DNA from: Candidatus Phycosocius spiralis
GTDB lineage: Bacteria; Pseudomonadota; Alphaproteobacteria; Caulobacterales; Aquidulcibacteraceae
DNA length: 64,000 bases
Direction: 5' to 3'
Assembly: GCF_030158815.1 (NCBI RefSeq)
Contig: NZ_BPFZ01000011.1
Location: forward strand, 1 to 64,000
Part shown: in pieces, positions 1 to 64,000 of the stretch
How the letters are laid out: each line of letters opens with the position of its first letter
How positions within the stretch are numbered: position 1 is the first letter of the stretch
The notes under the pieces: generated by a model
The model's database searches: none
Told to the model about the DNA's origin: nothing
The model's input: only the letters and a program-made list of their open reading frames with translations
Made by a program: the position numbers and the translations under genes

Positions 1-174
1 CAAACATTGACCTATTTTGGTTTGTTCAAAACCCATATCTGGATAGGATTTTCAGCGACATTTGGGCTAACTTTATTGCTAGCCCTCATATCTTGGCACT
101 TGATTGAAAAAAAAGTGTTGAAGAAGTCTTCCCACTATATAGCGGCGACAAAGGGCTCAACATCAACAACCTAA
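1..174 (+). CDS. C-terminal end of an acyltransferase-3 family membrane protein (partial)
   Basis: An open frame enters from the left edge and stops at a TAA at 172-174, giving 57 residues. The translation has a hydrophobic segment followed by SWHLIEKKVLK. This resembles the last transmembrane helix and the SxxLIEKP-like ending of acyltransferase-3 (OafA/YrhL type) proteins, which acylate surface sugars in the inner membrane. The catalytic part lies outside the window, so the call rests on the tail alone. It sits just outside the guaA-anchored island and is consistent with a surface-polysaccharide locus. Confidence 0.5.
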   Translation, partial: QTLTYFGLFKTHIWIGFSATFGLTLLLALISWHLIEKKVLKKSSHYIAATKGSTSTT

Positions 175-236
175 ACCATGTTAATGAGGTCTTGTTTTAG
201 CTTTGATCAAGCCCGAACAATTTCTTGGTTGGCTTT

Positions 237-247
237 TACTCCCACTC
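237..247 (-). repeat. Distal att-like copy of the guaA 3' end (11 bp)
   Basis: TACTCCCACTC occurs here and again in the same orientation at 3260-3270, where it encodes the last codons of guaA (Glu-Trp-Glu-stop). The repeat is read on the minus strand as GAGTGGGAGTA. The 3' end of guaA is an established integration site for tyrosine-recombinase islands. This is therefore the expected far-end duplicate, although 11 bp is short. Confidence 0.6.
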
Positions 248-445
248 AGTAGTTACTCGACGAAAACAGTCAACAAAGTCAATAGCTTGCGTGCGTTGAT
301 TTTGTATGTGTAACTTTTGTGGGAATTTTTTCAAACAATTCTGATTCCTATCATTTTGCTTAAGATGCTTTGATTTCAGCGATTTAACGTAGGTTAACTT
401 ACACATCGCGCAAGGGCGTAAGACGCACAAAAAAACACAATTAAC

Positions 446-1291
446 TCACTTCAGAGCTAAAAACTGTAGTTGTGGCGTAAAGTAACAAAACTCATTCGAC
501 CATCCCAGAATGCCAAAAGCATCACGAAAACCTAAACTTTTAAGATCTTCCAACATCTCCCAAGCAAAATGTTGATAGCATAAAATTCCTTCTCCATCTC
601 CTACTGGATCACCGTGATACTCCGGTTCTAACAAATGGGTAATTTCACCAGATTGTCCAATTGTGGCTCGAATTATATTTTTATTTGAACTGGAGTTAAA
701 GGGAACGCTGAACAACAATCTACCCCCTTTCTTTAACACCCTAAAGCATTCTTCAAATGCCTTATTAAAGTTGGAAATATGCTCAAATACATCGTAGCTC
801 AATATAGCATCAAAAGATTCTTCCGCAAATGTTAAGGCGGTTGCGTCCTCGTTTCTAATGTTCAAGTTATTTACAGACCCAAGCGCTACCGAATTTCCCA
901 AATACTCGCTTCCAACGCAGTTAGTGTAAGAATCACAAAGAAAGCGATACATCGGAGTTACTTGCTCCATAACGTAAATATTTGAAATAGAGTTAAGGTT
1001 AAGAAAGCTATCAATTAAATGAATTGAAAATCTCATTCTATTGTTAAACCCAGACTCTGGACAAACTAATCTCTCTCTCCAATTAACATTAGGAAATCCT
1101 GAGCAATACATAAAATCACACAAAAAATCAACCTGCTTTTTAGCTACATAAGAATAACCGTTGACATAGAATATTCTTTTGGTGCCTGGAATTTTCTGAT
1201 TTATATATTGACTGTGAGCGTCAATTTTATGTTTTTCAATCTGTAAAAGGGCATCGAACTCATTTTTGTTGCGGACAAAATAAAACTTCAC
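446..1291 (-). CDS. Class I SAM-dependent methyltransferase, probably surface-polysaccharide related
   Basis: The protein has about 281 residues. Its second half carries a methyltransferase-11-like core: NEDATALTFAEESFDAILS, then YDVFEHI, then ECFRVLKKGGRLLFSVPF. The first glycine-rich SAM loop is degenerate (GSEYLGNS). The N-terminal third contains CPESGFNNRMR, a short motif seen in methyltransferases found with glycosyltransferase loci. I prefer the GTG at 1291 because AAGGAG lies six bases upstream; a TTG at 1309 is also in frame. The gene is AT-rich compared with guaA and lies inside the guaA island, which points to transfer. The substrate is unknown. A sugar or lipid acceptor is only a guess from the neighbouring acyltransferase tail. 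Confidence 0.65.
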   Translation of the reverse strand: MKFYFVRNKNEFDALLQIEKHKIDAHSQYINQKIPGTKRIFYVNGYSYVAKKQVDFLCDFMYCSGFPNVNWRERLVCPESGFNNRMRFSIHLIDSFLNLNSISNIYVMEQVTPMYRFLCDSYTNCVGSEYLGNSVALGSVNNLNIRNEDATALTFAEESFDAILSYDVFEHISNFNKAFEECFRVLKKGGRLLFSVPFNSSSNKNIIRATIGQSGEITHLLEPEYHGDPVGDGEGILCYQHFAWEMLEDLKSLGFRDAFGILGWSNEFCYFTPQLQFLALK

Positions 1292-1490
1292 TTCAAGCTC
1301 CTTAGACAAAGCTAGATCGCCTTGACGGCACTTGCTTAGCCTTAGCGACGGGGTAGAATGTAAAAACTTCTAAAGATTATATCTTTAGATGACAACAACC
1401 ATCAACCAAACGCAGCACGACTATGAGGTGGACCCCGTTTGAACCGCACTGGATTTGCCGGAGGCTCTAAAACCTGAGAAGGGTAGAGCC

Positions 1491-1799
1491 ATGGATAAGC
1501 AACGGACAAGGCAGACATTTTCGCCTGAGGTGTGTGAACATCGCGGTGAGTATGGCGCGCAGTGGAACACGATTGTGTCTATAGCAGCTAAGATTGGCTG
1601 CTTGGCCCAGACCTTGAACGAATGGGTCAAGCGCAGCCAAGTCGACAGCGGCGAGCGGCCGGGTGTGAGCACGGATTTGCTGGAGAGGCTGAAAGCTCAA
1701 GATCGGGGGATCCGTGAGCTCAAACAAGCCAATGAGATCCTGCGCAAAGCCAGCGCGTATTTTGCCCAGGCGGAGCTCGACCGCCCGTTCAAGAGGTGA
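1491..1799 (+). pseudogene. IS3-family transposase OrfA (probably defective)
   Basis: About 102 residues from the ATG at 1491. The C-terminal half has the typical IS3 OrfA leucine-zipper region ([15 protein letters not shown], then [10 protein letters not shown]) that mediates transposase multimerisation. The helix-turn-helix part reads [14 protein letters not shown]. Near residue 14 the sequence goes directly from SPEV to CEHRGEY. From my memory of related OrfA proteins, about nine residues are missing there, which would damage the DNA-binding domain. It overlaps the orfB frame by 4 bp at 1796-1799. Confidence 0.75.
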
Positions 1800-2601
1800 T
1801 TGATTTCATGGAGGATCATCATGATAACTTTGGGATCGAGCCGATGTGCAAGGTTTTGCGCATTGCCCCATCAACTTGGTACGCTCGCAAAGCGCAGAAA
1901 GCGGACCCCAGAAAACGATCAAACCGCGCTAAAGCTGACGACGCCATGAGCCTCAAGATCAGACAGGTCTTTGAGGACAATTTTGGTGTCTATGGCGTGC
2001 GCATGTCTGGCACCAACTCAGGCGTCAAGGCGAAGATGTTGGGCGTGACACTGTGGCTCGCCTTATGAAAGCTATGGGATTGCAGGGCGTTATACGCGGT
2101 AAACCTGTACGGACAACAATCCGAACAGTGTCCGGTTGTTGACACGTTCACACGCTTCTCGCCCATCATCGACCCAAGATTCAGCTATCGATCAGAGGAC
2201 GTCATAGAGGCTTTGGAACAGGCTTGCTCACAGATCGGCTATCCAAAAGCCATTCGCGTTGACCAAGGTTCTGAGTTTATCTCCCACAATCTGGACCTGT
2301 GGGCCTATGCCAAGGGTGTCACGCTGGACTTCTTGCGTCCCAGCAAACCACCGATAACGCGTTCATCGAAGCGTTCAACAGCAAGCTCCGGAGCGAATGT
2401 CTGAACGCTCACTGGTTCTTGTCCCTGCAAGATGCTTGCGAAAAGTTGGAGGACTGGCGTAGATACTACAACGAGGAAAGACCTCACAGCGCAATCGGGA
2501 ATATCCCACCGATTATGTTGGCAATCTCAGCCGGTGACACCAGCCCACCGGACACGAGCAAGGCCAAAGACTCTAGGCCAAAGCGGCCCAACGATGGGTA
2601 G
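1796..2601 (+). pseudogene. IS3-family transposase OrfB (DDE), frameshifted and internally deleted
   Basis: The first part (1796-2010) matches the OrfB start: a GTG start, then MEDHHDNFGIEPMCKVL and APSTWY. After VYGVR the coding frame breaks and resumes as ARLMKAMGLQGVIRGK around 2060-2105. The sequence then jumps to VDTFTRFSPI. This skips the segment that carries the first catalytic Asp of the rve domain. The second Asp (RVDQGSEF) and the Glu (DNAFIEAFNSK, then LRSEC) survive, but in different frames around 2335. The C-terminal YYNEERPHSAIG motif is intact. It is non-functional as written. Confidence 0.85.
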
Positions 2602-2793
2602 CAGTGCAAAAGGCGAACAGACTCTCCTTATAAATGGCTCGGATCAAGGGGCTAGGTCAGATCAGCTCAACTCGTCGCCTTTGGCAGCCTGATCCCGCCA
2701 GCCAAACTGGAAGCCAACTATTACCCCAGCCTTGCAACGCTAAAACTGGCAGCGTAACTATGATTAAGCAGCCTCCGACAATCCCAGTACGGT

Positions 2794-3018
2794 TCACTTT
2801 ACAATTAAGCCAGCTTCAATATCCTTAGTACGTTGCTTAATGTACTCATCAACAGCTTGCTTAGCTGCCATAGAGAAGTAGGTTTTGCCAGCCAATTGCT
2901 GTGCCATTAGCTCGTGATAGCGTTTCTTAGCTTTTGCCTCAGCCGTATCTCTATTTCTCTTACGCAGACTAAAACGTGCGTACTTTTTTCCTCAGTTAGC
3001 CACATACGCATCTGCCAT
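2794..3018 (-). pseudogene. Tyrosine recombinase (phage/island integrase) N-terminal remnant
   Basis: On the minus strand a frame starts at an ATG at 3018, six bases after an AGAGGTG ribosome site. It reads MADAYVAN, then a TGA stop at codon 9, then GKKYARFSLRKRNRDT and on through AKKRYHELMAQQLAGK to EYIKQRTKDIEAGLIVK and a TGA. The pattern resembles the arm-binding N-terminus of tyrosine recombinases, with a basic beta-hairpin followed by a helical core-binding region. The catalytic domain (Arg-His-Arg-Tyr) is absent. It lies about 240 bp beyond the guaA 3' end. It was found by reading the strand codon by codon, since the internal stop hides it. Confidence 0.6.
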
Positions 3019-3258
3019 TATTCACCTCTTTGGTAAATTAAGGCTTCGTCGTATATGGCTATTTCATTGGAATCAATTGGCTGTTTGTTGAGAGGCATTT
3101 GGCGCGGATGTTACGTACGATTTTGAATAGCTACAGCTTTGTGAAGCTCTACGTGTAACTGTAATTCCAACACCTAATAAAATCAACGACTTATTTGATT
3201 TGTGAAAGTTTTGTGTAACTGCAAAATCCTTATAAATCAATGATTTAACTAAAGAAAA

Positions 3259-4824
3259 CTACTCCCACTCGATGGTCCCCGGCGGCTTTGAGGTGATGTC
3301 ATAGACCACCCGATTGATGCCCTTAACTTCATTGACGATGCGGGTGGCGACGCGGCCTATAAACGCCATGTCGAAGGGATAATAATCGGCTGTCATGCCA
3401 TCGGTGGAGGTTACAGCACGTAATGCGCAAACATGGTCATAGGTGCGAAAATCCCCCATCACCCCAACCGTCTTGACGGGCAATAGGACGGCAAAGGCCT
3501 GCCAAATCTGGTCATAAAGGCCATTGCTACGCAATTCTTCGAGATAGATTGCGTCAGCCTTGCGCAAGATATCAGCTTTTTCTTGGGTGATTTCACCTGG
3601 AATGCGAATGGCAAGTCCGGGCCCTGGAAACGGATGGCGGCCAACAAAAGCCTCGTTTAAGCCAAGCTCGCGTCCAAGCGCGCGCACTTCATCTTTGAAA
3701 AGCTCACGCAAAGGCTCAACCAGTTTCAAATTCATCCGTTCGGGCAAACCGCCAACATTATGGTGGCTCTTGATGGTGACCGATGGACCACCGTCGAAGG
3801 AAACACTCTCAATCACATCTGGATAAAGCGTGCCTTGGGCAAGAAAAGCGGCCCCACCGACCATCCGCGCTTTTTCTTCAAAGACATTGATAAAGAGCTT
3901 GCCGATTGTCTTTCTTTTAGTTTCAGGATCGCTGATACCTGCGAGAGCACCTAAAAAGCGGGCGCTTTCATCGGCATGGATCAAGGGGATATTGTAATGG
4001 TCGCGGAAAAGCGAAACGACCTGCTCACTTTCACCCGATCGCATCAGGCCATGATCAACATAGACGCAGGTTAATTGATCGCCGATGGCTTCATGGATCA
4101 ATACCGCTGCGACCGAACTATCAACCCCACCTGACAGCCCACAAATAACCTTAGCCGATCCCACCTGCGCCCGAATACGGGCAATCGCCTCTTCCTTGAA
4201 GGCTGCCATGGTCCAATCGCCGCGCAGCCCCGCGATTTTGCGGACAAAATTATGGATGAGGCGCGCGCCGTCAGGGGTATGAACCACTTCTGGATGGAAC
4301 ATGACGGTATAAAACCGGCGTGCTTCGTCGGTCGCGATGGCAAAGGGGGCATTCTCACTGGTGGCTTTAACGCTAAATCCATCCGGCAATTGGGTGACGC
4401 GGTCGCCGTGGCTCATCCAAACGGGATAGCGCTGATTAAGCGCCCAAACGCCGTCAAAAAGCGCACTTGGCGCTACGATTTCAACGTCTGCCCGGCCAAA
4501 TTCGGCGGCGTGGCCACTTTCGACAATGCCGCCGAGCTGCACAGCCAAAGTCTGCTGCCCATAACAAATCGCTAAAACTGGAACGCCCAACTCAAAAACG
4601 CTTTGTGGCGCGCGGGGAGAACCTGCGTCGCACACACTCGCAGGCCCACCCGATAGGATCACCGCTTTGGGGTTAAAACCGCCGTCCAAAACGGCCTGGG
4701 CTCGATTATAGGGGTGAACTTCGCAATAAACCCCCGCTTCGCGGACCCGACGTGCGATCAATTGGGTCACTTGGGAGCCAAAGTCGATGATCAGGATTTG
4801 TTCGTGGGATGTCTGCGCCATCAT
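3259..4824 (-). CDS. guaA: GMP synthase (glutamine-hydrolysing)
   Basis: This cytoplasmic enzyme converts XMP, glutamine and ATP to GMP, the last step of guanine nucleotide synthesis. The 521 residues match the usual family length. The N-terminal class I glutamine amidotransferase domain shows the nucleophile Cys87 in AICYGQQT and the MFHPEV motif near residue 178. The ATP pyrophosphatase domain has the P-loop LSGGVDSS near residue 230. The C-terminal dimerisation domain ends TIEWE, the canonical guaA ending. Two Met codons start the frame (4824 or 4821). guaB lies about 3 kb upstream on the same strand. The 3' end serves as the attachment site of the adjacent island. Confidence 0.97.
3260..3270 (-). 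repeat. guaA-side att-like repeat (11 bp)
   Basis: TACTCCCACTC at the very 3' end of guaA, identical to 237-247. It covers the codons for the last Glu-Trp-Glu and part of the stop, so integration here leaves guaA intact. Confidence 0.6.
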
Positions 4825-4883
4825 CGCGGTTTAGCGAGATGCGCGCACAGGGGAAAGACCCAAGCCGTGCGCGCAAACAGTGG

Positions 4884-5425
4884 CTAGCTGGCCCGTCCCT
4901 TCATGGCCGTGCCGCGTATCGGATCAAATTGAGCTGCCAGTGGATCCACATCAATGTTTGCGCCATGCGCGATCTTCCATCCAGTTGCTGATTTCACATA
5001 GACAATGGTCATGCGGCTTTCATGTGGGGGGGCGACTTCGCCGCTCGGTGTTTTAAAGGCCTCCATGGCCCAATGGACAACGGCAATGGTAACATTTGGC
5101 GCGATTGGGGTGATCGATTCAACCTCCAACAGCTTTTGCTGCACACCCTTAAACATGATGTCAAAATAAACGCGGTGTGCACGGTCCACTTCTTCAAAGC
5201 CGCGCCAATGCATGCCCTTTACATTCACCCAATGCACATTGGGGGCATAGAGCCGGCCCATGGCGTCTAGATCGCTGATATTCCAAACCTGCTCATATTT
5301 TTTATTTCATCACGGATCGCTGCTTCATCGGAATTGGTCAATATTAGTTCTTGAGCTTGCGCGTTTTTTGTTATGGCCAAACCTCCAACTACACCGATCA
5401 GCGTCAATAATGATCGTCTATGCAT
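4884..5425 (-). pseudogene. Exported SgcJ/EcaC-like (NTF2-fold) protein with a frameshift
   Basis: Reading from the ATG at 5425, preceded by a strong AAGGAGG site, gives MHRRSLLTLIGVVGGL and an exported leader ending near AQA, with a twin-Arg-like pair. It continues TNSDEAAIRDEIKN and then leaves frame in a T-run at 5298-5303. The other frame continues KYEQVWNISDLDAMGRLY and runs to the stop at 4884. The later part (GVQQKLLEVESI, GWKIAHGANIDVDP) looks like the SnoaL/NTF2-fold SgcJ/EcaC family of small ligand-binding proteins. Joining the frames gives a normal protein of about 180 residues. A one-base homopolymer deletion, or a sequencing error there, explains the break. The substrate is unknown. 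Confidence 0.6.
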
Positions 5426-5466
5426 CCTCATCCTCCTTGGATAATGCGACGATCCTTAGCGTTAAC

Positions 5467-6357
5467 TTAGGCCCTAGACTTGAATAAATCAGACATGACA
5501 GGGGTTGGCAGGATAGCTTTCGCAACGCCGTGCATCTCTGCCGCAAAGGCGTTGGGCGTAAGGCCCGTTAAGGCGCGCGCTTCACGCGAAAGATGGGCTT
5601 CATCGGCATAACCACATGCGGCGGCCAGCGCTGCCCAAGTCATATCTGGGTATTTGGTTCGTTGTTTGACGGCGGCTTCAAAGCGATGCAGGCGGGCGTA
5701 GAATTTTGGGGTGACGCCCACATCTTGTAAAAATCGGCGCTGAAGCTGACGCGAACTTAAGCTGTCATAATCAGACATTTCAGAGACGCCAAAACGCCCT
5801 GCACTGCGCGCCATAAGCCCTGCCACATGATCAATGGCATCAAGTGGGCGGGCCTGATCGAGGGCTGCACCAAGCCAGATTTCGGTTTGAACGACCCGCT
5901 CTTCAAATGTTGTACTTTGGCGCAAGTCATCCTCAAGCGCGGCGGTCTCCCGCTTTAAAATGTCACTCAAAGCGATCCCTTGATCGACCGTTTCATGCAT
6001 CGGCACACCAAAAAGGCACGAAAGGCCCGTGGGCTTAAAGCGGATCGTGAAAGTCTCAAGTTCACCCAATATGCCAAGGTCTTTGCCGGGTTGGCTGGTC
6101 ACGCCTACCAATACACTTGCATGAGTCGGATCAAAGCGAGTGCCCGATTGGCGCACGCAGTAGGGATCGCGGAAATAAAACTCCATAAACTGATCAGTGC
6201 GCGCATTGAGAGGGCGTATCACTTTAAGGGTATAAAAATGGCCGCGTCGCTCCCCATAAGCGCTAACGATTGCGCGCAGCCGTGGATGCGGCAAAGCTTG
6301 TTTCAACTGAACAGACCTAGGAGCTGGGCGTTCAAATTGTTCTTGCCAATCGGCCAT
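5467..6357 (-). CDS. AraC-family transcriptional regulator
   Basis: About 296 residues from the ATG at 6357; an upstream TTG at 6378 is in frame. The N-terminal part (PHPRLRAIVSAYGERRG, FEMYF-like FMEFYFRDPYCV) resembles the sensory domain of AraC proteins with a DUF6597-like N-terminus. The C-terminal 100 residues carry two helix-turn-helix units: DSLSSRQLQRRFLQDVGVTP and MTWAALAAACGYADEAHLSR, with the usual GLTPNAFAAEM close. It is a DNA-binding activator or repressor of unknown target. The neighbouring exported SgcJ/EcaC-like gene lies 36 bp downstream on the same strand and could be co-transcribed, but nothing ties them functionally. Confidence 0.85.
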   Translation of the reverse strand: MADWQEQFERPAPRSVQLKQALPHPRLRAIVSAYGERRGHFYTLKVIRPLNARTDQFMEFYFRDPYCVRQSGTRFDPTHASVLVGVTSQPGKDLGILGELETFTIRFKPTGLSCLFGVPMHETVDQGIALSDILKRETAALEDDLRQSTTFEERVVQTEIWLGAALDQARPLDAIDHVAGLMARSAGRFGVSEMSDYDSLSSRQLQRRFLQDVGVTPKFYARLHRFEAAVKQRTKYPDMTWAALAAACGYADEAHLSREARALTGLTPNAFAAEMHGVAKAILPTPVMSDLFKSRA

Positions 6358-6444
6358 GCGCAAAACCCGCCCGCTCAAACACCCAATTGGTAAGATCTAT
6401 CACCAAATGGCACAATCCTGTGCCGGCCTAAATCTTGGATAACC

Positions 6445-7767
6445 CTAAATGCGCTCAAGACCGCAAACAAAAAAGCCATCGGTCCCTGTAGCTAACGGCG
6501 TCATTTGTAAGCCGGGGCCCGCCTTATGGCACCTAGACAAAAGACCTTTTAGCCCGCCATCTTGAACCAATTGTGAAGGCACAATGGGCTTAAAGTCGGG
6601 ATTGGCCTGCAAGAAGGCTTTTACGCTATCCTCATTCTCCTCAGGCAGAATTGAGCAGGTCACATAAATCAACCGCCCGCCGGGCTTCACCAAGGGGGCA
6701 CCCAGCTTTAAGGCCAATGCCTGTTCCTGTTGGCGCTTTTCTAGAGCGCCAGGACGTAAGCGCCATTTGGTGTCGGGCGCACGCCGCCACGTCCCTGATC
6801 CGGTGCACGGCGCATCAACAAAGACGATATCCATCAAACCTATTAAGTCCGCCAGCACATCTACGTCGCGCCGTGGGGTACGGACTTGGCAATTGCGCAC
6901 GCCGGCACGTTCCAAGCGTTCATACGCGTTCGCCAAGCGGCGGCTATCCACATCATAAGCGTAGAGCTGGCCTTTATTCTCCATCAGAGCCGCAAGGGCC
7001 AAAGACTTGCCCCCACCCCCTGCGCAGACATCCGCGATCTGCATACCTGGCTTGGCCCCAGATAGGCGCGCTGCCAATTGGCTGCCTTCATCTTGAACTT
7101 CAAAGCCGCCCTTGACGAAAGCTTCTTCCTTGGCCCATGGAAACGTGCGGCCCTGCTGCCACGCTATGCGAATGCCATCAACGGACAATTCGGTTAGAGA
7201 TGCTGATGGCAAGGCGTCGCTACGTTCTTTGAGTTGGGTTGAGGCTAAAAGATCGACCAAGACTTTATCGCGCCTAGCTTTTAGGCGATTAACCCGCAGA
7301 TCTAAGGGCGCAGGTGCGGCAAGCGCTGCCCCCTCAGTACCACGTTCTGCGCCAAAAACCCGCTCTAAACTGGCGTCTAGCCACTCAGGATAATCCCCGA
7401 TGACATAGGCAGGCGCACCATCCAAACTTGCCTGCTCTAGGGCGGCCCGCTCACATTCCGTCAATGGGCTATAGGCATGGGTTTCTTCATAGGCATTATT
7501 TTCGAGGCTTTGACTATCTTCGCCAAACCCCCAGCGAAGGGCACCCAGCACCCAAGCGCGGGGATCATCGGTGCCCATCCGATATGCACTTGAAGCTTTC
7601 CACCTTAACGCCCCAAACACGATATCGCCAATGTGGGCGCGATCGCCAGAGCCCGCGAAACGATGATGGAGCCCCCACTCTTTAAGTACATCAGCCGGGG
7701 GGCGCTTGCGCGTTTCAACCTCGGTCAAAACTTCAATAGCAGCTTGCGCTCGGGCACCAGGTCGCAT
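6445..7767 (-). CDS. RsmB/NOP2-family RNA (cytosine-C5) methyltransferase
   Basis: A 440-residue SAM-dependent RNA m5C methyltransferase of the NOL1/NOP2/Sun family. The catalytic pair of cysteines is visible in DAPCTGSGTWRRAPD (the general-base/release Cys) and TCSILPEENE (the nucleophile). The SAM-binding loop is ADVCAGGGGKSLALA. An N-terminal helical region of roughly 150 residues precedes the Rossmann fold, as in RsmB-type enzymes. The rRNA site modified cannot be told from sequence. It lies between guaB and the AraC gene on the same strand, about 80 bp after guaB, so it may share the guaB transcript. Confidence 0.9.
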   Translation of the reverse strand: MRPGARAQAAIEVLTEVETRKRPPADVLKEWGLHHRFAGSGDRAHIGDIVFGALRWKASSAYRMGTDDPRAWVLGALRWGFGEDSQSLENNAYEETHAYSPLTECERAALEQASLDGAPAYVIGDYPEWLDASLERVFGAERGTEGAALAAPAPLDLRVNRLKARRDKVLVDLLASTQLKERSDALPSASLTELSVDGIRIAWQQGRTFPWAKEEAFVKGGFEVQDEGSQLAARLSGAKPGMQIADVCAGGGGKSLALAALMENKGQLYAYDVDSRRLANAYERLERAGVRNCQVRTPRRDVDVLADLIGLMDIVFVDAPCTGSGTWRRAPDTKWRLRPGALEKRQQEQALALKLGAPLVKPGGRLIYVTCSILPEENEDSVKAFLQANPDFKPIVPSQLVQDGGLKGLLSRCHKAGPGLQMTPLATGTDGFFVCGLERI

Positions 7768-7847
7768 GGCATTAATCTTTTCAAAAGCGCAAAACAGTGT
7801 CGACCCACTGAATGTCAGCAGTTAATGGACTTGCAGGAGCACACAAC

Positions 7848-9407
<1,560 letters not shown>

Positions 9408-9484
9408 TCACATTCTCGCAACCCCCTAATTAATGCCCCGTGTGCTAGTCCTTAAGGCCACACCCTTATCAGTGCAAACCTCAT

Positions 9485-10190
9485 AGGTTGGAACCAATAT
9501 CGGCTCGGCAATGATGTTTTCAAGATTTCGTCAGTTCCACCGACTATCCGTAAACCCGCCGCCCACATGTAGCTTTGCTGAAAGACCCCATCGAAGGGTG
9601 TTGTTAAAATGCATAATTCAATCGTGCCAGCCTCAGTTTAAGACGCGTTACATTTTTTCAGGCTTTGGACCAATTTTTTCATACATAAGGCCGGTGCGCC
9701 AGCCTGCACGGCTAAAAGTTTGGTTCGGCGATAAATGAAGTGGTAATCGACCTCCCACGTAAAGCCCATTCCGTGCTGAACCTGAATAATGGCTTTTGCT
9801 GCAAGATAACATGCATCAAAGGCACCAATGCGTGCTCTAGCGGCGGTTGATGGCAGTTTTTGTAAATGACTGCCAGCTATTTTGATGGCTTGCGCAAAAA
9901 AGTGAGGACGCGCAAGGTCCAGGTGCAAGCGATCGACCCATGTCTTCTGCCAGTACGCATCATTCCAATTCCCCTAAACAAAGTCCGCTAAATTCTTTTG
10001 AAAGTGTGGTACCCAGCCAAACCATGTCGGCAATGGCTTGTCACAAATCTGGATCCAGTGGCGTAGCATTATCCTTTAGGACAGCTTCATTAAGGACAGC
10101 GCGCACATGGGCCATACTCGATCGGTTGGATACAAATTGAAGTATTTGAGCTCGTAAGAAATTTAACGCGTCTGAAATATCATAATTCAT
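9485..10190 (-). pseudogene. Acyl-CoA dehydrogenase, heavily decayed
   Basis: The minus strand from 10190 reads MNYDISDALNFLRAQI, then RAVLNEAVL, a TGA stop, then QAIADMVWLGTTLSKEFSG and, in another frame, VLAEDMGRSLA. This is the N-terminal helical domain of an acyl-CoA dehydrogenase. It then jumps to the C-terminal domain: ARIGAFDACYLAAKAI, IQVQHGMGFTWEVDYHFIYR and, in a further frame, AAGLRIVGGTDEILKT. The middle beta-domain is missing, so about 700 bp remain of an expected 1.1 kb. With at least one stop, frame changes and a deletion it cannot make an enzyme. The substrate class is unknown; a fatty or aromatic acyl-CoA is typical. Confidence 0.85.
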
Positions 10191-10359
10191 GCGAACTTCG
10201 TCCTGTCTCGGATTGATTGGAGCTTAGTTTGGTTCACAGTGACAAAAAAGCGCCAATCGTCTTTCCATGTGTCTCTAGATGCCAAGCGGTCTGACCAGTT
10301 TAGACAACCCAATGAAAGACCCCATAAGCTGAAAAGGGGACTTCCAAGCGCGCTGAATT

Positions 10360-11691
10360 CTAACTTGCATGTGTAGATGGCTTTTTTAGGTCTAAGTTGA
10401 GGGCAGCATGAAGTTTAGTGCTATCAAGCGCGCCTTCCCAGCGTGAAACAACAATGGTGGCAACCGCATTGCCCATCAGATTGGTTAAGGCACGGCACTC
10501 ACTCATAAAACGGTCGATGCCTAGGATCAGCGCCATACCTGCAACTGGAATGCTGGGCACGACCGATAGAGTGGCGGCTAGGATGACAAAGCCCGCACCG
10601 GTTACCCCAGCCGCCCCTTTGGAACTGATCGCCGCTACACCAATCAGAAGCAGCTGATCATGGAGCGATAAATCAATCCCAACCGCTTGGGCGATGAAGG
10701 TTGCGGCCAAGGTCATATAAATATTGGTACCGTCTAAATTGAATGAATAGCCCGTGGGCAAAACAATCCCAACCACTTCTTTGCGACAGCCCGCCCGTTC
10801 TAATTTTTCCAGCAAAGTTGGCAATGCCGCTTCTGAGGAGGAGGTACCCAAGACTAAAAGCAATTCCTGCTTGATATAGCCCACAAGCTTAAAAATCGAA
10901 AATCCTGCCAAGCGGGCAATCAGGCCTAACACGAGGATAACAAACAAAAAGGAAGTGACATAAAAGGTCACAATCAAGGTTCCAAGGCTAACAAGGCTTG
11001 CCAAACCAAACTTGCCAATTGTGAAAGCCATAGCCCCAAACGCCCCAATTGGCGCCAGTTTCATCAGAAGATGAACCAGTTTGAACACCACATGACTCGC
11101 TGATTCAAAAAAGGTCAAAACAGGCTTGGCTGGTGCCCCGACCCCTGCAATGGCAATGCCGGTTAAAACCGCCACCAGGAGCACTTGCAATATTTCGCCA
11201 TTGGCCATGGCACTTATCGGCGTTTTGGGAATGATATTCATCACAAAGCCCAACAAGGTCTGTTCGTGGGCTTTTTGTGTATAGGTTTGAACCAGTTTGG
11301 CATCCAGTGTGGCAGGGTCAATATTCATGCTGGCACCAGGCTCTACCAAGTTGCCAACAACAAGACCTATGACCAAAGCAAAAGTTGAAACCGCGATGAA
11401 ATAGGCCAGCGCTTTGCCAAACACGCTGCCAATCTTGTTGACTTGGCTCATGCCCCCAAGGCCAGTTGCCACGGTTAAAAAAATGACCGGTGTGATGATC
11501 ATTTTGACCAAATTGATGAAGGCGTCACCCAGTGGCTTAAGCGCTGCTCCAAAGTCTGGAAAAAACGCACCCACACCAATGCCAGCTAAAACCGCAATCA
11601 TAACTTGGGTATAGAGATGGCGATACCAAGGTAGCGCCGCTGCGGTCATAGGTTGCGATGCCCCAATGGCTCCGGATTTTAGGCTTGCCAT
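10360..11691 (-). CDS. dctA: Dicarboxylate/amino acid:cation symporter (DctA-like)
   Basis: A sodium- or proton-coupled inner-membrane symporter of the DAACS (SLC1-fold) family, about 443 residues with eight or so hydrophobic segments. Family signatures are visible: [20 protein letters not shown], the serine-rich hairpin [18 protein letters not shown], and [19 protein letters not shown] with the substrate- and cation-binding NLDGT. I chose the ATG at 11691 because GGGGG lies just before it; an ATG at 11715 is in frame. A DctB-type sensor kinase pseudogene lies divergently next door (11944-13671), which supports a C4-dicarboxylate role. With that sensor broken, expression must be constitutive or under other control. 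Confidence 0.88.
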
Positions 11692-11943
11692 TTCAACCCC
11701 CAGCTTATGTTCCATCCATGGACAGGTTCACCCTAATGACCCTTATGATAGCCGCTTACACCTAGAACACAAACCAGTCACGAAGTCATGAAATTATATT
11801 TCAATTCAGTCTTTTAATCTGTAATAATCTTTTATATGTGCGACTTTTCGCCGTAAGGATGTGGGAGTTGTGTGATTTTCCGCCACCTCTGACTGGCATG
11901 GGGAGGTGACAAGAGCGTGGTGAACAAACCAATGATTTTGAGA

Positions 11944-13671
11944 ATGATGCCTCGGTTGATTGTTGCTCGGCAATTACAATAGCTGGCGGGGGTGTTGGGG
12001 ATTGTTCTCCATGTGGTCATGGTGATAGTCATTGACATATTGGCCCGTCATCACGCCGTCTTGGAACTTGGAAAGCAAGCTCAGATCTCGTCAGAAATCC
12101 TATCTTCCACGCTGGAGGGTGAGCATGAAAAATATCGACTGGCGTTATTGGTACTAGCACAATATGCCGATGCCATAGCCATTTTACGTGGTGCACGTGG
12201 GCCACGTCTATCCATATTTAACATGAAATTAGAGGAATTAAACCAATAAATGGGAGCCGCCGCCATTTACCTACTCGATACCCAAGGCACCACTTTGGCT
12301 TGCAGCAATTGGGCGATACCTCAAACCTTTGTCGGGCAAAACTACGGCTTTCGTAGTTCTTTCGCAAGGCGATAACCACGGGCGGTCATGAACAAATTGC
12401 TTTGGGAACCGTGTCACGCAGGCCTGGGCTTTATCTCTGACGGCGACAGATCGGGGATGGACAAGCCTTGGGCGTGATCGTCTCAAAAGTTGAATTTGAT
12501 GCTCTAGAGGATGAATGGAAAAAAAACAGGGATTGAGGATTTTGTGACCAATAAGGATTAGGTCATTATGGTCACAAGTCAGGGGGATTGGGGATTTAGA
12601 ACCATCGGCAAGCTTACCGAAGAAACTCAATATAAAATTTTGAAAAATTTAGATTATGGTAAAAGTTCTCTGCAAGTTTTACCGGGCTATCGGGACCATA
12701 AAATTGGCTAGGTATTGGATAGCGCAGCCATTCACAAGCCGCTGATCGAAAGTAAGGTGTCGCTTCAAAATGGGTGGGTTTTGCATGTCTTACGCCGCAC
12801 CGATCCAGCAATTGAACCTGCTGGTTTCGAAGGACGACTAGGGGGGTTGCCTTTGCGATGGTCCTTTTATCTTTGTGCACATTTTGGGTTTTAATACGAC
12901 GCTCTGCTGCCTTTAAGGCCGAGCGCGATTTAGTCCAGCGTCAACAGCTAGTCCAAGAGCGTTTGGTTCAGTTAGAAAACTGGCCGCTTCGGGTCAAATA
13001 GCAGCTGGGGTCGGCCATGAGATAACCCGCCAATAGCTGCCATCAGCAATTATGTGCAAAATGGGGTATTGTTTCTGGCACGTGGCAATTTGAAAGGTGC
13101 GTCTGAAAATTTTGCTTTAATTGGCCAATTATGCGCCAGGATCGGAGCCATCACAGGAGAATTACGCGGCTTTGCGCGCAAAGCAACAGGAACCATAACC
13201 GCCATCTCTATGAAACAAGTTTTGGATGGCGCATTATTACTGATGCGCGATCGGATTAAGACTGCAGAGGCACTGGTGAATGAACCAAAGACTGACGTAT
13301 TAGTCCAAGCCGAGGCGGTACGTTTGGAGCAGGTTTTGGTCAATCTGATGCAAAATGCGCTTGATGCGCGTGGGCAAGGGTTGGTCATTGATATCGACTT
13401 GATGGTCACACCATCTTTTGCGGAATTCGAGATGCGCGATAATGGTCCAAGACTAACATAAGCTGCACGCCTTGCCCTGTTTCAACCTTTTTCTACCACC
13501 AAACTTGACGAATTGGGCTTAGGCTTGGTCATTTCACGGCAGATCAAAGCCGACTTTGGGGGTGAGTTGGAGGCTTTATCACCCAAAACCCTATCACCCA
13601 GAAACCTATCATCCACAAGCGGAGCCAGTTTTCTCATTCGGTTGCAACCAGCAGCTTGTCTAACCACTTAA
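11944..13671 (+). pseudogene. dctB: DctB-type C4-dicarboxylate sensor histidine kinase, degenerate
   Basis: Fragments on the plus strand follow the DctB layout. There is an N-terminal membrane segment (VLGIVLHVVMVIVIDILA), then a periplasmic PAS-like part (EGEHEKYRLALLVLAQYADA, YLLDTQGTTLACSNW, VGQNYGFR). A second membrane segment (VLLSLCTFWVLIRRSA) leads into a coiled coil (AERDLVQRQQLVQERL). The H-box remnant is AAGVGHEI, followed in another frame by PIAAISNYVQNGVLFLARG. The ATPase part shows LEQVLVNLMQNALDA, FEMRDNG and LGLGLVISRQI. Several stops and frame changes occur over a near full-length 1.7 kb. It sits divergent to dctA, the usual target. No dctD response regulator is present. Confidence 0.85.
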
Positions 13672-14384
13672 AGTGGCGCAACAGCCCCACGGGCATCAAA
13701 CACAAAGCATGCCCCTTCAAATTGGCTCTCATCGGCTGGGACTTTATCCATATATGCCAAAATACCACCTTTGAGTTGGTACACATGTTGGAAGCCTTGA
13801 TTGAGTAGATAAGCCGAGGCTTTCTCGCACCTGATGCCGCCTGTGCAATACATGGCAATTTTTTTATCGCGATCTGGGTTCAGATTTTCACTAGCCCATT
13901 GCTTAAACCCAGTAAAAGTCCGGATTGATGGGTCAACGGCTCCACGAAACATACCCGCCTGTGTTTCATAAGCATTGCGTGTATCAACCAACACAATCTC
14001 AGGGTCCTCAATTAAGGCGTTCCAATCTGTTGGTGTCACATAGGTTCCGGTACGTTGACGGGGGTCAGCATCAGGTGCCCGTAAGGTAACAATTTCACGC
14101 TTGAGACGCACTTTCATGCGCACAAAAGGATTGTGCTCCGCGGTGGCATATTTGATTTCCGCATGGGCAAACCGACCTGCAAAAATGGGATCATGGGTCA
14201 AATAAATCACAAAACGATCAATGGCATCTTGCGTGCCAGAGATCGTTCCATTTAGGCCTTCTGGGGCCGCCAATAAACTCCCCTTAATCCCTAATTGCCG
14301 TGTCGTTGCGAGTAAATCAACACGCAAGACTTCAAAGTCAGGACAGTCAGCAAACTGATAAAGGGAACAAATTGTAGCAGTCAT
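13668..14384 (-). CDS. trhO: tRNA uridine-34 hydroxylase, rhodanese family (TrhO/YceA)
   Basis: TrhO makes 5-hydroxyuridine at the wobble position of tRNA in an oxygen-dependent reaction. The N-terminal acylphosphatase-like domain carries GSLLAAPEGLNGTISG. The rhodanese domain follows with VLVDTRNAYE and the active-site loop YCTGGIRCEKASAYLL. It ends CFVFDARGAVAPL at 238 residues. Relatives normally continue past CFVFDxRV with a cysteine-containing tail, so the C-terminus looks clipped here. The stop overlaps the end of the dctB pseudogene, so the truncation may date from the same decay. Function is probable because the rhodanese core is complete. Confidence 0.8.
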   Translation of the reverse strand: MTATICSLYQFADCPDFEVLRVDLLATTRQLGIKGSLLAAPEGLNGTISGTQDAIDRFVIYLTHDPIFAGRFAHAEIKYATAEHNPFVRMKVRLKREIVTLRAPDADPRQRTGTYVTPTDWNALIEDPEIVLVDTRNAYETQAGMFRGAVDPSIRTFTGFKQWASENLNPDRDKKIAMYCTGGIRCEKASAYLLNQGFQHVYQLKGGILAYMDKVPADESQFEGACFVFDARGAVAPL

Positions 14385-15974
<1,590 letters not shown>

Positions 15975-16016
15975 TCGCACACGATCAGCGAAAATCCGGT
16001 TTAGAGGTAGTAAATT

Positions 16017-17156
16017 ATGGCGCGAAGGGGCAATCGGCGAACCGGTGGAGCAGGGCCACTCATAGGTGTGGCAGTATTAACGGCTTTGGTTTCCGTGTCC
16101 GTGACTATGGTGCTCACCAACGGTCGATCAGGATTACTGGCAGAGATTGGCTCGGAAATATCTGGGGCCTTTGGCCGTGTGATGATGGTGCCTGTGCGCT
16201 GGGTTGAAGAAGTACAGTCTTCTGTCACCTCTTTTTTAGGTGGCGCGGTTTTAAATCAACAGCTCAAAGAAGAAAATCGCGCACTTTTGCAATGGCGTGA
16301 TCAGGCCCGGGCTATGGCTGAACGGCTCGATGCTTATGAAAAGCTGCATGGGGTTAGATCTGAAAAACTACCCCAGGGCTTGACCGGGCGGCTGATTGCT
16401 GAAAGCGATGGGCCCTTTTCACAGGCTGGAGTCATCAATATAGGCAGTAAGGCCGGCGTTAAAGTGAATTGGATCGTTTTGAACCAAAATGGCTTGGTTG
16501 GCCGGGTGATTGCCATTGGACCTGAAACCGCCCGCGTTCTCTTTTTGGCCGATGGTGATAGCAAGGTGCCTGTGATGGGCGAGATAACACGCGCCCGCGC
16601 GATTGCCAGCGGTGACAAGAGCTTAGCCCCAAAACTTGCCCATTTGAATACGCCAATTTTGATGCGCGATGGGGAGCGAGTGATGACATCAGGTGATGAT
16701 GGTATATTCCCGCGCGGGATTGCCGTCGGTCAAGCAGGTATCGCTCCCGATCGGCAATGGCGTGTCCGTTTGGCTTCAAGTAACTCACCTATTGATTTTG
16801 TTCGGGTTATACCGCCTTCCAACTTCCCACCCCCGCTTGATCCGGTGACTCCACCCATTTTACCGCCATCGCCCCGTGAACATGGTTCGACTTCTTCTGT
16901 CCAAGGTGCTGTCTTACCCTTGGCTGTGGGGGCAGCAGCTGTACCCTCGGCACCAACCCCCGAAGCCATTCGCGCCGCTCAAACAGGCGCAAATCGGGAC
17001 TCTGATAGGGTGCCTGACGTAAAAGCGCGCCTGGCTCAAAAGCGCAAAACACCTGACAAAGCCGCTCAATCTAAGGCGGTTCCAGCCGATGAGGGGGTAA
17101 GTCCCACGCCAACCAGTTCTCCCCCTGTGCAACCGGCCGGGGTAACCACCCCGTGA
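16017..17156 (+). CDS. mreC: Rod shape-determining protein MreC
   Basis: A bitopic inner-membrane protein that scaffolds MreB, MreD, RodA and PBP2 in the periplasm. A basic N-terminus is followed by one membrane helix (LIGVAVLTALVSVSVTMVL) and a coiled coil around residues 70-110 (LNQQLKEENRALLQWRDQAR). The beta-domain includes VNIGSKAGVKVNW and GLVGRVIAIGPETARVLF. The 379 residues include a long Pro/Ala/Thr-rich C-terminal extension after about residue 265, common in alphaproteobacteria. It starts 42 bp after mreB and its stop overlaps the mreD start. Confidence 0.93.
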   Translation: MARRGNRRTGGAGPLIGVAVLTALVSVSVTMVLTNGRSGLLAEIGSEISGAFGRVMMVPVRWVEEVQSSVTSFLGGAVLNQQLKEENRALLQWRDQARAMAERLDAYEKLHGVRSEKLPQGLTGRLIAESDGPFSQAGVINIGSKAGVKVNWIVLNQNGLVGRVIAIGPETARVLFLADGDSKVPVMGEITRARAIASGDKSLAPKLAHLNTPILMRDGERVMTSGDDGIFPRGIAVGQAGIAPDRQWRVRLASSNSPIDFVRVIPPSNFPPPLDPVTPPILPPSPREHGSTSSVQGAVLPLAVGAAAVPSAPTPEAIRAAQTGANRDSDRVPDVKARLAQKRKTPDKAAQSKAVPADEGVSPTPTSSPPVQPAGVTTP

Positions 17157-17650
17157 GCACGCTTTTGCCTGGCCGCCCATCGACCAGGCCTCGACTATGG
17201 ATAGGGACCGGTTTAGTAGCCACGACCAGCCTGTTGAACCTAATCCCATTCGGGATAGGGCCTTTGCAACCGCTTTGGCCTTCGGCGCTGTTATGGGCAT
17301 CATGCGGCTGGGCCAATCAGGGCCCTAATGCGGTAATCAGTGCTCTGCTGTTTGGACTTGGACTTTGGGTAGACGTTTTGACCGGTGGTCCATTCGGGGT
17401 TTGGGCGATGATTGGCCTTATCGCATACGGACTAACGATGACCTCGGCCCAATTTAGTGTCGCTTTGGCTGCTACGGCGCGTGGTCGGGCAACCATCACT
17501 GGCATTTTCTTCTTTCTTGCCGCCCTGATTTTTGGTATTTTCAGTGGTAAAGGTATCAATCTTTTTGCCATTTCATTACCTATTCTTACGGCGATAGGTT
17601 TATATCCCTTTGTCGCGCAATGGTTTGATCTGTCGGAGAATGAGGTGTGA
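17153..17650 (+). CDS. mreD: Rod shape-determining membrane protein MreD
   Basis: A 165-residue protein with about five hydrophobic segments, for example PLWPSALLWASCGW and GIFFFLAALIFGIF. Size and position between mreC and mrdA identify it, since MreD sequences are poorly conserved. The GTG start at 17153 overlaps the mreC stop by 4 bp, and its own stop overlaps the next start by 4 bp, indicating translational coupling. It is an inner-membrane partner of MreC in the elongasome. Confidence 0.88.
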   Translation: MSTLLPGRPSTRPRLWIGTGLVATTSLLNLIPFGIGPLQPLWPSALLWASCGWANQGPNAVISALLFGLGLWVDVLTGGPFGVWAMIGLIAYGLTMTSAQFSVALAATARGRATITGIFFFLAALIFGIFSGKGINLFAISLPILTAIGLYPFVAQWFDLSENEV

Positions 17651-19563
17651 ACTTAGGTGACGATCCCGATTTATTCAGCCGCCGCGCCGTGATCTTATCC
17701 ACATTTGGCGGACTTTATTTTGCCGTTCTGGGTCTACGTATGGCCCAACTGCAAATTTTTGAGAATGATGAATTCCGCGTCGAAGCTGCTGCAAATCAGT
17801 TTAACTTGGTCATCAATCCAGCTTCACGTGGACCCGTTTATGATCGCTTTGGGGTGCCGCTGGCTGTTAATCGGCGTGACTTTCGGGTCTCCATCATGCG
17901 CGACGATGTTAAGGATTTACCATCTACGATTAACGCCTTGGCGGCCATTTTACATTTATCTCCTGAAAAGGCGGCTGCCTGCCTTCGTGAAGCTAAATCT
18001 GCCCCCCGTTTCATGCCGGCCATGGTTGCTGAAAACCTATCTTGGGAGGAGTTTTCGCGGGTTAGTGTCTTTGGCGCATCTTATCCCGGTGTTCGATGCG
18101 AAATGGGTGAGGCACGTAATTACCCTTTAGCAGAAACCATGGCCCATGTGCTGGGCTATGTCGCGCGGGCCAATGACAAAGACCTTCTCAACGATGCTCA
18201 AGCCCGCCACCCAGGAATCCGTGTTGGGAAAGAAGGCATTGAAAAATCACAAGAACTTGGATTGCGTGGCACGCACGGCGCGACGAAGGTTGAGGTCAAT
18301 GCCCATGGCCGGGTTATCCGCGAAGTTGTGGATCCACGCCTAACGGCAAAAAGTGGCTCCCCCATCGTCCTCACCATTGATGCTGAGATCCAGCAAATTG
18401 CCTATGATCAGTTTCAGGCAAAAGAAAAGCGCCCCGCAGAAGCTGGCTCGGCCGTCGTCATGGATATTCGTACGGGAGAATTACTGGCTTTGGTATCTGC
18501 CCCAGCCTTTGACCCCAATAAATTTGTCGATGGAATTAATCGAGCCGATTTCGCTGACTATAATCAATCTGAAATGCGCCCCCTTTATCACAAAGCGGTT
18601 CGCGGCATATATCCGCCAGGTTCAACTTATAAGATGGTCACAGCCTTAGCAGCTTTGGAAGCTAAAGTTACCAAACCTGAAGAAATCATCAATTGCCCAG
18701 GATATTATATGTTGGGCAATCACCGTTTCCATTGTCATTCAAGACGGGGACACGGGAGGGTCAATCTTCACACTGCGATTAAAGTATCCTGCGACGTTTA
18801 TTTCTACGAAATGGGCCGTCGTATCGGTGGGGAACACATGGCCGAAGTTGCACGCGGATTTGGCTTTGGACAACGCTTTGATATTGGTATCCCTGGAGTA
18901 GCATCCTCGGTGGTACCCGACAACGCTTGGAAACTTGAAAATCGTGGCCAGTCTTGGCAGGATTACGATTCGCTCAATGTTGCGATCGGCCAAGGGCTCA
19001 TCACGGCAACCCCGTTACAATTGGCGATCATGACGGCAAGGATCGCGTCACAAGGATTGGCTGTTGAGCCACGTTTAATCCGTGAGGGGCCAGGTTCTGT
19101 CCCTTTAACTCCCTTTAAGCCTTTGCCCTTTAACCATGAAAACATGCATCTGGTGCATCTAGGTATGATCGCCGTTTCCAACGAAGCAGGCGGTACTGGA
19201 CGAGGTGATTTAGGCATAAAGGGTGTGACCATGGCCGGAAAAACTGGCACAGCCCAGGTTCGCCGGATCAGTATGGCGGAGCGGCGGGTGGGGGTGCGCT
19301 CTAACGCATCCTTACCATGGCGCCAGCGCGACCATGCTTTGTTTGTATGTTACGCCCCCGCCGACAATCCTAAATATTGTTGCGCCGTCGTTGTAGATCA
19401 TGGGGGCGGTGGGGGTGCTACCGCCGCACCACGGGCGCGCGAGATCATGAAAGCTACCTTGTTAAAAGACCCATCTGCACGTCCAGCTTTTACGACTAAA
19501 GCCAAGACCGCCGAACTGAATTCCACTCCCAACTTGCAACAAACCAAGGATGGGAAGGCATGA
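17647..19563 (+). CDS. mrdA: Penicillin-binding protein 2, elongation transpeptidase
   Basis: A class B PBP that crosslinks lateral-wall peptidoglycan together with RodA. An N-terminal membrane anchor (VILSTFGGLYFAVLGLRMAQ) is followed by the dimerisation/pedestal region starting NRGP-like ASRGPVYDRFG. The transpeptidase motifs are all present: Ser326-Thr-Tyr-Lys (GSTYKMV), SCD at 381-383, and KTGTAQ at 532-534. The 638 residues fit the family. The GTG start overlaps mreD, and the stop overlaps rodA by 4 bp. Confidence 0.96.
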   Translation: MNLGDDPDLFSRRAVILSTFGGLYFAVLGLRMAQLQIFENDEFRVEAAANQFNLVINPASRGPVYDRFGVPLAVNRRDFRVSIMRDDVKDLPSTINALAAILHLSPEKAAACLREAKSAPRFMPAMVAENLSWEEFSRVSVFGASYPGVRCEMGEARNYPLAETMAHVLGYVARANDKDLLNDAQARHPGIRVGKEGIEKSQELGLRGTHGATKVEVNAHGRVIREVVDPRLTAKSGSPIVLTIDAEIQQIAYDQFQAKEKRPAEAGSAVVMDIRTGELLALVSAPAFDPNKFVDGINRADFADYNQSEMRPLYHKAVRGIYPPGSTYKMVTALAALEAKVTKPEEIINCPGYYMLGNHRFHCHSRRGHGRVNLHTAIKVSCDVYFYEMGRRIGGEHMAEVARGFGFGQRFDIGIPGVASSVVPDNAWKLENRGQSWQDYDSLNVAIGQGLITATPLQLAIMTARIASQGLAVEPRLIREGPGSVPLTPFKPLPFNHENMHLVHLGMIAVSNEAGGTGRGDLGIKGVTMAGKTGTAQVRRISMAERRVGVRSNASLPWRQRDHALFVCYAPADNPKYCCAVVVDHGGGGGATAAPRAREIMKATLLKDPSARPAFTTKAKTAELNSTPNLQQTKDGKA

Positions 19564-20720
19564 CATTCTTACCTGATCTGGAAGGAAGTCGTGATAGCTT
19601 TTTTGGTAAATTGCGGCGCGTCGAATGGGGGATGGTGTTTATGATCGCAATGATCAGCGTGGTTGGCACCATATTATTGTTTGGAGCAGCAGGCGCACAA
19701 TGGGAGCCTTGGGCTGGTGATCACGTGATCCGATTTTGTTTTGTTACTTGCTTGATGCTTGTGGTCGCAACTGTGGATGTCAGGTTTTGGTATTATTTTG
19801 CCTATCCTGCCTACATCGCTGTATTCGTCCTGTTGATTGGAGTTGAATTGTTTGGAAAAGTGGCTTTGGGGGCGCAGCGCTGGCTTGAAATTGGACCGAT
19901 CCGTATTCAACCTTCCGAATTTATGAAAATCGCGCTGATTTTAGCTTTGGCACGATTTTATCAAGATGCCGATTCAGATCGCATGTGGACGTTGAGGGCG
20001 CATCTAATCCCCTTGTTGATGTTAGCCGCCCCGGCGGCTTTGATTACCTTGCAACCTGACTTGGGTACAGCGATCATGGTGGCTGGAGTTGGGGCCACCA
20101 TGGTGATATTGGCGGGTTTATCATGGTGGTATATCGCCGCCGCCGGAGCGGCTGTGGCCAGCTTTGCTTTGATTGCATTTTTTGGCTTTATGGCAGAATT
20201 TCAAAAAAACCGCATTTTGACTTTTCTAGACCCTTCCCGCGATCCACTTGGAACCGGCTATCACATCACCCAATCAAAAATCGCCATTGGATCGGGCGGC
20301 CTGTTTGGCGTAGGCTATATGCAAGGAACCCAAAGTCAATTGGATTTCTTGCCTGAACGCCATACCGACTTTGTGTTTGCTATGTTGCTGGAGGAATTTG
20401 GCATGGTTGGTGGCGTATTTGTTTTGGGGCTCTATATGGCCGCTATGGCATATGGTATCTCGATTTCAATTGGGTGCAGACACGTATTTGGTAAGTTTTT
20501 GGCAGCCGGTGTTACCATGTTGATGTTTATCTATGTCGGCATCAATGCGGGCATGATTATGGGCCTGATGCCAGTAGTTGGTGAACCTTTGCCCTTTTTG
20601 AGTTATGGCGGCAGCGTAATGCTGTCTTTAATGTTTGGTATTGGCTTGGTGCAAAATGCCAGAGTCTATCGCGACAAATCCCTAGGCTCTGGCTTTAAAT
20701 CTTCATCACGCTTGAGGTAA
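19560..20720 (+). CDS. rodA: Peptidoglycan glycosyltransferase RodA (SEDS family)
   Basis: A polytopic SEDS polymerase that builds glycan strands from lipid II with PBP2. The 386 residues have about ten hydrophobic segments. Diagnostic motifs are GAQRWLEIGPIRIQPSEFMK, LQPDLGTA, FLPERHTDFVFAM and VGEPLPFLSYGGS. It starts on an ATGA overlap with mrdA and closes the elongasome operon. No clear terminator hairpin follows before the tRNA gene. Confidence 0.96.
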   Translation: MTFLPDLEGSRDSFFGKLRRVEWGMVFMIAMISVVGTILLFGAAGAQWEPWAGDHVIRFCFVTCLMLVVATVDVRFWYYFAYPAYIAVFVLLIGVELFGKVALGAQRWLEIGPIRIQPSEFMKIALILALARFYQDADSDRMWTLRAHLIPLLMLAAPAALITLQPDLGTAIMVAGVGATMVILAGLSWWYIAAAGAAVASFALIAFFGFMAEFQKNRILTFLDPSRDPLGTGYHITQSKIAIGSGGLFGVGYMQGTQSQLDFLPERHTDFVFAMLLEEFGMVGGVFVLGLYMAAMAYGISISIGCRHVFGKFLAAGVTMLMFIYVGINAGMIMGLMPVVGEPLPFLSYGGSVMLSLMFGIGLVQNARVYRDKSLGSGFKSSSRLR

Positions 20721-20809
20721 AATCACCCCATTTGGCCGCTACCCAACTGCACAGATGATTGGGAACCCCCTCCCCAAAAGAAGTAAGCTTAGTTAAACAA
20801 AAATAGAGC

Positions 20810-20886
20810 GGTCCCGTAGCTCAGCAGGATAGAGCAATCGTTTCCTAAACGATGGGTCGGGGGTTCAAGTCCCTTCGGGACCGCCA
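20810..20886 (+). tRNA. tRNA-Arg(CCU)
   Basis: The sequence folds as a cloverleaf. The acceptor stem is GGTCCCG/CGGGACC and the D arm is GCTC...GAGC. The anticodon stem ATCGT/ACGAT closes a seven-base loop, TTCCTAA, whose anticodon is CCT. The T arm GGGGG/CCCTT (two G-T pairs) closes TTCAAGT. Discriminator G and an encoded CCA end at 20886. It reads the AGG codon. Confidence 0.95.
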
Positions 20887-21532
20887 GATTGTGCGCATCA
20901 CCGTGGCGATACATTCTATGCCGATCGAAGGGCCAAGGGAGGTCTGAGTGATGAAACCAGATCGACGTTTCAATATTCGGACAATACTAATTGATTAAAG
21001 CCAGACATTCGTCAGTCTTGGGTCTTGCCCGACATGGCCCCATTGAATGGGAGAAGTCGCCTGCCTTTATGGTCAGGGTGCACCATGGGATGGACAAAGC
21101 CAATGCGCGCTTAATCGATGGATACAACATAGTCAGGCTCATAATGATCCCTAAATGTTAACTTTAAGCTGAACGAGGGATATAGCATGGCCGCTATAGG
21201 CTTTGAGTTTTAAAAATTGTATGTGATCATGCATTAAAAAAGGTCAGGGCGAGAATAAGGCTTTCAATAAAATGGAGCGCGCAGCACAAGCTGCGCTTAT
21301 TAGTCTCGATGCGGACCTCGTGGTCCGCGCTCCTACCTTGCTTTATCTTGTGGGCTGAAACTCGAATGCGGCCTTAGCATAGGCATAGCGTGGCGCAAGG
21401 GCGCACCGAAGCGAAATAGCCAATATATTCGCTATGGAGATGGTGCATTGCTAACGGAATGAACACTACGGCGCGGCGCGCATTGCTACGCGCAAGTAGC
21501 GTTGTAAAATGACATCGGCTTTTGGATTAACC
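20887..21532. other. Repeat-bearing intergenic region downstream of tRNA-Arg
   Basis: No intact gene is visible in these 646 bp. A short frame near 21014 reads LARHGPIEWEKS, reminiscent of the start of a histidine phosphatase, but it ends quickly. The middle holds the paired hairpins listed separately (21274-21333). The 21400-21520 part has further self-complementary GC-rich words (for example around 21475-21505) without a clear family. The 3' side of a tRNA is a common site of past insertions, which may explain the debris. Confidence 0.5.
21274..21333. repeat. REP-pair / REPIN-like element (two inverted hairpin units)
   Basis: Two perfect 7-bp hairpins with 4-nt loops sit inside an outer stem. 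The outer stem is GGAGC (21274-21278) with GCTCC (21329-21333). Hairpin 1 is GCGCAGC-ACAA-GCTGCGC (21279-21296). Hairpin 2 is GCGGACC-TCGT-GGTCCGC (21311-21328). Read from its own side, each unit begins GGAGCGCG followed by the stem, and the second is preceded by GTAG, as in bacterial REP sequences. Two REPs facing each other form a REPIN or BIME, normally spread by a RAYT transposase. No RAYT gene lies in the window. Confidence 0.65.
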
Positions 21533-22258
21533 TTACTCTGTCTTTGCGGGCGGTTTAGCTCGGATAGCATTGATCAAACGCGAATTCCCTTTATCCATCG
21601 TCGATTGTAACATCGCGTTAAATGCTGGCGACGGTCTTACGCCGGGATAAGCTATCTTCATTTCTGAGGAAGTCGCCGCATTTATTGAATAGTCCTGTCC
21701 AAAGATGTTTACATCAATCTCAACCGTTATGGGCGGGAAATTATTGGTAAGTTCGCTTGGATCAAACCAGCCACTATGCATGCGGTCTCGGCCACATTTT
21801 GGGGCGCGCCAGATTTTTGGAGCTTTCACATCCTCCATCCAATAACCGCCATAGAGACCAAAGCTTGCTGTGACTACCGACCAGGTTAAAGCACTGGATT
21901 CTGCTTCTTGGTTAAGATAAATATCGTATCGTCTGATAATGAGGTTGCCCGCCTGCCCTGGAAATGCCTCTGCAAGCGCATTCTCGAGCCGGGCGATTCT
22001 GTCGGCGGCAAAGACTGAGTCGCCAAGCTGCGTGACCCCATCGAAACAAGAAAAGCCCCCAGCCCAACCGGTCAGATTGATATCGAATTTGGTCGCATCT
22101 CGCTTTCTCTGATCAACAATTGAAAATGTACCCGAAAGGGTTGCAGGCGGCTTAAGTCGGCTTGCAAACATGTCCAAACGAGACTGCTCTTCTGGTGACA
22201 GTGGGGTGGAGACACATCCAACGACACACAATGCTAAGCCAATAAACCAAAACCGCAT
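21533..22258 (-). CDS. Putative lipoprotein of unknown function
   Basis: From the ATG at 22258, preceded by GAGGGG, the protein starts MRFWFIGLALCVVGCVS. That is a lipoprotein signal with lipobox VVGC, so it should be attached to the cell envelope. The mature part of about 225 residues has no motif I recognise. It contains LSGTFSIVDQRKRDATKFD, IIRRYDIYLNQEAE and a C-terminal PSPAFNAMLQSTMDKGNSR region. An ATG at 22279 is in frame but would disturb the signal. It stands alone, with convergent or divergent neighbours at a distance. I cannot assign a function. Confidence 0.65.
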   Translation of the reverse strand: MRFWFIGLALCVVGCVSTPLSPEEQSRLDMFASRLKPPATLSGTFSIVDQRKRDATKFDINLTGWAGGFSCFDGVTQLGDSVFAADRIARLENALAEAFPGQAGNLIIRRYDIYLNQEAESSALTWSVVTASFGLYGGYWMEDVKAPKIWRAPKCGRDRMHSGWFDPSELTNNFPPITVEIDVNIFGQDYSINAATSSEMKIAYPGVRPSPAFNAMLQSTMDKGNSRLINAIRAKPPAKTE

Positions 22259-22403
22259 CGACCCCTCAAAAATTATCATAAAACGAACTAAACGCAGAGT
22301 TAAGGTCAGTCAATAACATTCCAAGATTGCGCTGCACGCTAAAGGGCACCCCGTTGCGCGCAACCCTCTAGCGCCCACCACAAGGCACGGCTAGAGAATT
22401 TGG

Positions 22404-23348
22404 GTGACTATTCCTTTAGACGCAGAACCCATCGGCTTTGTTGACCATGCACCCAGCGCGTGGCGGCCGTATTTGCGTTTATCGCGGTTTGATCGCCCGA
22501 TTGGGTTTTGGCTATTGGCGCTTCCTTGCTTCATGGGGCAGTTTTTAGGCCGCGCTGGCATTGGGTTTTCGAGCTTAGACTTGGTTTTAATGCTGGCTTG
22601 GATCGTGGGGTCCATTGCCATGCGCGGGGCGGGGTGCAGCTTCAATGACCTCATTGACCGTGATATTGACAAATGTGTTGTGCGCACAAGCGGCAGACCC
22701 CTGCCCGCAGGTATGATTACCCCGCGCGAAGCATTCATCTGGACATTGGTTCAGTGCGGCGTGGGTCTTGGGGTATTGCTGATATTACCTACCCCGGCCC
22801 AGGTAGTGGCCTTATGCGCCATTCCTTTGGTTGGGGCCTATCCCTTTATGAAAAGGATCACCTGGTGGCCGCAAGTGTGGCTGGGTCTTACTTTCAATTG
22901 GGGAGTATTGGTCGGCTATGTTGCAGTCATGGGCAGCTTGGATGTCGCGGCGCTATGCCTTTATGGCGCATGTGTGTGTTGGACCATCGGCTATGACACA
23001 ATTTATGCGCAGCAAGATGTTGAAGATGATGCTTTGGTTGGCGTGAAATCAACCGCGCGTCTATTTGGTGATCAAACCAAGATCTGGGTCAGTGGTTTTT
23101 ATGGCGCATGCACGCTGTTGGTGCTGCTGGCATGTAGTTTAAAGGTGCACAGCGTGATCGCTTGGACTGTGGGCTTGGGTGCAAGCTTGGCCTTTGGCGC
23201 TCATCTCTTCGGACAAGCCCGGGCGTTACCTTCGCAGGGTGTGGCGCAAAACCCGCTTAGACTATTCAAATCAAACCAAATGGCGGGCTTGATTTTGGTC
23301 GTGGGGCTTGGCATGCAAGCATTGGTTGGCTGGATCATTTTCCCCTAG
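22404..23348 (+). CDS. ubiA: 4-hydroxybenzoate polyprenyltransferase
   Basis: UbiA attaches the polyprenyl tail to 4-hydroxybenzoate in ubiquinone synthesis at the inner membrane. The 314 residues have about eight hydrophobic segments. The first Mg-diphosphate motif is NDLIDRDIDK at 81-90, followed by CVVRTSGRPLPAG. The second is YDTIYAQQDVEDDALVGVKS near residue 200. The start is a GTG at 22404. A UbiD-family decarboxylase, which acts on the UbiA product in this pathway, lies about 4 kb downstream. Confidence 0.93.
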   Translation: MTIPLDAEPIGFVDHAPSAWRPYLRLSRFDRPIGFWLLALPCFMGQFLGRAGIGFSSLDLVLMLAWIVGSIAMRGAGCSFNDLIDRDIDKCVVRTSGRPLPAGMITPREAFIWTLVQCGVGLGVLLILPTPAQVVALCAIPLVGAYPFMKRITWWPQVWLGLTFNWGVLVGYVAVMGSLDVAALCLYGACVCWTIGYDTIYAQQDVEDDALVGVKSTARLFGDQTKIWVSGFYGACTLLVLLACSLKVHSVIAWTVGLGASLAFGAHLFGQARALPSQGVAQNPLRLFKSNQMAGLILVVGLGMQALVGWIIFP

Positions 23349-23372
23349 CCTTGGACGGAACGGAGCCTTGAT

Positions 23373-23987
23373 ATGAGTGAAGCCTTGGCCCAATGCGATC
23401 CAATTATGGCCAAATTGGTCGCCGCCCATGGCCCCTGCCCCATCCCCACGCGCGAAGAGCAAACCGCCTATCAAAGCCTATTTCGCGCGATTGTGTACCA
23501 GCAATTATCTGGCAACGCCGCAGGCACCATTTTAGGCCGCGTGCTGACTTTATGTGGCGATCCCACCACCGCACCCGATCCCGCCCATCTAATGAAACAG
23601 AGTGATGAGGATTTGCGCGCGTGTGGCCTGTCGCGTCAAAAAATTGCTGCCCTCAAAGACCTGTCCGCCAAGCGGATTGAAGGCATTGTGCCCGATAGCA
23701 AAGAGATTGACCATCTGCCCGACGAAGACATCATCGCACGCCTTACCGCCGTGCGCGGCGTGGGCCAATGGACGGTGGAGATGTATTTGATGTTCACGCT
23801 TGGTCGCCCCGATGTGTGGCCGGTGGATGATTTAGGTGTCCGCAAAGGTTGGATGATCGCCTATGGATTGGACGAAATGCCCAAACCGAAGGCCTTCAAA
23901 ACCATGGCCGATCATCTACGCCCCTATCGCACCCAAGCGGCTTGGTATTGCTGGCAGGCTGTGGATTCGGTACTGCCTGATCTTTAA
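23373..23987 (+). CDS. DNA-3-methyladenine glycosylase, AlkA/HhH-GPD family
   Basis: A 204-residue base-excision-repair enzyme that removes alkylated purines. The family start FRAIVYQQLSGNAAGTI is present. The helix-hairpin-helix is LTAVRGVGQWTVEMYLMF and the catalytic Asp follows in WPVDDLGVRKG. It lacks the N-terminal regulatory and beta domains of E. coli AlkA, which is usual for the short 3-methyladenine glycosylase II group. It starts 25 bp after ubiA, so the two may be co-transcribed. Confidence 0.9.
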   Translation: MSEALAQCDPIMAKLVAAHGPCPIPTREEQTAYQSLFRAIVYQQLSGNAAGTILGRVLTLCGDPTTAPDPAHLMKQSDEDLRACGLSRQKIAALKDLSAKRIEGIVPDSKEIDHLPDEDIIARLTAVRGVGQWTVEMYLMFTLGRPDVWPVDDLGVRKGWMIAYGLDEMPKPKAFKTMADHLRPYRTQAAWYCWQAVDSVLPDL

Positions 23988-24025
23988 CGCACTTAAGAAA
24001 GACTGACGGACAAGGATGATTGGCG

Positions 24026-24586
24026 ATGATTTGGCTTTGTACTGGACTAATCCTTTTTTTAGGCGCTCATGGCTTTGTTCGCTTGATTGGTCCACGTGAA
24101 GAATTGATCACGCGATTTGGTCCCCAAGCCTATCGAGGCCTTTTTTCCTTGATCAGTTTAGCAGGCTTAGTGCTTCTAATTTATGGCTATAGCCTTTACC
24201 GCGATCAGGGCATGATCGAGGTGTGGGAGCCCCCGCGTTTTTTGGCTAATGTGACCTTGCTTTTAATGCTACCTGCGATGATTTTGCTGATTTCGACTTA
24301 TGCACCGGGCAAAATCAAGGCCATGGTCGTGCATCCAATGTTGGGTTCGGTGAAGATTTGGGCGCTCGCGCATTTATTGGCGAATGGTGATTTGGGCTCC
24401 ATGCTGCTGTTTGGCGGCTTTTTGGCTTGGGCGCTCTTTGCGCGCATCCGGCTGGGTAAGGCTGTGCGTGTTTCGATGCCTTGGGGCAGGGGCGATATGA
24501 TCGCGATTGGCGGCGGTATTGCCGTCTGGCTGGGCTTTATGGTGGGCCTACACAAGCTGCTGATTGGTGTAGCCGTGGTGGGGTAA
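24026..24586 (+). CDS. NnrU-family membrane protein
   Basis: A polytopic protein of about 186 residues with five to six hydrophobic segments. NnrU-family features are LFLGAHGFVRLIGPREELI, YAPGKIKAMVVHPMLGSVKI and WALAHLLANGDLGSMLLFGG. NnrU was first linked to nitric oxide metabolism, but most homologues, as here, have no denitrification genes nearby and no proven activity. The ATG at 24026 is chosen over a TTG at 24020. It lies 38 bp after the glycosylase gene, same strand. Confidence 0.85.
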   Translation: MIWLCTGLILFLGAHGFVRLIGPREELITRFGPQAYRGLFSLISLAGLVLLIYGYSLYRDQGMIEVWEPPRFLANVTLLLMLPAMILLISTYAPGKIKAMVVHPMLGSVKIWALAHLLANGDLGSMLLFGGFLAWALFARIRLGKAVRVSMPWGRGDMIAIGGGIAVWLGFMVGLHKLLIGVAVVG

Positions 24587-24632
24587 GATGCGCATCTTTT
24601 CCCTCAGACAAAGATGCACACCTTTGACGAGA

Positions 24633-25052
24633 TTAGCTGTACGGCTTGTCAGCTGACGCCGCTGGGTCCTCTGCCTCTAGCGTGACAATCAATGGATTTG
24701 GAACAAGATCCAACATAGCGCCAGAGCTGGCATCAACACCTACCCCAATAATGCCGCCCACAATCACATTGCCAGCCATTCCAGCACCACCGGCACCTGA
24801 AATTTTGTTGATCACATTGCCAGTATAAGTCTTGTAGCCAGGCTTCGTGATCGTCACAGAAAATTGCGACTTACGAGGCATTTTAAATGAACAAGGCGTG
24901 GCAGCGCAGCTAAAGCCATTGGTTGTAGAAACCGCTGCACCGCCAGGTGTTGTTTGAACTGTAAAGTCGGTTTTAGTACCACGGGTAATTGTTGCGCAAC
25001 TTGCAAGCGCCAGCACCGGAATGGCAATGGCTATGATTTTAGTGATTCTCAT
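24633..25052 (-). CDS. PEGA-like small lipoprotein
   Basis: A 139-residue protein starting MRITKIIAIAIPVLALASCA, a lipoprotein signal with lipobox LASC. After TITRGTKTDFTVQTTPGGA comes a PEGA-like beta-sandwich pattern (VTITKPGYKTYTG), then a glycine-rich stretch (GAGGAGMAGNVIVGGIIGVG) that looks membrane-associating, and a short tail. Homologues are common in proteobacterial envelopes and are often mislabelled as translation factors. The function is unknown. It is convergent with nnrU. Confidence 0.75.
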   Translation of the reverse strand: MRITKIIAIAIPVLALASCATITRGTKTDFTVQTTPGGAAVSTTNGFSCAATPCSFKMPRKSQFSVTITKPGYKTYTGNVINKISGAGGAGMAGNVIVGGIIGVGVDASSGAMLDLVPNPLIVTLEAEDPAASADKPYS

Positions 25053-25276
25053 AAGTTTTCCTCATTGTTATGGTGCCAGTTATCAAGTTGGGCAAATCAG
25101 CGAAAGATAAATAAGTAAACATTTCAACATGTAAGCTATCCCCCTAGCCCATTCTGACTCTTGGACATTAAATAAGCTTAATCTCATGTCAATCTAGGGA
25201 AGCTCATCATAACTAAGTGTTTGAATGTGCAGGGGGGTGATTGGGGATGGTTGGTGTCTTGACGCTTCAACTCAGT

Positions 25277-25939
25277 ATGGACTCAAAAGAGCACATTCTC
25301 CCAAGATTGCTAGCCTTCATCCTTGCTAATACGCGCCGTACTCACCCTGCCCATTGCCCTGAAATTCAATTGCATTTGGCCGATCACGCTGTAGCGCTTT
25401 GGCAATTGACGGAAGTGGAGCTGGCCAAACAAGGCTTGCCTCTGCCCTTTTGGGCCTTCGCTTGGGCGGGTGGGCAGGCTTTAGCGCGTTATGTGCTAGA
25501 TCACTGCGAACTGGTCGCAGGAAAGCGGGTTTTAGACCTTGCCTCAGGCTCAGGCTTAGTGGCGATTGCAGCTACAATGGCAGGAGCCGTACACGTGACA
25601 GCTGCCGATATCGACCCTTATGCCATAGCAGCCATCGGCCTTAATGCCAAGGTGAACCGACAAGAAATTGACTGCCATTTTGGTGACTTGATTGGCCAAG
25701 AAGTTGACGCAGATATCATCTTGGTTGGCGATTTTTTTTATGAACGCGACATTGCCTACCCCTTGTTTAACTGGCTATTAGCGTGCCAGGCCAAGGGTAT
25801 TATGATCTTGATCGGTGACCCAGGGCGCACCTATCTGCCCAAAGCCCATTTGAAGGAAGTTGCTTGCTATACCATTGAAGTATCTCGTGAACTGGAAGAT
25901 AGCGATGTAAAGATGACAAGCGTTTGGGCACTCAGATAA
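25277..25939 (+). CDS. Class I methyltransferase resembling ETF-beta lysine methyltransferase (METTL20-like)
   Basis: About 220 residues from the ATG at 25277; TTG and ATG starts at 25241 and 25247 are in frame. The core shows PFWAFAWAGGQALARYVLD, then the SAM loop VLDLASGSGLVAIAA, the acidic ADIDPYAIAAIGLNA, and VGDFFYERDIAYPL. The late motif is ILIGDPGRTYLPK. WAFxWxGGQALARY and GDPGRxYLP are the marks of the METTL20 family that methylates lysines of electron-transfer flavoprotein beta. The substrate here is inferred. No etfAB genes lie in the window. Confidence 0.7.
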   Translation: MDSKEHILPRLLAFILANTRRTHPAHCPEIQLHLADHAVALWQLTEVELAKQGLPLPFWAFAWAGGQALARYVLDHCELVAGKRVLDLASGSGLVAIAATMAGAVHVTAADIDPYAIAAIGLNAKVNRQEIDCHFGDLIGQEVDADIILVGDFFYERDIAYPLFNWLLACQAKGIMILIGDPGRTYLPKAHLKEVACYTIEVSRELEDSDVKMTSVWALR

Positions 25940-25975
25940 GCGAGAGGGCAAAGCCTAAAACGAAGGAGTGTGTGG

Positions 25976-26854
25976 ATGAGAAATTGGATTATTGTTTTGA
26001 TCGCTTCTGCCTGCCTTGCAGGTTGCGCAGGCCCACAGCTATTAAACATGGCAGCCCATGTCCCAGGCAAAGTCGAACACAATATCAGCTATGGTCCCCT
26101 AACGCGCCAGAAGCTGGATATATACAATCCCAAAACGCTTCTACCTGACACACCGGTATTGGTCTTCTATCATGGTGGGTCTTGGCAATTTGGCTCAAAA
26201 GAAGACTATAAATTTTTTGGCACGAGCTTCGCGGCGAGTGGAGTACAAACCATTATAGTCAATTATCGGCTATATCCAGAAGTAGGATTTCCAGGTTTTG
26301 TAGAAGATGGTGCGAAAGCATTGGCTTTCATCCAACAATCCATCGCCAAGGATCGTCCTATTTTCATCGCTGGGCATTCAGCAGGTGCCCATATTGCGGC
26401 ACTGATTGACCTTGATCCAAGATATTTAGCCGCAGAAGGTACGAACACTTGTGCCGGGGTCAAAGGGCTGATTGGTATCGCTGGACCTTATTTTTTTACC
26501 CCAATCGAGCCAGTCTATAAAGAAATTTTTCCAGCCACTACCCTAGACATCTCAATGCCTCTTCAATTTGCGGCTACACGTGCACCGCCAGCCCTGTTTT
26601 TGCATGGAACAGACGATACCATCGTAGAGCCCAAGCTGAGTGAAGAAATGGCACAAGCCCTGATCCAACATGGAAATTCGGCAGAATTAAAGCTTTATCA
26701 GGGGGTTGGGCATAATTTTATCCTTGGTGCAATCTCGCCTCTATTACGCCAAACCGCACCTACTTTGCGTGACACGCTGGACTTCATGCGTGCTCAAAAA
26801 GCACAAGGCTACCCTGGTTGCGCCCGGAAGGAAAAATCAGATGCGCCGCTTTGA
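25976..26854 (+). CDS. Alpha/beta hydrolase (esterase-like) lipoprotein
   Basis: From the ATG at 25976, with AAGGAG upstream, it begins MRNWIIVLIASACLAGCAG, a lipoprotein signal with lipobox LAGC. The hydrolase domain has the oxyanion motif VFYHGGSWQFG, the nucleophile elbow IAGHSAGAHIAAL, an acid in LFLHGTDDTIVEP and a His in GVGHNF. This matches carboxylesterase/BD-FAE-type enzymes that cleave small esters. It is probably tethered to the envelope. It overlaps the next gene by 14 bp and runs in the same direction. Confidence 0.85.
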   Translation: MRNWIIVLIASACLAGCAGPQLLNMAAHVPGKVEHNISYGPLTRQKLDIYNPKTLLPDTPVLVFYHGGSWQFGSKEDYKFFGTSFAASGVQTIIVNYRLYPEVGFPGFVEDGAKALAFIQQSIAKDRPIFIAGHSAGAHIAALIDLDPRYLAAEGTNTCAGVKGLIGIAGPYFFTPIEPVYKEIFPATTLDISMPLQFAATRAPPALFLHGTDDTIVEPKLSEEMAQALIQHGNSAELKLYQGVGHNFILGAISPLLRQTAPTLRDTLDFMRAQKAQGYPGCARKEKSDAPL

Positions 26855-27233
26855 TCCAAGATCCCGCAACGTCTTGGGTGGGAAATTGGAACTTTGTTCG
26901 CTTGACCCCCTCACCGGTTGGTTTCGCAATGGCTGTTGCGAAACCGAGGGCCTTGACCATGGCACCCATGTTGTTTGCGCTGTGATGACCGATGCTTTCT
27001 TGTACCACCAGAAACAAGTCGGCAATGATCTTGTAACCCCGCGCCCAGAATTTGGCTTTCCTGGCCTTGTCGCAGGCGATCAGTGGTGTGTGTGCCTAAC
27101 CCGCTGGAAACAGGCGCATGATGCAGGCTGTGCACCCCCTATCCGGCTCGAAGCCACCCATGAAGAGGCTTTGGTGGTGGTGCCACTCGAAACGCTGCAA
27201 ACCTATGCAGTCAATTCGCCTCGCACGACATGA
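26841..27233 (+). CDS. DUF2237 family protein
   Basis: A 130-residue cytoplasmic protein matching the DUF2237 pattern throughout: [67 protein letters not shown] and [11 protein letters not shown]. Several conserved Cys residues (C in CSLD, GCC, VVCA, CVC) could bind a metal, but no function is established. The ATG at 26841 lies inside the end of the hydrolase gene, and its stop overlaps the next frame. It is part of the same plus-strand unit as ubiD. Confidence 0.88.
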
Positions 27234-27250
27234 AAGGTGATGAAACACAC

Positions 27251-28792
27251 ATGGCCTATAAAAGCATGCGCGAGTTTATGGCGCGCCTTGAAACCGAACA
27301 AAAACTGGTGCGCATACAAGAGCCCGTGTCCACGGTTTTGGAAATGACCGAAATTCAAACGCGTTTGCTGGCAACAGAGGGGCCTGCGACCTTATTTGAA
27401 CATGCGCTGATCGGTGATGGAAGTCGCGCGACCATGCCGGTTTTGACCAATTTGTTTGGTACCGTTGAACGCGTCGCCATGGGTGTGACCATGGGTGGCA
27501 AGGACCGTCGTACCGCCCAGGATTTACGTGAAGTGGGTGAGCTTTTGGCTTTCTTGCGCCAGCCAGAGCCACCTCGCGGTTTAAAAGAGGCCTTTGACCT
27601 CATCCCATTGGCCAAAACCGTGATGCAAATGCGGCCCAATACGATCAAAAGCGTTCGATTTGGTAAAGCACCCTGTCAAGAGATTGTTTGGCAAGGGGCC
27701 GATATCGACTTGTCGCGCCTGCCCATTCAAAGCTGTTGGCCGGGGGAGCCGGCACCTTTAATCACTTGGCCTTTGATTGTGACGAAGGGCCCCAGCGACA
27801 AGCGCGAAGATAATTACAATCTTGGCATTTACCGCATGCAGCAGATCGGCAAGGACCGCGCCATCATGCGCTGGCTGGCCCATCGTGGCGGCGCACAACA
27901 TTATAAGCGGTGGAAAGATACCAAGCCCGAGCCTTTGCCTGCCGCAGTCGTGCTTGGTGCTGATCCTGGCACGATTTTAGCGGCTGTTACCCCCGTTCCT
28001 GAGACATTGAGCGAATATCAGTTCGCGGGACTAATGCGGGGCACGAAACTGGATTTAGTGGCGTGCAAAACCATTCCTATTGAAGTTCCTGCCCACGCCG
28101 AAATCATCCTTGAGGGCCATGTGCTCCTTGATGAATATGCCGATGAAGGCCCTTATGGCGACCACACAGGCTATTATAATTCAGTTGAAAAATTCCCTAT
28201 CTTTCAGGTTTCGTGCATCACCATGCGCAAAGATCCGATTTATCTGTCAACCTTTACAGGCCGCCCACCTGACGAGCCCAGCGTGCTGGGCGAGGCGCTA
28301 AACGAAGTATTTATCCCCTTATTGCAGCAGCAATTTCCAGAAATCACCGATTTCTGGTTGCCGCCTGAGGGTTGCTCCTATCGCATTGCCGTTATCTCGA
28401 TGAAAAAGGCCTTTCCGGGCCATGCCAAGCGGGTGATGATGGGGGCTTGGTCATTCTTGCGCCAATTCATGTACACGAAATGGATCATTGTGGTGGATGA
28501 CAATATCAATGCGCGTGACTGGAAAGACGTGATGTGGGCGATTTCAACGCGCATGGACCCAGTGCGTGATATCACTTTGGTGGACCGCACGCCGATAGAC
28601 TATCTCGATTTCGCGAGCCCTGAAAGTGGCCTTGGTTCGAAAATCGGACTGGACGCGACCAACAAAATTCATCCAGAAACCCACCGCGAGTGGGGCCTAG
28701 AAATCCGTATGGACGCCAAAATCATTGAAGCGGTCACCGAAAAATGGGGTCGCTTAGGCCTGCCAGGAGAAGGCAAGCCGATCTGGAAATAG
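27251..28792 (+). CDS. ubiD: UbiD-family prenylated-FMN decarboxylase
   Basis: UbiD decarboxylates 3-polyprenyl-4-hydroxybenzoate in ubiquinone synthesis, using the prenyl-FMN made by UbiX. From the ATG at 27251 (AAAGGTGAT upstream) it has 513 residues. Family motifs are visible: [75 protein letters not shown] and [10 protein letters not shown]. UbiA in the same window supports a ubiquinone role, although other UbiD-family enzymes act on aromatic acids. No ubiX is seen here. Confidence 0.92.
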
Positions 28793-28834
28793 GGCGTTGT
28801 CAAGCGACAAGATCTAAGCGTTGTAGCCGCTCTC

Positions 28835-29041
28835 TCACCATTTGGCAGGGTGCACCAGAAAAAGGGTGTATGCCCGCCACGCACCTCCAAACCCAATTGC
28901 CGTTGCGGTAAAGTTGGTCACCAGTGCGCGTACTATAGTGTTAGGTGTGACTTTGGGGTGAGCAGGATCGATGTTTTTCTTGGTAAAAGCGACATCGTTA
29001 CAACCCCCGCAAAGATAACCATTGACGATTTCCATACTCAT
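28835..29041 (-). CDS. Possible small protein, unrecognised
   Basis: An open frame of 68 residues from the ATG at 29041, or 82 from an upstream ATG at 29083. It starts MSMEIVNGYLCGGCNDVAFT and contains KKNIDPAHPKVTPNTIVRAL. A CxxC pair near the N-terminus could bind metal. There is no strong ribosome site and no neighbour on the same strand. It could be a decayed gene or a chance frame in a region rich in pseudogenes. I do not recognise a family. Confidence 0.3.
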   Translation of the reverse strand: MSMEIVNGYLCGGCNDVAFTKKNIDPAHPKVTPNTIVRALVTNFTATAIGFGGAWRAYTLFLVHPAKW

Positions 29042-29603
29042 TCTTGCCTGTTCTAAGTCAACTAACCTTAGATGTCCCGGCACTCATTTTTGGTTACACT
29101 TGAATTTGTATGGACGTGCTTGGGAATGTATCCAATCAAATCCCAATTGGATTAGCCCTGGCCATTGTTTGGAGAGATTGATCTATTGGACACTGGCATT
29201 TCTTGCTTACAAAAGCTGAAAATTTGGGTCCAAAAACCAATGGGTTGATGGACGTAAACCCTATGGTATAAAAAAGCTCGCCCGCTGCCCAGCCTGCCAA
29301 AGCGATACCTAAGAGATCTTTCTTAAGGGCTTACCTAATCTGCCTCATCAACAACTGCAACTACCCCAACGCGCTTAGCTCAAAAATGTCTTAGGTGACA
29401 ACACTTCACCTATATCCCAGCTAATGGCGATCTAATCATTGGCAATTTCAGATCATTCTTTTACCAAATGCACGCAACAAAGGGTGGGCAGGCATCTGCC
29501 ATAAGGCATTCACAACAACCTAGATATACTAATCAAAAAAAACTACCACCTAATAAGCATCATCCTTGCAACAAGCGCAGCATCACGACTGCAACTTCCT
29601 GAT
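29042..29603. other. 560 bp without a recognisable gene
   Basis: Mostly AT-rich sequence with stops in all frames. A short minus-strand reading near 29220-29320 (GIALAGWAAGELFYTIGF) has the look of one membrane helix of a decayed MAPEG-like protein, but it is too short to call. No hairpin-plus-T terminator was found. Confidence 0.45.
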
Positions 29604-29759
29604 TTATTTGGGGAACTGAATAAACCCTGATAAATCAACCATGCGCTGCGGCAACAGTTCGTCAAATTGCTCGCCCATCACGCGAACGAACGCTATACCT
29701 ACCGATAATGCGACCAAGCCTAGAGCTATCAAGATTAGTCCCACGATCATGATTGCCAT
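29604..29759 (-). CDS. Small single-pass membrane protein (51 aa)
   Basis: This short gene begins with an ATG at 29759, preceded by AAGGAGGG nine bases upstream, a near-perfect ribosome site. The protein has a 24-residue hydrophobic helix (MIVGLILIALGLVALSVGIA) followed by FVRVMGEQFDELLPQRM and an aromatic end. It has the features of a genuine small inner-membrane protein with a short polar tail. No family is recognised. It stands alone between decayed segments, which makes an intact frame with such a site notable. Confidence 0.6.
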   Translation of the reverse strand: MAIMIVGLILIALGLVALSVGIAFVRVMGEQFDELLPQRMVDLSGFIQFPK

Positions 29760-29942
29760 CGGCTTTCCCTCCTTGATTGAAACACGCTAACAGGCGAATA
29801 CTGAAAACATATGAATAGATAGGTTCGCGTTCGCGCGTGCCTATTCACCAATTCTTAAACGCTACTTCGATGACGATTTGATGGTGAGAAAGTGGCAGAC
29901 CAGTGATTATTGTGGAGACCCTAACCCACAGATGCTTTTAGC

Positions 29943-30316
29943 GCGGCTGCCCTTTATGTCAGGCTTAATAGTTTCATCATTTTTGGCTTGCTTTGGCAGA
30001 TTATCAATCTGCGTCGACGCGAGTAGATTGTAATGAGAGACGGTGGATATGCCCCATTGATTCGGGCTAATCGCGCCCATGGTAATGCCATTGAAATAGC
30101 CCCAATTGCTTTTATTGGTCTATGTGCGTTAGCTTTCATTGGCAGCGCAATCTAGATTATAAATTTGGGTGGATTTTGTCTGACAGTGGGGTGGACCTTG
30201 CACGCTAAGGCCTGTCGGGTTTTGAAGGAACCTCCTTCGGCCGCACAGTCGGCATGCTTCTTTCGCTTATCGCCATGCTCTGGATCGGTGGCCCCTGTGT
30301 CCTTGGGGCTTTGTGA
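29943..30316 (+). pseudogene. MAPEG-family membrane protein, broken
   Basis: The plus strand reads AALYVRLNSFIIFGLLWQII, NLRRRE, a TAG stop, then MRDGGYAPLIRANRAHGNAI and EIAPIAFIGLCALAFIG. A frame change follows, and the last helix reads GLSGFEGTSFGRTVGMLLSL up to a TGA at 30316. The RAxRAHGNxxE motif with four short hydrophobic segments is the MAPEG signature (membrane-associated glutathione/eicosanoid-type proteins). Two or more disabling changes make it a pseudogene. Confidence 0.75.
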
Positions 30317-30480
30317 GGCACGTGACCGGCTCTCCAGGTTCAACAATCGTTCAATCACGCCTATATACGCGCTAAGCGTACTTTGAGATGTAGTTTGGGT
30401 TTTCCATTTACCTAATCTGGCACAAGTCCTGCGTTACCCACGGGCAATCAGTCCAATTGGCCCAAAATGGGGAATTCCAG

Positions 30481-31032
30481 ATGAATTACGGCGCGTTGCA
30501 TCCAGAAAGTCAGGCGTTTTTGAGCTCTTGGCAGGCTTTAAGCGACCTTGGATCCCACCATGGTGGGGATTCTGTTTTAACAAGGGACGCTTCAACCATC
30601 ATTGATCGGATATTCCTGGCCCAACGGGTTGGCGAAGGGGTGTTTACATTTAAAACAATTGGCACAGAACTTAAATTCTGGACCGGGCGCGATTTACGCG
30701 ACCATGAAGTGTGCAGCCTGTTTCACGGACCCGATCAAGCTTTGGTTCGCGCACTACTCGAATCTGCCATGTCAGCCCCAGGCCCTGCATTGGCGCGCGC
30801 TATTGCTTTTGGTGCAGGGGTTGGGCAGCGCGCCGAAATTGAACTGGCATTTCTGCCCTTGATTGAAAAAGGTGTCGGGGACAGGGTTTTAGGACTGTTT
30901 CAGCCTCTCTCCATGGACAACAAAATTTCCAAGCCTGTCTTACGCATTGCCCTCACCTCCCTATCACCACCTGCACCTAACATGCCCATTCGTCAAGGTT
31001 TACGATTGGTTCGTAACGAGAGTGAATGCTAA
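30481..31032 (+). CDS. PAS-domain protein (PAS_5/MopJ-like)
   Basis: About 183 residues from the ATG at 30481; an in-frame TTG lies at 30457. The layout HPESQAFLSSWQALSDLG, then FLAQRVGEGVFTFKTIGTEL, then GRDLRDHEVCSLFHGPDQ fits the compact alphaproteobacterial PAS_5 family. Caulobacter MopJ, a cell-cycle modulator, belongs to this family. There is no output domain, so it would act by binding a partner. A basic tail follows the domain. The gene is convergent with the ABC transporter gene and overlaps its end by 4 bp. Confidence 0.75.
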   Translation: MNYGALHPESQAFLSSWQALSDLGSHHGGDSVLTRDASTIIDRIFLAQRVGEGVFTFKTIGTELKFWTGRDLRDHEVCSLFHGPDQALVRALLESAMSAPGPALARAIAFGAGVGQRAEIELAFLPLIEKGVGDRVLGLFQPLSMDNKISKPVLRIALTSLSPPAPNMPIRQGLRLVRNESEC

Positions 31033-32873
31033 GTTGATCTGGTCTGAAATTGTAGAGCTGCCAATTCTTTATACAGGCCACCTAGAGCCATTAAGCATTC
31101 ATGATTACCCCGTTCAACGATTTTGCCATGATTGAGCACTAAGATCAGATCTGCGCGCCGGACAGTGGATAGGCGATGGGCAACCACAATCGTGGTGCGC
31201 GTGCTCGCAAAACGCTCTAATGCTTCTTGAACGCGCGTTTCAGATTCTGCATCAAGTGCACTGGTCGGCTCATCCAACAATAGGATTGGGCAATTGCGTA
31301 AAATGGCACGCGCGAGCGCTACACGCTGGCGCTCTCCGCCCGACAAGCGCGAACCGCGCGGCCCGACTTGGGCCAACATCCCCCCGTCCAAGCGATCCAC
31401 AAAGTCGCACGCTGCCGCATCTAGGGCCGCACGGACCGCCTCTGGACTAGCTTTTGGCATCCCCATGGCAACATTTTGGGCGATTGTGGCGTCAAACAGG
31501 GTCGCTTCCTGGCTGACAAGGGCAATGGTGTGGCGCAGACTGGCTAGGCTAACAAGACGGGTGTCAAACCCATCAACGCGCACATACCCAGAAGTTGGAT
31601 CGAACAGACGAGGCACTAGATTCAAGATTGTTGACTTACCCGCCCCAGAAGGGCCAACCAAAGCGAGTGTTTGCCCGGGCTCTGCGGTAAAGCTCACATT
31701 ATCAAGGCCATTACTGCCATCGGGCCAAGCAAAGGTTACTTGTTCAAACTCAATACGCCCTGGCCCTTTGGGTAAATGCATGGTCGGTTCGCGGTCGCGA
31801 ATGCTGGGTACTTCATCTAAAACCGTGAAAAAACGCGCCAAGGCCGACAAACCCTCTTGGATGACGCTATTGAGGCCACCAAGGCTTCGCACAGATTGGG
31901 CCGCAAGAAGCAAAGATGCAATAAAGGCCGTTAATGTGCCCACACTTGCCGCACCTTGGGCGATCCGTAAGCCCGCAAATGCAAAAACGCCAGCAATAGC
32001 AAGCCCCCCCAAAACTTCTAATATCGGGTCAACGCGGCCTTTTTGCTCAGCCATTTTCAAAAGCAGCTTCATGCGAGTTGTGAGAGCACGCCCCACGCGC
32101 ATGGCCTCAAAACCTTCCAATCCGTAGGACTTAACAAGCCGAATGCCGCCCATGCTTTCTTCAACCACCCCAGCTAAATCGGCGGCCTGTTGCTGAGCCT
32201 GCGCTGAGGTTTTTCGCAAGCGCGCGCCAATCATCGATACCGGCCCAATCGCCAAGGGCAGGATGATCAGGCACACAAGGGCAAGCTGCCAATCGCCCAA
32301 TATCATCACGACGATGACGCCAACCAAGGTCAAACAATCGCGCACAAAACTATTGGCGGCGCGCAAGACCGCTTCACGCACTGCATTTATATCGTTCAAA
32401 AACCGTGCCGCGAATGCACCGGAAGGTTCGCTGTTGAGACGTGAAAAATCTAAGCTTAAAAGCTTAGCAAATAAGTCTTGCTGAATCTTAGTGGTCGCCG
32501 ATAAGGCCACTTGATTGGTCAATAGGGTAGAGGCGTATAGGGCCAGCCCCTTGATCAGAGTCGCTGCGATGATCGCCAAAGGGCCAAGGATGGCAATAGT
32601 GGCTGGGGTCAAACGTCCAAAGACTTGCGCTTTTAAGGGGGCTGCCCCGCCGCTCAATTGGGCCAAGGCGTCAATCACCTGACCAAAGAGCCACGGATAA
32701 GTCGCCGACGCGGCTGCCACAATTGCCATTAAGAAGGTTGCCAAGGCCAAGCTAACCCCATCATGGCGCAACCAAACAGACCAAAACCGCTTGAGCAAAT
32801 TGGCACTGGTTTGAGGTCTTGGATTTGTTTGGTCTGTGGCCACCAATGGCTCTGCTAGATTAGTGATCTTCAT
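31029..32873 (-). CDS. ABC exporter, fused permease/ATPase (MsbA-like)
   Basis: A 614-residue half-transporter. Residues about 30-340 contain six hydrophobic segments (LATFLMAIVAAASATYPWLF and later). The ATPase domain has Walker A GPSGAGKST near 404, the signature LSGGERQR near 510, Walker B ILLLDEPTSALD near 534 and the H-loop VVAHRLS. This layout suits lipid, lipid A or peptide exporters. It follows the DUF4170 and inositol-phosphatase-family genes on the same strand. In related bacteria this neighbourhood adjoins lipid A-core genes, so lipid A flipping (MsbA) is a reasonable guess. Confidence 0.88.
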   Translation of the reverse strand: MKITNLAEPLVATDQTNPRPQTSANLLKRFWSVWLRHDGVSLALATFLMAIVAAASATYPWLFGQVIDALAQLSGGAAPLKAQVFGRLTPATIAILGPLAIIAATLIKGLALYASTLLTNQVALSATTKIQQDLFAKLLSLDFSRLNSEPSGAFAARFLNDINAVREAVLRAANSFVRDCLTLVGVIVVMILGDWQLALVCLIILPLAIGPVSMIGARLRKTSAQAQQQAADLAGVVEESMGGIRLVKSYGLEGFEAMRVGRALTTRMKLLLKMAEQKGRVDPILEVLGGLAIAGVFAFAGLRIAQGAASVGTLTAFIASLLLAAQSVRSLGGLNSVIQEGLSALARFFTVLDEVPSIRDREPTMHLPKGPGRIEFEQVTFAWPDGSNGLDNVSFTAEPGQTLALVGPSGAGKSTILNLVPRLFDPTSGYVRVDGFDTRLVSLASLRHTIALVSQEATLFDATIAQNVAMGMPKASPEAVRAALDAAACDFVDRLDGGMLAQVGPRGSRLSGGERQRVALARAILRNCPILLLDEPTSALDAESETRVQEALERFASTRTTIVVAHRLSTVRRADLILVLNHGKIVERGNHECLMALGGLYKELAALQFQTRST

Positions 32874-33120
32874 CGTCTGGTATAGGGCCGTTGGGATCGA
32901 TCAACCGATGCGCGTGAATGACAAAATAGCGCATATGCGCATTGTCGACGCTGCTTTGCGCCGCATGCTTCCAAGCGTCGCGGGCCTGAGCATAATTTGG
33001 GTATGCCCCTACATAGTCCAGCTTCGTGAGGTCACGAAACTCAACAGAGTCGAGATTGCGCATCTCACCGCCAATGACAAGGTGTAATAATTGTTTTTTA
33101 GGGCTGGATGTGGTTTCCAT
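32860..33120 (-). CDS. DUF4170 domain protein
   Basis: About 86 residues from the ATG at 33120, with GAGG upstream; an earlier ATG at 33135 is in frame and overlaps the previous gene. The sequence LLHLVIGGEMRNLDSVEFRD, then LDYVGAYPNYAQARDAWKHA, then YFVIHAHRLIDP is the DUF4170 pattern, a small cytoplasmic alphaproteobacterial protein. Its stop lies inside the start of the ABC exporter gene, indicating co-translation. The conserved position next to lipid A/core or exporter genes suggests an envelope link, but no activity is known. Confidence 0.85.
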   Translation of the reverse strand: METTSSPKKQLLHLVIGGEMRNLDSVEFRDLTKLDYVGAYPNYAQARDAWKHAAQSSVDNAHMRYFVIHAHRLIDPNGPIPDDEDH

Positions 33121-33127
33121 TAGATCC

Positions 33128-33916
33128 TCAAGCAAGCTTTACATGGTGAACACGGCCTATCAATAAGCTATGCAGCCCCCTGCCAGCCACCACAAGGCTT
33201 ATTTGACGTGGATTGGGTTGATTGTACATCAAGGCTGCCCCTTCATGAGTGGTTGCAATGGCCCCAGCCTCATCGACAATAACCGACGCGGCTACTAAGT
33301 CCCAATCCTGTTTTGCCGACAAAGCTATGGCCGCATCATACTGACCGCATGCGACAAGGCACATGCGGTAAGCAATCGAATTGCGGCTGACCACATCCAT
33401 CTGCGGCCAAGGCGGTTGCCAAGCTGGGTGGCGAAACATGGCTGGATCCCCAAGCATCGCGCACCCTTCGATCGCATCACAAGTGCTTGGCGCAATCTCA
33501 ACCCCGTTTAAGCGCGCACCGCCACCTTGTATGGCTTCAAACATTTCACCCGTCGCAGGGTTAAATACAACACCCAAAACCGGTACATTATGGTCTAACA
33601 GGCCAATACAAATGGTAAAATGGGGCTTGGCTTTAATAAAGGCGCGCGTCCCATCAATTGGATCAACTACCCAGCAAAAACGTGCGGAATGCCGCGAATG
33701 GTCATCGACACTTTCTTCAGACAACCAACCATAATTAGGACGTGCCTCTCTCAATTGCGCTTTTAAGAACGCATCTATGGCAATATCTACATTGCTCACA
33801 GGGTCATTGGGCGATTTATTGCTGACATCAAGCTCTTGGCCATAAAAGCGCATGGCCATGGCCCCAGCCTCGTTAGCTGCTGCCACTGCTAGGGCTAAAT
33901 CCGCAGCAAGCGCCAT
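33128..33916 (-). CDS. Inositol monophosphatase-family phosphatase
   Basis: A 262-residue metal-dependent phosphatase (IMPase/CysQ fold). The metal-binding motifs are visible: LSEESVDD near residue 70, WVVDPIDGTRAFIKAKPHF near 85, and DWDLVAASVIVDEAGA near 205. Substrates in this family include inositol phosphate, PAP and histidinol phosphate, and sequence alone does not decide. It lies 3 bp after pmbA and just before DUF4170 on the same strand, a conserved alphaproteobacterial order. Confidence 0.88.
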   Translation of the reverse strand: MALAADLALAVAAANEAGAMAMRFYGQELDVSNKSPNDPVSNVDIAIDAFLKAQLREARPNYGWLSEESVDDHSRHSARFCWVVDPIDGTRAFIKAKPHFTICIGLLDHNVPVLGVVFNPATGEMFEAIQGGGARLNGVEIAPSTCDAIEGCAMLGDPAMFRHPAWQPPWPQMDVVSRNSIAYRMCLVACGQYDAAIALSAKQDWDLVAASVIVDEAGAIATTHEGAALMYNQPNPRQISLVVAGRGLHSLLIGRVHHVKLA

Positions 33917-33919
33917 CGC

Positions 33920-35257
33920 TTAAGCCCCAGCAATCGTCATCGAAGGGATCAAAATACTAGGGCACTCAATTGATGAGCGGCCTTCATAATCATTTCCAGG
34001 AATAAGGACGGCATACATATCAAGCAGATTGCCTGCCACCGTGATCTCATGAACAGGGCGCACAATCTGGCCTTGTTCAAACCATAGGCCCGAAACGCCA
34101 ACAGAATAATCGCCCGTATTGGCATTAAAGCTAGGCGACATCGTTTCGATGACGAGCAAACCCTTACCGGCCTCGCGTTGCAGACCCACCAAATCATGCT
34201 CTCCGGGCATGAGTTTCACATTGCTTGTGCTAATTCCAGGTGCACCTCCAGGATTAAGCGCTGCGTGGCCTGTTGAACGCAACCCTAATTGGCGCGCACT
34301 AGCAGAATTGAGTAACCAGGTTTGCAAGACACCTTCGCAGATCAAATCACGGGGGGCGACTTGGCAGCCTTCCCCGTCAAAAGGGTGCGATGACCAACCA
34401 CCCACCAAGTGCGGATTATCGGTAATTTGAATGCCTTTGGCGAAGACTTGGGTGCCCATTTTCTCGCGCAGAAACGAAACACCCCGTGCAATGGATGCAC
34501 CAGAAATCGCGCCGAGGAAAAATCCGATCAAACGCGGCGCAACGCGGTTCTCAAATATTACCGGAGCGGTACAACTTTCTAGTTTCGTAGCACCTAAACG
34601 CAGGACTGCACGTGCTCCTGCGCGCTGGCCAATGAAAGTGGCATCGCGAAGCTCATTTAAAAATCGACTTGAATCGCTATACCAATCGCGTTCTTTTTGA
34701 TCATCTCGTTCGGCAATGGCAGAGAGGCCCAAACCCCATGATGTGCCACGATAGCTGCCCAAAAAGCCATTGCTGGCCCCATAAACCACTTGGCTAGCCC
34801 CCCATTCAGCGCCAGAGCCAGCAGAATTGGTAACGCCCTTCTCTGCCAAGGCCGCTGCTTCGCTGATCAATGCGCGGCTTTCCAAATCCTCGATAGAAGG
34901 CGGTGTATCGTCCCACATGGCCAGATCGATACAATCTTTTGCAAGTGCCTCAGGCTCCGGCAACCCACACCATGGGTCTTCGGCGGCGGCCTTGGCCATA
35001 GCCACTACCCGCGAAGCTAGAGCGTCCAGCGCCGCTAAGCTGAAATCACTGGTTGAAGCACCAGCTTGCTTTTTACCTATCAGGACGCGCAAACCTACCG
35101 AAGAACTTTCTTCACGCGCCACCGATTCCAATTTTCCCATGCGCACTGAGACCGATAGGCTTTGACGCTCAACGCATGCCGCGTCAGCTTCTTGTGCCCC
35201 CAAGGATTTGGCGCGCGTTAACAGCCGATCTACGGCTTCATCTAGTTTAATCGTCAT
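33920..35257 (-). CDS. pmbA: TldD/PmbA-family metallopeptidase subunit (TldE)
   Basis: A 445-residue PmbA/TldE protein. With TldD it forms a cytoplasmic protease that processes small peptides and antitoxins. Features are an N-terminal domain starting DRLLTRAKSLGAQEADAAC and the C-terminal barrel region with FENRVAPRLIGFFLGAISG, HPFDGEGCQVAPRDLI and FNANTGDYSVGVSGLWFEQG. The HExxxH zinc motif belongs to the TldD partner, so its absence here is expected. No tldD gene is present in the window. It is the first gene of the IMPase-DUF4170-exporter run. Confidence 0.92.
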   Translation of the reverse strand: MTIKLDEAVDRLLTRAKSLGAQEADAACVERQSLSVSVRMGKLESVAREESSSVGLRVLIGKKQAGASTSDFSLAALDALASRVVAMAKAAAEDPWCGLPEPEALAKDCIDLAMWDDTPPSIEDLESRALISEAAALAEKGVTNSAGSGAEWGASQVVYGASNGFLGSYRGTSWGLGLSAIAERDDQKERDWYSDSSRFLNELRDATFIGQRAGARAVLRLGATKLESCTAPVIFENRVAPRLIGFFLGAISGASIARGVSFLREKMGTQVFAKGIQITDNPHLVGGWSSHPFDGEGCQVAPRDLICEGVLQTWLLNSASARQLGLRSTGHAALNPGGAPGISTSNVKLMPGEHDLVGLQREAGKGLLVIETMSPSFNANTGDYSVGVSGLWFEQGQIVRPVHEITVAGNLLDMYAVLIPGNDYEGRSSIECPSILIPSMTIAGA

Positions 35258-35284
35258 AGCTGACCTCTAGAGTGCGTTTTCACG

Positions 35285-35306
35285 GATGCGAAGCCACTTT
35301 CGCATC
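35285..35306. terminator. Perfect 8-bp hairpin between the anti-sigma and pmbA genes
   Basis: GATGCGAA and TTCGCATC flank a six-base loop. There is no T-run on either side, so it may be a weak or factor-assisted terminator of the sigma operon, or a protein site upstream of pmbA. Confidence 0.35.
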
Positions 35307-35359
35307 AAACGGGACAAGCTTCACCACATCCCGCAGCAGCTACCACCCATGCCGTACTT

Positions 35360-35659
35360 TTAATAAGTTGGATCCAGATTGGCGGTTATGAGCTCTTCGG
35401 CAAAAGCATCGGCATCGGCCTGCATGGCCTTTTGATTGCTCTGCGAAGTCTGCCAAGACTGAAAGGCTATAAATCCACCAAATCCAACAATCACCAGTGC
35501 AGCCAAAGCAGCTAAACGAACAGGCCATAGAGGGCGTCCTAAATTCTGTGCTTTATAAGCTGCCATCGCCGCCGCCTCAATCCTGGCTAAGGGCGGTGTA
35601 GGCACAGGTCCTGCTTGCTCCAACAGCGAGGCAAGGGGATCGCTAGAGATCTGGGTCAT
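35360..35659 (-). CDS. Probable one-TM anti-sigma factor
   Basis: A 99-residue protein with a cytoplasmic N-terminus (LASLLEQAGPVPTPPLARIE), one membrane helix (VRLAALAALVIVGFGGFIAF) and a short exported tail (ADADAFAEELITANLDPTY). It overlaps the ECF sigma gene by 4 bp, the usual layout for a cognate anti-sigma factor. No zinc-binding HxxxCxxC motif is present, so it is not a ZAS-type protein. The regulatory role is inferred from size, topology and coupling, not from a known family. Confidence 0.6.
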   Translation of the reverse strand: MTQISSDPLASLLEQAGPVPTPPLARIEAAAMAAYKAQNLGRPLWPVRLAALAALVIVGFGGFIAFQSWQTSQSNQKAMQADADAFAEELITANLDPTY

Positions 35660-36249
35660 GCGGCGGTTCCTCCTACAGATGGTTGAAAAAATTCTTGTTT
35701 GTCGTCCTTGAGAGCCAAGCGCAAAGCGCGCCTTGCACGCGCCAATAAGGATTCGACCGCTTCCACACTAATCCCCAAAATCACACCAACTTCTCTGGCC
35801 GGTAAAGCATCATAATGGGTGAGAATAATCGCGGCACGTTGACGATGAGGAAGCCCTCCAAGTGCCCGATCAACCCGGCTTTGCATAACTTCTTGTAGTA
35901 AACCTGCATCGGGCAAAGGACTTGGGTCGCTTTGCTCTGGCAGGGTCTCCCCATAGACAAAACGTCTAGACTTTCTGAGCCTATCAAAGCACAGATTGGT
36001 CGTCACAAGATGGAGCCAAGTTTGAATACGCGCCTGACCTGGTTTCCAACTTGGTAAGATTTTCCATAGCCGGATCAGGGTTTCTTGGGTGACATCTTCG
36101 GCCTCTGCTGCATCATGGAGTAAACGCCAAGATAGGTTCCAGATACTTGGTGTAACCGCTTTCACCAAAGCACGGGCGGCAAATGTATCGCCGCGCCGTG
36201 CTTTTTCAACCAAACCAGCTAAAGGATCAAAATAATGCGGTTTGGACAT
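35656..36249 (-). CDS. ECF-type RNA polymerase sigma factor
   Basis: A 197-residue sigma-70 family ECF factor. Region 2 is visible at DAAEAEDVTQETLIRLWKIL with the DNA-melting/-10 helix TWLHLVTTNLCFDRLRKSRR. Region 4 reads LGGLPHRQRAAIILTHYDAL followed by the helix-turn-helix AREVGVILGISVEAVESLLA. It lies 17 bp downstream of the EF-hand gene and overlaps the probable anti-sigma gene, so the three form one transcript. Calcium or envelope stress as the signal is inferred from the EF-hand partner. Its own promoter could not be picked out. Confidence 0.92.
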   Translation of the reverse strand: MSKPHYFDPLAGLVEKARRGDTFAARALVKAVTPSIWNLSWRLLHDAAEAEDVTQETLIRLWKILPSWKPGQARIQTWLHLVTTNLCFDRLRKSRRFVYGETLPEQSDPSPLPDAGLLQEVMQSRVDRALGGLPHRQRAAIILTHYDALPAREVGVILGISVEAVESLLARARRALRLALKDDKQEFFQPSVGGTAA

Positions 36250-36266
36250 GTGACCTTGACCAAGGG

Positions 36267-37001
36267 TTACTCGCGGTGCTCTTCACGCTCATGGCCCCTC
36301 TGATGATGGCCACCCTTCCGCCCAAGGCGGGCAGCTGCAGCGGCTTCCTCGCGCGTTAAGCGACCATCCTTATTCGTATCGGCACGTTCAAAAAGTGGAT
36401 CTGGGCTGGCCATCCATTCATCCTTACTGATTTTTCCATCCTTATCAGTATCGAGCTGAGGTGGGAAAGGGGGTCGCTTCGTGGGATGTTTCATTTTTGC
36501 ACGCATGTCCACCAGTTCGCTTTTATCTAAGCGGCCGTCCTTATTGGCATCAAAACGGGTAAATGAGTTATCGCCACGCGCTTGCGCCTCAGATTGCTTT
36601 TCTTCCGCCAGGCGGGCCATGCCTGCATCATACTCACTACGGGTGACCGACCCGTCTGCATTGGTATCAAAATCGGCCAGTAGATCGCGCTTCTCCCGCC
36701 GTGGCCCTTCGTCCCTAAGTTCGCGACGCACACCTAATTGCTTGGGGGGGCGGGGTGAACGCAAGGCGCGCATTTCTTCTTTAACGATGTAACCATCCTT
36801 ATTGAGGTCCGCACGCGTAAACATACTGGCCCGCGCGGCCTTGACTTCTTGGATGGTGAGTACTCCATCCTGATTGAGGTCGGCGCGGTCAAATAAGCCC
36901 AATCCATGGGGTGGCGGCGGTGGTGTTGTCACTTGCTCTGCCATGATAGGACTGGCCATCAAGGCAAAAGCAGCAGCTATAAACATGAGTTTTAAGTGCA
37001 T
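36267..37001 (-). CDS. Exported calcium-binding protein with six EF-hands
   Basis: A 244-residue protein with a Sec signal (MHLKLMFIAAAFALMASPIM, then AEQ). It contains six 12-residue EF-hand loops: DLNQDGVLTIQE, DLNKDGYIVKEE, DTNADGSVTRSE, DANKDGRLDKSE, DTDKDGKISKDE and DTNKDGRLTREE. All keep the Asp/Asn ligands and the Gly at position 6. A Pro-rich stretch follows the signal, and a His/Arg-rich tail (GGHHQRGHEREEHRE) could bind metal too. It is the first gene of a unit with an ECF sigma factor and a one-TM regulator, suggesting a periplasmic calcium sensor or buffer. Confidence 0.9.
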   Translation of the reverse strand: MHLKLMFIAAAFALMASPIMAEQVTTPPPPPHGLGLFDRADLNQDGVLTIQEVKAARASMFTRADLNKDGYIVKEEMRALRSPRPPKQLGVRRELRDEGPRREKRDLLADFDTNADGSVTRSEYDAGMARLAEEKQSEAQARGDNSFTRFDANKDGRLDKSELVDMRAKMKHPTKRPPFPPQLDTDKDGKISKDEWMASPDPLFERADTNKDGRLTREEAAAAARLGRKGGHHQRGHEREEHRE

Positions 37002-37030
37002 CTCTGATTTCCTTAGATATGTAGTTAACC

Positions 37031-37077
37031 CCCCAGCCGGGCAAACATGCAGTGATGTTATGGTTTAACGGCTGGGG
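37031..37077. other. Inverted repeat between glnE and the EF-hand gene
   Basis: CCCCAGCCG at 37031-37039 and CGGCTGGGG at 37069-37077 form a perfect 9-bp pair separated by 29 bases. It sits 17 bp after the glnE stop and about 30 bp before the EF-hand start. It could be a long-loop terminator for glnE or an operator for the EF-hand/sigma unit. Confidence 0.35.
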
Positions 37078-37093
37078 CGTCCCATTCCGTCGC

Positions 37094-39892
37094 TTAAACT
37101 GCAAACTGCATAAATTGCTCACGAATAAGGGTTTGCGCATCGTCCAGTTTGGCCTGAACGGTGGTAAAGTCTGGCGCATCCAAACAGCGGGCGATGGCGC
37201 GCTTTAATCCTGAACCTGCCCGGTCGGCATCAAAATTTGGCCCGGCTGCAACCGCCAGAATCTGACGGACATCATGGAGGACACGTCCCGCTAGGATCAA
37301 GCGCCCAGCCGTTTCAAAAGCCAATACACCAAATTCTGCCAGCGCATGGAGCGCTTCAATCGTATTGGCACGAACACAATTATGACCTCGTGAGGCCCCT
37401 AAAAGCTGATAATATTGGCTTAAAAACTCAAGATCAATCAAACCACCCGACTGGCGTTTGATATCCCATCGCCCGCGAACAGGATGTGCCAAAGCCATTT
37501 TTTTGCGCATCGCAACAATATCGGCCCGTATTGTCCCTAACTCGCGCGGCACTGACAATACCTGCGCCTTCATGTCCATTATTTCAGAGATCAATTCAAG
37601 GTCCCCCGCAACAGGGCGCAACCGGGTAAGCGCTTGAAGCTCCCACGTCCAAGCCTGGTCACGGTAATAATGCTTCAAAGCTGAAAACTGCACGGCAACA
37701 GGGCCAGCCCGACCAGATGGACGCAATTGCATATCCACATCATAGAGACTGCCTTCTGCGGTTTGAACCGAAAGCGCCGATACCAACCTTTGGGTAAAAC
37801 GGGTGTGCCATTGCTCAGCACTGATTGGGCGCTCACCGTCGGATTCTTGCAACTCATCATCCACGTCATAGACAATCATAAGATCTAAATCCGAGTCTGC
37901 CGCTAATTCCTGTCCACCTAGTTTACCCCAAGCACACACCGCAAAGCGCCCATGAATACGGCCATGGATAGGTACCAAAGACTCTGTTGCAACAGGAATG
38001 AGGGATTGAATAGTCGCCTCAGCTAATTTGGAATAAGCCCGCCCCGCTTGATCGGCTCTGGCGCGTCCGTGTAAGACCTGAAAACCGATGCGGAACAATT
38101 CTTCACGGTGGCAACGCCGAACGATATCCAAACTGTGTTCAAATTGATCGGGATGGATCACCATATCTGCCATGATATTGTGGTCAATTTCAGAGGTGTC
38201 TGGGGCTAAGGGTGCCAAAAAATGGGGCGAAAGCATCGCATCTAATATCGCAGGTCGTTGTGCCAAGACCGTGCCTAATCGCGGGGCAAGTGCCAAGGTT
38301 GCACAGGTCTCCTTTAAAATCTTCGGTTCTGCTTTAAATAAAGACAGGATTTGGACGCCTGCTGGAAGGGCCGCAAAAAAATCTTGAAACCGAGCAAAGC
38401 CAATCTCAGGTTCCCCAGTAGCTGCTATGGCTTGGAGAAGTTCTGGCGTGAGGGCGGTTAAAAGCTCACGCGCGCGCGCAGTTCGGGTAGCTGGAATATG
38501 GCCATGGTGCCAAGCGCGAATAGTCTTGGCGATGGAAGATGGCTCGCTAAACCCTAAGGATGCGATAGTTTCTAAGGTTTCAAGATCATCTTCAACGCCG
38601 GTAAACACCAATGATCCCAATGGGCTTGATAGGGGCTTGCTCTCGGGAAAGAGCTCTCGCACACGGGTGCGGACCATGTCCCGACAGGCGCGGATATCGC
38701 GGTCCAAGGCGGCCAGATTTTCGTGCCCTGACAAAACCGCCACGCGCGCGCGCCTAGATGGGTCTGATGGCAGTTGATGGGTTTGCTCATCGTCTAGCAT
38801 TTGAATGCGATGCTCTATCGCGCGTAAAAACCGATATCCATGCGCCAAATCATCGCGCGCAGGGGCATCAATTCTCCCGGCATCCACCAGTGCATCCAAT
38901 GCATCCAACGTGCCGCGTAGCCGCAGGCTGGCATCACGGCCGCCCAAAATCAATTGCTGGGTTTGGGCAAAAAACTCAATCTCACGGATCCCGCCGCGCC
39001 CTAGTTTCACATCAAAAGCTGGATCATCTGAATCTTTGGAGCGGTGCACAGCATGAATTTGCCGCAAAATGGATTGCACATCATCAATGGCCGCAAAATC
39101 AAGGTTCTTGCGCCAAATAAAGGGTCGTAAATGATCGAGAAATGATGCCGCAATGGTCAAATCACCACCTATTGCGCGGGCCTTGATAAAGGCTGCCCGT
39201 TCCCAATTTTGTCCTACACTCTCATAATAGGCTTCAGCAGCGCGAAGCGAAACAGCAACGGGCGTGGATGCGGGATCAGGCCTTAACCGCCAATCCACCC
39301 GAAAGACATAACCATCAGGTGTTACCTCTTCAAGAATGCGCGAAACCGCTTGAACATGACGCACGCATAGACCGCTCGCATTGTCGCGGGCTTCTTCTTC
39401 AAAAGCGTCACGATCGTAAAATGCCGCCAAGTCAATATCGCTGGAATAATTGAGCTCTCCTGCCCCATGCTTGCCCATCGCCAGGATAAACAGACCTGGA
39501 ACGAGGGCCTGCCCTCCCATGAGTGCCTTATCGCGTGATTGCGCCGTGCGACACGCCAATCCCATGGCGCTACAGGTAGCGATATCGGCCAAGCTGGACA
39601 AATAATGGGTGACATCTTGTAAGCCAAGTTCACCACTTAAATCCCCAAGCGCGCATCCCAAATGCGTATCAGCTTTGGCCTGGCGCAATGCCGCCATTGC
39701 CTCGTGCAATCCAAGCTGATCTGCCGCCGCGGCGTGTGCAAAGGCATTGAGAAAGCCATCACACAGCGAACCATGCACAAAGCCTTGAAAAGCATCTGCA
39801 CGTCTTTGACACAGTCGTTCCAAATAAGGTGAAACGCTCCGCGCCACGGCCATGGACTCGGGCTTGGGTCCTAGGGGCTTGATGGCAATCAT
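37094..39892 (-). CDS. glnE: Glutamine synthetase adenylyltransferase/deadenylyltransferase
   Basis: A bifunctional cytoplasmic enzyme that adds or removes AMP on glutamine synthetase under PII control. The 932 residues cover both nucleotidyltransferase domains. The first has LFILAMGKHGAGELNYSSDI followed by DLAAFYD near residue 150. The second has FAVCAWGKLGGQELAADSDL and DLMIVYD near 660. Each carries the GS-DxD catalytic pattern. Its start overlaps the upstream histidine kinase stop by 4 bp. This is the last gene of the long minus-strand series. Confidence 0.96.
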   Translation of the reverse strand: MIAIKPLGPKPESMAVARSVSPYLERLCQRRADAFQGFVHGSLCDGFLNAFAHAAAADQLGLHEAMAALRQAKADTHLGCALGDLSGELGLQDVTHYLSSLADIATCSAMGLACRTAQSRDKALMGGQALVPGLFILAMGKHGAGELNYSSDIDLAAFYDRDAFEEEARDNASGLCVRHVQAVSRILEEVTPDGYVFRVDWRLRPDPASTPVAVSLRAAEAYYESVGQNWERAAFIKARAIGGDLTIAASFLDHLRPFIWRKNLDFAAIDDVQSILRQIHAVHRSKDSDDPAFDVKLGRGGIREIEFFAQTQQLILGGRDASLRLRGTLDALDALVDAGRIDAPARDDLAHGYRFLRAIEHRIQMLDDEQTHQLPSDPSRRARVAVLSGHENLAALDRDIRACRDMVRTRVRELFPESKPLSSPLGSLVFTGVEDDLETLETIASLGFSEPSSIAKTIRAWHHGHIPATRTARARELLTALTPELLQAIAATGEPEIGFARFQDFFAALPAGVQILSLFKAEPKILKETCATLALAPRLGTVLAQRPAILDAMLSPHFLAPLAPDTSEIDHNIMADMVIHPDQFEHSLDIVRRCHREELFRIGFQVLHGRARADQAGRAYSKLAEATIQSLIPVATESLVPIHGRIHGRFAVCAWGKLGGQELAADSDLDLMIVYDVDDELQESDGERPISAEQWHTRFTQRLVSALSVQTAEGSLYDVDMQLRPSGRAGPVAVQFSALKHYYRDQAWTWELQALTRLRPVAGDLELISEIMDMKAQVLSVPRELGTIRADIVAMRKKMALAHPVRGRWDIKRQSGGLIDLEFLSQYYQLLGASRGHNCVRANTIEALHALAEFGVLAFETAGRLILAGRVLHDVRQILAVAAGPNFDADRAGSGLKRAIARCLDAPDFTTVQAKLDDAQTLIREQFMQFAV

Positions 39893-41355
39893 GGTGTCAT
39901 CATCGGTAAAATCAGACGTGCTAGAAGGCCAAAGCCATCGCCATGTTCATGGGTCAAGCCATCCGATAGCACCAATCGCCCACCGTGTAATTCAGCGATC
40001 GCCACGGCCAAAGAAAGCCCAATGCCAGAACCAGGCAGTGACCGTGCATTATCCAAGCGGGCAAAACGCTTCACAACATAATCGCGCTTTTCCAGCGGTA
40101 TGCCGCGCCCACTATCGCTGATGCTGATCTCGACCTGGTTGGCGGGAAGGTGCTTTGCATGAAGTTGTATTTCACCACATTGGGTATATTTCACCGCATT
40201 ATCCAACAAATTTGAGATGGCTTGGGCCAACAATGAGCGGTCGGCCAAGATCATCAGACCCGGTTGGATATTAGGCGTAAACACCAAGCCCGCTTCTTCA
40301 ATCACAGGCTCAAACAATTCAGCCAATTGGGTAACCAAAACACTGACGTCGAGCGCTTCAAGCTTGCCGCCTTCGCCCGCCTCTAAGCGTGACAAGCGTA
40401 ACACTGCATTAAAGGTTGCCACTACATCATCCAATTGACTGATCGCATCTTCAATGACCTCTCTTAATTCGTCCAGTGTTTGGTCTCTGAGGGCACTATC
40501 TTCAAGGCGGGTGCGCAAGCGCGTTAGGGGGGAACGCAAATCATGGGCGATGGCATCCCCCGTTGTGCGCGCAGCAGCGACCAAGCGATCAATGCGCTCT
40601 AGCATGGCATTCAAGTCTTCGGTCAGATCGTCAAACTCATCGCCCTCACCGGGTGCGAGGGTACGCACTGCAGCCCGCCGCTTAAGGTCGCCTGCCATCA
40701 CCGCGCGGGTGGTCATGGTTAATTCATGCACACGTCCAGCAACTTGGCGGGCCACCAAAAATCCACCGATCAAGGCAAAAGCTAAGACCCCAGCGCCGCC
40801 CATCCAAATCACCCGCGCCACCTGATCGGCAATCTGTAGCCCAGGCCCTAAGTCGCGCGCAACAAATAGTCCAAATCCGTCTGGCCCCGCCAAAAAGAAG
40901 CCACGGGCGCGCCTACGTTCCAAGCGCCCAGTTTCAGGCACGGGTCGTTCATAGCTAAAGCCCGTTGCCACGGCTGCATTGGGGTTTAGGGGCGCATCCG
41001 CATCGGGACGGCGTACCTGTGAGAGATCTAAGGGTGCGCTATCGATATTGCCCGAAAGGACGCGACCATCGGGCTTGACCAAGACATAAAGCGATTCACT
41101 GGCTTGTGCGGCACGTTGAATGACAGCCATATTGAGGCCATTGATCGATTGCTGCTCCCAGATATTACTCAGCTCAATCAGCTCCTTTCGGGCATAACGG
41201 TCTGCCTCCAAGCCAAGGCGGCCGACTGTAGTCGCATACAAAAATCCAAGCAAAAGCAAAGCAAAACCAGCAAACAAACCTGCAAATGCTATGGCCACGC
41301 GTAATGTTGTCGTCCGCATCAGCGAACCAAATGGCGTGAGCAGCTTTGTGATCAT
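39889..41355 (-). CDS. HAMP-containing sensor histidine kinase
   Basis: A 488-residue membrane kinase. There are two hydrophobic segments, near residues 20-42 (FAGLFAGFALLLLGFLYATT) and 190-215, with a sensor region between them. A HAMP linker (VAGRVHELTMTTRAVMAGDL) follows. The H-box is AIAHDLRSPLTRLRTRLEDS near residue 270. The ATPase domain has NLLDNAVKY, DSGRGIP and GSGIGLSLAVAIAELHGG. It pairs with the OmpR-type regulator ending 5 bp upstream and overlaps glnE. The signal is unknown. Position after degP suggests envelope stress. Confidence 0.9.
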   Translation of the reverse strand: MITKLLTPFGSLMRTTTLRVAIAFAGLFAGFALLLLGFLYATTVGRLGLEADRYARKELIELSNIWEQQSINGLNMAVIQRAAQASESLYVLVKPDGRVLSGNIDSAPLDLSQVRRPDADAPLNPNAAVATGFSYERPVPETGRLERRRARGFFLAGPDGFGLFVARDLGPGLQIADQVARVIWMGGAGVLAFALIGGFLVARQVAGRVHELTMTTRAVMAGDLKRRAAVRTLAPGEGDEFDDLTEDLNAMLERIDRLVAAARTTGDAIAHDLRSPLTRLRTRLEDSALRDQTLDELREVIEDAISQLDDVVATFNAVLRLSRLEAGEGGKLEALDVSVLVTQLAELFEPVIEEAGLVFTPNIQPGLMILADRSLLAQAISNLLDNAVKYTQCGEIQLHAKHLPANQVEISISDSGRGIPLEKRDYVVKRFARLDNARSLPGSGIGLSLAVAIAELHGGRLVLSDGLTHEHGDGFGLLARLILPMMTP

Positions 41356-41360
41356 AGGCG

Positions 41361-42032
41361 CTATGCCTCTAGCCGATATCCGGCACCTCGCACCGTATGA
41401 AGCATCGGCTTGTCAAAATCTCGATCAATTTTGGAGCGCAAACGCGATACATGTACGTCGATCACATTGGTTTGGGGATCAAAATGATAATCCCACACCT
41501 TCTCCAGCAACATCGTGCGTGTCACCACTTGGTTGGCGTTACGCATGAGATATTCCAGTAGTCGGAACTCACGCGGCTGAATATCAATCTTCTTACCCTC
41601 GCGGCGAACAACGCGGGCGAGAAGGTCCATTTCAAGCTCACCTACTTTTAAATGAGTTGAAGGTGATCCACCCTCTTGGCGGCGACCTAAAGCTTCAACG
41701 CGGGCGATCAACTCACTCGCCGCATAAGGCTTTGCAAGATAATCATCCCCACCGGCATTAAGGCCCTCAACCCGATGTTCAACATCGCCTAAGGCCGACA
41801 GAAACAAAACCGGCGTGACAATTCCCGCAGTGCGCAAATCAGCAACCACACTCAGGCCATCCTTTTTGGGCAGCATACGGTCAAACACAAGCACATCAAA
41901 CGCCCCACCTCTGGCCATCATCTCGCCGGTTTCACCGTCTCCCGCTAGATCGACGACATGACCCGATTCTTCTAAGGCCCGGCGCATATATAGTGCGCTT
42001 TCGCCAGCATCTTCCACAATCAGGACGCGCAT
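41361..42032 (-). CDS. OmpR-family response regulator
   Basis: A 223-residue two-domain regulator. The receiver has the acidic pair ED at 7-8, phospho-acceptor Asp51 in VLVFDRMLPKKDG, and Lys in LAKPYAASEL. The winged-helix DNA-binding domain runs from about 128 (LKVGELEMDLLARVVRREGK) to VHVSRLRSKID and VRGAGYRLEA. It lies 24 bp after degP and 5 bp before its kinase, all in one direction. Confidence 0.93.
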   Translation of the reverse strand: MRVLIVEDAGESALYMRRALEESGHVVDLAGDGETGEMMARGGAFDVLVFDRMLPKKDGLSVVADLRTAGIVTPVLFLSALGDVEHRVEGLNAGGDDYLAKPYAASELIARVEALGRRQEGGSPSTHLKVGELEMDLLARVVRREGKKIDIQPREFRLLEYLMRNANQVVTRTMLLEKVWDYHFDPQTNVIDVHVSRLRSKIDRDFDKPMLHTVRGAGYRLEA

Positions 42033-42056
42033 GGCTTATCCCCCCAACAATGACAA

Positions 42057-43697
42057 TTATTTTTTCGGCCTAGACGGGGCGTCTGATTCCTCTGCATCCA
42101 AAGGCAAAGCGACAAAGCCGCCGCCACCGGCTTGGCTTTGGATAAACAATCCAATGAAAGCACGTCCCGCTGCTCGGGCTGCTTTTACCGCTGCTTCTAG
42201 CTCTTCCGAAGAGCGCACTTCTTTATCATTAGCCGTCAAAATAGCGTCCCCAGCGCGGATACCCCGCTTGGCAGCTTTGGAGTCTGGATCAACCTCTAAG
42301 ATCAAGACGCCGGCTTCATTTGGCGGAAGGCGAAGGCGGGTGCGCGCTTGGGCTGACAATGGCCCAACACTTAAACCCAGCGCACTCGAAGCTGCCGCTG
42401 CTGATGGCGGTACCCCATCAGGGCCGGTAGCATCACCACGGGCGAGTTGTTGTTCAGACGGTCTCGCAGCAATGGTAACTGAAACCGTGCGGCGGCTACC
42501 ATCAGCACCAGCAATTTCAAGCTTGACCACTTCACCAACATTGGTTTGTCCGACGCGTCGGGTCAAATCGCTGGACCCTTCGATCTTTTGACCATTGAAC
42601 TTTAGCACAACATCACCGCGCTTAAGACCAGCTTTTGCCGCTGGCGCACCTGGGGATACATTGGCAATCAACGCGCCTTTGGCGTCAGCCCCCAAGCCAA
42701 AACTATCGGCCATTTCACGGCTAACATCTTGGATCGTGACCCCAAGCCAGCCATAGGTCACTTTGCCTTGGGCAATAATCTGTTTGGTTGTACGGTCAGC
42801 CAAACTTGCAGGAATGGCAAAACCAATCCCAATATTACCGCCAGAGCGCGTGAAAATCGCGGTATTCACCCCGATAACCCGGCCACTCATATCAAAAGTC
42901 GGCCCACCGGAATTGCCCGGATTGATTGGCGCGTCAATTTGCATAAAGTCCGCAATATTGCTTTCACCACGGAAATCGCGGCCTAATGCCGAAATGATCC
43001 CGGCAGTGGCGGTACCACCCAAATCAAACGGATTACCGATTGCAACCACCCAATCGCCAACGCGAACTTTTGCTTCAGGCGCAAATTGAACATAGGGGAA
43101 GCTACCCCCTTCAACTTTTAAGACCGCCAAATCGGTACGCTCATCGCGACCAATGATCTTGGCTTTAAGTTCGCGACCATCTTTGAGGGTGGCTGTAATT
43201 TCTTTGGCTTTTTCAACCACGTGATTATTGGTGACGATATAGCCCGTTGAAGAGATGAAAAAGCCTGAGCCACCGCCTATCTGTTCGCGCGGCCTCGCTT
43301 GCTGACCATCGCGTTGATTGGGCATTTGCTCAAAAAAGCGACGTAATTGTGGGGGCAATCCTTCCAAATCTTCCATGGATGGCCCACCAGATGGAGCTTC
43401 AGATACTGCAACCACTTCTAAAGACACCACGGCGGGGGACACACGCTCTACCAAATCGGCAAAGCTGGGCAACATTGTTGCGGCCTTGGGAGCTTGAGTT
43501 GAAATTTGTTGCGCTGAAATCTCGCCCGGCGAAAGAACCTGTCCCACCCCAAAGGCCCCAATAGCCAAAGCAATAGCGGCTGCACCAGTCAGAATGGGAC
43601 GACGCATAAAAGGTCTTGCCACACTTTGTGGCGTCACTTGTTGCGAGTTGGGTTGAGAGCTTGGGGCAAACTTATCACTTTGAGTGTCCAACGACAT
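42057..43697 (-). CDS. degP: Do-family periplasmic serine protease (DegP/HtrA)
   Basis: An envelope quality-control protease and chaperone. I choose the ATG at 43697 (AGGATGAAG upstream); the frame is open to 43799. A membrane/signal segment follows (AAAIALAIGAFGVGQVLS). The catalytic triad is visible: His in YIVTNNHVVEKA, Asp in ERTDLAVLKVEGG, Ser in INPGNSGGPTFDMSGRVIG. Two PDZ domains follow (GLKRGDVVLKFNGQKIEGS and AKRGIRAGDAILTANDKEV). It ends in Gly- and acid-rich sequence. It lies between ccmH and a two-component pair on one strand. Confidence 0.94.
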   Translation of the reverse strand: MSLDTQSDKFAPSSQPNSQQVTPQSVARPFMRRPILTGAAAIALAIGAFGVGQVLSPGEISAQQISTQAPKAATMLPSFADLVERVSPAVVSLEVVAVSEAPSGGPSMEDLEGLPPQLRRFFEQMPNQRDGQQARPREQIGGGSGFFISSTGYIVTNNHVVEKAKEITATLKDGRELKAKIIGRDERTDLAVLKVEGGSFPYVQFAPEAKVRVGDWVVAIGNPFDLGGTATAGIISALGRDFRGESNIADFMQIDAPINPGNSGGPTFDMSGRVIGVNTAIFTRSGGNIGIGFAIPASLADRTTKQIIAQGKVTYGWLGVTIQDVSREMADSFGLGADAKGALIANVSPGAPAAKAGLKRGDVVLKFNGQKIEGSSDLTRRVGQTNVGEVVKLEIAGADGSRRTVSVTIAARPSEQQLARGDATGPDGVPPSAAAASSALGLSVGPLSAQARTRLRLPPNEAGVLILEVDPDSKAAKRGIRAGDAILTANDKEVRSSEELEAAVKAARAAGRAFIGLFIQSQAGGGGFVALPLDAEESDAPSRPKK

Positions 43698-43841
43698 GAA
43701 CTTCATCCTGCGCCTACAAAGGCCCGACCTTCGAGCCTTATTGGATGTAGTATGACATCTCAAACATGGCCAGACCATGACTAAAACATTACAATTCATT
43801 TAGAGTAAAGTTGGTGTGAAAAAATCTAATTGGACCATATT

Positions 43842-44351
43842 TTAATCATTTAAATCAGATAATTGATACTCTTTCAGTGCAGCACGCACCTCATCGTCTT
43901 GAAGCTCTGGCGCAATTTCGGGGCCAATTTCTTTGCGGCGGCTAACCCAATAAAGGCCAGCTCCGCCCATTAGCAATAAGGCCAAGGGCGTGCCCCATAG
44001 CGCCAAGGTGTCGAGGCCAAGACGGGGACGCAACAGAACAAACTCGCCATAACGTTCGGCAAAGAAACGCCGTACCTGCGCGTCACTATCTCCAGCGGTA
44101 ATCCGTTCGCGAATGGCTTTACGCATATCCAAAGCGATTTGAGCCGATGACAAAGCGACTGGTTCATTCTCGCACACAACACAGCGGATTTCGCGCGCTA
44201 AATTCTGGGCACGCGCTTCTTGGTTCGGATCGCTCAACGCCTGTTCGGGTGTGACAAGCGATCCCTGTGCGGCAAAAACGGGGGCGGCAAGCAAAGTGAC
44301 AAAGCTTAGGGCCCAAAGGATCATCCACTGTGTCAAACGCCGCACTATCAT
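43842..44351 (-). CDS. ccmH: Cytochrome c maturation protein CcmH (CycL)
   Basis: A 169-residue membrane-anchored thiol oxidoreductase that prepares apocytochrome c for heme ligation with CcmF. A signal peptide (MILWALSFVTLLAAPVFAA) precedes the redox motif IRCVVCENEPVA with Cys57 and Cys60, and the family helix AQIALDMRKAIRERI. FFAERYGEFVLLRPRLG and a C-terminal membrane helix (TPLALLLMGGAGLYWVSRRK) complete it. It overlaps ccmF by 4 bp. Confidence 0.94.
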   Translation of the reverse strand: MIVRRLTQWMILWALSFVTLLAAPVFAAQGSLVTPEQALSDPNQEARAQNLAREIRCVVCENEPVALSSAQIALDMRKAIRERITAGDSDAQVRRFFAERYGEFVLLRPRLGLDTLALWGTPLALLLMGGAGLYWVSRRKEIGPEIAPELQDDEVRAALKEYQLSDLND

Positions 44352-46381
44352 GGGGTACTGGTTCCTGCTCCCTGCAAACCAAAATCAGCCTTTGGCTCTG
44401 GAGAGATCTTGGCACCCTTAAGCCGCGCGGGCTGGGGTGCCCCCACGCGCAAACGACGATCCGTTAAGCTAACAGCACCCCCAAGTGCCATTAAAAACGC
44501 GCCACCGAAAATACCAATCACCAGTGGGTTCGAATATAAGCGCACCGTCCAAGCCATTCGGCCAGAGATTTGGGAAGGGTCACCCAAAGCCGCATAGACA
44601 TCCCCACCCAGGGATGAACGGATTGCTACCTCCGTGGTTGGCATCCGCGAAGCAGGGTAAAATCGCCTTTCGGGCGTTAAGGTGAATTCGCGCGTACCCC
44701 TTGTTACCACCAAAAGTGCCCTGTCCGCATAATAATTGGGGCCTTCTTCGGCCGTTACGCTTTTGAGCGTTACACTTGATCCTGCAAATTGGGTGGTTTC
44801 GCCAAGACCTAAAGAAGCGGTGTGCTCTTGGCGGAATGCTGTTTCAGAAACAGCACCTAAGACAAAAACGCCCAAGCCCATATGCGCGATGGTCATGCCC
44901 CATGCGGCGCGTTGCACCCCTTTAAGCCGCGACCAAACCTGCGGCCAAGCCAACTTGCCAAACTTGGCGCGGTCTAGAACTTCTGAAATCGCGCCACACA
45001 CAAGCCACGCCCCAAGTCCAATCCCAATGGCGGCTAAAGCTTTGCCCCCCATGAGAGCCCAGGTCAGCGTCATCGCTAAGGCGGCACAAGCCCCTGCGAC
45101 CCATAGGCGCTGTAAAGCCCCCGCTAAGTCACCGCGCTTCCACGCCAAGAAAGGGGCTATGGGCAATACGATCAGGACCAGTGCCATCAAGGGCGTGAAG
45201 GCAAGATTGAAATAGGGCGGGCCAACCGATAGCGCGCGCTTAAACACTGCCTCCCCCAACAAGGGATAAAGTGTTCCGACTAAAACAGTCGCGGTTGCGA
45301 CCGTCAAAAACAGATTATTGACGACCAAAGCGCCCTCTCGGCTGATCGGCGCGAATAACCCCCGATCCGAACCAAGGCTTGGACCCCGCCAAGCAAAGAG
45401 TGCTAACGCTCCCCCAGTAAAAGCCGCCAAAATCATCAAGATCATAAATCCACGCTTGGGGTCGAGGGCAAAAGCGTGCACGGAGGTCAACACACCTGAG
45501 CGCACCAAGAAGGTTCCAAGTAGGGACAAGGAAAATGTCAAAATCGCCAGTAAAATCGTCCAGCTGGCTAGACCCCCGCGCTTTTCAGTTACAATGGCGG
45601 AGTGCAATAAGGCGGCCCCCAAGAGCCAAGGCATAAAGCTTGCATTCTCAACCGGGTCCCAGAACCACCACCCACCCCAGCCCAGTTCATAATAGGCCCA
45701 ATAAGAACCAAGGGTGATGCCGATGGTCAAAAACGTCCAAGAAGCCAGCGCCCACGGTCGCACCCACCGCGCCCAGGCCGCGTCCACGCGGCCCTCGAGC
45801 AAGGCCGCAACGGCCAATGAAAACACCACCGAAGAACCGACATAGCCCAGATATAAAAAAGGTGGGTGAGCGGCCAATGCGGGGTCTTGGAGCAAGGGGT
45901 TTAAGCTAGCGCCTTGTAAGGGTGCTGGATCAAGACGCACAAACGGATTGGAGGCAAAAGCCAGATAGGCCATCATCACCGCCGTCAAAAGGCCTTGAAC
46001 CCCAACCGCGCGGGCACGCAAATCCCAGCGCAGTCCTTTAGAAAACCGGGCCAACATCCAGCCAAAGCCTGCGGAGATCAAACACCACAATACCATAGAG
46101 CCTTCATGACTGCCCCAAGTTCCAGCGATCTTATAGAGGAGTGGCTTTAGAGTGTGGCTGTTGGTTGCCACATTTTGCACCGAAAAATCAGAGCGGATGA
46201 AGGCACTCATCAAGGCAAGAAATGCTAAAGCGATGGCCAAAGCGGATACATCCGCCGATGCCCGTGCCATGGCAGCGAAGCGACCGTCATGCGCGTGCCC
46301 GCCCCACAGGCCTGATCCAGTTTGGGCAAGGCTGGCTGCAAGGGCTAAAAAGATGAGGAAGTGTCCGAGTTCAGCGATCAT
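44348..46381 (-). CDS. ccmF: Cytochrome c heme lyase subunit CcmF (CycK)
   Basis: A large polytopic inner-membrane protein (677 residues, about 15 hydrophobic segments) that attaches heme to apocytochrome c. The heme-handling tryptophan motif is GWGGWWFWDPVENASFMPWL. Other family marks are GTWGSHEGSMVLWCLI and LLGTFLVRSGVLTSVHAFA. It lies 79 bp after ccmE and overlaps ccmH by 4 bp in the ccmI-E-F-H operon. The ccmABCDG genes are not in the window. Confidence 0.96.
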   Translation of the reverse strand: MIAELGHFLIFLALAASLAQTGSGLWGGHAHDGRFAAMARASADVSALAIALAFLALMSAFIRSDFSVQNVATNSHTLKPLLYKIAGTWGSHEGSMVLWCLISAGFGWMLARFSKGLRWDLRARAVGVQGLLTAVMMAYLAFASNPFVRLDPAPLQGASLNPLLQDPALAAHPPFLYLGYVGSSVVFSLAVAALLEGRVDAAWARWVRPWALASWTFLTIGITLGSYWAYYELGWGGWWFWDPVENASFMPWLLGAALLHSAIVTEKRGGLASWTILLAILTFSLSLLGTFLVRSGVLTSVHAFALDPKRGFMILMILAAFTGGALALFAWRGPSLGSDRGLFAPISREGALVVNNLFLTVATATVLVGTLYPLLGEAVFKRALSVGPPYFNLAFTPLMALVLIVLPIAPFLAWKRGDLAGALQRLWVAGACAALAMTLTWALMGGKALAAIGIGLGAWLVCGAISEVLDRAKFGKLAWPQVWSRLKGVQRAAWGMTIAHMGLGVFVLGAVSETAFRQEHTASLGLGETTQFAGSSVTLKSVTAEEGPNYYADRALLVVTRGTREFTLTPERRFYPASRMPTTEVAIRSSLGGDVYAALGDPSQISGRMAWTVRLYSNPLVIGIFGGAFLMALGGAVSLTDRRLRVGAPQPARLKGAKISPEPKADFGLQGAGTSTP

Positions 46382-46460
46382 AAGCCATTATGTACCCCGC
46401 GCCCTGTGCGCTTCAACTGCTTTGGCTGTTGAATCCCGAGCAAACTGACCTGAAGTCCAC

Positions 46461-46997
46461 TCAGTTGGAGCCCGAATACAGCGTTCTAGATGGGACGTTG
46501 GTCGAGCCAGAGCTTATCGATGAAAGATCGCTGGTTTTTTGCCCAGCTTGGCTAACCGGCATGGGTGCCTCACGCCATTGACCCGAGGCTTTAAGCGCAT
46601 CGGCGACTTCCTTGGGCATGTAATTTTCATCATGGCGGGCTAGGATCGTGCGCGCCTCAAAAACATCATTGGATCGAAAACGACCTTCAGCGATCACGCC
46701 TTGGCCCTCGCGAAACAAATCGGGCAATACGCCGCGGTAGTTCACCCGCAAGTCTGCTGTGCCGTCTGTGACAACGAAATTGACCACACCGTTTTCGCTG
46801 CGCACCACCGTACCCTTTGCGACCAAGCCGCCGATGCGGGCCTGGGTGCCCGCTACGGGCTTTTTCTTCGCGGCATCAGCAGGCGAGAAAAAGAAAGACG
46901 CCGTATCCTTAAGCGCCAGACTAGCAACCGCCGTCGCGCCCAAAAGGACGACACCAGCAGCACAAATCAAAAGAAGGCGACGATCACGTCTGCGCAT
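46461..46997 (-). CDS. ccmE: Heme chaperone CcmE (CycJ)
   Basis: A periplasmic heme carrier anchored by one N-terminal helix. From the ATG at 46997 it begins MRRRDRRLLLICAAGVVLLG. The OB-fold shows RIGGLVAKGTVV, NYRGVLPDLFREGQGVIAEG and ARHDENYMPKEV, with His122 as the covalent heme site and the downstream Tyr. A GTG at 47075 overlapping the ccmI stop is in frame, giving 26 extra residues; the shorter start fits the family better. A Ser-rich C-terminal tail follows the fold. Confidence 0.93.
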   Translation of the reverse strand: MRRRDRRLLLICAAGVVLLGATAVASLALKDTASFFFSPADAAKKKPVAGTQARIGGLVAKGTVVRSENGVVNFVVTDGTADLRVNYRGVLPDLFREGQGVIAEGRFRSNDVFEARTILARHDENYMPKEVADALKASGQWREAPMPVSQAGQKTSDLSSISSGSTNVPSRTLYSGSN

Positions 46998-47071
46998 AGG
47001 GGACACTCTCGGTTTATAACACCTTACTGTCTGGCGCTTTGAATGGAAAGCAATCTTTCGCTCACAAAAAC

Positions 47072-48262
47072 TCACCTTTTCGGCATTGGTGTTAATGGAG
47101 CAGAAGCAACATCGCCAATGCTTGCTAAGCAGGTTTGATACAGCGCCTTTAAAAATGGGTCCTTTTGGGCAATTGTTTCACCGGCTTGAAGCATTGACTT
47201 GGCGGCGTTCACTTGCCCGGTCATCATCAGTACGCGCGCCGCAGAAAGGCGTAAGGACGGGTTTGCAGGATCGCTTGTTACGCGGGCGACGCGGGCCGCT
47301 ACCATTGCTTTAATGAAGGCTTGTTGTGCTTTTGGGTCAGCACCCATCATAGCATTTTTGGGCGTTTGAGACCCGTCCATGTCCGGACCACGGTCTAATT
47401 GGGACAAGACATCGATAGCCCGCGCCACTAAAAGATTTTGATTATTGGTTTGGCCAGCATTGCTCTCATAGGCACGACGCCAAATGGCTAGCCCATCCTT
47501 GTAGTTGCCGGCGTGCCATCGGGCAAGACCCAAATAGAAAGCCGCAGACGGTGAATTTGGATCAAGGCTCAGGGCCGCTTCTAAAGCTCTTTGAGCATCT
47601 GGTCCAAGTTGGTTGTCATTTAGCCGCATTAAAACGCCACCTGTTTCAGCAATCCATTCAGGATTGGTTGGGTTGCGTCGCAATGCTGCTTGATAGGCGC
47701 GAAGCGCATCTTGATCACGGCCAGAGCTGACCATAACTTGTGCCATTAAAGCGTGCGGCAATGCATCTTCGGGGTTTTTCTTGGCTTGCTCTTGCAATAA
47801 GAGCAAAATTTCCTCTTCGCTTAAGGTTTCAGGGGCTCGGGCTAAAAGCTGGGCTTGACGGACAGAAAAAGGCTGATCAGGAAGATTTGGTGATCCAAAT
47901 ACTACATAAAGTCCGCCCGCTAACACAGCTGTGACAAGGGCTACTGCGCTCACCAAAGCGCGATTCAGGACGATACCTTCCCCAATGATGCGGTCACGGG
48001 CAATGATCAAACGGCGACCAATTTCCAAACGACCCGCTTGTGCAGCCTCCATCGATATTCTGCCTTGGTTAACATCACGATCCAGCTCCTGGAGTTGGTC
48101 CTGATAGACAAGAAGGTCTGGGCGGTCGGTTTCGTCTTGTCTGATTTTGGCACCAGCCCTCAAGATCCACCAAGCAGCGCCCGTTAAAATCATCAACACT
48201 GTGGCCCAGAACGTTGCCGGCAGTACAAGTGGCGCAATAGAACTCAAATTAAGGGCAGACAT
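47072..48262 (-). CDS. ccmI: Cytochrome c biogenesis TPR protein CcmI (CycH)
   Basis: CcmI binds the tails of apocytochromes c and hands them to the CcmF-CcmH lyase. Two membrane helices lie near residues 12-35 and 95-115 (LVSAVALVTAVLAGGLYVVF), separated by a cytoplasmic leucine-rich loop (DLLVYQDQLQELDRDVNQGR). Periplasmic TPR repeats follow (YQAALRRNPTNPEWIAETGG, ALEAALSLDPNSPSAAFYLG). The 396 residues fit the family. It is the first gene of the ccm operon and overlaps ccmE. Confidence 0.92.
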   Translation of the reverse strand: MSALNLSSIAPLVLPATFWATVLMILTGAAWWILRAGAKIRQDETDRPDLLVYQDQLQELDRDVNQGRISMEAAQAGRLEIGRRLIIARDRIIGEGIVLNRALVSAVALVTAVLAGGLYVVFGSPNLPDQPFSVRQAQLLARAPETLSEEEILLLLQEQAKKNPEDALPHALMAQVMVSSGRDQDALRAYQAALRRNPTNPEWIAETGGVLMRLNDNQLGPDAQRALEAALSLDPNSPSAAFYLGLARWHAGNYKDGLAIWRRAYESNAGQTNNQNLLVARAIDVLSQLDRGPDMDGSQTPKNAMMGADPKAQQAFIKAMVAARVARVTSDPANPSLRLSAARVLMMTGQVNAAKSMLQAGETIAQKDPFLKALYQTCLASIGDVASAPLTPMPKR

Positions 48263-48356
48263 GCATATTTACCCCAATGATTTCTGGGAAAATTGGTAAA
48301 ATGTCACGGGACACAATGATGCTAGGGGGCACGATTATAGGATAATATGCTGCAAG

Positions 48357-49793
48357 TTACACCCCTTTTGGTACCATTTTAGTGGCCTTGATCTGTTTGG
48401 ACTTCAAGGCCGCAATTCTGCGCTCAAAACCAGTTGCAGCTCGGTTACCATCCAAAGCAGAATAGAGCAGGGTTGTAGCCCAGATATAGTCATCTAAATA
48501 GCGTGAAGGATTGTTTTCATAGACTAATTGCACCAAGGCATCGGCAGTAAAATCTAGATAATCAGCGCAGGACTTTATAACTTTTTGACTTACCACAGCA
48601 ATTCCAGCTTCGTTGGCTAAATGGCGGATTGCGGACAAAAACTCCAAATAAGACCGTGCGACTTGTACGGCTTCTGAATCAATTTTCACCGATACGCGAG
48701 GCAGAATGGTCGTCGCGATTTTACCCTTGCGTACCGATTCACGGGGCAACACCTGCTCTAAGGCTGTGACAGCACCCTCACAGATATCTTCTAATATTTG
48801 ACCTGTACGTGAGCATATCTCGGTCAATTCCTGCTGCCAAGGTCCTAAGTAATTAAGTAATTGACTTTTTGAAAGTCCGTTGGCCAAAAGAATATGTCGA
48901 TTTAGGGCATTGATCATACGCTGGGCGTTAAAGATGGTTTTGTTATATTCTTCCCAGATCAGCTGGCTTTGCTGATGGATTAGACCCAAAATCCGCCGTC
49001 CAATCAACCCATAAGGGGTTGTGTCTATCTTGATATCATCGAAAGTGGGTAATAGTTTTTTTACCACGCGCAAGATGTGAAAAGGCTTGTCCAAGGTCGA
49101 CATATTAAGCAGCATAAGTTCAACGCCCACCTTGATATCATGCGCTTCTTGTTTGCGGACACATTTAGTGAGATGCATGATTGAGTTTTCATGCATATCA
49201 CCATATCGGCTTTGTGAACCTGTCCATAATTCATTGTTGAGCTTATTGGCCAAAAGCAATGGACGTAAACGATCGAGGATCAGGCTGCTTTCAGGGGTAT
49301 CTCCTAGAATAGCTAATTGCTCATCTGACACATCAGAAATGCGTTCAAGGACCACATCGCGATAGCCATTTGCAAGATTTTGTGCCCCCTTCACATCACC
49401 CTTAAGACTGGCATCGCGGATCAAGGGATCTAATTCGGTAAAAACATCATTGGCCAATTGCGTCGATATGACATGCCAAACTTGCGCCAACCCTTGGCGC
49501 GGCAGAGATCCTGGTACAAGGTTGCTGAGTTCTTGACTTGCAAATAAACCTGAAAAGGGCTCCCAGAACAAACGGTCAAATCCAGGAATACGGCTTTTCC
49601 CAACGCCATCAAGGAAATTCGGGATTATTCCAGCCTGACGTAGCGTTTCCAATAAATCTATGATGGCATTAGGGCGGTTTCCCTCAAGTTTGACGCGCTC
49701 TAATAATGACCACACTTCATGAGAATTTGCATGCGTAGTAGCAAGGACAATTGTCCTTAAAGCGGCAATCTGTTCATCGGTTAAAACTTTCAT
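48357..49793 (-). CDS. Unrecognised 478-residue, mainly helical protein
   Basis: A long open frame with ATG start MKVLTDEQIAALRTIVLATT and no signal peptide or membrane segment, so probably cytoplasmic. Composition suggests alpha-helical repeats (RVVKKLLPTFDD, LNRHILLANGLSKSQLLNYL, YLEFLSAIRHLANEAGIAVV). It has few cysteines and a basic C-terminus (RRIAALKSKQIKATKMVPKG). I know no family that fits. It lies between the FeuQ-like kinase gene and ccmI, all on one strand, with gaps of about 140 and 95 bp. Its codon usage does not look obviously foreign. The frame is long and clean, so it is a real gene; its function is open. Confidence 0.8.
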   Translation of the reverse strand: MKVLTDEQIAALRTIVLATTHANSHEVWSLLERVKLEGNRPNAIIDLLETLRQAGIIPNFLDGVGKSRIPGFDRLFWEPFSGLFASQELSNLVPGSLPRQGLAQVWHVISTQLANDVFTELDPLIRDASLKGDVKGAQNLANGYRDVVLERISDVSDEQLAILGDTPESSLILDRLRPLLLANKLNNELWTGSQSRYGDMHENSIMHLTKCVRKQEAHDIKVGVELMLLNMSTLDKPFHILRVVKKLLPTFDDIKIDTTPYGLIGRRILGLIHQQSQLIWEEYNKTIFNAQRMINALNRHILLANGLSKSQLLNYLGPWQQELTEICSRTGQILEDICEGAVTALEQVLPRESVRKGKIATTILPRVSVKIDSEAVQVARSYLEFLSAIRHLANEAGIAVVSQKVIKSCADYLDFTADALVQLVYENNPSRYLDDYIWATTLLYSALDGNRAATGFERRIAALKSKQIKATKMVPKGV

Positions 49794-49931
49794 GCCCTCA
49801 ACTTGATAACAGACACTTTATACGCAAACTAGTTCAAGACACCTTATACTATGTTACCAACAAATAAATACTTATAATCTTGCTGACAATCTATACTCTA
49901 ACGCTTTCCTATGTGCGATAAGCAGGTGTGA

Positions 49932-51314
49932 CTAAACTTTTTCTGCAGCAGGTATTAAGAGTTGTGCCTTTAATCCGCCATAAGAAGATCGACCCAAAAT
50001 GAGGCTGCCACCATAGACACGCACGAGATCATCGCTAATAGACAGGCCCAAACCCGATCCCGGCAAGGATTCATCTATCCGCGCGCCGCGTTTTCGGGCT
50101 GAGAGCAAAGCAAGGTCATCAAGCCCTTGGCCATCATCTTCAATGGCAATTTCAATATGTGTGTTAGAGGCAGCTCTGGCCCTGATTTCAACCAATCCAC
50201 CGCCATATTTACATGCATTTTCAGCCAGATTGCCAATCATATCCTCCAAATCCTCTCTCTCACCACGAAAAATCAAATGATTATCGTAGGAACATGACAC
50301 TTTGACCCCATCCATAGCGAATAAGCGGCGCAGAGTTTTGCACATATCTTCCAAGACTGGACCAATTGGCGTCCGGGTACCTAAGGTTTCTGCCCGAGCT
50401 GCCGCTGTTGCCCGCTTGAGATAATGCTCAACCTGGCGGGACATGGTTTCACATTGTCTGGCTACTAGATCTTCAAAATCGCCGCTTTTATGGCGCGCCT
50501 CGGTGAGCATCACGGATAAGGGGGTTTTGAGTGCATGGGCAAGATTGCCTACATGGGTTCGCGCGCGTTCAACCACTTCTTGGTTGTGGGTCAAAAGCGC
50601 ATTGAGTTCGCTTGCCAATGGGGCTAATTCACGAGGTACGTCTTCGTCCAAGCGTTCTAAACAGCCAGCGCGGATTTTCCCCAATTGGCGTCCCATCTGA
50701 CGCAAGGGCTCTAGGCCCAGTTGAACTTGCAAGAAAATCGCACCCAACAATCCAAGCGCCAAGGCGATCAATCCTAGAGTCAAAATCAACGCAAATCGTG
50801 CAGCAGCATCGACAGCTTCTTGGGTATCGGCCCCGACCATGATCAATGTGGGATATCGTCGGTTTGGTAATTGCACCAATCGACCCGCAATGCGCAACTT
50901 CTCTCCTGCCCTCACGATATCAACGCTTTGAGTCGATCCTGGTGCCGCACGCACCTGATTGAGGAGGTCGGCGCTGGGAATAAAAGGTCTATCCCAAACC
51001 GACCTAGAGGTGACGCCCACCTTTTGAATAAGCAAAGGACCTTCGACATCTACTACGCGCCAATAATGGCCTGATAGGGGTTTAACAAAACGGGGATCGG
51101 TTGGTGGACGCTTTATACGCAACTGACCCGCTTGATCGGTTTCAACACTTGCCGCCAAAGCATCAATGGAGACGGCCAATTCCTGGTCAAAAGCTTCAAA
51201 CACCGTTGTGCGAAACAAAGCGGTCAGGCCATATCCTGTCCCTACCAACACAAAGGCAGACCAAATCGCGGCAACCCCGACCAAACGCCCAGCTAAAGAG
51301 GAAGATCGTTTCAC
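49932..51314 (-). CDS. feuQ: Sensor histidine kinase, FeuQ/PhoQ-like
   Basis: A 460-residue membrane kinase with GTG start at 51314. There are helices near residues 8-32 and 175-195 (LILTLGLIALALGLLGAIFL), with a periplasmic sensor between. The dimerisation box is HVGNLAHALKTPLSVMLTEA near residue 258. The ATPase domain shows NLAENACKYGGG, EDDGQGLDDLALL and GSGLGLSISDDLVRVYGGSL. It follows the response regulator by 5 bp. PepSY protein, regulator and kinase in this order beside ccmIEFH match the rhizobial feuNPQ-cycHJKL neighbourhood; the exact orthology is inferred. Confidence 0.8.
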   Translation of the reverse strand: MKRSSSLAGRLVGVAAIWSAFVLVGTGYGLTALFRTTVFEAFDQELAVSIDALAASVETDQAGQLRIKRPPTDPRFVKPLSGHYWRVVDVEGPLLIQKVGVTSRSVWDRPFIPSADLLNQVRAAPGSTQSVDIVRAGEKLRIAGRLVQLPNRRYPTLIMVGADTQEAVDAAARFALILTLGLIALALGLLGAIFLQVQLGLEPLRQMGRQLGKIRAGCLERLDEDVPRELAPLASELNALLTHNQEVVERARTHVGNLAHALKTPLSVMLTEARHKSGDFEDLVARQCETMSRQVEHYLKRATAAARAETLGTRTPIGPVLEDMCKTLRRLFAMDGVKVSCSYDNHLIFRGEREDLEDMIGNLAENACKYGGGLVEIRARAASNTHIEIAIEDDGQGLDDLALLSARKRGARIDESLPGSGLGLSISDDLVRVYGGSLILGRSSYGGLKAQLLIPAAEKV

Positions 51315-51319
51315 CCGCC

Positions 51320-51997
51320 TTACACACCTAGCGGAGCATCAGGGTCGAGCAATTGATAGCCAAGCCCGCGCACTGTAGAGATTCTGTCTTGACCGATCTT
51401 TTTTCTAAGTCGGCCCACAAACACTTCAATTGTATTGGAATCACGATCAAAATCTTGATCATAAATATGCTCAATCAGCTCAGAACGGGGAATTACCCGC
51501 CCTGCATGATGCATCAGATAGGTCAAAAGGCGCAATTCATGACTTGTAAGCTTAACCGGGTTGCCATCCACAGTCGCGCGTTGTGCGCGTGAATCAAGGC
51601 GAAGCGCGCCGCATTCTAAAGCGGGTGTCGCGTGGCCAGCGGCGCGGCGAACCAAAGCGCGCAAGCGCGCCAATAGTTCTTCCATATGGAAGGGCTTGGT
51701 CACATAATCGTCGGCCCCGGCGTCAAAGCCTGCGACCTTCTCACTCCAGCGATCCCGCGCGGTCAAGATTAAAACAGGGACCAACTTACCCGCCTTTCGC
51801 CAGCGCTCTAAAATGGTCACCCCATCCACCACGGGCAAACCAAGGTCTAAGATTATAGCGTCATAAGGTTCTGTATCCCCTAGAAAATGTCCTTCCTCGC
51901 CATCGCTTGCGACATCAACAGCATACCCCGCATCAAGGAGGGCGCGCTCTAGCTGGCGGCGCAAATCAGGATCATCCTCAACAACTAAACAGCGCAT
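51320..51997 (-). CDS. feuP: OmpR-family response regulator, FeuP/PhoP-like
   Basis: From the ATG at 51997 (MRCLVVEDDPDLRRQ) it has about 225 residues. Asp51 in AIILDLGLPVVDG is the phospho-acceptor and VTKPFHMEELLARL holds the conserved Lys. The winged helix ends VFVGRLRKKIGQ and VRGLGYQLLDP. The open frame extends upstream to 52066 but the shorter start fits the family. It lies between a PepSY protein and its kinase. FeuP regulates iron uptake or cyclic glucan export in rhizobia; the target here is unknown. Confidence 0.8.
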   Translation of the reverse strand: MRCLVVEDDPDLRRQLERALLDAGYAVDVASDGEEGHFLGDTEPYDAIILDLGLPVVDGVTILERWRKAGKLVPVLILTARDRWSEKVAGFDAGADDYVTKPFHMEELLARLRALVRRAAGHATPALECGALRLDSRAQRATVDGNPVKLTSHELRLLTYLMHHAGRVIPRSELIEHIYDQDFDRDSNTIEVFVGRLRKKIGQDRISTVRGLGYQLLDPDAPLGV

Positions 51998-52025
51998 ATG
52001 CAATGTCCTTTTTTTGGGCTCCAGA

Positions 52026-52328
52026 TCATCCCTGTCGTCCCACGATCTGGCCAGTTTGAGCGTCAACTTTGAAGATTATGATCCGCCCACGCGAAGCCTG
52101 CCAGCGCACAATATAATAGGGATGGCCGTTTTCACTGATCAGACTGGTATCCAATTGCGTACCAGGCTCAATATCATTGATCCGATCTAGCACCTGCGAC
52201 AACGGCACCGTTTGACTAACCCGCACGAACAGGCCAGCTGCGGGCCCACGATTGGCTTCAGCGTGCCGGGAACTTACGCTTGCCCCAAGCAAAGCCATAA
52301 AGATCAAAAGTGCCATTGAGGGTTTCAT
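52026..52328 (-). CDS. Exported PepSY-domain protein (FeuN-like position)
   Basis: From the ATG at 52328 it starts MKPSMALLIFMALLGASVSS with a cleavable signal, then a compact PepSY-like domain: LSQVLDRINDIEPGTQLDTS, GHPYYIVRWQASRGRIIIFK, VDAQTGQIVG. About 100 residues in all. The frame is open to 52448, with an alternative ATG at 52391. It lies just upstream of the two-component genes. In rhizobia the equivalent small periplasmic protein, FeuN, restrains the FeuQ kinase, so a similar role is inferred. Confidence 0.72.
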   Translation of the reverse strand: MKPSMALLIFMALLGASVSSRHAEANRGPAAGLFVRVSQTVPLSQVLDRINDIEPGTQLDTSLISENGHPYYIVRWQASRGRIIIFKVDAQTGQIVGRQG

Positions 52329-52492
52329 AGCGCCTAAACTAATAGGAAGTTGCTGAACCTGGTCTAAACGCCTTTGTTTATTGTCCTGCATCGTTTCAAG
52401 CCACCCTGATCGAAATGAGACGCAAAACAAGTATATATGACAAATCAATAGATCGCATCATTTGAAAGGCTGTCTTTGGCGCAAAATGCGAA

Positions 52493-53224
52493 TTATGCAC
52501 ATTGCGCATAAATGCGGCAGGCCTGGACGAAAGCTGAAAATACAGCCTGTGCATCTTCGCTCTCATCGAGGAGACGCTCACCATGCCATTGAATGCCAAG
52601 GGCAAAAGATTTATCAGCTCGCTCAACCGCTTCGATAATCCCATCGATGGAATAAGCTGAGACCTTCAGATGCGCGCCGACCTCTACGACACATTCTCGG
52701 TGAAAACTATTCACAATCAGGCGATCCTTACCGATTATGGCATGCAGCTTTGTCCCAGCTATAACGTCAATTTCATGCCGGGTCGTCGGATCATCATGAG
52801 GGATAGTGCCGTCCGTATAGCGGGCGATATCGCCACTCATTAACGAGCCAGTGAGGCAGGCTAACATCTGCATGCCGTTACAAATTCCCAGATAGGGTCG
52901 ATCTTCTAGTAAAAAAGCTTCAACCAGGGCGCGCTCTATCTCGAACCGCTCAGACTGGGGCGCTTGGCTTGTTTGATCAGCACGGTACCAATCGGCGGGG
53001 AACTGGATGCGAGCCCCTGTCGATAAAAGGCCAGCACATATACGCAAAGCAAAGAGTACTGAATCTGGGCTATAGGACAGGCCTATACCAATACCACCAG
53101 CTCGTTCAATCGCTCGGAAATAGCCTTTACCAGCTTCGTAGGCCGTGGCACCCTGACTGGTATTCTCATCCAAAATGATGCCGATGATCGGCTTATGATC
53201 GATGGCAAGCACAGCTTTCCCCAA
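52493..53224 (-). CDS. Class I glutamine amidotransferase-like hydrolase (peptidase C26, PuuD-like)
   Basis: A 243-residue protein of the gamma-glutamyl-gamma-aminobutyrate hydrolase family. The nucleophile elbow is YLGICNGMQMLACL, with the catalytic Cys near 115. Other marks are VNSFHRECVVEVG and the catalytic His in GIQWHGERLLDESEDA, where WHPE is WHGE. It probably cleaves gamma-glutamyl amides of polyamine breakdown or related compounds. The frame opens with TTG at 53224, and a GTG lies at 53212, so the true start is uncertain. Confidence 0.83.
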   Translation of the reverse strand: MGKAVLAIDHKPIIGIILDENTSQGATAYEAGKGYFRAIERAGGIGIGLSYSPDSVLFALRICAGLLSTGARIQFPADWYRADQTSQAPQSERFEIERALVEAFLLEDRPYLGICNGMQMLACLTGSLMSGDIARYTDGTIPHDDPTTRHEIDVIAGTKLHAIIGKDRLIVNSFHRECVVEVGAHLKVSAYSIDGIIEAVERADKSFALGIQWHGERLLDESEDAQAVFSAFVQACRIYAQCA

Positions 53225-53238
53225 AGCAAAGTGTAGTG

Positions 53239-54198
53239 CTAACGTTTAGGAGGATCATCTCGGCGGTCCCAATTGGTCAGAACTTCCTTTAAGCTAGCAT
53301 TATTCCCTTCAGGCAAAGCGATGATTAAACGAATAAATAAATCGCCCGGTGTTCCGGGTCGCGCGACCCCTTTACCCTTGAGCCGCAATACTGTCCCAGA
53401 GTTTGATCCAGCGGGAATGTTTAGCGCGACTGTTCCATTGGGTATGGTGGCTTCGATGCGGCCCCCATTTAGCACCTCCTGCAAGGATACAGGCAAATCC
53501 ATTCGTACATCATCACCGTCACGATGAAATACCGAGTGGGGAGTGACGTTAATCGTGACCATTACGTCGCCAGCGGGCATACCACCACGCCCCGGCCCAC
53601 CTTGGCCACGCAACCGTAAAGTCCGCCCTGTTTCAACCCCAGCAGGGATCGCAACCTCAATGCTGCGGTCACCAATTTTGACGCGCTGTTTGGCACCAGA
53701 AATCGCATCCTCAAAACTGATTTGCAGGGTCGCATGAAGATCTTGGCCCTTAGCGCCTGCTTGAAAGCCAGGTTTTGGCCCGCCGCGTGACCCAAAGGCA
53801 GCCCCGAATAAATCCCCAAACATATCTTCAAAATCGACTGCGCCAGGGCCACTCCCGCGTTGGTGCGCCCCACCAGCACCAAAAAACCCACCAGGTCCAA
53901 ATGGATCGCCGCCACCAAATGGCCCGCGTCCCCCGCCGCCAAAACCAGCAAATTTTGGATTAGCGTCCGCGTCAATTTCACCGCGGTCATAACTGGCTTT
54001 ACGGTCGGGATCATCGAGAAAATTAAAAGCGGCGGAGACGCGCTTAAACCGCTCTTCAGCAGCTTTATTATTGGGGTTGGCGTCAGGATGCAGCTGTTTG
54101 GCGAGCTTACGATACGCTTTACGAACGTCTGCAAACGGCGCGCCGCGCGCGACGCCCAATACGGAATAAGGATCCTCGGCCACGCATTGATCTCCCAC
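53239..54198 (-). CDS. DnaJ-family co-chaperone (CbpA-like)
   Basis: A 319-residue J-protein. The J domain occupies residues 9-75 with YSVLGVARGA and the HPD triad at 37-39 (KQLHPDANPNNKAAEERF). A Gly/Phe-rich linker follows (GGGGRGPFGGGDPFGPGGFF). Two C-terminal substrate-binding domains complete it (QISFEDAISGAKQRVKIGDR, VFHRDGDDVRMDLPVSLQEV). The Cys-rich zinc domain of full DnaJ is absent, as in CbpA. It starts with GTG at 54198, or possibly at 54183. It lies beside the GTA cluster, about 125 bp from the g15 end. Confidence 0.9.
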   Translation of the reverse strand: MGDQCVAEDPYSVLGVARGAPFADVRKAYRKLAKQLHPDANPNNKAAEERFKRVSAAFNFLDDPDRKASYDRGEIDADANPKFAGFGGGGRGPFGGGDPFGPGGFFGAGGAHQRGSGPGAVDFEDMFGDLFGAAFGSRGGPKPGFQAGAKGQDLHATLQISFEDAISGAKQRVKIGDRSIEVAIPAGVETGRTLRLRGQGGPGRGGMPAGDVMVTINVTPHSVFHRDGDDVRMDLPVSLQEVLNGGRIEATIPNGTVALNIPAGSNSGTVLRLKGKGVARPGTPGDLFIRLIIALPEGNNASLKEVLTNWDRRDDPPKR

Positions 54199-54322
54199 CG
54201 TCTTGAGTCATAGTCAAACGTCGCCAACGTCAACCGTTGGGATCGCCCAGAACATGACTAGACTTAGGCGCTCCTTGCGCGTCGCGAAAGGGGGCATTTC
54301 ACCCAGCTACCATTTCACCCCA

Positions 54323-57300
54323 CTACAATGCAAGCTGGTCTACCAAAGGATAACCTACAAGGTCAGACGTACCCAATTGACAAATCTCAACATGTAACAG
54401 GGCTTGTTGGGTACCAAAATCAGCCAATTCTTTGGCGCGCGGGTATAGATAGCTTGGCGTGTCGGTCACAGCTTCATGCACCATAACCCCAGAAGAAGTC
54501 ATCAATCTGATCCGATATTTTTCACTAGCGCAGCCAAGGGGTACAATGGGCACATCCCAACTATCGCCATCACCCCAAGCCCTTCGGATCCAACTCACCA
54601 TAACACCATCGCTACGGCGTTTAGCTTTAGCATGGCAGGGTGACCAAGGCTTTTGGGCCGAAGCACGAAACCGTGCGTTTAGAATTGTCGCCAATTGTGC
54701 TTCGCCAACAGGCTGGCCTGCATAAGATAAAGTCGATCCCCACAAGTTTTGATCAAGACTGCCAATGCCAATGGCTTCGTTGAGCACAATAAAGCTGGTA
54801 CCCGATGCAATGGCGGGGGCTTGTGCAACTCCCAGATAACCGCGCACCAGTCCGTTCAAGCGCCAAGTCTGTGGTCCGACCAGGTTAACAGCCTGCCAAG
54901 TTACGATATCAAGGATCTGGTTGTCCGCTATGAACGCGCCTTTACCCGATGTAGGTGGGGTTTGATCATTAGAAAACACCACTTGACAACCCATGCCAAG
55001 CCTGCGTGAAATTGGAGCCGGATCAAGGGTGCTATTTAATTCCCCAGCCAGCATGGGGCGATTAAGGCGCGCGATTTGCTTGTCTCCCAACACAATCTCG
55101 ATCTCATTAGGCCATGGTTTGGCGTAGGCACCAAAATGGGGTTGGGGTGATTGGGTTGACACAAATGGTGCCGGCAAATCCAACATCACTATATTTGGCG
55201 GTGAAACGATCACGGGAAGTTGCGGAGTGGGGTCAACAAAATAGCTGGAAATGCTAGCTAATTGGGCGCTGGGTGCACGCGATGCTGTCAGCTCTTGTCC
55301 CCATGCCCCTTCCAAGCGATCCACCCGCCATATCGTGCCATCTTCCCAGCTAAATCGATCACCAACCTCCAACAAAGCGGCCATGCGTCCACTTAAGGAT
55401 CCACTCAAAACTTCCATTGGTGCGCTTTGAGCTAAATACTCGCTGACGGCTTTGCGACTGGTTGCATCGATCACAACGGGTAAGGTTACATTGAGCTGGT
55501 TGGCCTGATTGCTGGTCGACCCTGCTTGATACGTGGCAGGCTGATAATCTCGCTCACTGGCATAGGTTGTGGCCCGGGCAGATCTTGGTTGCTCATGTAG
55601 CAAGAGGGCTCTGCTCAATGCAGGTTTAGTTTGGTTGAGGACAAAATCCTTAGGACTTAAATCAATCAATCCAACACTGGGGGGGATGGTTTTAAGCCGC
55701 AAACTGTCGAATGCAGGTTGGGCTTCTAGGCCAAACGGCTTTGCCAATTGCTCAAACAAAGTGCGCGCATCGCTTGGGTTTTCTATAAGATAGCCCTCGA
55801 TATAGCCTTCCACACTTGAGGTGTCCAGGCGCGATAAACCCGCACGCACACCGATATCGGCAAGAATATCCCTTATAGGCAATGCGCCGGCCCGCCCGGC
55901 CAGCCAATGGCCTTTAGCAGCATAAGCACCATCGCCCCATACGGATTGCAATTGAGGAAAATGAGGAAACGGCCGTGCATCCCATGTCCATAAATATATA
56001 TGATCCAGATTAAGCATGGGCTTGCCATAAAGAGGGGAGATGGGATTATTGTCACGCCAATAAGATAATGTCGCTTCAAGGGCTAAGCGTTGTTCGCCAT
56101 CATCGCGCTGCCCATTAGAAAAAGGTGGCAAACCGGCTTCAGATGATTTGGGGTCCGGGAAGACACTGGGGCGGTTGGCACCCTTATCAACGGCAGGAAA
56201 CCCAACCTCCATAAGATAGATGGGTTTACTTTTGGGAACCCAAGGTGTTGGCTTGCTGACTCTAACCCCTCCATTTCGCTCATAATGCGCGTTGGACCAA
56301 AAGCCACGTAAATCCTTTTGCCGCCACACCCAGGGCTCCTGATATGCGCCATCGGTAATAGGGGTGCGCTGCTTAGCCAGCCTAGCTTGGTCATTAACAT
56401 AATAAAAATCATAGGCTTCCCCTGCTTCAATCCCAGCTTTATACAGGTTGAGATCGGGCTTTGGGTCGCCTGCACGGCGATCGGTCAAGGGTGGATACCA
56501 GTCGATGCCAATGAAGTTGATCTCGGGATCTGCCCATAATGGGTCGAGTGGAAAACGAAGATCGGAAGTTCCAGGCGGGCTATATGCACCATATTCTGTC
56601 CAGTCAGCCCCATAGCCTAATTGGACGTTTGGTCCAAGGATAAGGCGTACCTCTGCTGCCAAAGCGCGAAGTGCAGTTACAGCCGGAAAACTCCCGTCAG
56701 ATGATCGTAACCGTGTAAGACCGATCAGCTCAGAGCCAATCAAAAAGCCATCAACCCCGCCAGCAGCTTTGGCGAGGGCTGCTTGATGGAGAATAAAGCG
56801 CCGATAGGACCATTCGGCTGGTCCGGAATAGATCACCTCGCGTCCACGAAGTTGAAACTGCGCAGCCGTGGCTGTACCAAAAAACGCAGCGACTTGATTA
56901 GCCGCAGATGCGGTACCGTCCGCAGATCCTTGTTGATGAGGTCCAGGATAGCAGGTGATACGGCCTCGCCAAGGATAAGGCGCTTGGCCGATACCGCTGG
57001 TGTTGGTTGCATAAGGATTTGGCAAAGTGTTGGTGGCTGGAATGTCCATCATCACAAAAGGATTATGGGTAACAAAATGCCCCCGTCCTTTTAACTCTTG
57101 AATCGCCTCAATCACGCTTTGGTCTTCTGGTGAGCCACCATAAGCGGGCCGATCATCCACTTGCGTGACCAATTCTGCTTTTTGTCGAGATAGGCCCGCA
57201 ACTTGCCAAGCCCGCGGCTGGGTGACCTTATAGGCTTGATCAACCCGGGGTTGAATTTTGCACATGCCAGCGCGCAGATCAGTACCAAACCAGGCAATAA

Positions 57301-58102
57301 CTAAGGATATGGCGCGAACATTGGGTAAATCGCGCCCCAATTGATCGAGAGAAACCACCAAATCGGTTTGCGCGCTTTTAACATGGAGATTTTCACCTTT
57401 GGCCTCCCCCCCGCCCCACCGCGTGGTGATTGGCGTTGTCGCATAGGCAAATTCCCCTGCCCCCGGAATTAAGCAAACCGCGCGCGCTAAATCAGCCAAA
57501 CGAGGCCCTTTTGAAGATGATGGTGATTGAGCAAAAACTTCAAACGAGAATTGAGGAATGCGATCATTAAACCCCGCCAGTGCCAAATCCTCAAACACAA
57601 TATAGGCCAAACCGCGAAAGGCCGGTGCAAAATTAATGCCTTCAATAGCTTCAATTATCATATCAGGCATTTGGGTTTCATCGCCCAGATACAACCGATA
57701 GGTGACCGTCGATAGGTCAAACTTCTCCCCATTCACCCAAACTCGACCGATGCCGCCAATCGGTCCTTCGCATAAGCCAATAGCGAAGCTTAATGAATAA
57801 GAGCGCTCAACGACACGCTGCCCACCTTTACCCCCAACGGTTCTTTTGGATGTGCTTTCCTTAAACTGAGCCGCCCAAATGATTTGCCCAGTGATGCGAC
57901 CTGCACCGTAAACGATAGGGATCGCCGCACCTTCCCCACCTCCTTGAACCTTAAGATTGGATAATCTGGATGGCTGTACTCGTGTTGGTGTCAGACTTGT
58001 TTGGATCGTTGCATCCAAGGCTGAACCTGCCATCGCCCCAACAAACCCACCAACAGGCCCAAAAAGAGCGGATCCAACAGTTGAAAGTATAAGGGTTGCC
58101 AT
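54323..58102 (-). CDS. GTA g15 host-specificity/baseplate megatron protein
   Basis: A 1259-residue tail-tip protein. It begins TLILSTVGSALFGPVGGFVG, a glycine-rich start. A phage tail domain follows with GGEGAAIPIVYGAGRITGQI and ALGLCEGPIGGI-like FAIGLCEGPIGGIGRVWVNG. A glycoside-hydrolase-like TIM barrel lies around residues 400-750 (VDGFLIGSELIGLTRLRSSD, EINFIGIDWYPPLTDRRAGD, YLMEVGFPAVDKGANRPSVF), then tail-fold repeats. It probably penetrates or binds the recipient surface. It is the last gene of the cluster, starting 2 bp after the g14 stop. Confidence 0.93.
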   Translation of the reverse strand: MATLILSTVGSALFGPVGGFVGAMAGSALDATIQTSLTPTRVQPSRLSNLKVQGGGEGAAIPIVYGAGRITGQIIWAAQFKESTSKRTVGGKGGQRVVERSYSLSFAIGLCEGPIGGIGRVWVNGEKFDLSTVTYRLYLGDETQMPDMIIEAIEGINFAPAFRGLAYIVFEDLALAGFNDRIPQFSFEVFAQSPSSSKGPRLADLARAVCLIPGAGEFAYATTPITTRWGGGEAKGENLHVKSAQTDLVVSLDQLGRDLPNVRAISLVIAWFGTDLRAGMCKIQPRVDQAYKVTQPRAWQVAGLSRQKAELVTQVDDRPAYGGSPEDQSVIEAIQELKGRGHFVTHNPFVMMDIPATNTLPNPYATNTSGIGQAPYPWRGRITCYPGPHQQGSADGTASAANQVAAFFGTATAAQFQLRGREVIYSGPAEWSYRRFILHQAALAKAAGGVDGFLIGSELIGLTRLRSSDGSFPAVTALRALAAEVRLILGPNVQLGYGADWTEYGAYSPPGTSDLRFPLDPLWADPEINFIGIDWYPPLTDRRAGDPKPDLNLYKAGIEAGEAYDFYYVNDQARLAKQRTPITDGAYQEPWVWRQKDLRGFWSNAHYERNGGVRVSKPTPWVPKSKPIYLMEVGFPAVDKGANRPSVFPDPKSSEAGLPPFSNGQRDDGEQRLALEATLSYWRDNNPISPLYGKPMLNLDHIYLWTWDARPFPHFPQLQSVWGDGAYAAKGHWLAGRAGALPIRDILADIGVRAGLSRLDTSSVEGYIEGYLIENPSDARTLFEQLAKPFGLEAQPAFDSLRLKTIPPSVGLIDLSPKDFVLNQTKPALSRALLLHEQPRSARATTYASERDYQPATYQAGSTSNQANQLNVTLPVVIDATSRKAVSEYLAQSAPMEVLSGSLSGRMAALLEVGDRFSWEDGTIWRVDRLEGAWGQELTASRAPSAQLASISSYFVDPTPQLPVIVSPPNIVMLDLPAPFVSTQSPQPHFGAYAKPWPNEIEIVLGDKQIARLNRPMLAGELNSTLDPAPISRRLGMGCQVVFSNDQTPPTSGKGAFIADNQILDIVTWQAVNLVGPQTWRLNGLVRGYLGVAQAPAIASGTSFIVLNEAIGIGSLDQNLWGSTLSYAGQPVGEAQLATILNARFRASAQKPWSPCHAKAKRRSDGVMVSWIRRAWGDGDSWDVPIVPLGCASEKYRIRLMTSSGVMVHEAVTDTPSYLYPRAKELADFGTQQALLHVEICQLGTSDLVGYPLVDQLAL

Positions 58103-58104
58103 AC

Positions 58105-58533
58105 TTAGACTCTTTCTTCGGACTTGATGGAATGGGCTTGAGACGGGATCATAGCGGGCCAGTCAAATACGTGGGTTGTGCGCACGCTAAACCAGCTGCC
58201 ATAGCGGTTTTCAACCACCCCCGCCGTCCAATGGGCATGGATAAAACGGCCATTTTCACTGACCAATCCGGCATGGACCGGCGGCCCGAAGGGCTGTTGC
58301 GACAATAGGATCAAAGTGCCAGGAACTGGCTCAGGGCAGGGCCGTAAAAAGGCATGGGCAGCGGCTTCTAAATCCTGGTTCAAGCTTTGCCGATCCGGGC
58401 AAGCCATACCAAGTTCACGGGCAATGCCTTCGATCAAGCCGACACAATCAGTTCCAATACCACGTAAACTGGCTTCGGGAACAAAGGGCGTGCCCAGCCA
58501 AGCCCGAGCCTTTTCAAGAACCTCTAACCTCAT
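58105..58533 (-). CDS. GTA g14 NlpC/P60-type cell-wall peptidase
   Basis: A 142-residue peptidase thought to cut peptidoglycan of the recipient as DNA enters. The catalytic Cys30 lies in GIGTDCVGLIEGIARELG and His87 in GPPVHAGLVSENGRFIHAH. The N-terminus ARAWLGTPFVPEASLRG is typical of phage-type P60 proteins. It overlaps g13 by 4 bp. Confidence 0.92.
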   Translation of the reverse strand: MRLEVLEKARAWLGTPFVPEASLRGIGTDCVGLIEGIARELGMACPDRQSLNQDLEAAAHAFLRPCPEPVPGTLILLSQQPFGPPVHAGLVSENGRFIHAHWTAGVVENRYGSWFSVRTTHVFDWPAMIPSQAHSIKSEERV

Positions 58534-59411
58534 CGCCGCCCCCCGGTGTTGCCTGAAATGGCAGGGCCAGAAAACACCGCATCATCGCCAGGCAATGTCG
58601 GCACTCCACGAAAGTTAAGCTGGTTTTGAAATCGATCTCGACAAGTCGCGTAGGATTTATCGCACCCCACTTTTAAGAGTACACGATTGCCAGCTTGGGC
58701 CATGATTGGCATTGGTTGAGCTAAAGCGAGCGCGATTTCGTTTTGCGCAAACTCCAGCTTGGCTAGGCTTGTTTTCCAGTTTGCCGCAGGGCCAGTCTGG
58801 AACGCGCAACTTCCCCCAACCCAATGATCCAGTACGATTGCAGCAGGTTTTGGCACAATCAGGGTGCGATCATTGGGTATGCTTGTGATCACACTGTTCC
58901 AAGATCGCGTAGGCGTGCTTAAGTCGGCCTTGCAGCGACCATCACCGAGCTGCGCATCGCAGGTTCTTGCATAAACTTTGCCGATAACTTGATTAAGGTT
59001 AGGATCAAGACTGGTAATACTTAATTCAAACGCATGACCTTGGCAGGTGATAGACTGCACAGTCCCTGACCATAAATGGATTGCGCTTTCTGCATCGGTC
59101 CAATCAAACGCAAATGCTTCAACCTTCGCCTGATCCCACAAGCCAATCCTGACGTCGGCCTCACTCACCCGATCTAACCGCAAAGCACCCGATAAAGCTC
59201 CATGGCCTGGGCTGAGCGACAGCTCCTTTTCTAGAGCATTTTCGCGCAAGCTGATGCTAGCCTGAAACAAAGTGCCTAGCCGAGTTAAATCTCGATCATG
59301 CTCAGTTGCTGCCACGATGAAACCATCCTTACGCGTTAGCCGCCATGCGCGGGCTAAAGTGGTCACGCCTTCTACCAATTTGGCCGTAAGTGCTGGGTTG
59401 AGCTGCCTCAT
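58530..59411 (-). CDS. GTA g13 hub protein (DUF2163)
   Basis: A 293-residue tail hub protein. The DUF2163 start is WRLTRKDGFIVAATEHDRDL. The C-terminal half has GKVYARTCDAQLGDGRCKAD and VGCDKSYATCRDRFQNQLNF. Those four cysteines match the arrangement that holds an iron-sulfur cluster in the hub of RcGTA and related phage tail proteins. The stretch ends GVPTLPGDDAV. It joins g12 and g14 by 4-bp overlaps. Confidence 0.92.
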   Translation of the reverse strand: MRQLNPALTAKLVEGVTTLARAWRLTRKDGFIVAATEHDRDLTRLGTLFQASISLRENALEKELSLSPGHGALSGALRLDRVSEADVRIGLWDQAKVEAFAFDWTDAESAIHLWSGTVQSITCQGHAFELSITSLDPNLNQVIGKVYARTCDAQLGDGRCKADLSTPTRSWNSVITSIPNDRTLIVPKPAAIVLDHWVGGSCAFQTGPAANWKTSLAKLEFAQNEIALALAQPMPIMAQAGNRVLLKVGCDKSYATCRDRFQNQLNFRGVPTLPGDDAVFSGPAISGNTGGRR

Positions 59412-60040
59412 ATGCTGATTTCCACAAGACTGAGCGCAACAACTCGCCCAGCATCAAAGGCATCATGGGCGATATCCAATCGATCGCTATCAAATCGAAC
59501 AGGAGTATCGAAGCGAAATCCCGCCCGTACCAAAACCCCATTAGCAGGCGCTAATGCAAGGGTAATTGTCCCCGTTAAATCCTCAACCGTGAACCCACTT
59601 GCGGGTAATTCAGTATTGCCAACCCCAATGCGTACACTGCCCAAGACAGGTAGAATAATCGGGCGAACACTTGATCCCGCAGCATCTCCATAGGTTTTTT
59701 GGAGCTGAAATGTCTTGTTGGTGGCATCGCCAGTTCCCAACAACTGATCGAATGGAGTGGGTGTTTGAAGCGGGGGACAACTTTTAAAGTCTGACGGGTC
59801 GCGGAACCGAAATCCATAAAGCCGCCCAAACCGTGCTTCAAAAAAAGCGGTAATCGTCGCCAAATCATCCAAATTGCGGATTGAGGAGCTAACCTCCCAA
59901 CGGCGTTTTGAAGCTGAATAGGGGCTATTTCGTGCTTCCCGGCCATCAGCGAGCTCAACTATATCTGTACGCCGCTCAGGACCTCCAACTGCACCACGTG
60001 CAAGTTTTAAGGGAAAAGCGATGTTGTGAAACTGTCTCAT
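59408..60040 (-). CDS. GTA g12 distal tail protein (DUF2460)
   Basis: A 210-residue protein of the TIGR02217/DUF2460 family, the distal tail ring. Marks are FHNIAFPLKLARGAVGGPER, RRWEVSSSIRNLDDLATITA, FFEARFGRLYGFRFRDPSDF and the late RFDTPVRFDSDRLDI. It overlaps g11 and g13 by 4 bp each. Confidence 0.92.
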   Translation of the reverse strand: MRQFHNIAFPLKLARGAVGGPERRTDIVELADGREARNSPYSASKRRWEVSSSIRNLDDLATITAFFEARFGRLYGFRFRDPSDFKSCPPLQTPTPFDQLLGTGDATNKTFQLQKTYGDAAGSSVRPIILPVLGSVRIGVGNTELPASGFTVEDLTGTITLALAPANGVLVRAGFRFDTPVRFDSDRLDIAHDAFDAGRVVALSLVEISI

Positions 60041-60573
60041 ACTAAAAGGCTCCCACGCTGAACTGCACGAGCCAAAGCCGCCGATATCTGATTTGAGGAC
60101 CTTTTAACCTCACCAAGTGAACTTCCCGGTGCCATATTGATCACAATTGAAACTGGTGAGGGGAAGCCCGCAGTTTGGATTTGGCCTACAGCATTGGGAA
60201 CAAATAATTCAGGGCCTCGCTCTCCGACCAGATAAGCACCTCCACTTGCCACCGGTCCGCCATTGGCGCGCGCGCCAAAATTGGGTAAGGCGCGAAATAC
60301 AGACACCAATGCGTTATTGATCGGTGCCGTGACAAACCGATCAATCGCTATTTGCGACAAGTCCCGCACAATGCTTGCAGCCAGTCCGCGTACGGAAAGT
60401 TCGCCACTGCGCGCAGCCTCACCTAAAGCGCTAGATACTCTTTTGCCGGCCTTGGCAAACGCATCGCCAATCAAATCTGCGGCATCTTGAGCCGGTCCTC
60501 GCGCGAATGCATCCAAGCTCGCAGAGGCATCTTGCAGCTGATTATTCAATGAATTATTATTCGTTCCGTTCAT
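60037..60573 (-). CDS. GTA g11 tail tape-measure protein
   Basis: A 178-residue short tape-measure protein. The middle is helical and hydrophobic (VRGLAASIVRDLSQIAIDRF). The family motif follows: ARANGGPVASGGAYLVGERG, then PELFVP. Its small size predicts a very short tail, as in RcGTA particles. An N-terminal Asn-rich stretch precedes it. It overlaps the g10.1 gene by 17 bp. Confidence 0.88.
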   Translation of the reverse strand: MNGTNNNSLNNQLQDASASLDAFARGPAQDAADLIGDAFAKAGKRVSSALGEAARSGELSVRGLAASIVRDLSQIAIDRFVTAPINNALVSVFRALPNFGARANGGPVASGGAYLVGERGPELFVPNAVGQIQTAGFPSPVSIVINMAPGSSLGEVKRSSNQISAALARAVQRGSLLV

Positions 60574-60754
60574 AATCCAATTCCTGTTGGTCTGGGAAGG
60601 CGTGCTGAAGGGCGTGCAGATCTTGCTTAGTCATAGCGGGATTGATCCCAGCCAGTGCCCGCCATTCAGCAACAGACACTTCCCAAAATTGTGCTGGCCT
60701 CAAACCCATTGCAGCAGCTGAACCGAGCATGTCATGCCAAGGCAGAATGTTCAT
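60557..60754 (-). CDS. GTA rcc01693-like tail-assembly protein (g10.1)
   Basis: A 65-residue protein: LPWHDMLGSAAAMGLRPAQF, WEVSVAEWRALAG, then MTKQDLHALQHAFPD. This is the pattern of the small tail-assembly chaperone partner found between g10 and g11. It overlaps g10 by 4 bp and g11 by 17 bp, which suggests strict coupling. Confidence 0.85.
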   Translation of the reverse strand: MNILPWHDMLGSAAAMGLRPAQFWEVSVAEWRALAGINPAMTKQDLHALQHAFPDQQELDYERNE

Positions 60755-61047
60755 GCGCCTGCCCTTTCAAAAGCTTGGGCGATGGCGCGTACAGCCTCTT
60801 CTGGATCAATTCGGCACTGAGCAAGATCAGACGGGCTTAAGCTTTCCCCACTTAAGAGTGCCGAAATCACAACCAGAATATCTTGCCCCGACAAATTACG
60901 CAGACGCGCTTCTAAATCCGGCAGAGTTTCAACACTGAAGGCGGCTTCAAGACGGGCCAATGCCCCCAAGGTCAAGCAGAGTTTAAGGGGTCGCCCATCC
61001 GCTTGCATAACCGCCTCACCCCGAGCACAGTTAGGTAGGCTACTCAT
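60751..61047 (-). CDS. GTA g10 tail-assembly chaperone (GTA_gp10 family)
   Basis: A 98-residue protein with the gp10 pattern NCARGEAVMQADGRPLKLCL, TLGALARLEAAFSVETL and LRNLSGQDILVVISALLSGE. Such proteins hold the tape measure during tail building. It overlaps g9 by 4 bp and g10.1 by 4 bp. Confidence 0.88.
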   Translation of the reverse strand: MSSLPNCARGEAVMQADGRPLKLCLTLGALARLEAAFSVETLPDLEARLRNLSGQDILVVISALLSGESLSPSDLAQCRIDPEEAVRAIAQAFERAGA

Positions 61048-61463
61048 AGCGGGGTAAACCTCAACTCACCGGCACTGGCCAGTGTCATCGAGAAAGTTGC
61101 CTCGCCATCATGGGCGCCACCATATTCAAGAGCTGCAACCTGAAACGGCCCTTCAAACGTGCCAAAATCTGGGATGATCAGCTGCCAAATGCGGCGATCT
61201 TGCACCATAAAGCTGGAGCGCACCAACGCATCGGATGCTCCATCCTTAAACACTCCCGCCCCAGTCACGCTAGCCTCTTTCAAACCGGCACCCGAAAGAA
61301 GTTCGCGCCATGCGCCGGGGCTGTCAGCAGCGGTTGCATCCACCGATCGCGCAGACAAGGCGATTGTTTTAGCACGCAGACCCGCCACCGTGATGAAACT
61401 GGGTGTTACTTCGCCATTGGAAACTTTTAAAAGGACATCCCGTCCTGCTTGTCCTGCCATCAT
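61044..61463 (-). CDS. GTA g9 major tail tube protein
   Basis: A 139-residue TP901-1-like tail tube subunit. It starts MAGQAGRDVLLKVSNGEV (second Met) and has VAGLRAKTIALSARSVDATA, SWRELL-type AWRELLSGAGLKEASVTGAG and WQLIIPDFGTFEGPFQVAAL. It lies 22 bp after g8, the largest gap in this part of the cluster, which allows its own ribosome site (GGAG before the start). Confidence 0.9.
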   Translation of the reverse strand: MMAGQAGRDVLLKVSNGEVTPSFITVAGLRAKTIALSARSVDATAADSPGAWRELLSGAGLKEASVTGAGVFKDGASDALVRSSFMVQDRRIWQLIIPDFGTFEGPFQVAALEYGGAHDGEATFSMTLASAGELRFTPL

Positions 61464-61485
61464 CGGCTCCTTTATGAATTTATAT

Positions 61486-61890
61486 TCAGATAGCTTCAGC
61501 TATGATCTTAAGGCGAACAATTCCGAGCCAGGTTCGCCCATCCACGGCGCGCATCACGTCGCTATAGAGGGGCAAAACCAACACAATGCGTGCGCCACTG
61601 GCACTTGGGCGCGGTCCGGTGGCACAGGCCGCTAGGGCTGCTACGGCTTTGCGTGCTTCTTCGGCACCCGATTGGCGGCAAACCACTTCAAGGGTTGCGA
61701 TATGTTCTTGTGTCGGCACCCCTGAAACGTCTACAGACCGGGTTTCCCAACGCCGCCACACTGCAAAGGGATAGGCAGCCAGCTTTACAGGGGCATCAAA
61801 GATACGGGCTGGATTACCCAAGGCTGATTTTACTGCGGTATCGGCTTTAAATGTGGCCTCTAATGCCTTTTGACATGCTATAGCGGTCAT
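61486..61890 (-). CDS. GTA g8 tail terminator protein (DUF3168)
   Basis: A 134-residue DUF3168 protein from the ATG at 61890. It reads ACQKALEATFKADTAVKSAL, then RIFDAPVKLAAYPFAVWRRW, HIATLEVVCRQSGAEEARKA and VLPLYSDVMRAVDGRTW. It caps the tail tube below the head. Its ATG overlaps the g6 TGA, so no room exists for g7 between them. Confidence 0.88.
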   Translation of the reverse strand: MTAIACQKALEATFKADTAVKSALGNPARIFDAPVKLAAYPFAVWRRWETRSVDVSGVPTQEHIATLEVVCRQSGAEEARKAVAALAACATGPRPSASGARIVLVLPLYSDVMRAVDGRTWLGIVRLKIIAEAI

Positions 61891-62411
61891 AGCTTGACGC
61901 CTTGGATGTTGCGGTCCCAAAGAGCCGGACCAAGCGCCTTGAGATCCGTAGTGAGGCCATCTCGGCGGGCCAATGCCTCCCCTACCGCCTCGATGATGGC
62001 AAGCTTAAAGGCTTGCGGGATTTGGGCAGCGGTGGCGTAACCAGCACGATAGTCCACTACAAGTCCAAACACCGTTTGGCTTATGTTAAACTTGCCATCC
62101 AATAGGCGAACTAATTCACTTGTAGCAGGTGTGGGCACACCTTTTTCATCGAGGACCGAAGCGGTGAGGATGGCTTGGACCGGGCTGGCGCCGGGCACCA
62201 CAATGCCCGGCCCCATTGGCCCTAGGAAAGTCTGGCGCAGCTGCCGGGTGATCAAAGCACGCCCGGTGCGTACTTCAAACGCTTCTCGCGCCGCCCCGAT
62301 CAATAAAGCAAGGATTGCATCATCACCCTCGCTACCAATCCGAAGATAGGCGCGGACTTCCAAGACGCTAACGGGCTCCCCCACCGGGGGGACAAGAATT
62401 TCCAGGGCCAT
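61887..62411 (-). CDS. GTA g6 head-tail adaptor protein
   Basis: A 174-residue head-tail connector of the gp6 family: VSVLEVRAYLRIGSEGDDAI, LIGAAREAFEVRTGRALITR, RLLDGKFNISQ and AAQIPQAFKLAIIEAVGEAL. It sits on the portal vertex. It lies 11 bp after the capsid gene and overlaps g8. Confidence 0.9.
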   Translation of the reverse strand: MALEILVPPVGEPVSVLEVRAYLRIGSEGDDAILALLIGAAREAFEVRTGRALITRQLRQTFLGPMGPGIVVPGASPVQAILTASVLDEKGVPTPATSELVRLLDGKFNISQTVFGLVVDYRAGYATAAQIPQAFKLAIIEAVGEALARRDGLTTDLKALGPALWDRNIQGVKL

Positions 62412-62422
62412 GCGTTTAAGCC

Positions 62423-63646
62423 TTAGCTGACAGCGAATCTAAGAAGTTTGATGGCGTCAAAATTCTGAACACCCCCGCCGACCCTTTTGGTCACATAAAA
62501 CATGACAAACGGTTTGTTCGAATACGGATCGCGCAAAATAGAGATGTCAGCACGGTCAACGATCAAATAGCCCTTTTCAAAGTCCCCAAAAGCGATGGCG
62601 AACCCGCCGCTGCTGACATCGGGCATGTCTTCACATTCGACCATTGGGAAGCCCAACAAAGTGGCAGGCTGTCCCGCAACCAAAGAAGGTTGCCAGATAT
62701 ATTGACCAGTGGAATCCTTGAATTTACGCACTTGGCCGACAGTACGACGGTTCATCATAAACGTCGCATTGCTGCGATATTGGGTGCGGGGCGCATAAGT
62801 TAAATCCACTAAGCGATCAACTGGATTGGTCGCTGCAAAGCCTGCTGCGACTCCAGTGGCCAAATAGCCCAATTGACCCCAAGTTGCAGTGGCGTCGGGT
62901 GCTGTGGTCGCGGCTAGAAGACCGCGCGGCTTATTGACGCCATCGCCCGTAATAAAGGCAACACTTTCCGCAGCAGCGAAGCTTTCAGCAATTTCCCCTG
63001 CCAACCATTGATCCATATCGAGCAGGGCGTCATCCAACAGGGTTTGGGTGGCTGCGGCCATCGCATAGATTTGCCCAATCGGAAACGATAATAAATCAAT
63101 GGAAGGGGTTGCCGTTTCAGCACGTGTTCCAGTTTCCGCAACCCACCCAACCGCAGGTGCTGTTGTCGCAATCGGTTTGCGGAATACACTCGATTGGGTC
63201 ATGCGAATCGAAGCTAAGCGACGCATTGGCGAGGATGCAAAAATGCGCCGGTCAATGGTGGCTTGTACTTCTGGAGGTGCAACATGACCACCATCACTGG
63301 CGACACCAACCGAAAGAGCTTTCGCTTCAATCTGGGCTAAAGCTGTCTCATCGCCCCGGCGCATAAAGCCTGCCCAAGCTGCTTTGGCTTCTTGATGATC
63401 AATCAATGTAGTTCCCGTCTGGTTCGGACGAAGACCCGTCAGGGTCAGTCGGTCAAGGGCGGTTTGTGCGCGGTTTAAGCTACGATCAATGCGATCCACT
63501 TTTTCTTCTAGTAAAATGTCCGCAGAAGACTTCTTTTCGATCTCCGCCAATCGTTGATCATTGGCGGCCCGGAAGGCTTCAAAAGCAGACAAGAGTTCGT
63601 TATGGGCCGCCCGTGCTTCGGGCGACTGGGTTAAGTTAGTATCCAT
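62423..63646 (-). CDS. GTA g5 major capsid protein (HK97 fold)
   Basis: A 407-residue HK97-type capsid protein from the ATG at 63646, preceded by AAAGGAG. Residues 1-100 form the helical delta/scaffold domain that the prohead protease removes (AHNELLSAFEAFRAANDQRL). The shell domain has GGHVAPPEVQATIDRRIFAS, QIYAMAAATQTLLDDALLDM and a late DRADISILRDPYSNKPFVMF. The open frame extends further upstream but lacks a start context. Confidence 0.93.
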   Translation of the reverse strand: MDTNLTQSPEARAAHNELLSAFEAFRAANDQRLAEIEKKSSADILLEEKVDRIDRSLNRAQTALDRLTLTGLRPNQTGTTLIDHQEAKAAWAGFMRRGDETALAQIEAKALSVGVASDGGHVAPPEVQATIDRRIFASSPMRRLASIRMTQSSVFRKPIATTAPAVGWVAETGTRAETATPSIDLLSFPIGQIYAMAAATQTLLDDALLDMDQWLAGEIAESFAAAESVAFITGDGVNKPRGLLAATTAPDATATWGQLGYLATGVAAGFAATNPVDRLVDLTYAPRTQYRSNATFMMNRRTVGQVRKFKDSTGQYIWQPSLVAGQPATLLGFPMVECEDMPDVSSGGFAIAFGDFEKGYLIVDRADISILRDPYSNKPFVMFYVTKRVGGGVQNFDAIKLLRFAVS

Positions 63647-63665
63647 TTTATGCTCCTTTTGCCGG

Positions 63666-64000
63666 TTAAGCGGCGGTTTGTTGAAATGATGGCGCCTGAT
63701 TGTTACGCGGCGCAGCTTCACGGACCCGCAAGCGGGCGCGTGGCAACATGGGGAAAGTGACGATTGATACTTCGCGCAAATCAATCGTCTTTAAGATCCG
63801 CCCCCCACCGGGGCGTGGCGTTGCCTCCAAGGCGCGAAAACCAATAGATAGTCCATCAGCAAGACCTGCTTGCACCAGCGCGATAACCTTCTGGCCTGTA
63901 CGATGATCAGCCTCGATCAAGCCACGCATCCAAAGCCCGCTATCATCTTCAGTTGCTTCTACCCACCGACCAATCGATTGGCGGGCATCATGCTGGAAAA
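63666..64000 (-). CDS. GTA g4 prohead protease (HK97 family), 3' part
   Basis: The frame runs from the right edge to a stop at 63666, leaving 110 residues. FQHDARQSIGRWVEATEDDS, then GLWMRGL, then VQAGLADGLSIGFRALEA and IDLREVSIVTFPMLPRARL match the HK97 prohead protease core, including the His-Asp pair and the active-site Ser in GLSIGF. The N-terminus lies beyond the window. It processes the capsid protein encoded just downstream. Confidence 0.9.
   Translation of the reverse strand, partial: FQHDARQSIGRWVEATEDDSGLWMRGLIEADHRTGQKVIALVQAGLADGLSIGFRALEATPRPGGGRILKTIDLREVSIVTFPMLPRARLRVREAAPRNNQAPSFQQTAA

Follow-up and report, generated by a model that had tools for sequence, protein, structure and literature searches.

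The cytochrome c maturation (ccm) genes cycHJKL and the genes feuPQ are, to go by the title of a 1997 paper cited in PMC11103875, reportedly both required for iron uptake in R. leguminosarum. FeuP and FeuQ constitute a two-component system which is usually activated under osmotic stress, and in which FeuQ is restrained from the periplasm by FeuN (PMC12486126). FeuN resembles the protein described here in being encoded together with feuP and feuQ, and a FeuN-like PepSY gene is part of the cluster analyzed below. However, FeuN is small, periplasmic (PMC12486126) and encoded upstream of feuP, whereas the protein described here is 478 amino acids long and predicted to be soluble and helical; its gene lies downstream of feuQ and is retained where FeuQ is missing.

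In the present study, we analyzed this gene, hereafter X, in a 64,000-nucleotide stretch of DNA (the window) from Candidatus Phycosocius spiralis. The cluster comprises the following features, listed in coordinate order:

42057..43799, minus strand: DegP-type protease, which closes the ancestral cluster (Trypsin_2, PDZ)
43842..47075, minus strand: ccmE, ccmF and ccmH (Pfam CcmE, CcmF_C, CcmH)
47072..48262, minus strand: CcmI, 94 bases downstream of X (TPR over cut-off; CcmH/CycH TPR model 41.6 versus 42, just under; gene order)
48357..49793, minus strand: X, 478-residue protein, predicted soluble and helical, of an unnamed alphaproteobacterial family (open reading frame, homology, model, tree)
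49932..51314, minus strand: sensor histidine kinase resembling FeuQ, upstream of X with a gap of 138 bases (Pfam 2CSK_N, HATPase_c), a partner kept in gene order
51320..52066, minus strand: FeuP-like response regulator (Response_reg, Trans_reg_C)
52026..52448, minus strand: FeuN-like PepSY-domain protein with a putative start codon (PepSY E 8e-6; gene order)
53239..54198, minus strand: CbpA/DnaJ-like gene, which opens the cluster (DnaJ, DnaJ_C)

The names FeuN, FeuP, FeuQ and CbpA are tentative assignments from domains and gene order. An earlier note on this DNA had described X as a 478-residue helical open reading frame of no known family, flanked by feuQ-like and ccmI genes. This description stands: the coordinates hold, the model is helical, no relative was found in Pfam, NCBIfam, PADLOC, PHROGs or PDB sequences, and a 2CSK_N/HATPase_c kinase lies on one side and a TPR-containing CcmI on the other.

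X is a candidate missing piece of the FeuPQ envelope/osmotic-stress system, or else has a function of its own and is only encoded alongside. Our computations establish the family, its distribution, its usual place and its survival without FeuPQ; from these and from the model we infer an adaptor role, a cytoplasmic site and a link to the envelope. In the reading that we tentatively prefer, X would be an old, vertically inherited, soluble alpha-helical protein of the cytoplasm that binds other proteins, as an adaptor or scaffold, in the maintenance of the cell envelope. It would act next to FeuPQ and not through FeuPQ alone, and would be historically linked to this sensor pair while independent of it.

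X is an intact gene of a new, unnamed family

X is read from an ATG at position 49793 to a stop codon ending at 48357. Its frame is open over 486 codons from stop to stop, so that the start codon is nearly fixed, and this start matches that of genus relatives in the alignment (MKVLTDEQIAAL versus MTVLTDDKIAAL). Using a single-sequence search, we recovered X in 8 same-genus genomes, over 465-471 of its 478 residues and at 40-42% identity (E 1e-102 to 2e-111). Computed for seven pairs of closely related copies, dN/dS ranged from 0.02 to 0.10 (four Aquidulcibacter-type pairs with 0.02-0.04, L059/L061 with 0.10, L063/L064 with 0.06 and L065/L066 with 0.04), values which are rough given that several dS exceed 1, and which place X under purifying selection in the close relatives of the window's lineage. 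These full-length matches and the dN/dS of the relatives rule out a non-coding or chance open reading frame, and X is a genuine, intact coding gene.

The window copy has a near-neutral pI of 6.8 and a highest 19-residue Kyte-Doolittle mean of 1.02, that is, no hydrophobic segment, which suggests a soluble, cytoplasmic protein; stretches above 1.6 on the same measure occur in 5 of 39 FeuQ-linked copies. The family blocks RLFxxPFExL, KPW and GPW are present in the window copy at residues 74-84, 236-238 and 317-319, with F replacing W at 238. Together with the full-length match to other members, these three blocks place the window protein (P0001) in the X family; as P0001 belongs to profile A3, its own A3 score is circular.

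P0001 gave no match in Pfam, NCBIfam or PADLOC, and a best E of 0.095 in PHROGs, which was searched with P0001 only. Pfam searches with 15 members of profile A1 and 33 members of profile A3 yielded best E-values of 0.0098 and 0.0069, respectively, with at most 2 members matching any one Pfam family, and PDB sequence searches with the X profiles gave a best E of 0.44 for A1 and nothing up to E 5 for A3. Accordingly, neither by curated cut-off nor by a clear E-value does X fall into a family of Pfam, NCBIfam, PHROGs or PADLOC. All known-family candidates obtained with P0001, with profiles A1, A3 and A6 (the last for Y, a gene described below and searched in Pfam, NCBIfam and PADLOC), or with single members were chance-level matches. 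The family was not found in the published literature searched, which lay outside most subscription papers, nor did that search return a paper treating feuQ together with ccmI. X thus forms a new, unnamed family of an ordinary protein kind. Since neither X nor Y is represented in any library searched, many such genes are probably annotated 'hypothetical protein', as are three Azospirillum records with gene names.

X is old and widespread in alphaproteobacteria

The single-protein search matched X in 23 of 101 near genomes, the window's own included, and the best-matching named records belong to Aquidulcibacter, related MAGs and Ca. Phycosocius bacilliformis. A profile of 33 sequences, with Y-linked paralogues counted, matched 108 of the 200 genomes sampled from the order, 61 of 385 from the class and 18 of 299 in a phylum sample. 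All 18 belong to the same class or nearer, a restriction which applies to that sample, for which the share of genomes from outside the class is not given. Within the order, matches occur in families f1, f3, f4 and f5 (in f1 restricted to some genera), and full-length homology extends across many families of the class.

The same-genus, named-record and order-wide matches rule out a strain-specific orphan, and the 'lineage-specific' character proposed in the earlier note does not survive the counts for order and class. A mobile or phage gene was likewise rejected, as P0001 has no PHROG and no plasmid match and the X tree is largely grouped by family. The X family is old and widespread in alphaproteobacteria, and appears to be vertically inherited.

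X keeps its place behind feuQ

In 14 named-genome loci, which are largely the same genomes as those of the single-protein search, the gene order is cbpA, GATase, feuN, feuP, feuQ, X, ccmI, ccmE, ccmF, ccmH, degP, except where the contig stops (L062, L066) or where one of a few additional small genes intervenes. X follows FeuQ in all 14 of these loci as well as in further families, several in number, and the order feuN-feuP-feuQ-X-ccmI-ccmE-ccmF-ccmH-degP recurs in several families. As X occupies the same slot throughout, it is native to this neighbourhood and not, as had been supposed, inserted in this lineage into an otherwise conserved one.

We examined 84 X loci, selected for holding X and hence no random sample. 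A FeuQ-type kinase precedes X in the same orientation at 42 of these loci, so that X is encoded next to FeuQ as a FeuPQ accessory would be. The gap between the two genes, like all intergenic gaps here taken from the farthest possible start codon, is at most 250 bases in 31 loci, 251-1500 bases in 5 and larger in 6. In 37 of the 42 loci ccmI, ccmE or ccmF is visible downstream of X, with ccmI within 1 kb in 26. By coordinates, FeuQ lies within ~4.2 kb upstream of X in 22 of the 61 X genomes of the class sample. A scan for promoters and terminators gave counts no higher than those of shuffles.

A maximum likelihood tree was built from 83 X copies, leaving out 4 near-duplicate loci and hits of fewer than 250 residues. 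All 39 FeuQ-linked rows fall into one 49-row clade (support 99/98) that is largely grouped by family; the remaining 10 rows have no FeuQ in view, in at least one case (L071) because the contig ends. The window copy branches beside a group (99/92) that comprises Ca. P. bacilliformis and Aquidulcibacter-type genomes, inside a 100/100 node, and takes the same place in the neighbour-gene tree. Y-linked copies lie outside the FeuQ-linked clade, in several branches. Taken together, these results show that the linkage of X to the sensor pair FeuPQ is real and deep.

Beyond the cluster, a second pair of response regulator and histidine kinase genes follows degP in the window (39889-42032, minus strand). 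Relatives retain this pair in the same position, among them 6 of the 8 f5 loci without FeuPQ described below. Upstream of cbpA, a series of genes for head and tail proteins of phage type (54323-63784, minus strand; major head, head-tail adaptor, tail assembly and tail protein by PHROGs) presumably resembles a gene transfer agent cluster; relatives of the large tail gene in this series occur in 14 of 44 neighbourhood loci. Short open reading frames at 1455-2601 (plus strand) were recognised by eye as resembling pieces of an IS3-type transposase.

X occurs without FeuPQ and away from the ccm genes

In the 8 loci of family f5, which belongs to the same order, cbpA lies upstream of X in all 8 and degP downstream in 7, and feuPQ and ccm are absent between or beside X and these flanks. 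The kinase and regulator found after degP there represent the second, separate pair (85-114 and 196-208 bits), and two 20-bit CcmI matches in L177 were taken as TPR noise. When all candidates up to E 1e-30 were scored, FeuQ was not found in 7 of the 8 f5 genomes, while in the eighth (G854) a FeuQ of 356 bits is located on a contig other than that of X. CcmE, for which all candidates were also scored, is present in all 8 genomes away from X, on another contig in 7 and more than 300 kb off in G766. X has thus held its ancestral position in f5 although feuPQ was lost from it and ccm moved away. The f5 copies of X are long and much diverged (49-298 bits with the profile) and attach, on a quick tree, beside and not inside the FeuQ-linked clade with a support of 0.145; that they are orthologous is supported chiefly by the flanking genes in common, and their function may have changed. 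In a further family, f120, X lies at most 2.3 kb from ccmI in 3 of 3 genomes, and FeuQ was not found in any of these 3 genomes with X, two of which are only 83-87% complete. As X outlives FeuPQ in f5 and f120 and the adjoining ccm genes in f5, a strict dependence on either is unlikely.

In the class sample, 36 genomes contain both X and FeuQ, 25 only X, 57 only FeuQ and 267 neither. The 36 include genomes with Y-linked X, and 22 show both genes side by side. The resulting odds ratio is 6.7 (FeuQ in 36 of 61 X genomes versus 57 of 324 others), uncorrected for shared ancestry. X is missing from 57 of the 93 FeuQ genomes, and the FeuQ absences in this sample are soft, with at most 4 candidates scored per genome up to E 1e-80. 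Using the X profile with filters off and E-values up to 0.01, no diverged X was detected at 20 FeuQ loci without an adjoining X, of which 19 come from the 57 genomes mentioned and one from G186, which has a Y-linked X elsewhere. The gene directly after FeuQ is CcmI in 2 of these loci (L146, L158) and another gene in 17, while the contig ends in L165. Loss of X inside a kept cluster occurs, yet is the rarer picture.

These distributions bear on the possibility that FeuPQ has X as a third, cytoplasmic component, binding FeuQ or FeuP and tuning phosphotransfer. Such a component would parallel FeuN, which binds and restrains FeuQ on the periplasmic side (PMC12486126), and would fit both the odds ratio, uncorrected for relatedness as it is, and the standing of FeuQ as the most constant neighbour of X, in the 14 named-genome loci and 28 further ones. 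A FeuPQ accessory should, however, be absent when FeuPQ is absent, whereas X is kept without detectable FeuQ in 7 of 8 f5 and 3 of 3 f120 genomes, and more than half of the FeuQ genomes do without X. The gaps between feuQ and X, which range from 30 bases to 4 kb, moreover show no overlap of the kind seen in Y-X pairs. A rate covariation analysis aimed at a partnership with FeuQ versus Ccm (51 branches, 27 taxa) was of low power, the expected pair FeuP-FeuQ reaching only 0.05, which renders the value for X and FeuQ (r 0.08) uninformative. We therefore regard this third-component role as possible but rather unlikely.

A role in cytochrome c maturation, or in a haem/iron economy joining FeuPQ and CcmIEFH, appears very unlikely. 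The ccm genes downstream of X in most FeuQ-X loci, the retention of X near ccm in f120, where FeuQ is gone, and the tie of cycHJKL and feuPQ to iron uptake reported in the 1997 title are set against the position of CcmE away from X in all f5 genomes and against the X sequence, which contains neither a CXXC or CXXCH motif nor a hydrophobic segment and so has neither the membrane or periplasmic character nor the haem-handling motif of a Ccm protein. Pearson correlations of X with four Ccm proteins in the same low-power covariation test were all below 0.

Overall, the idea of the earlier note that X partners the sensor pair or the cytochrome pathway is weakened: linkage to the sensor pair is upheld by the 42 of 84 loci and the single clade, whereas an obligate tie to FeuPQ or ccm is contradicted by f5, f120 and the FeuQ genomes without X. 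With X as an independent adaptor or scaffold, as we prefer, the slot after feuQ would stem from joint expression or from co-operation with FeuPQ at times, without X depending strictly on it.

The window copy of X has changed rapidly

Compared with the Aquidulcibacter locus L054, the window copy of X shows 41% identity, while its neighbours show 56-86% (CcmI 56%, FeuN 60%, GATase 62%, CcmH 63%, FeuQ 71%, CcmE 77%, DegP 78%, CbpA 82%, FeuP 85% and CcmF 86%). The terminal branch of the window accounts for 4.7% of the X tree length versus 1.0-3.1% for six neighbour genes. Changes unique to the window outnumber those unique to L054 against each of four outgroups for X (79:21, 49:37, 49:28 and 55:27), and also for FeuQ (46:19, 31:22, 30:13 and 35:17) and CbpA (22:8, 16:12 and 22:7), whereas in the ccm genes the excess on the window side is smaller or absent. 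Of 49 X columns that are invariant in the other 14 sequences, 10 are changed in the window copy, the GC3 of which is 0.43. The assembly analyzed here comprises 2,502,038 bases in 48 contigs; the genome of Ca. Phycosocius spiralis is described (PMC10008586) as 2.5 Mb in 46 contigs and the smallest of its clade.

The longest relative branch among the seven genes, the low identity, the excess of unique changes, the altered columns, the GC3 and the reduced genome would all fit an X that is losing its role and drifting in the window's lineage. We consider such a loss unlikely: the 478 codons are open without a stop, 39 of the 49 columns are kept, and FeuQ and CbpA are accelerated in the same genome as well. 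The fast change of the window copy would fit either relaxed constraint or adaptation, in a genome that is reduced.

The structure of X is predicted to be helical

The model of full-length X (pLDDT 86, pTM 0.76) is mostly helical, with 22 helices at least 4 residues long and a single beta hairpin (351-365); residues 199-472 modelled alone reached a pLDDT of 93 and a pTM of 0.85. The structures matched by Foldseek with the two models are helical proteins, including designed toroids, armadillo and HEAT-like proteins and 14-3-3, and every match has an E above 0.001. The best E was 0.031 for the full model (VIA Z 8.8 over 75 residues) and 0.026 for residues 199-472 (VIA Z 9.8, rmsd 15.9 over 153 residues), Z values of 8.8-9.8 being within the range common for helical proteins. 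The local helix packing of the model may resemble that of alpha-solenoid and 14-3-3-type proteins; unlike these, X has no sequence match to them, exceeds E 0.001 in Foldseek and carries the hairpin at 351-365. X thus appears to be helical, possibly solenoid-like, with no significant structural match in these searches.

Of the checks proposed in the earlier note, family searches and structure prediction yielded no clear relative, and the linkage to feuPQ and ccmI was seen to span several families. Neither of the outcomes it had named as fatal, a known-family match or presence in a single strain, was found when looked for.

A paralogous branch of the X family is paired with Y

Directly upstream of an X paralogue, a second gene, Y, was identified in 27 pairs at 26 loci. 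In 10 of the 27 pairs the two genes overlap by 4 bases, an arrangement typical of coupled translation; some larger overlaps stem from over-long open reading frame starts. At L095, Y and X are fused in a single frame of 856 amino acids. The Y-branch X aligns with window X by hhalign over 431 columns (probability 99.8%, E 9e-30), a sequence likeness by which the Y-linked paralogues belong to the same family, and several copies of these occur in some genomes.

Y comprises ~375 amino acids with conserved RGxxVPFTTP and HDRAL blocks (for example L081:5499-6647, L097:8956-9780 and L122:8026-9153). There is no sign that it is a second copy of X (hhalign probability 0.3%), none of 26 Y members has a significant match in Pfam, and the Y profile (A6) gave weak helical-bundle matches in PDB, the best (E 0.0079) being a designed helical bundle. 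Among 20 genomes tested, Y was present in 3 picked for their Y-linked copies and absent in the 17 others, including the window's genome. Two Azospirillum plasmids carry Y-X pairs with both genes annotated as hypothetical proteins, and Y-branch X genes are located on large Azospirillum replicons. One of them, AZL_RS24745 ('hypothetical protein', plasmid pAB510c of Azospirillum sp. B510), matches the X profile at E 2e-28 but, unlike window X, directly follows Y (AZL_RS24750, E 1e-134 with the Y profile) and not a histidine kinase.

The helical model, the lack of an enzyme-family match and the partner gene and fusion in this sister branch are the reasons for which we propose that X may bind proteins. 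The adaptor reading is to be weighed against the weakness of its best structural matches (Foldseek E 0.026, VIA Z 9.8) and against the fact that all-helical proteins can be enzymes. It may be weakened further by the divergence of the f5 copies, where the function could have changed, by the fast and maybe relaxed window copy and by the 5 of 39 copies with a hydrophobic stretch. A more elaborate scheme, in which an undescribed alphaproteobacterial family of cytoplasmic helical adaptors comprises X in one branch and the Y-X pairs in the other, with X as an inner regulator of the FeuNPQ envelope-stress system and Y replacing the sensor in stand-alone modules, seems quite improbable.

Among 37 loci, no other conserved neighbour of the Y-X pairs is prominent; the next commonest clusters, ABC-transporter-like in 6 of 37 and LysR-like in 5 of 37, look incidental. 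In L108 and L111, two short frames side by side take the place of a whole Y, and a few Y-X pairs may thus be broken or misassembled. Finally, a diverged X copy in divergent orientation was observed at ~7575 in L132, beside genes that resemble, by eye, those for flagellar FlgE, FlgD and FliK.
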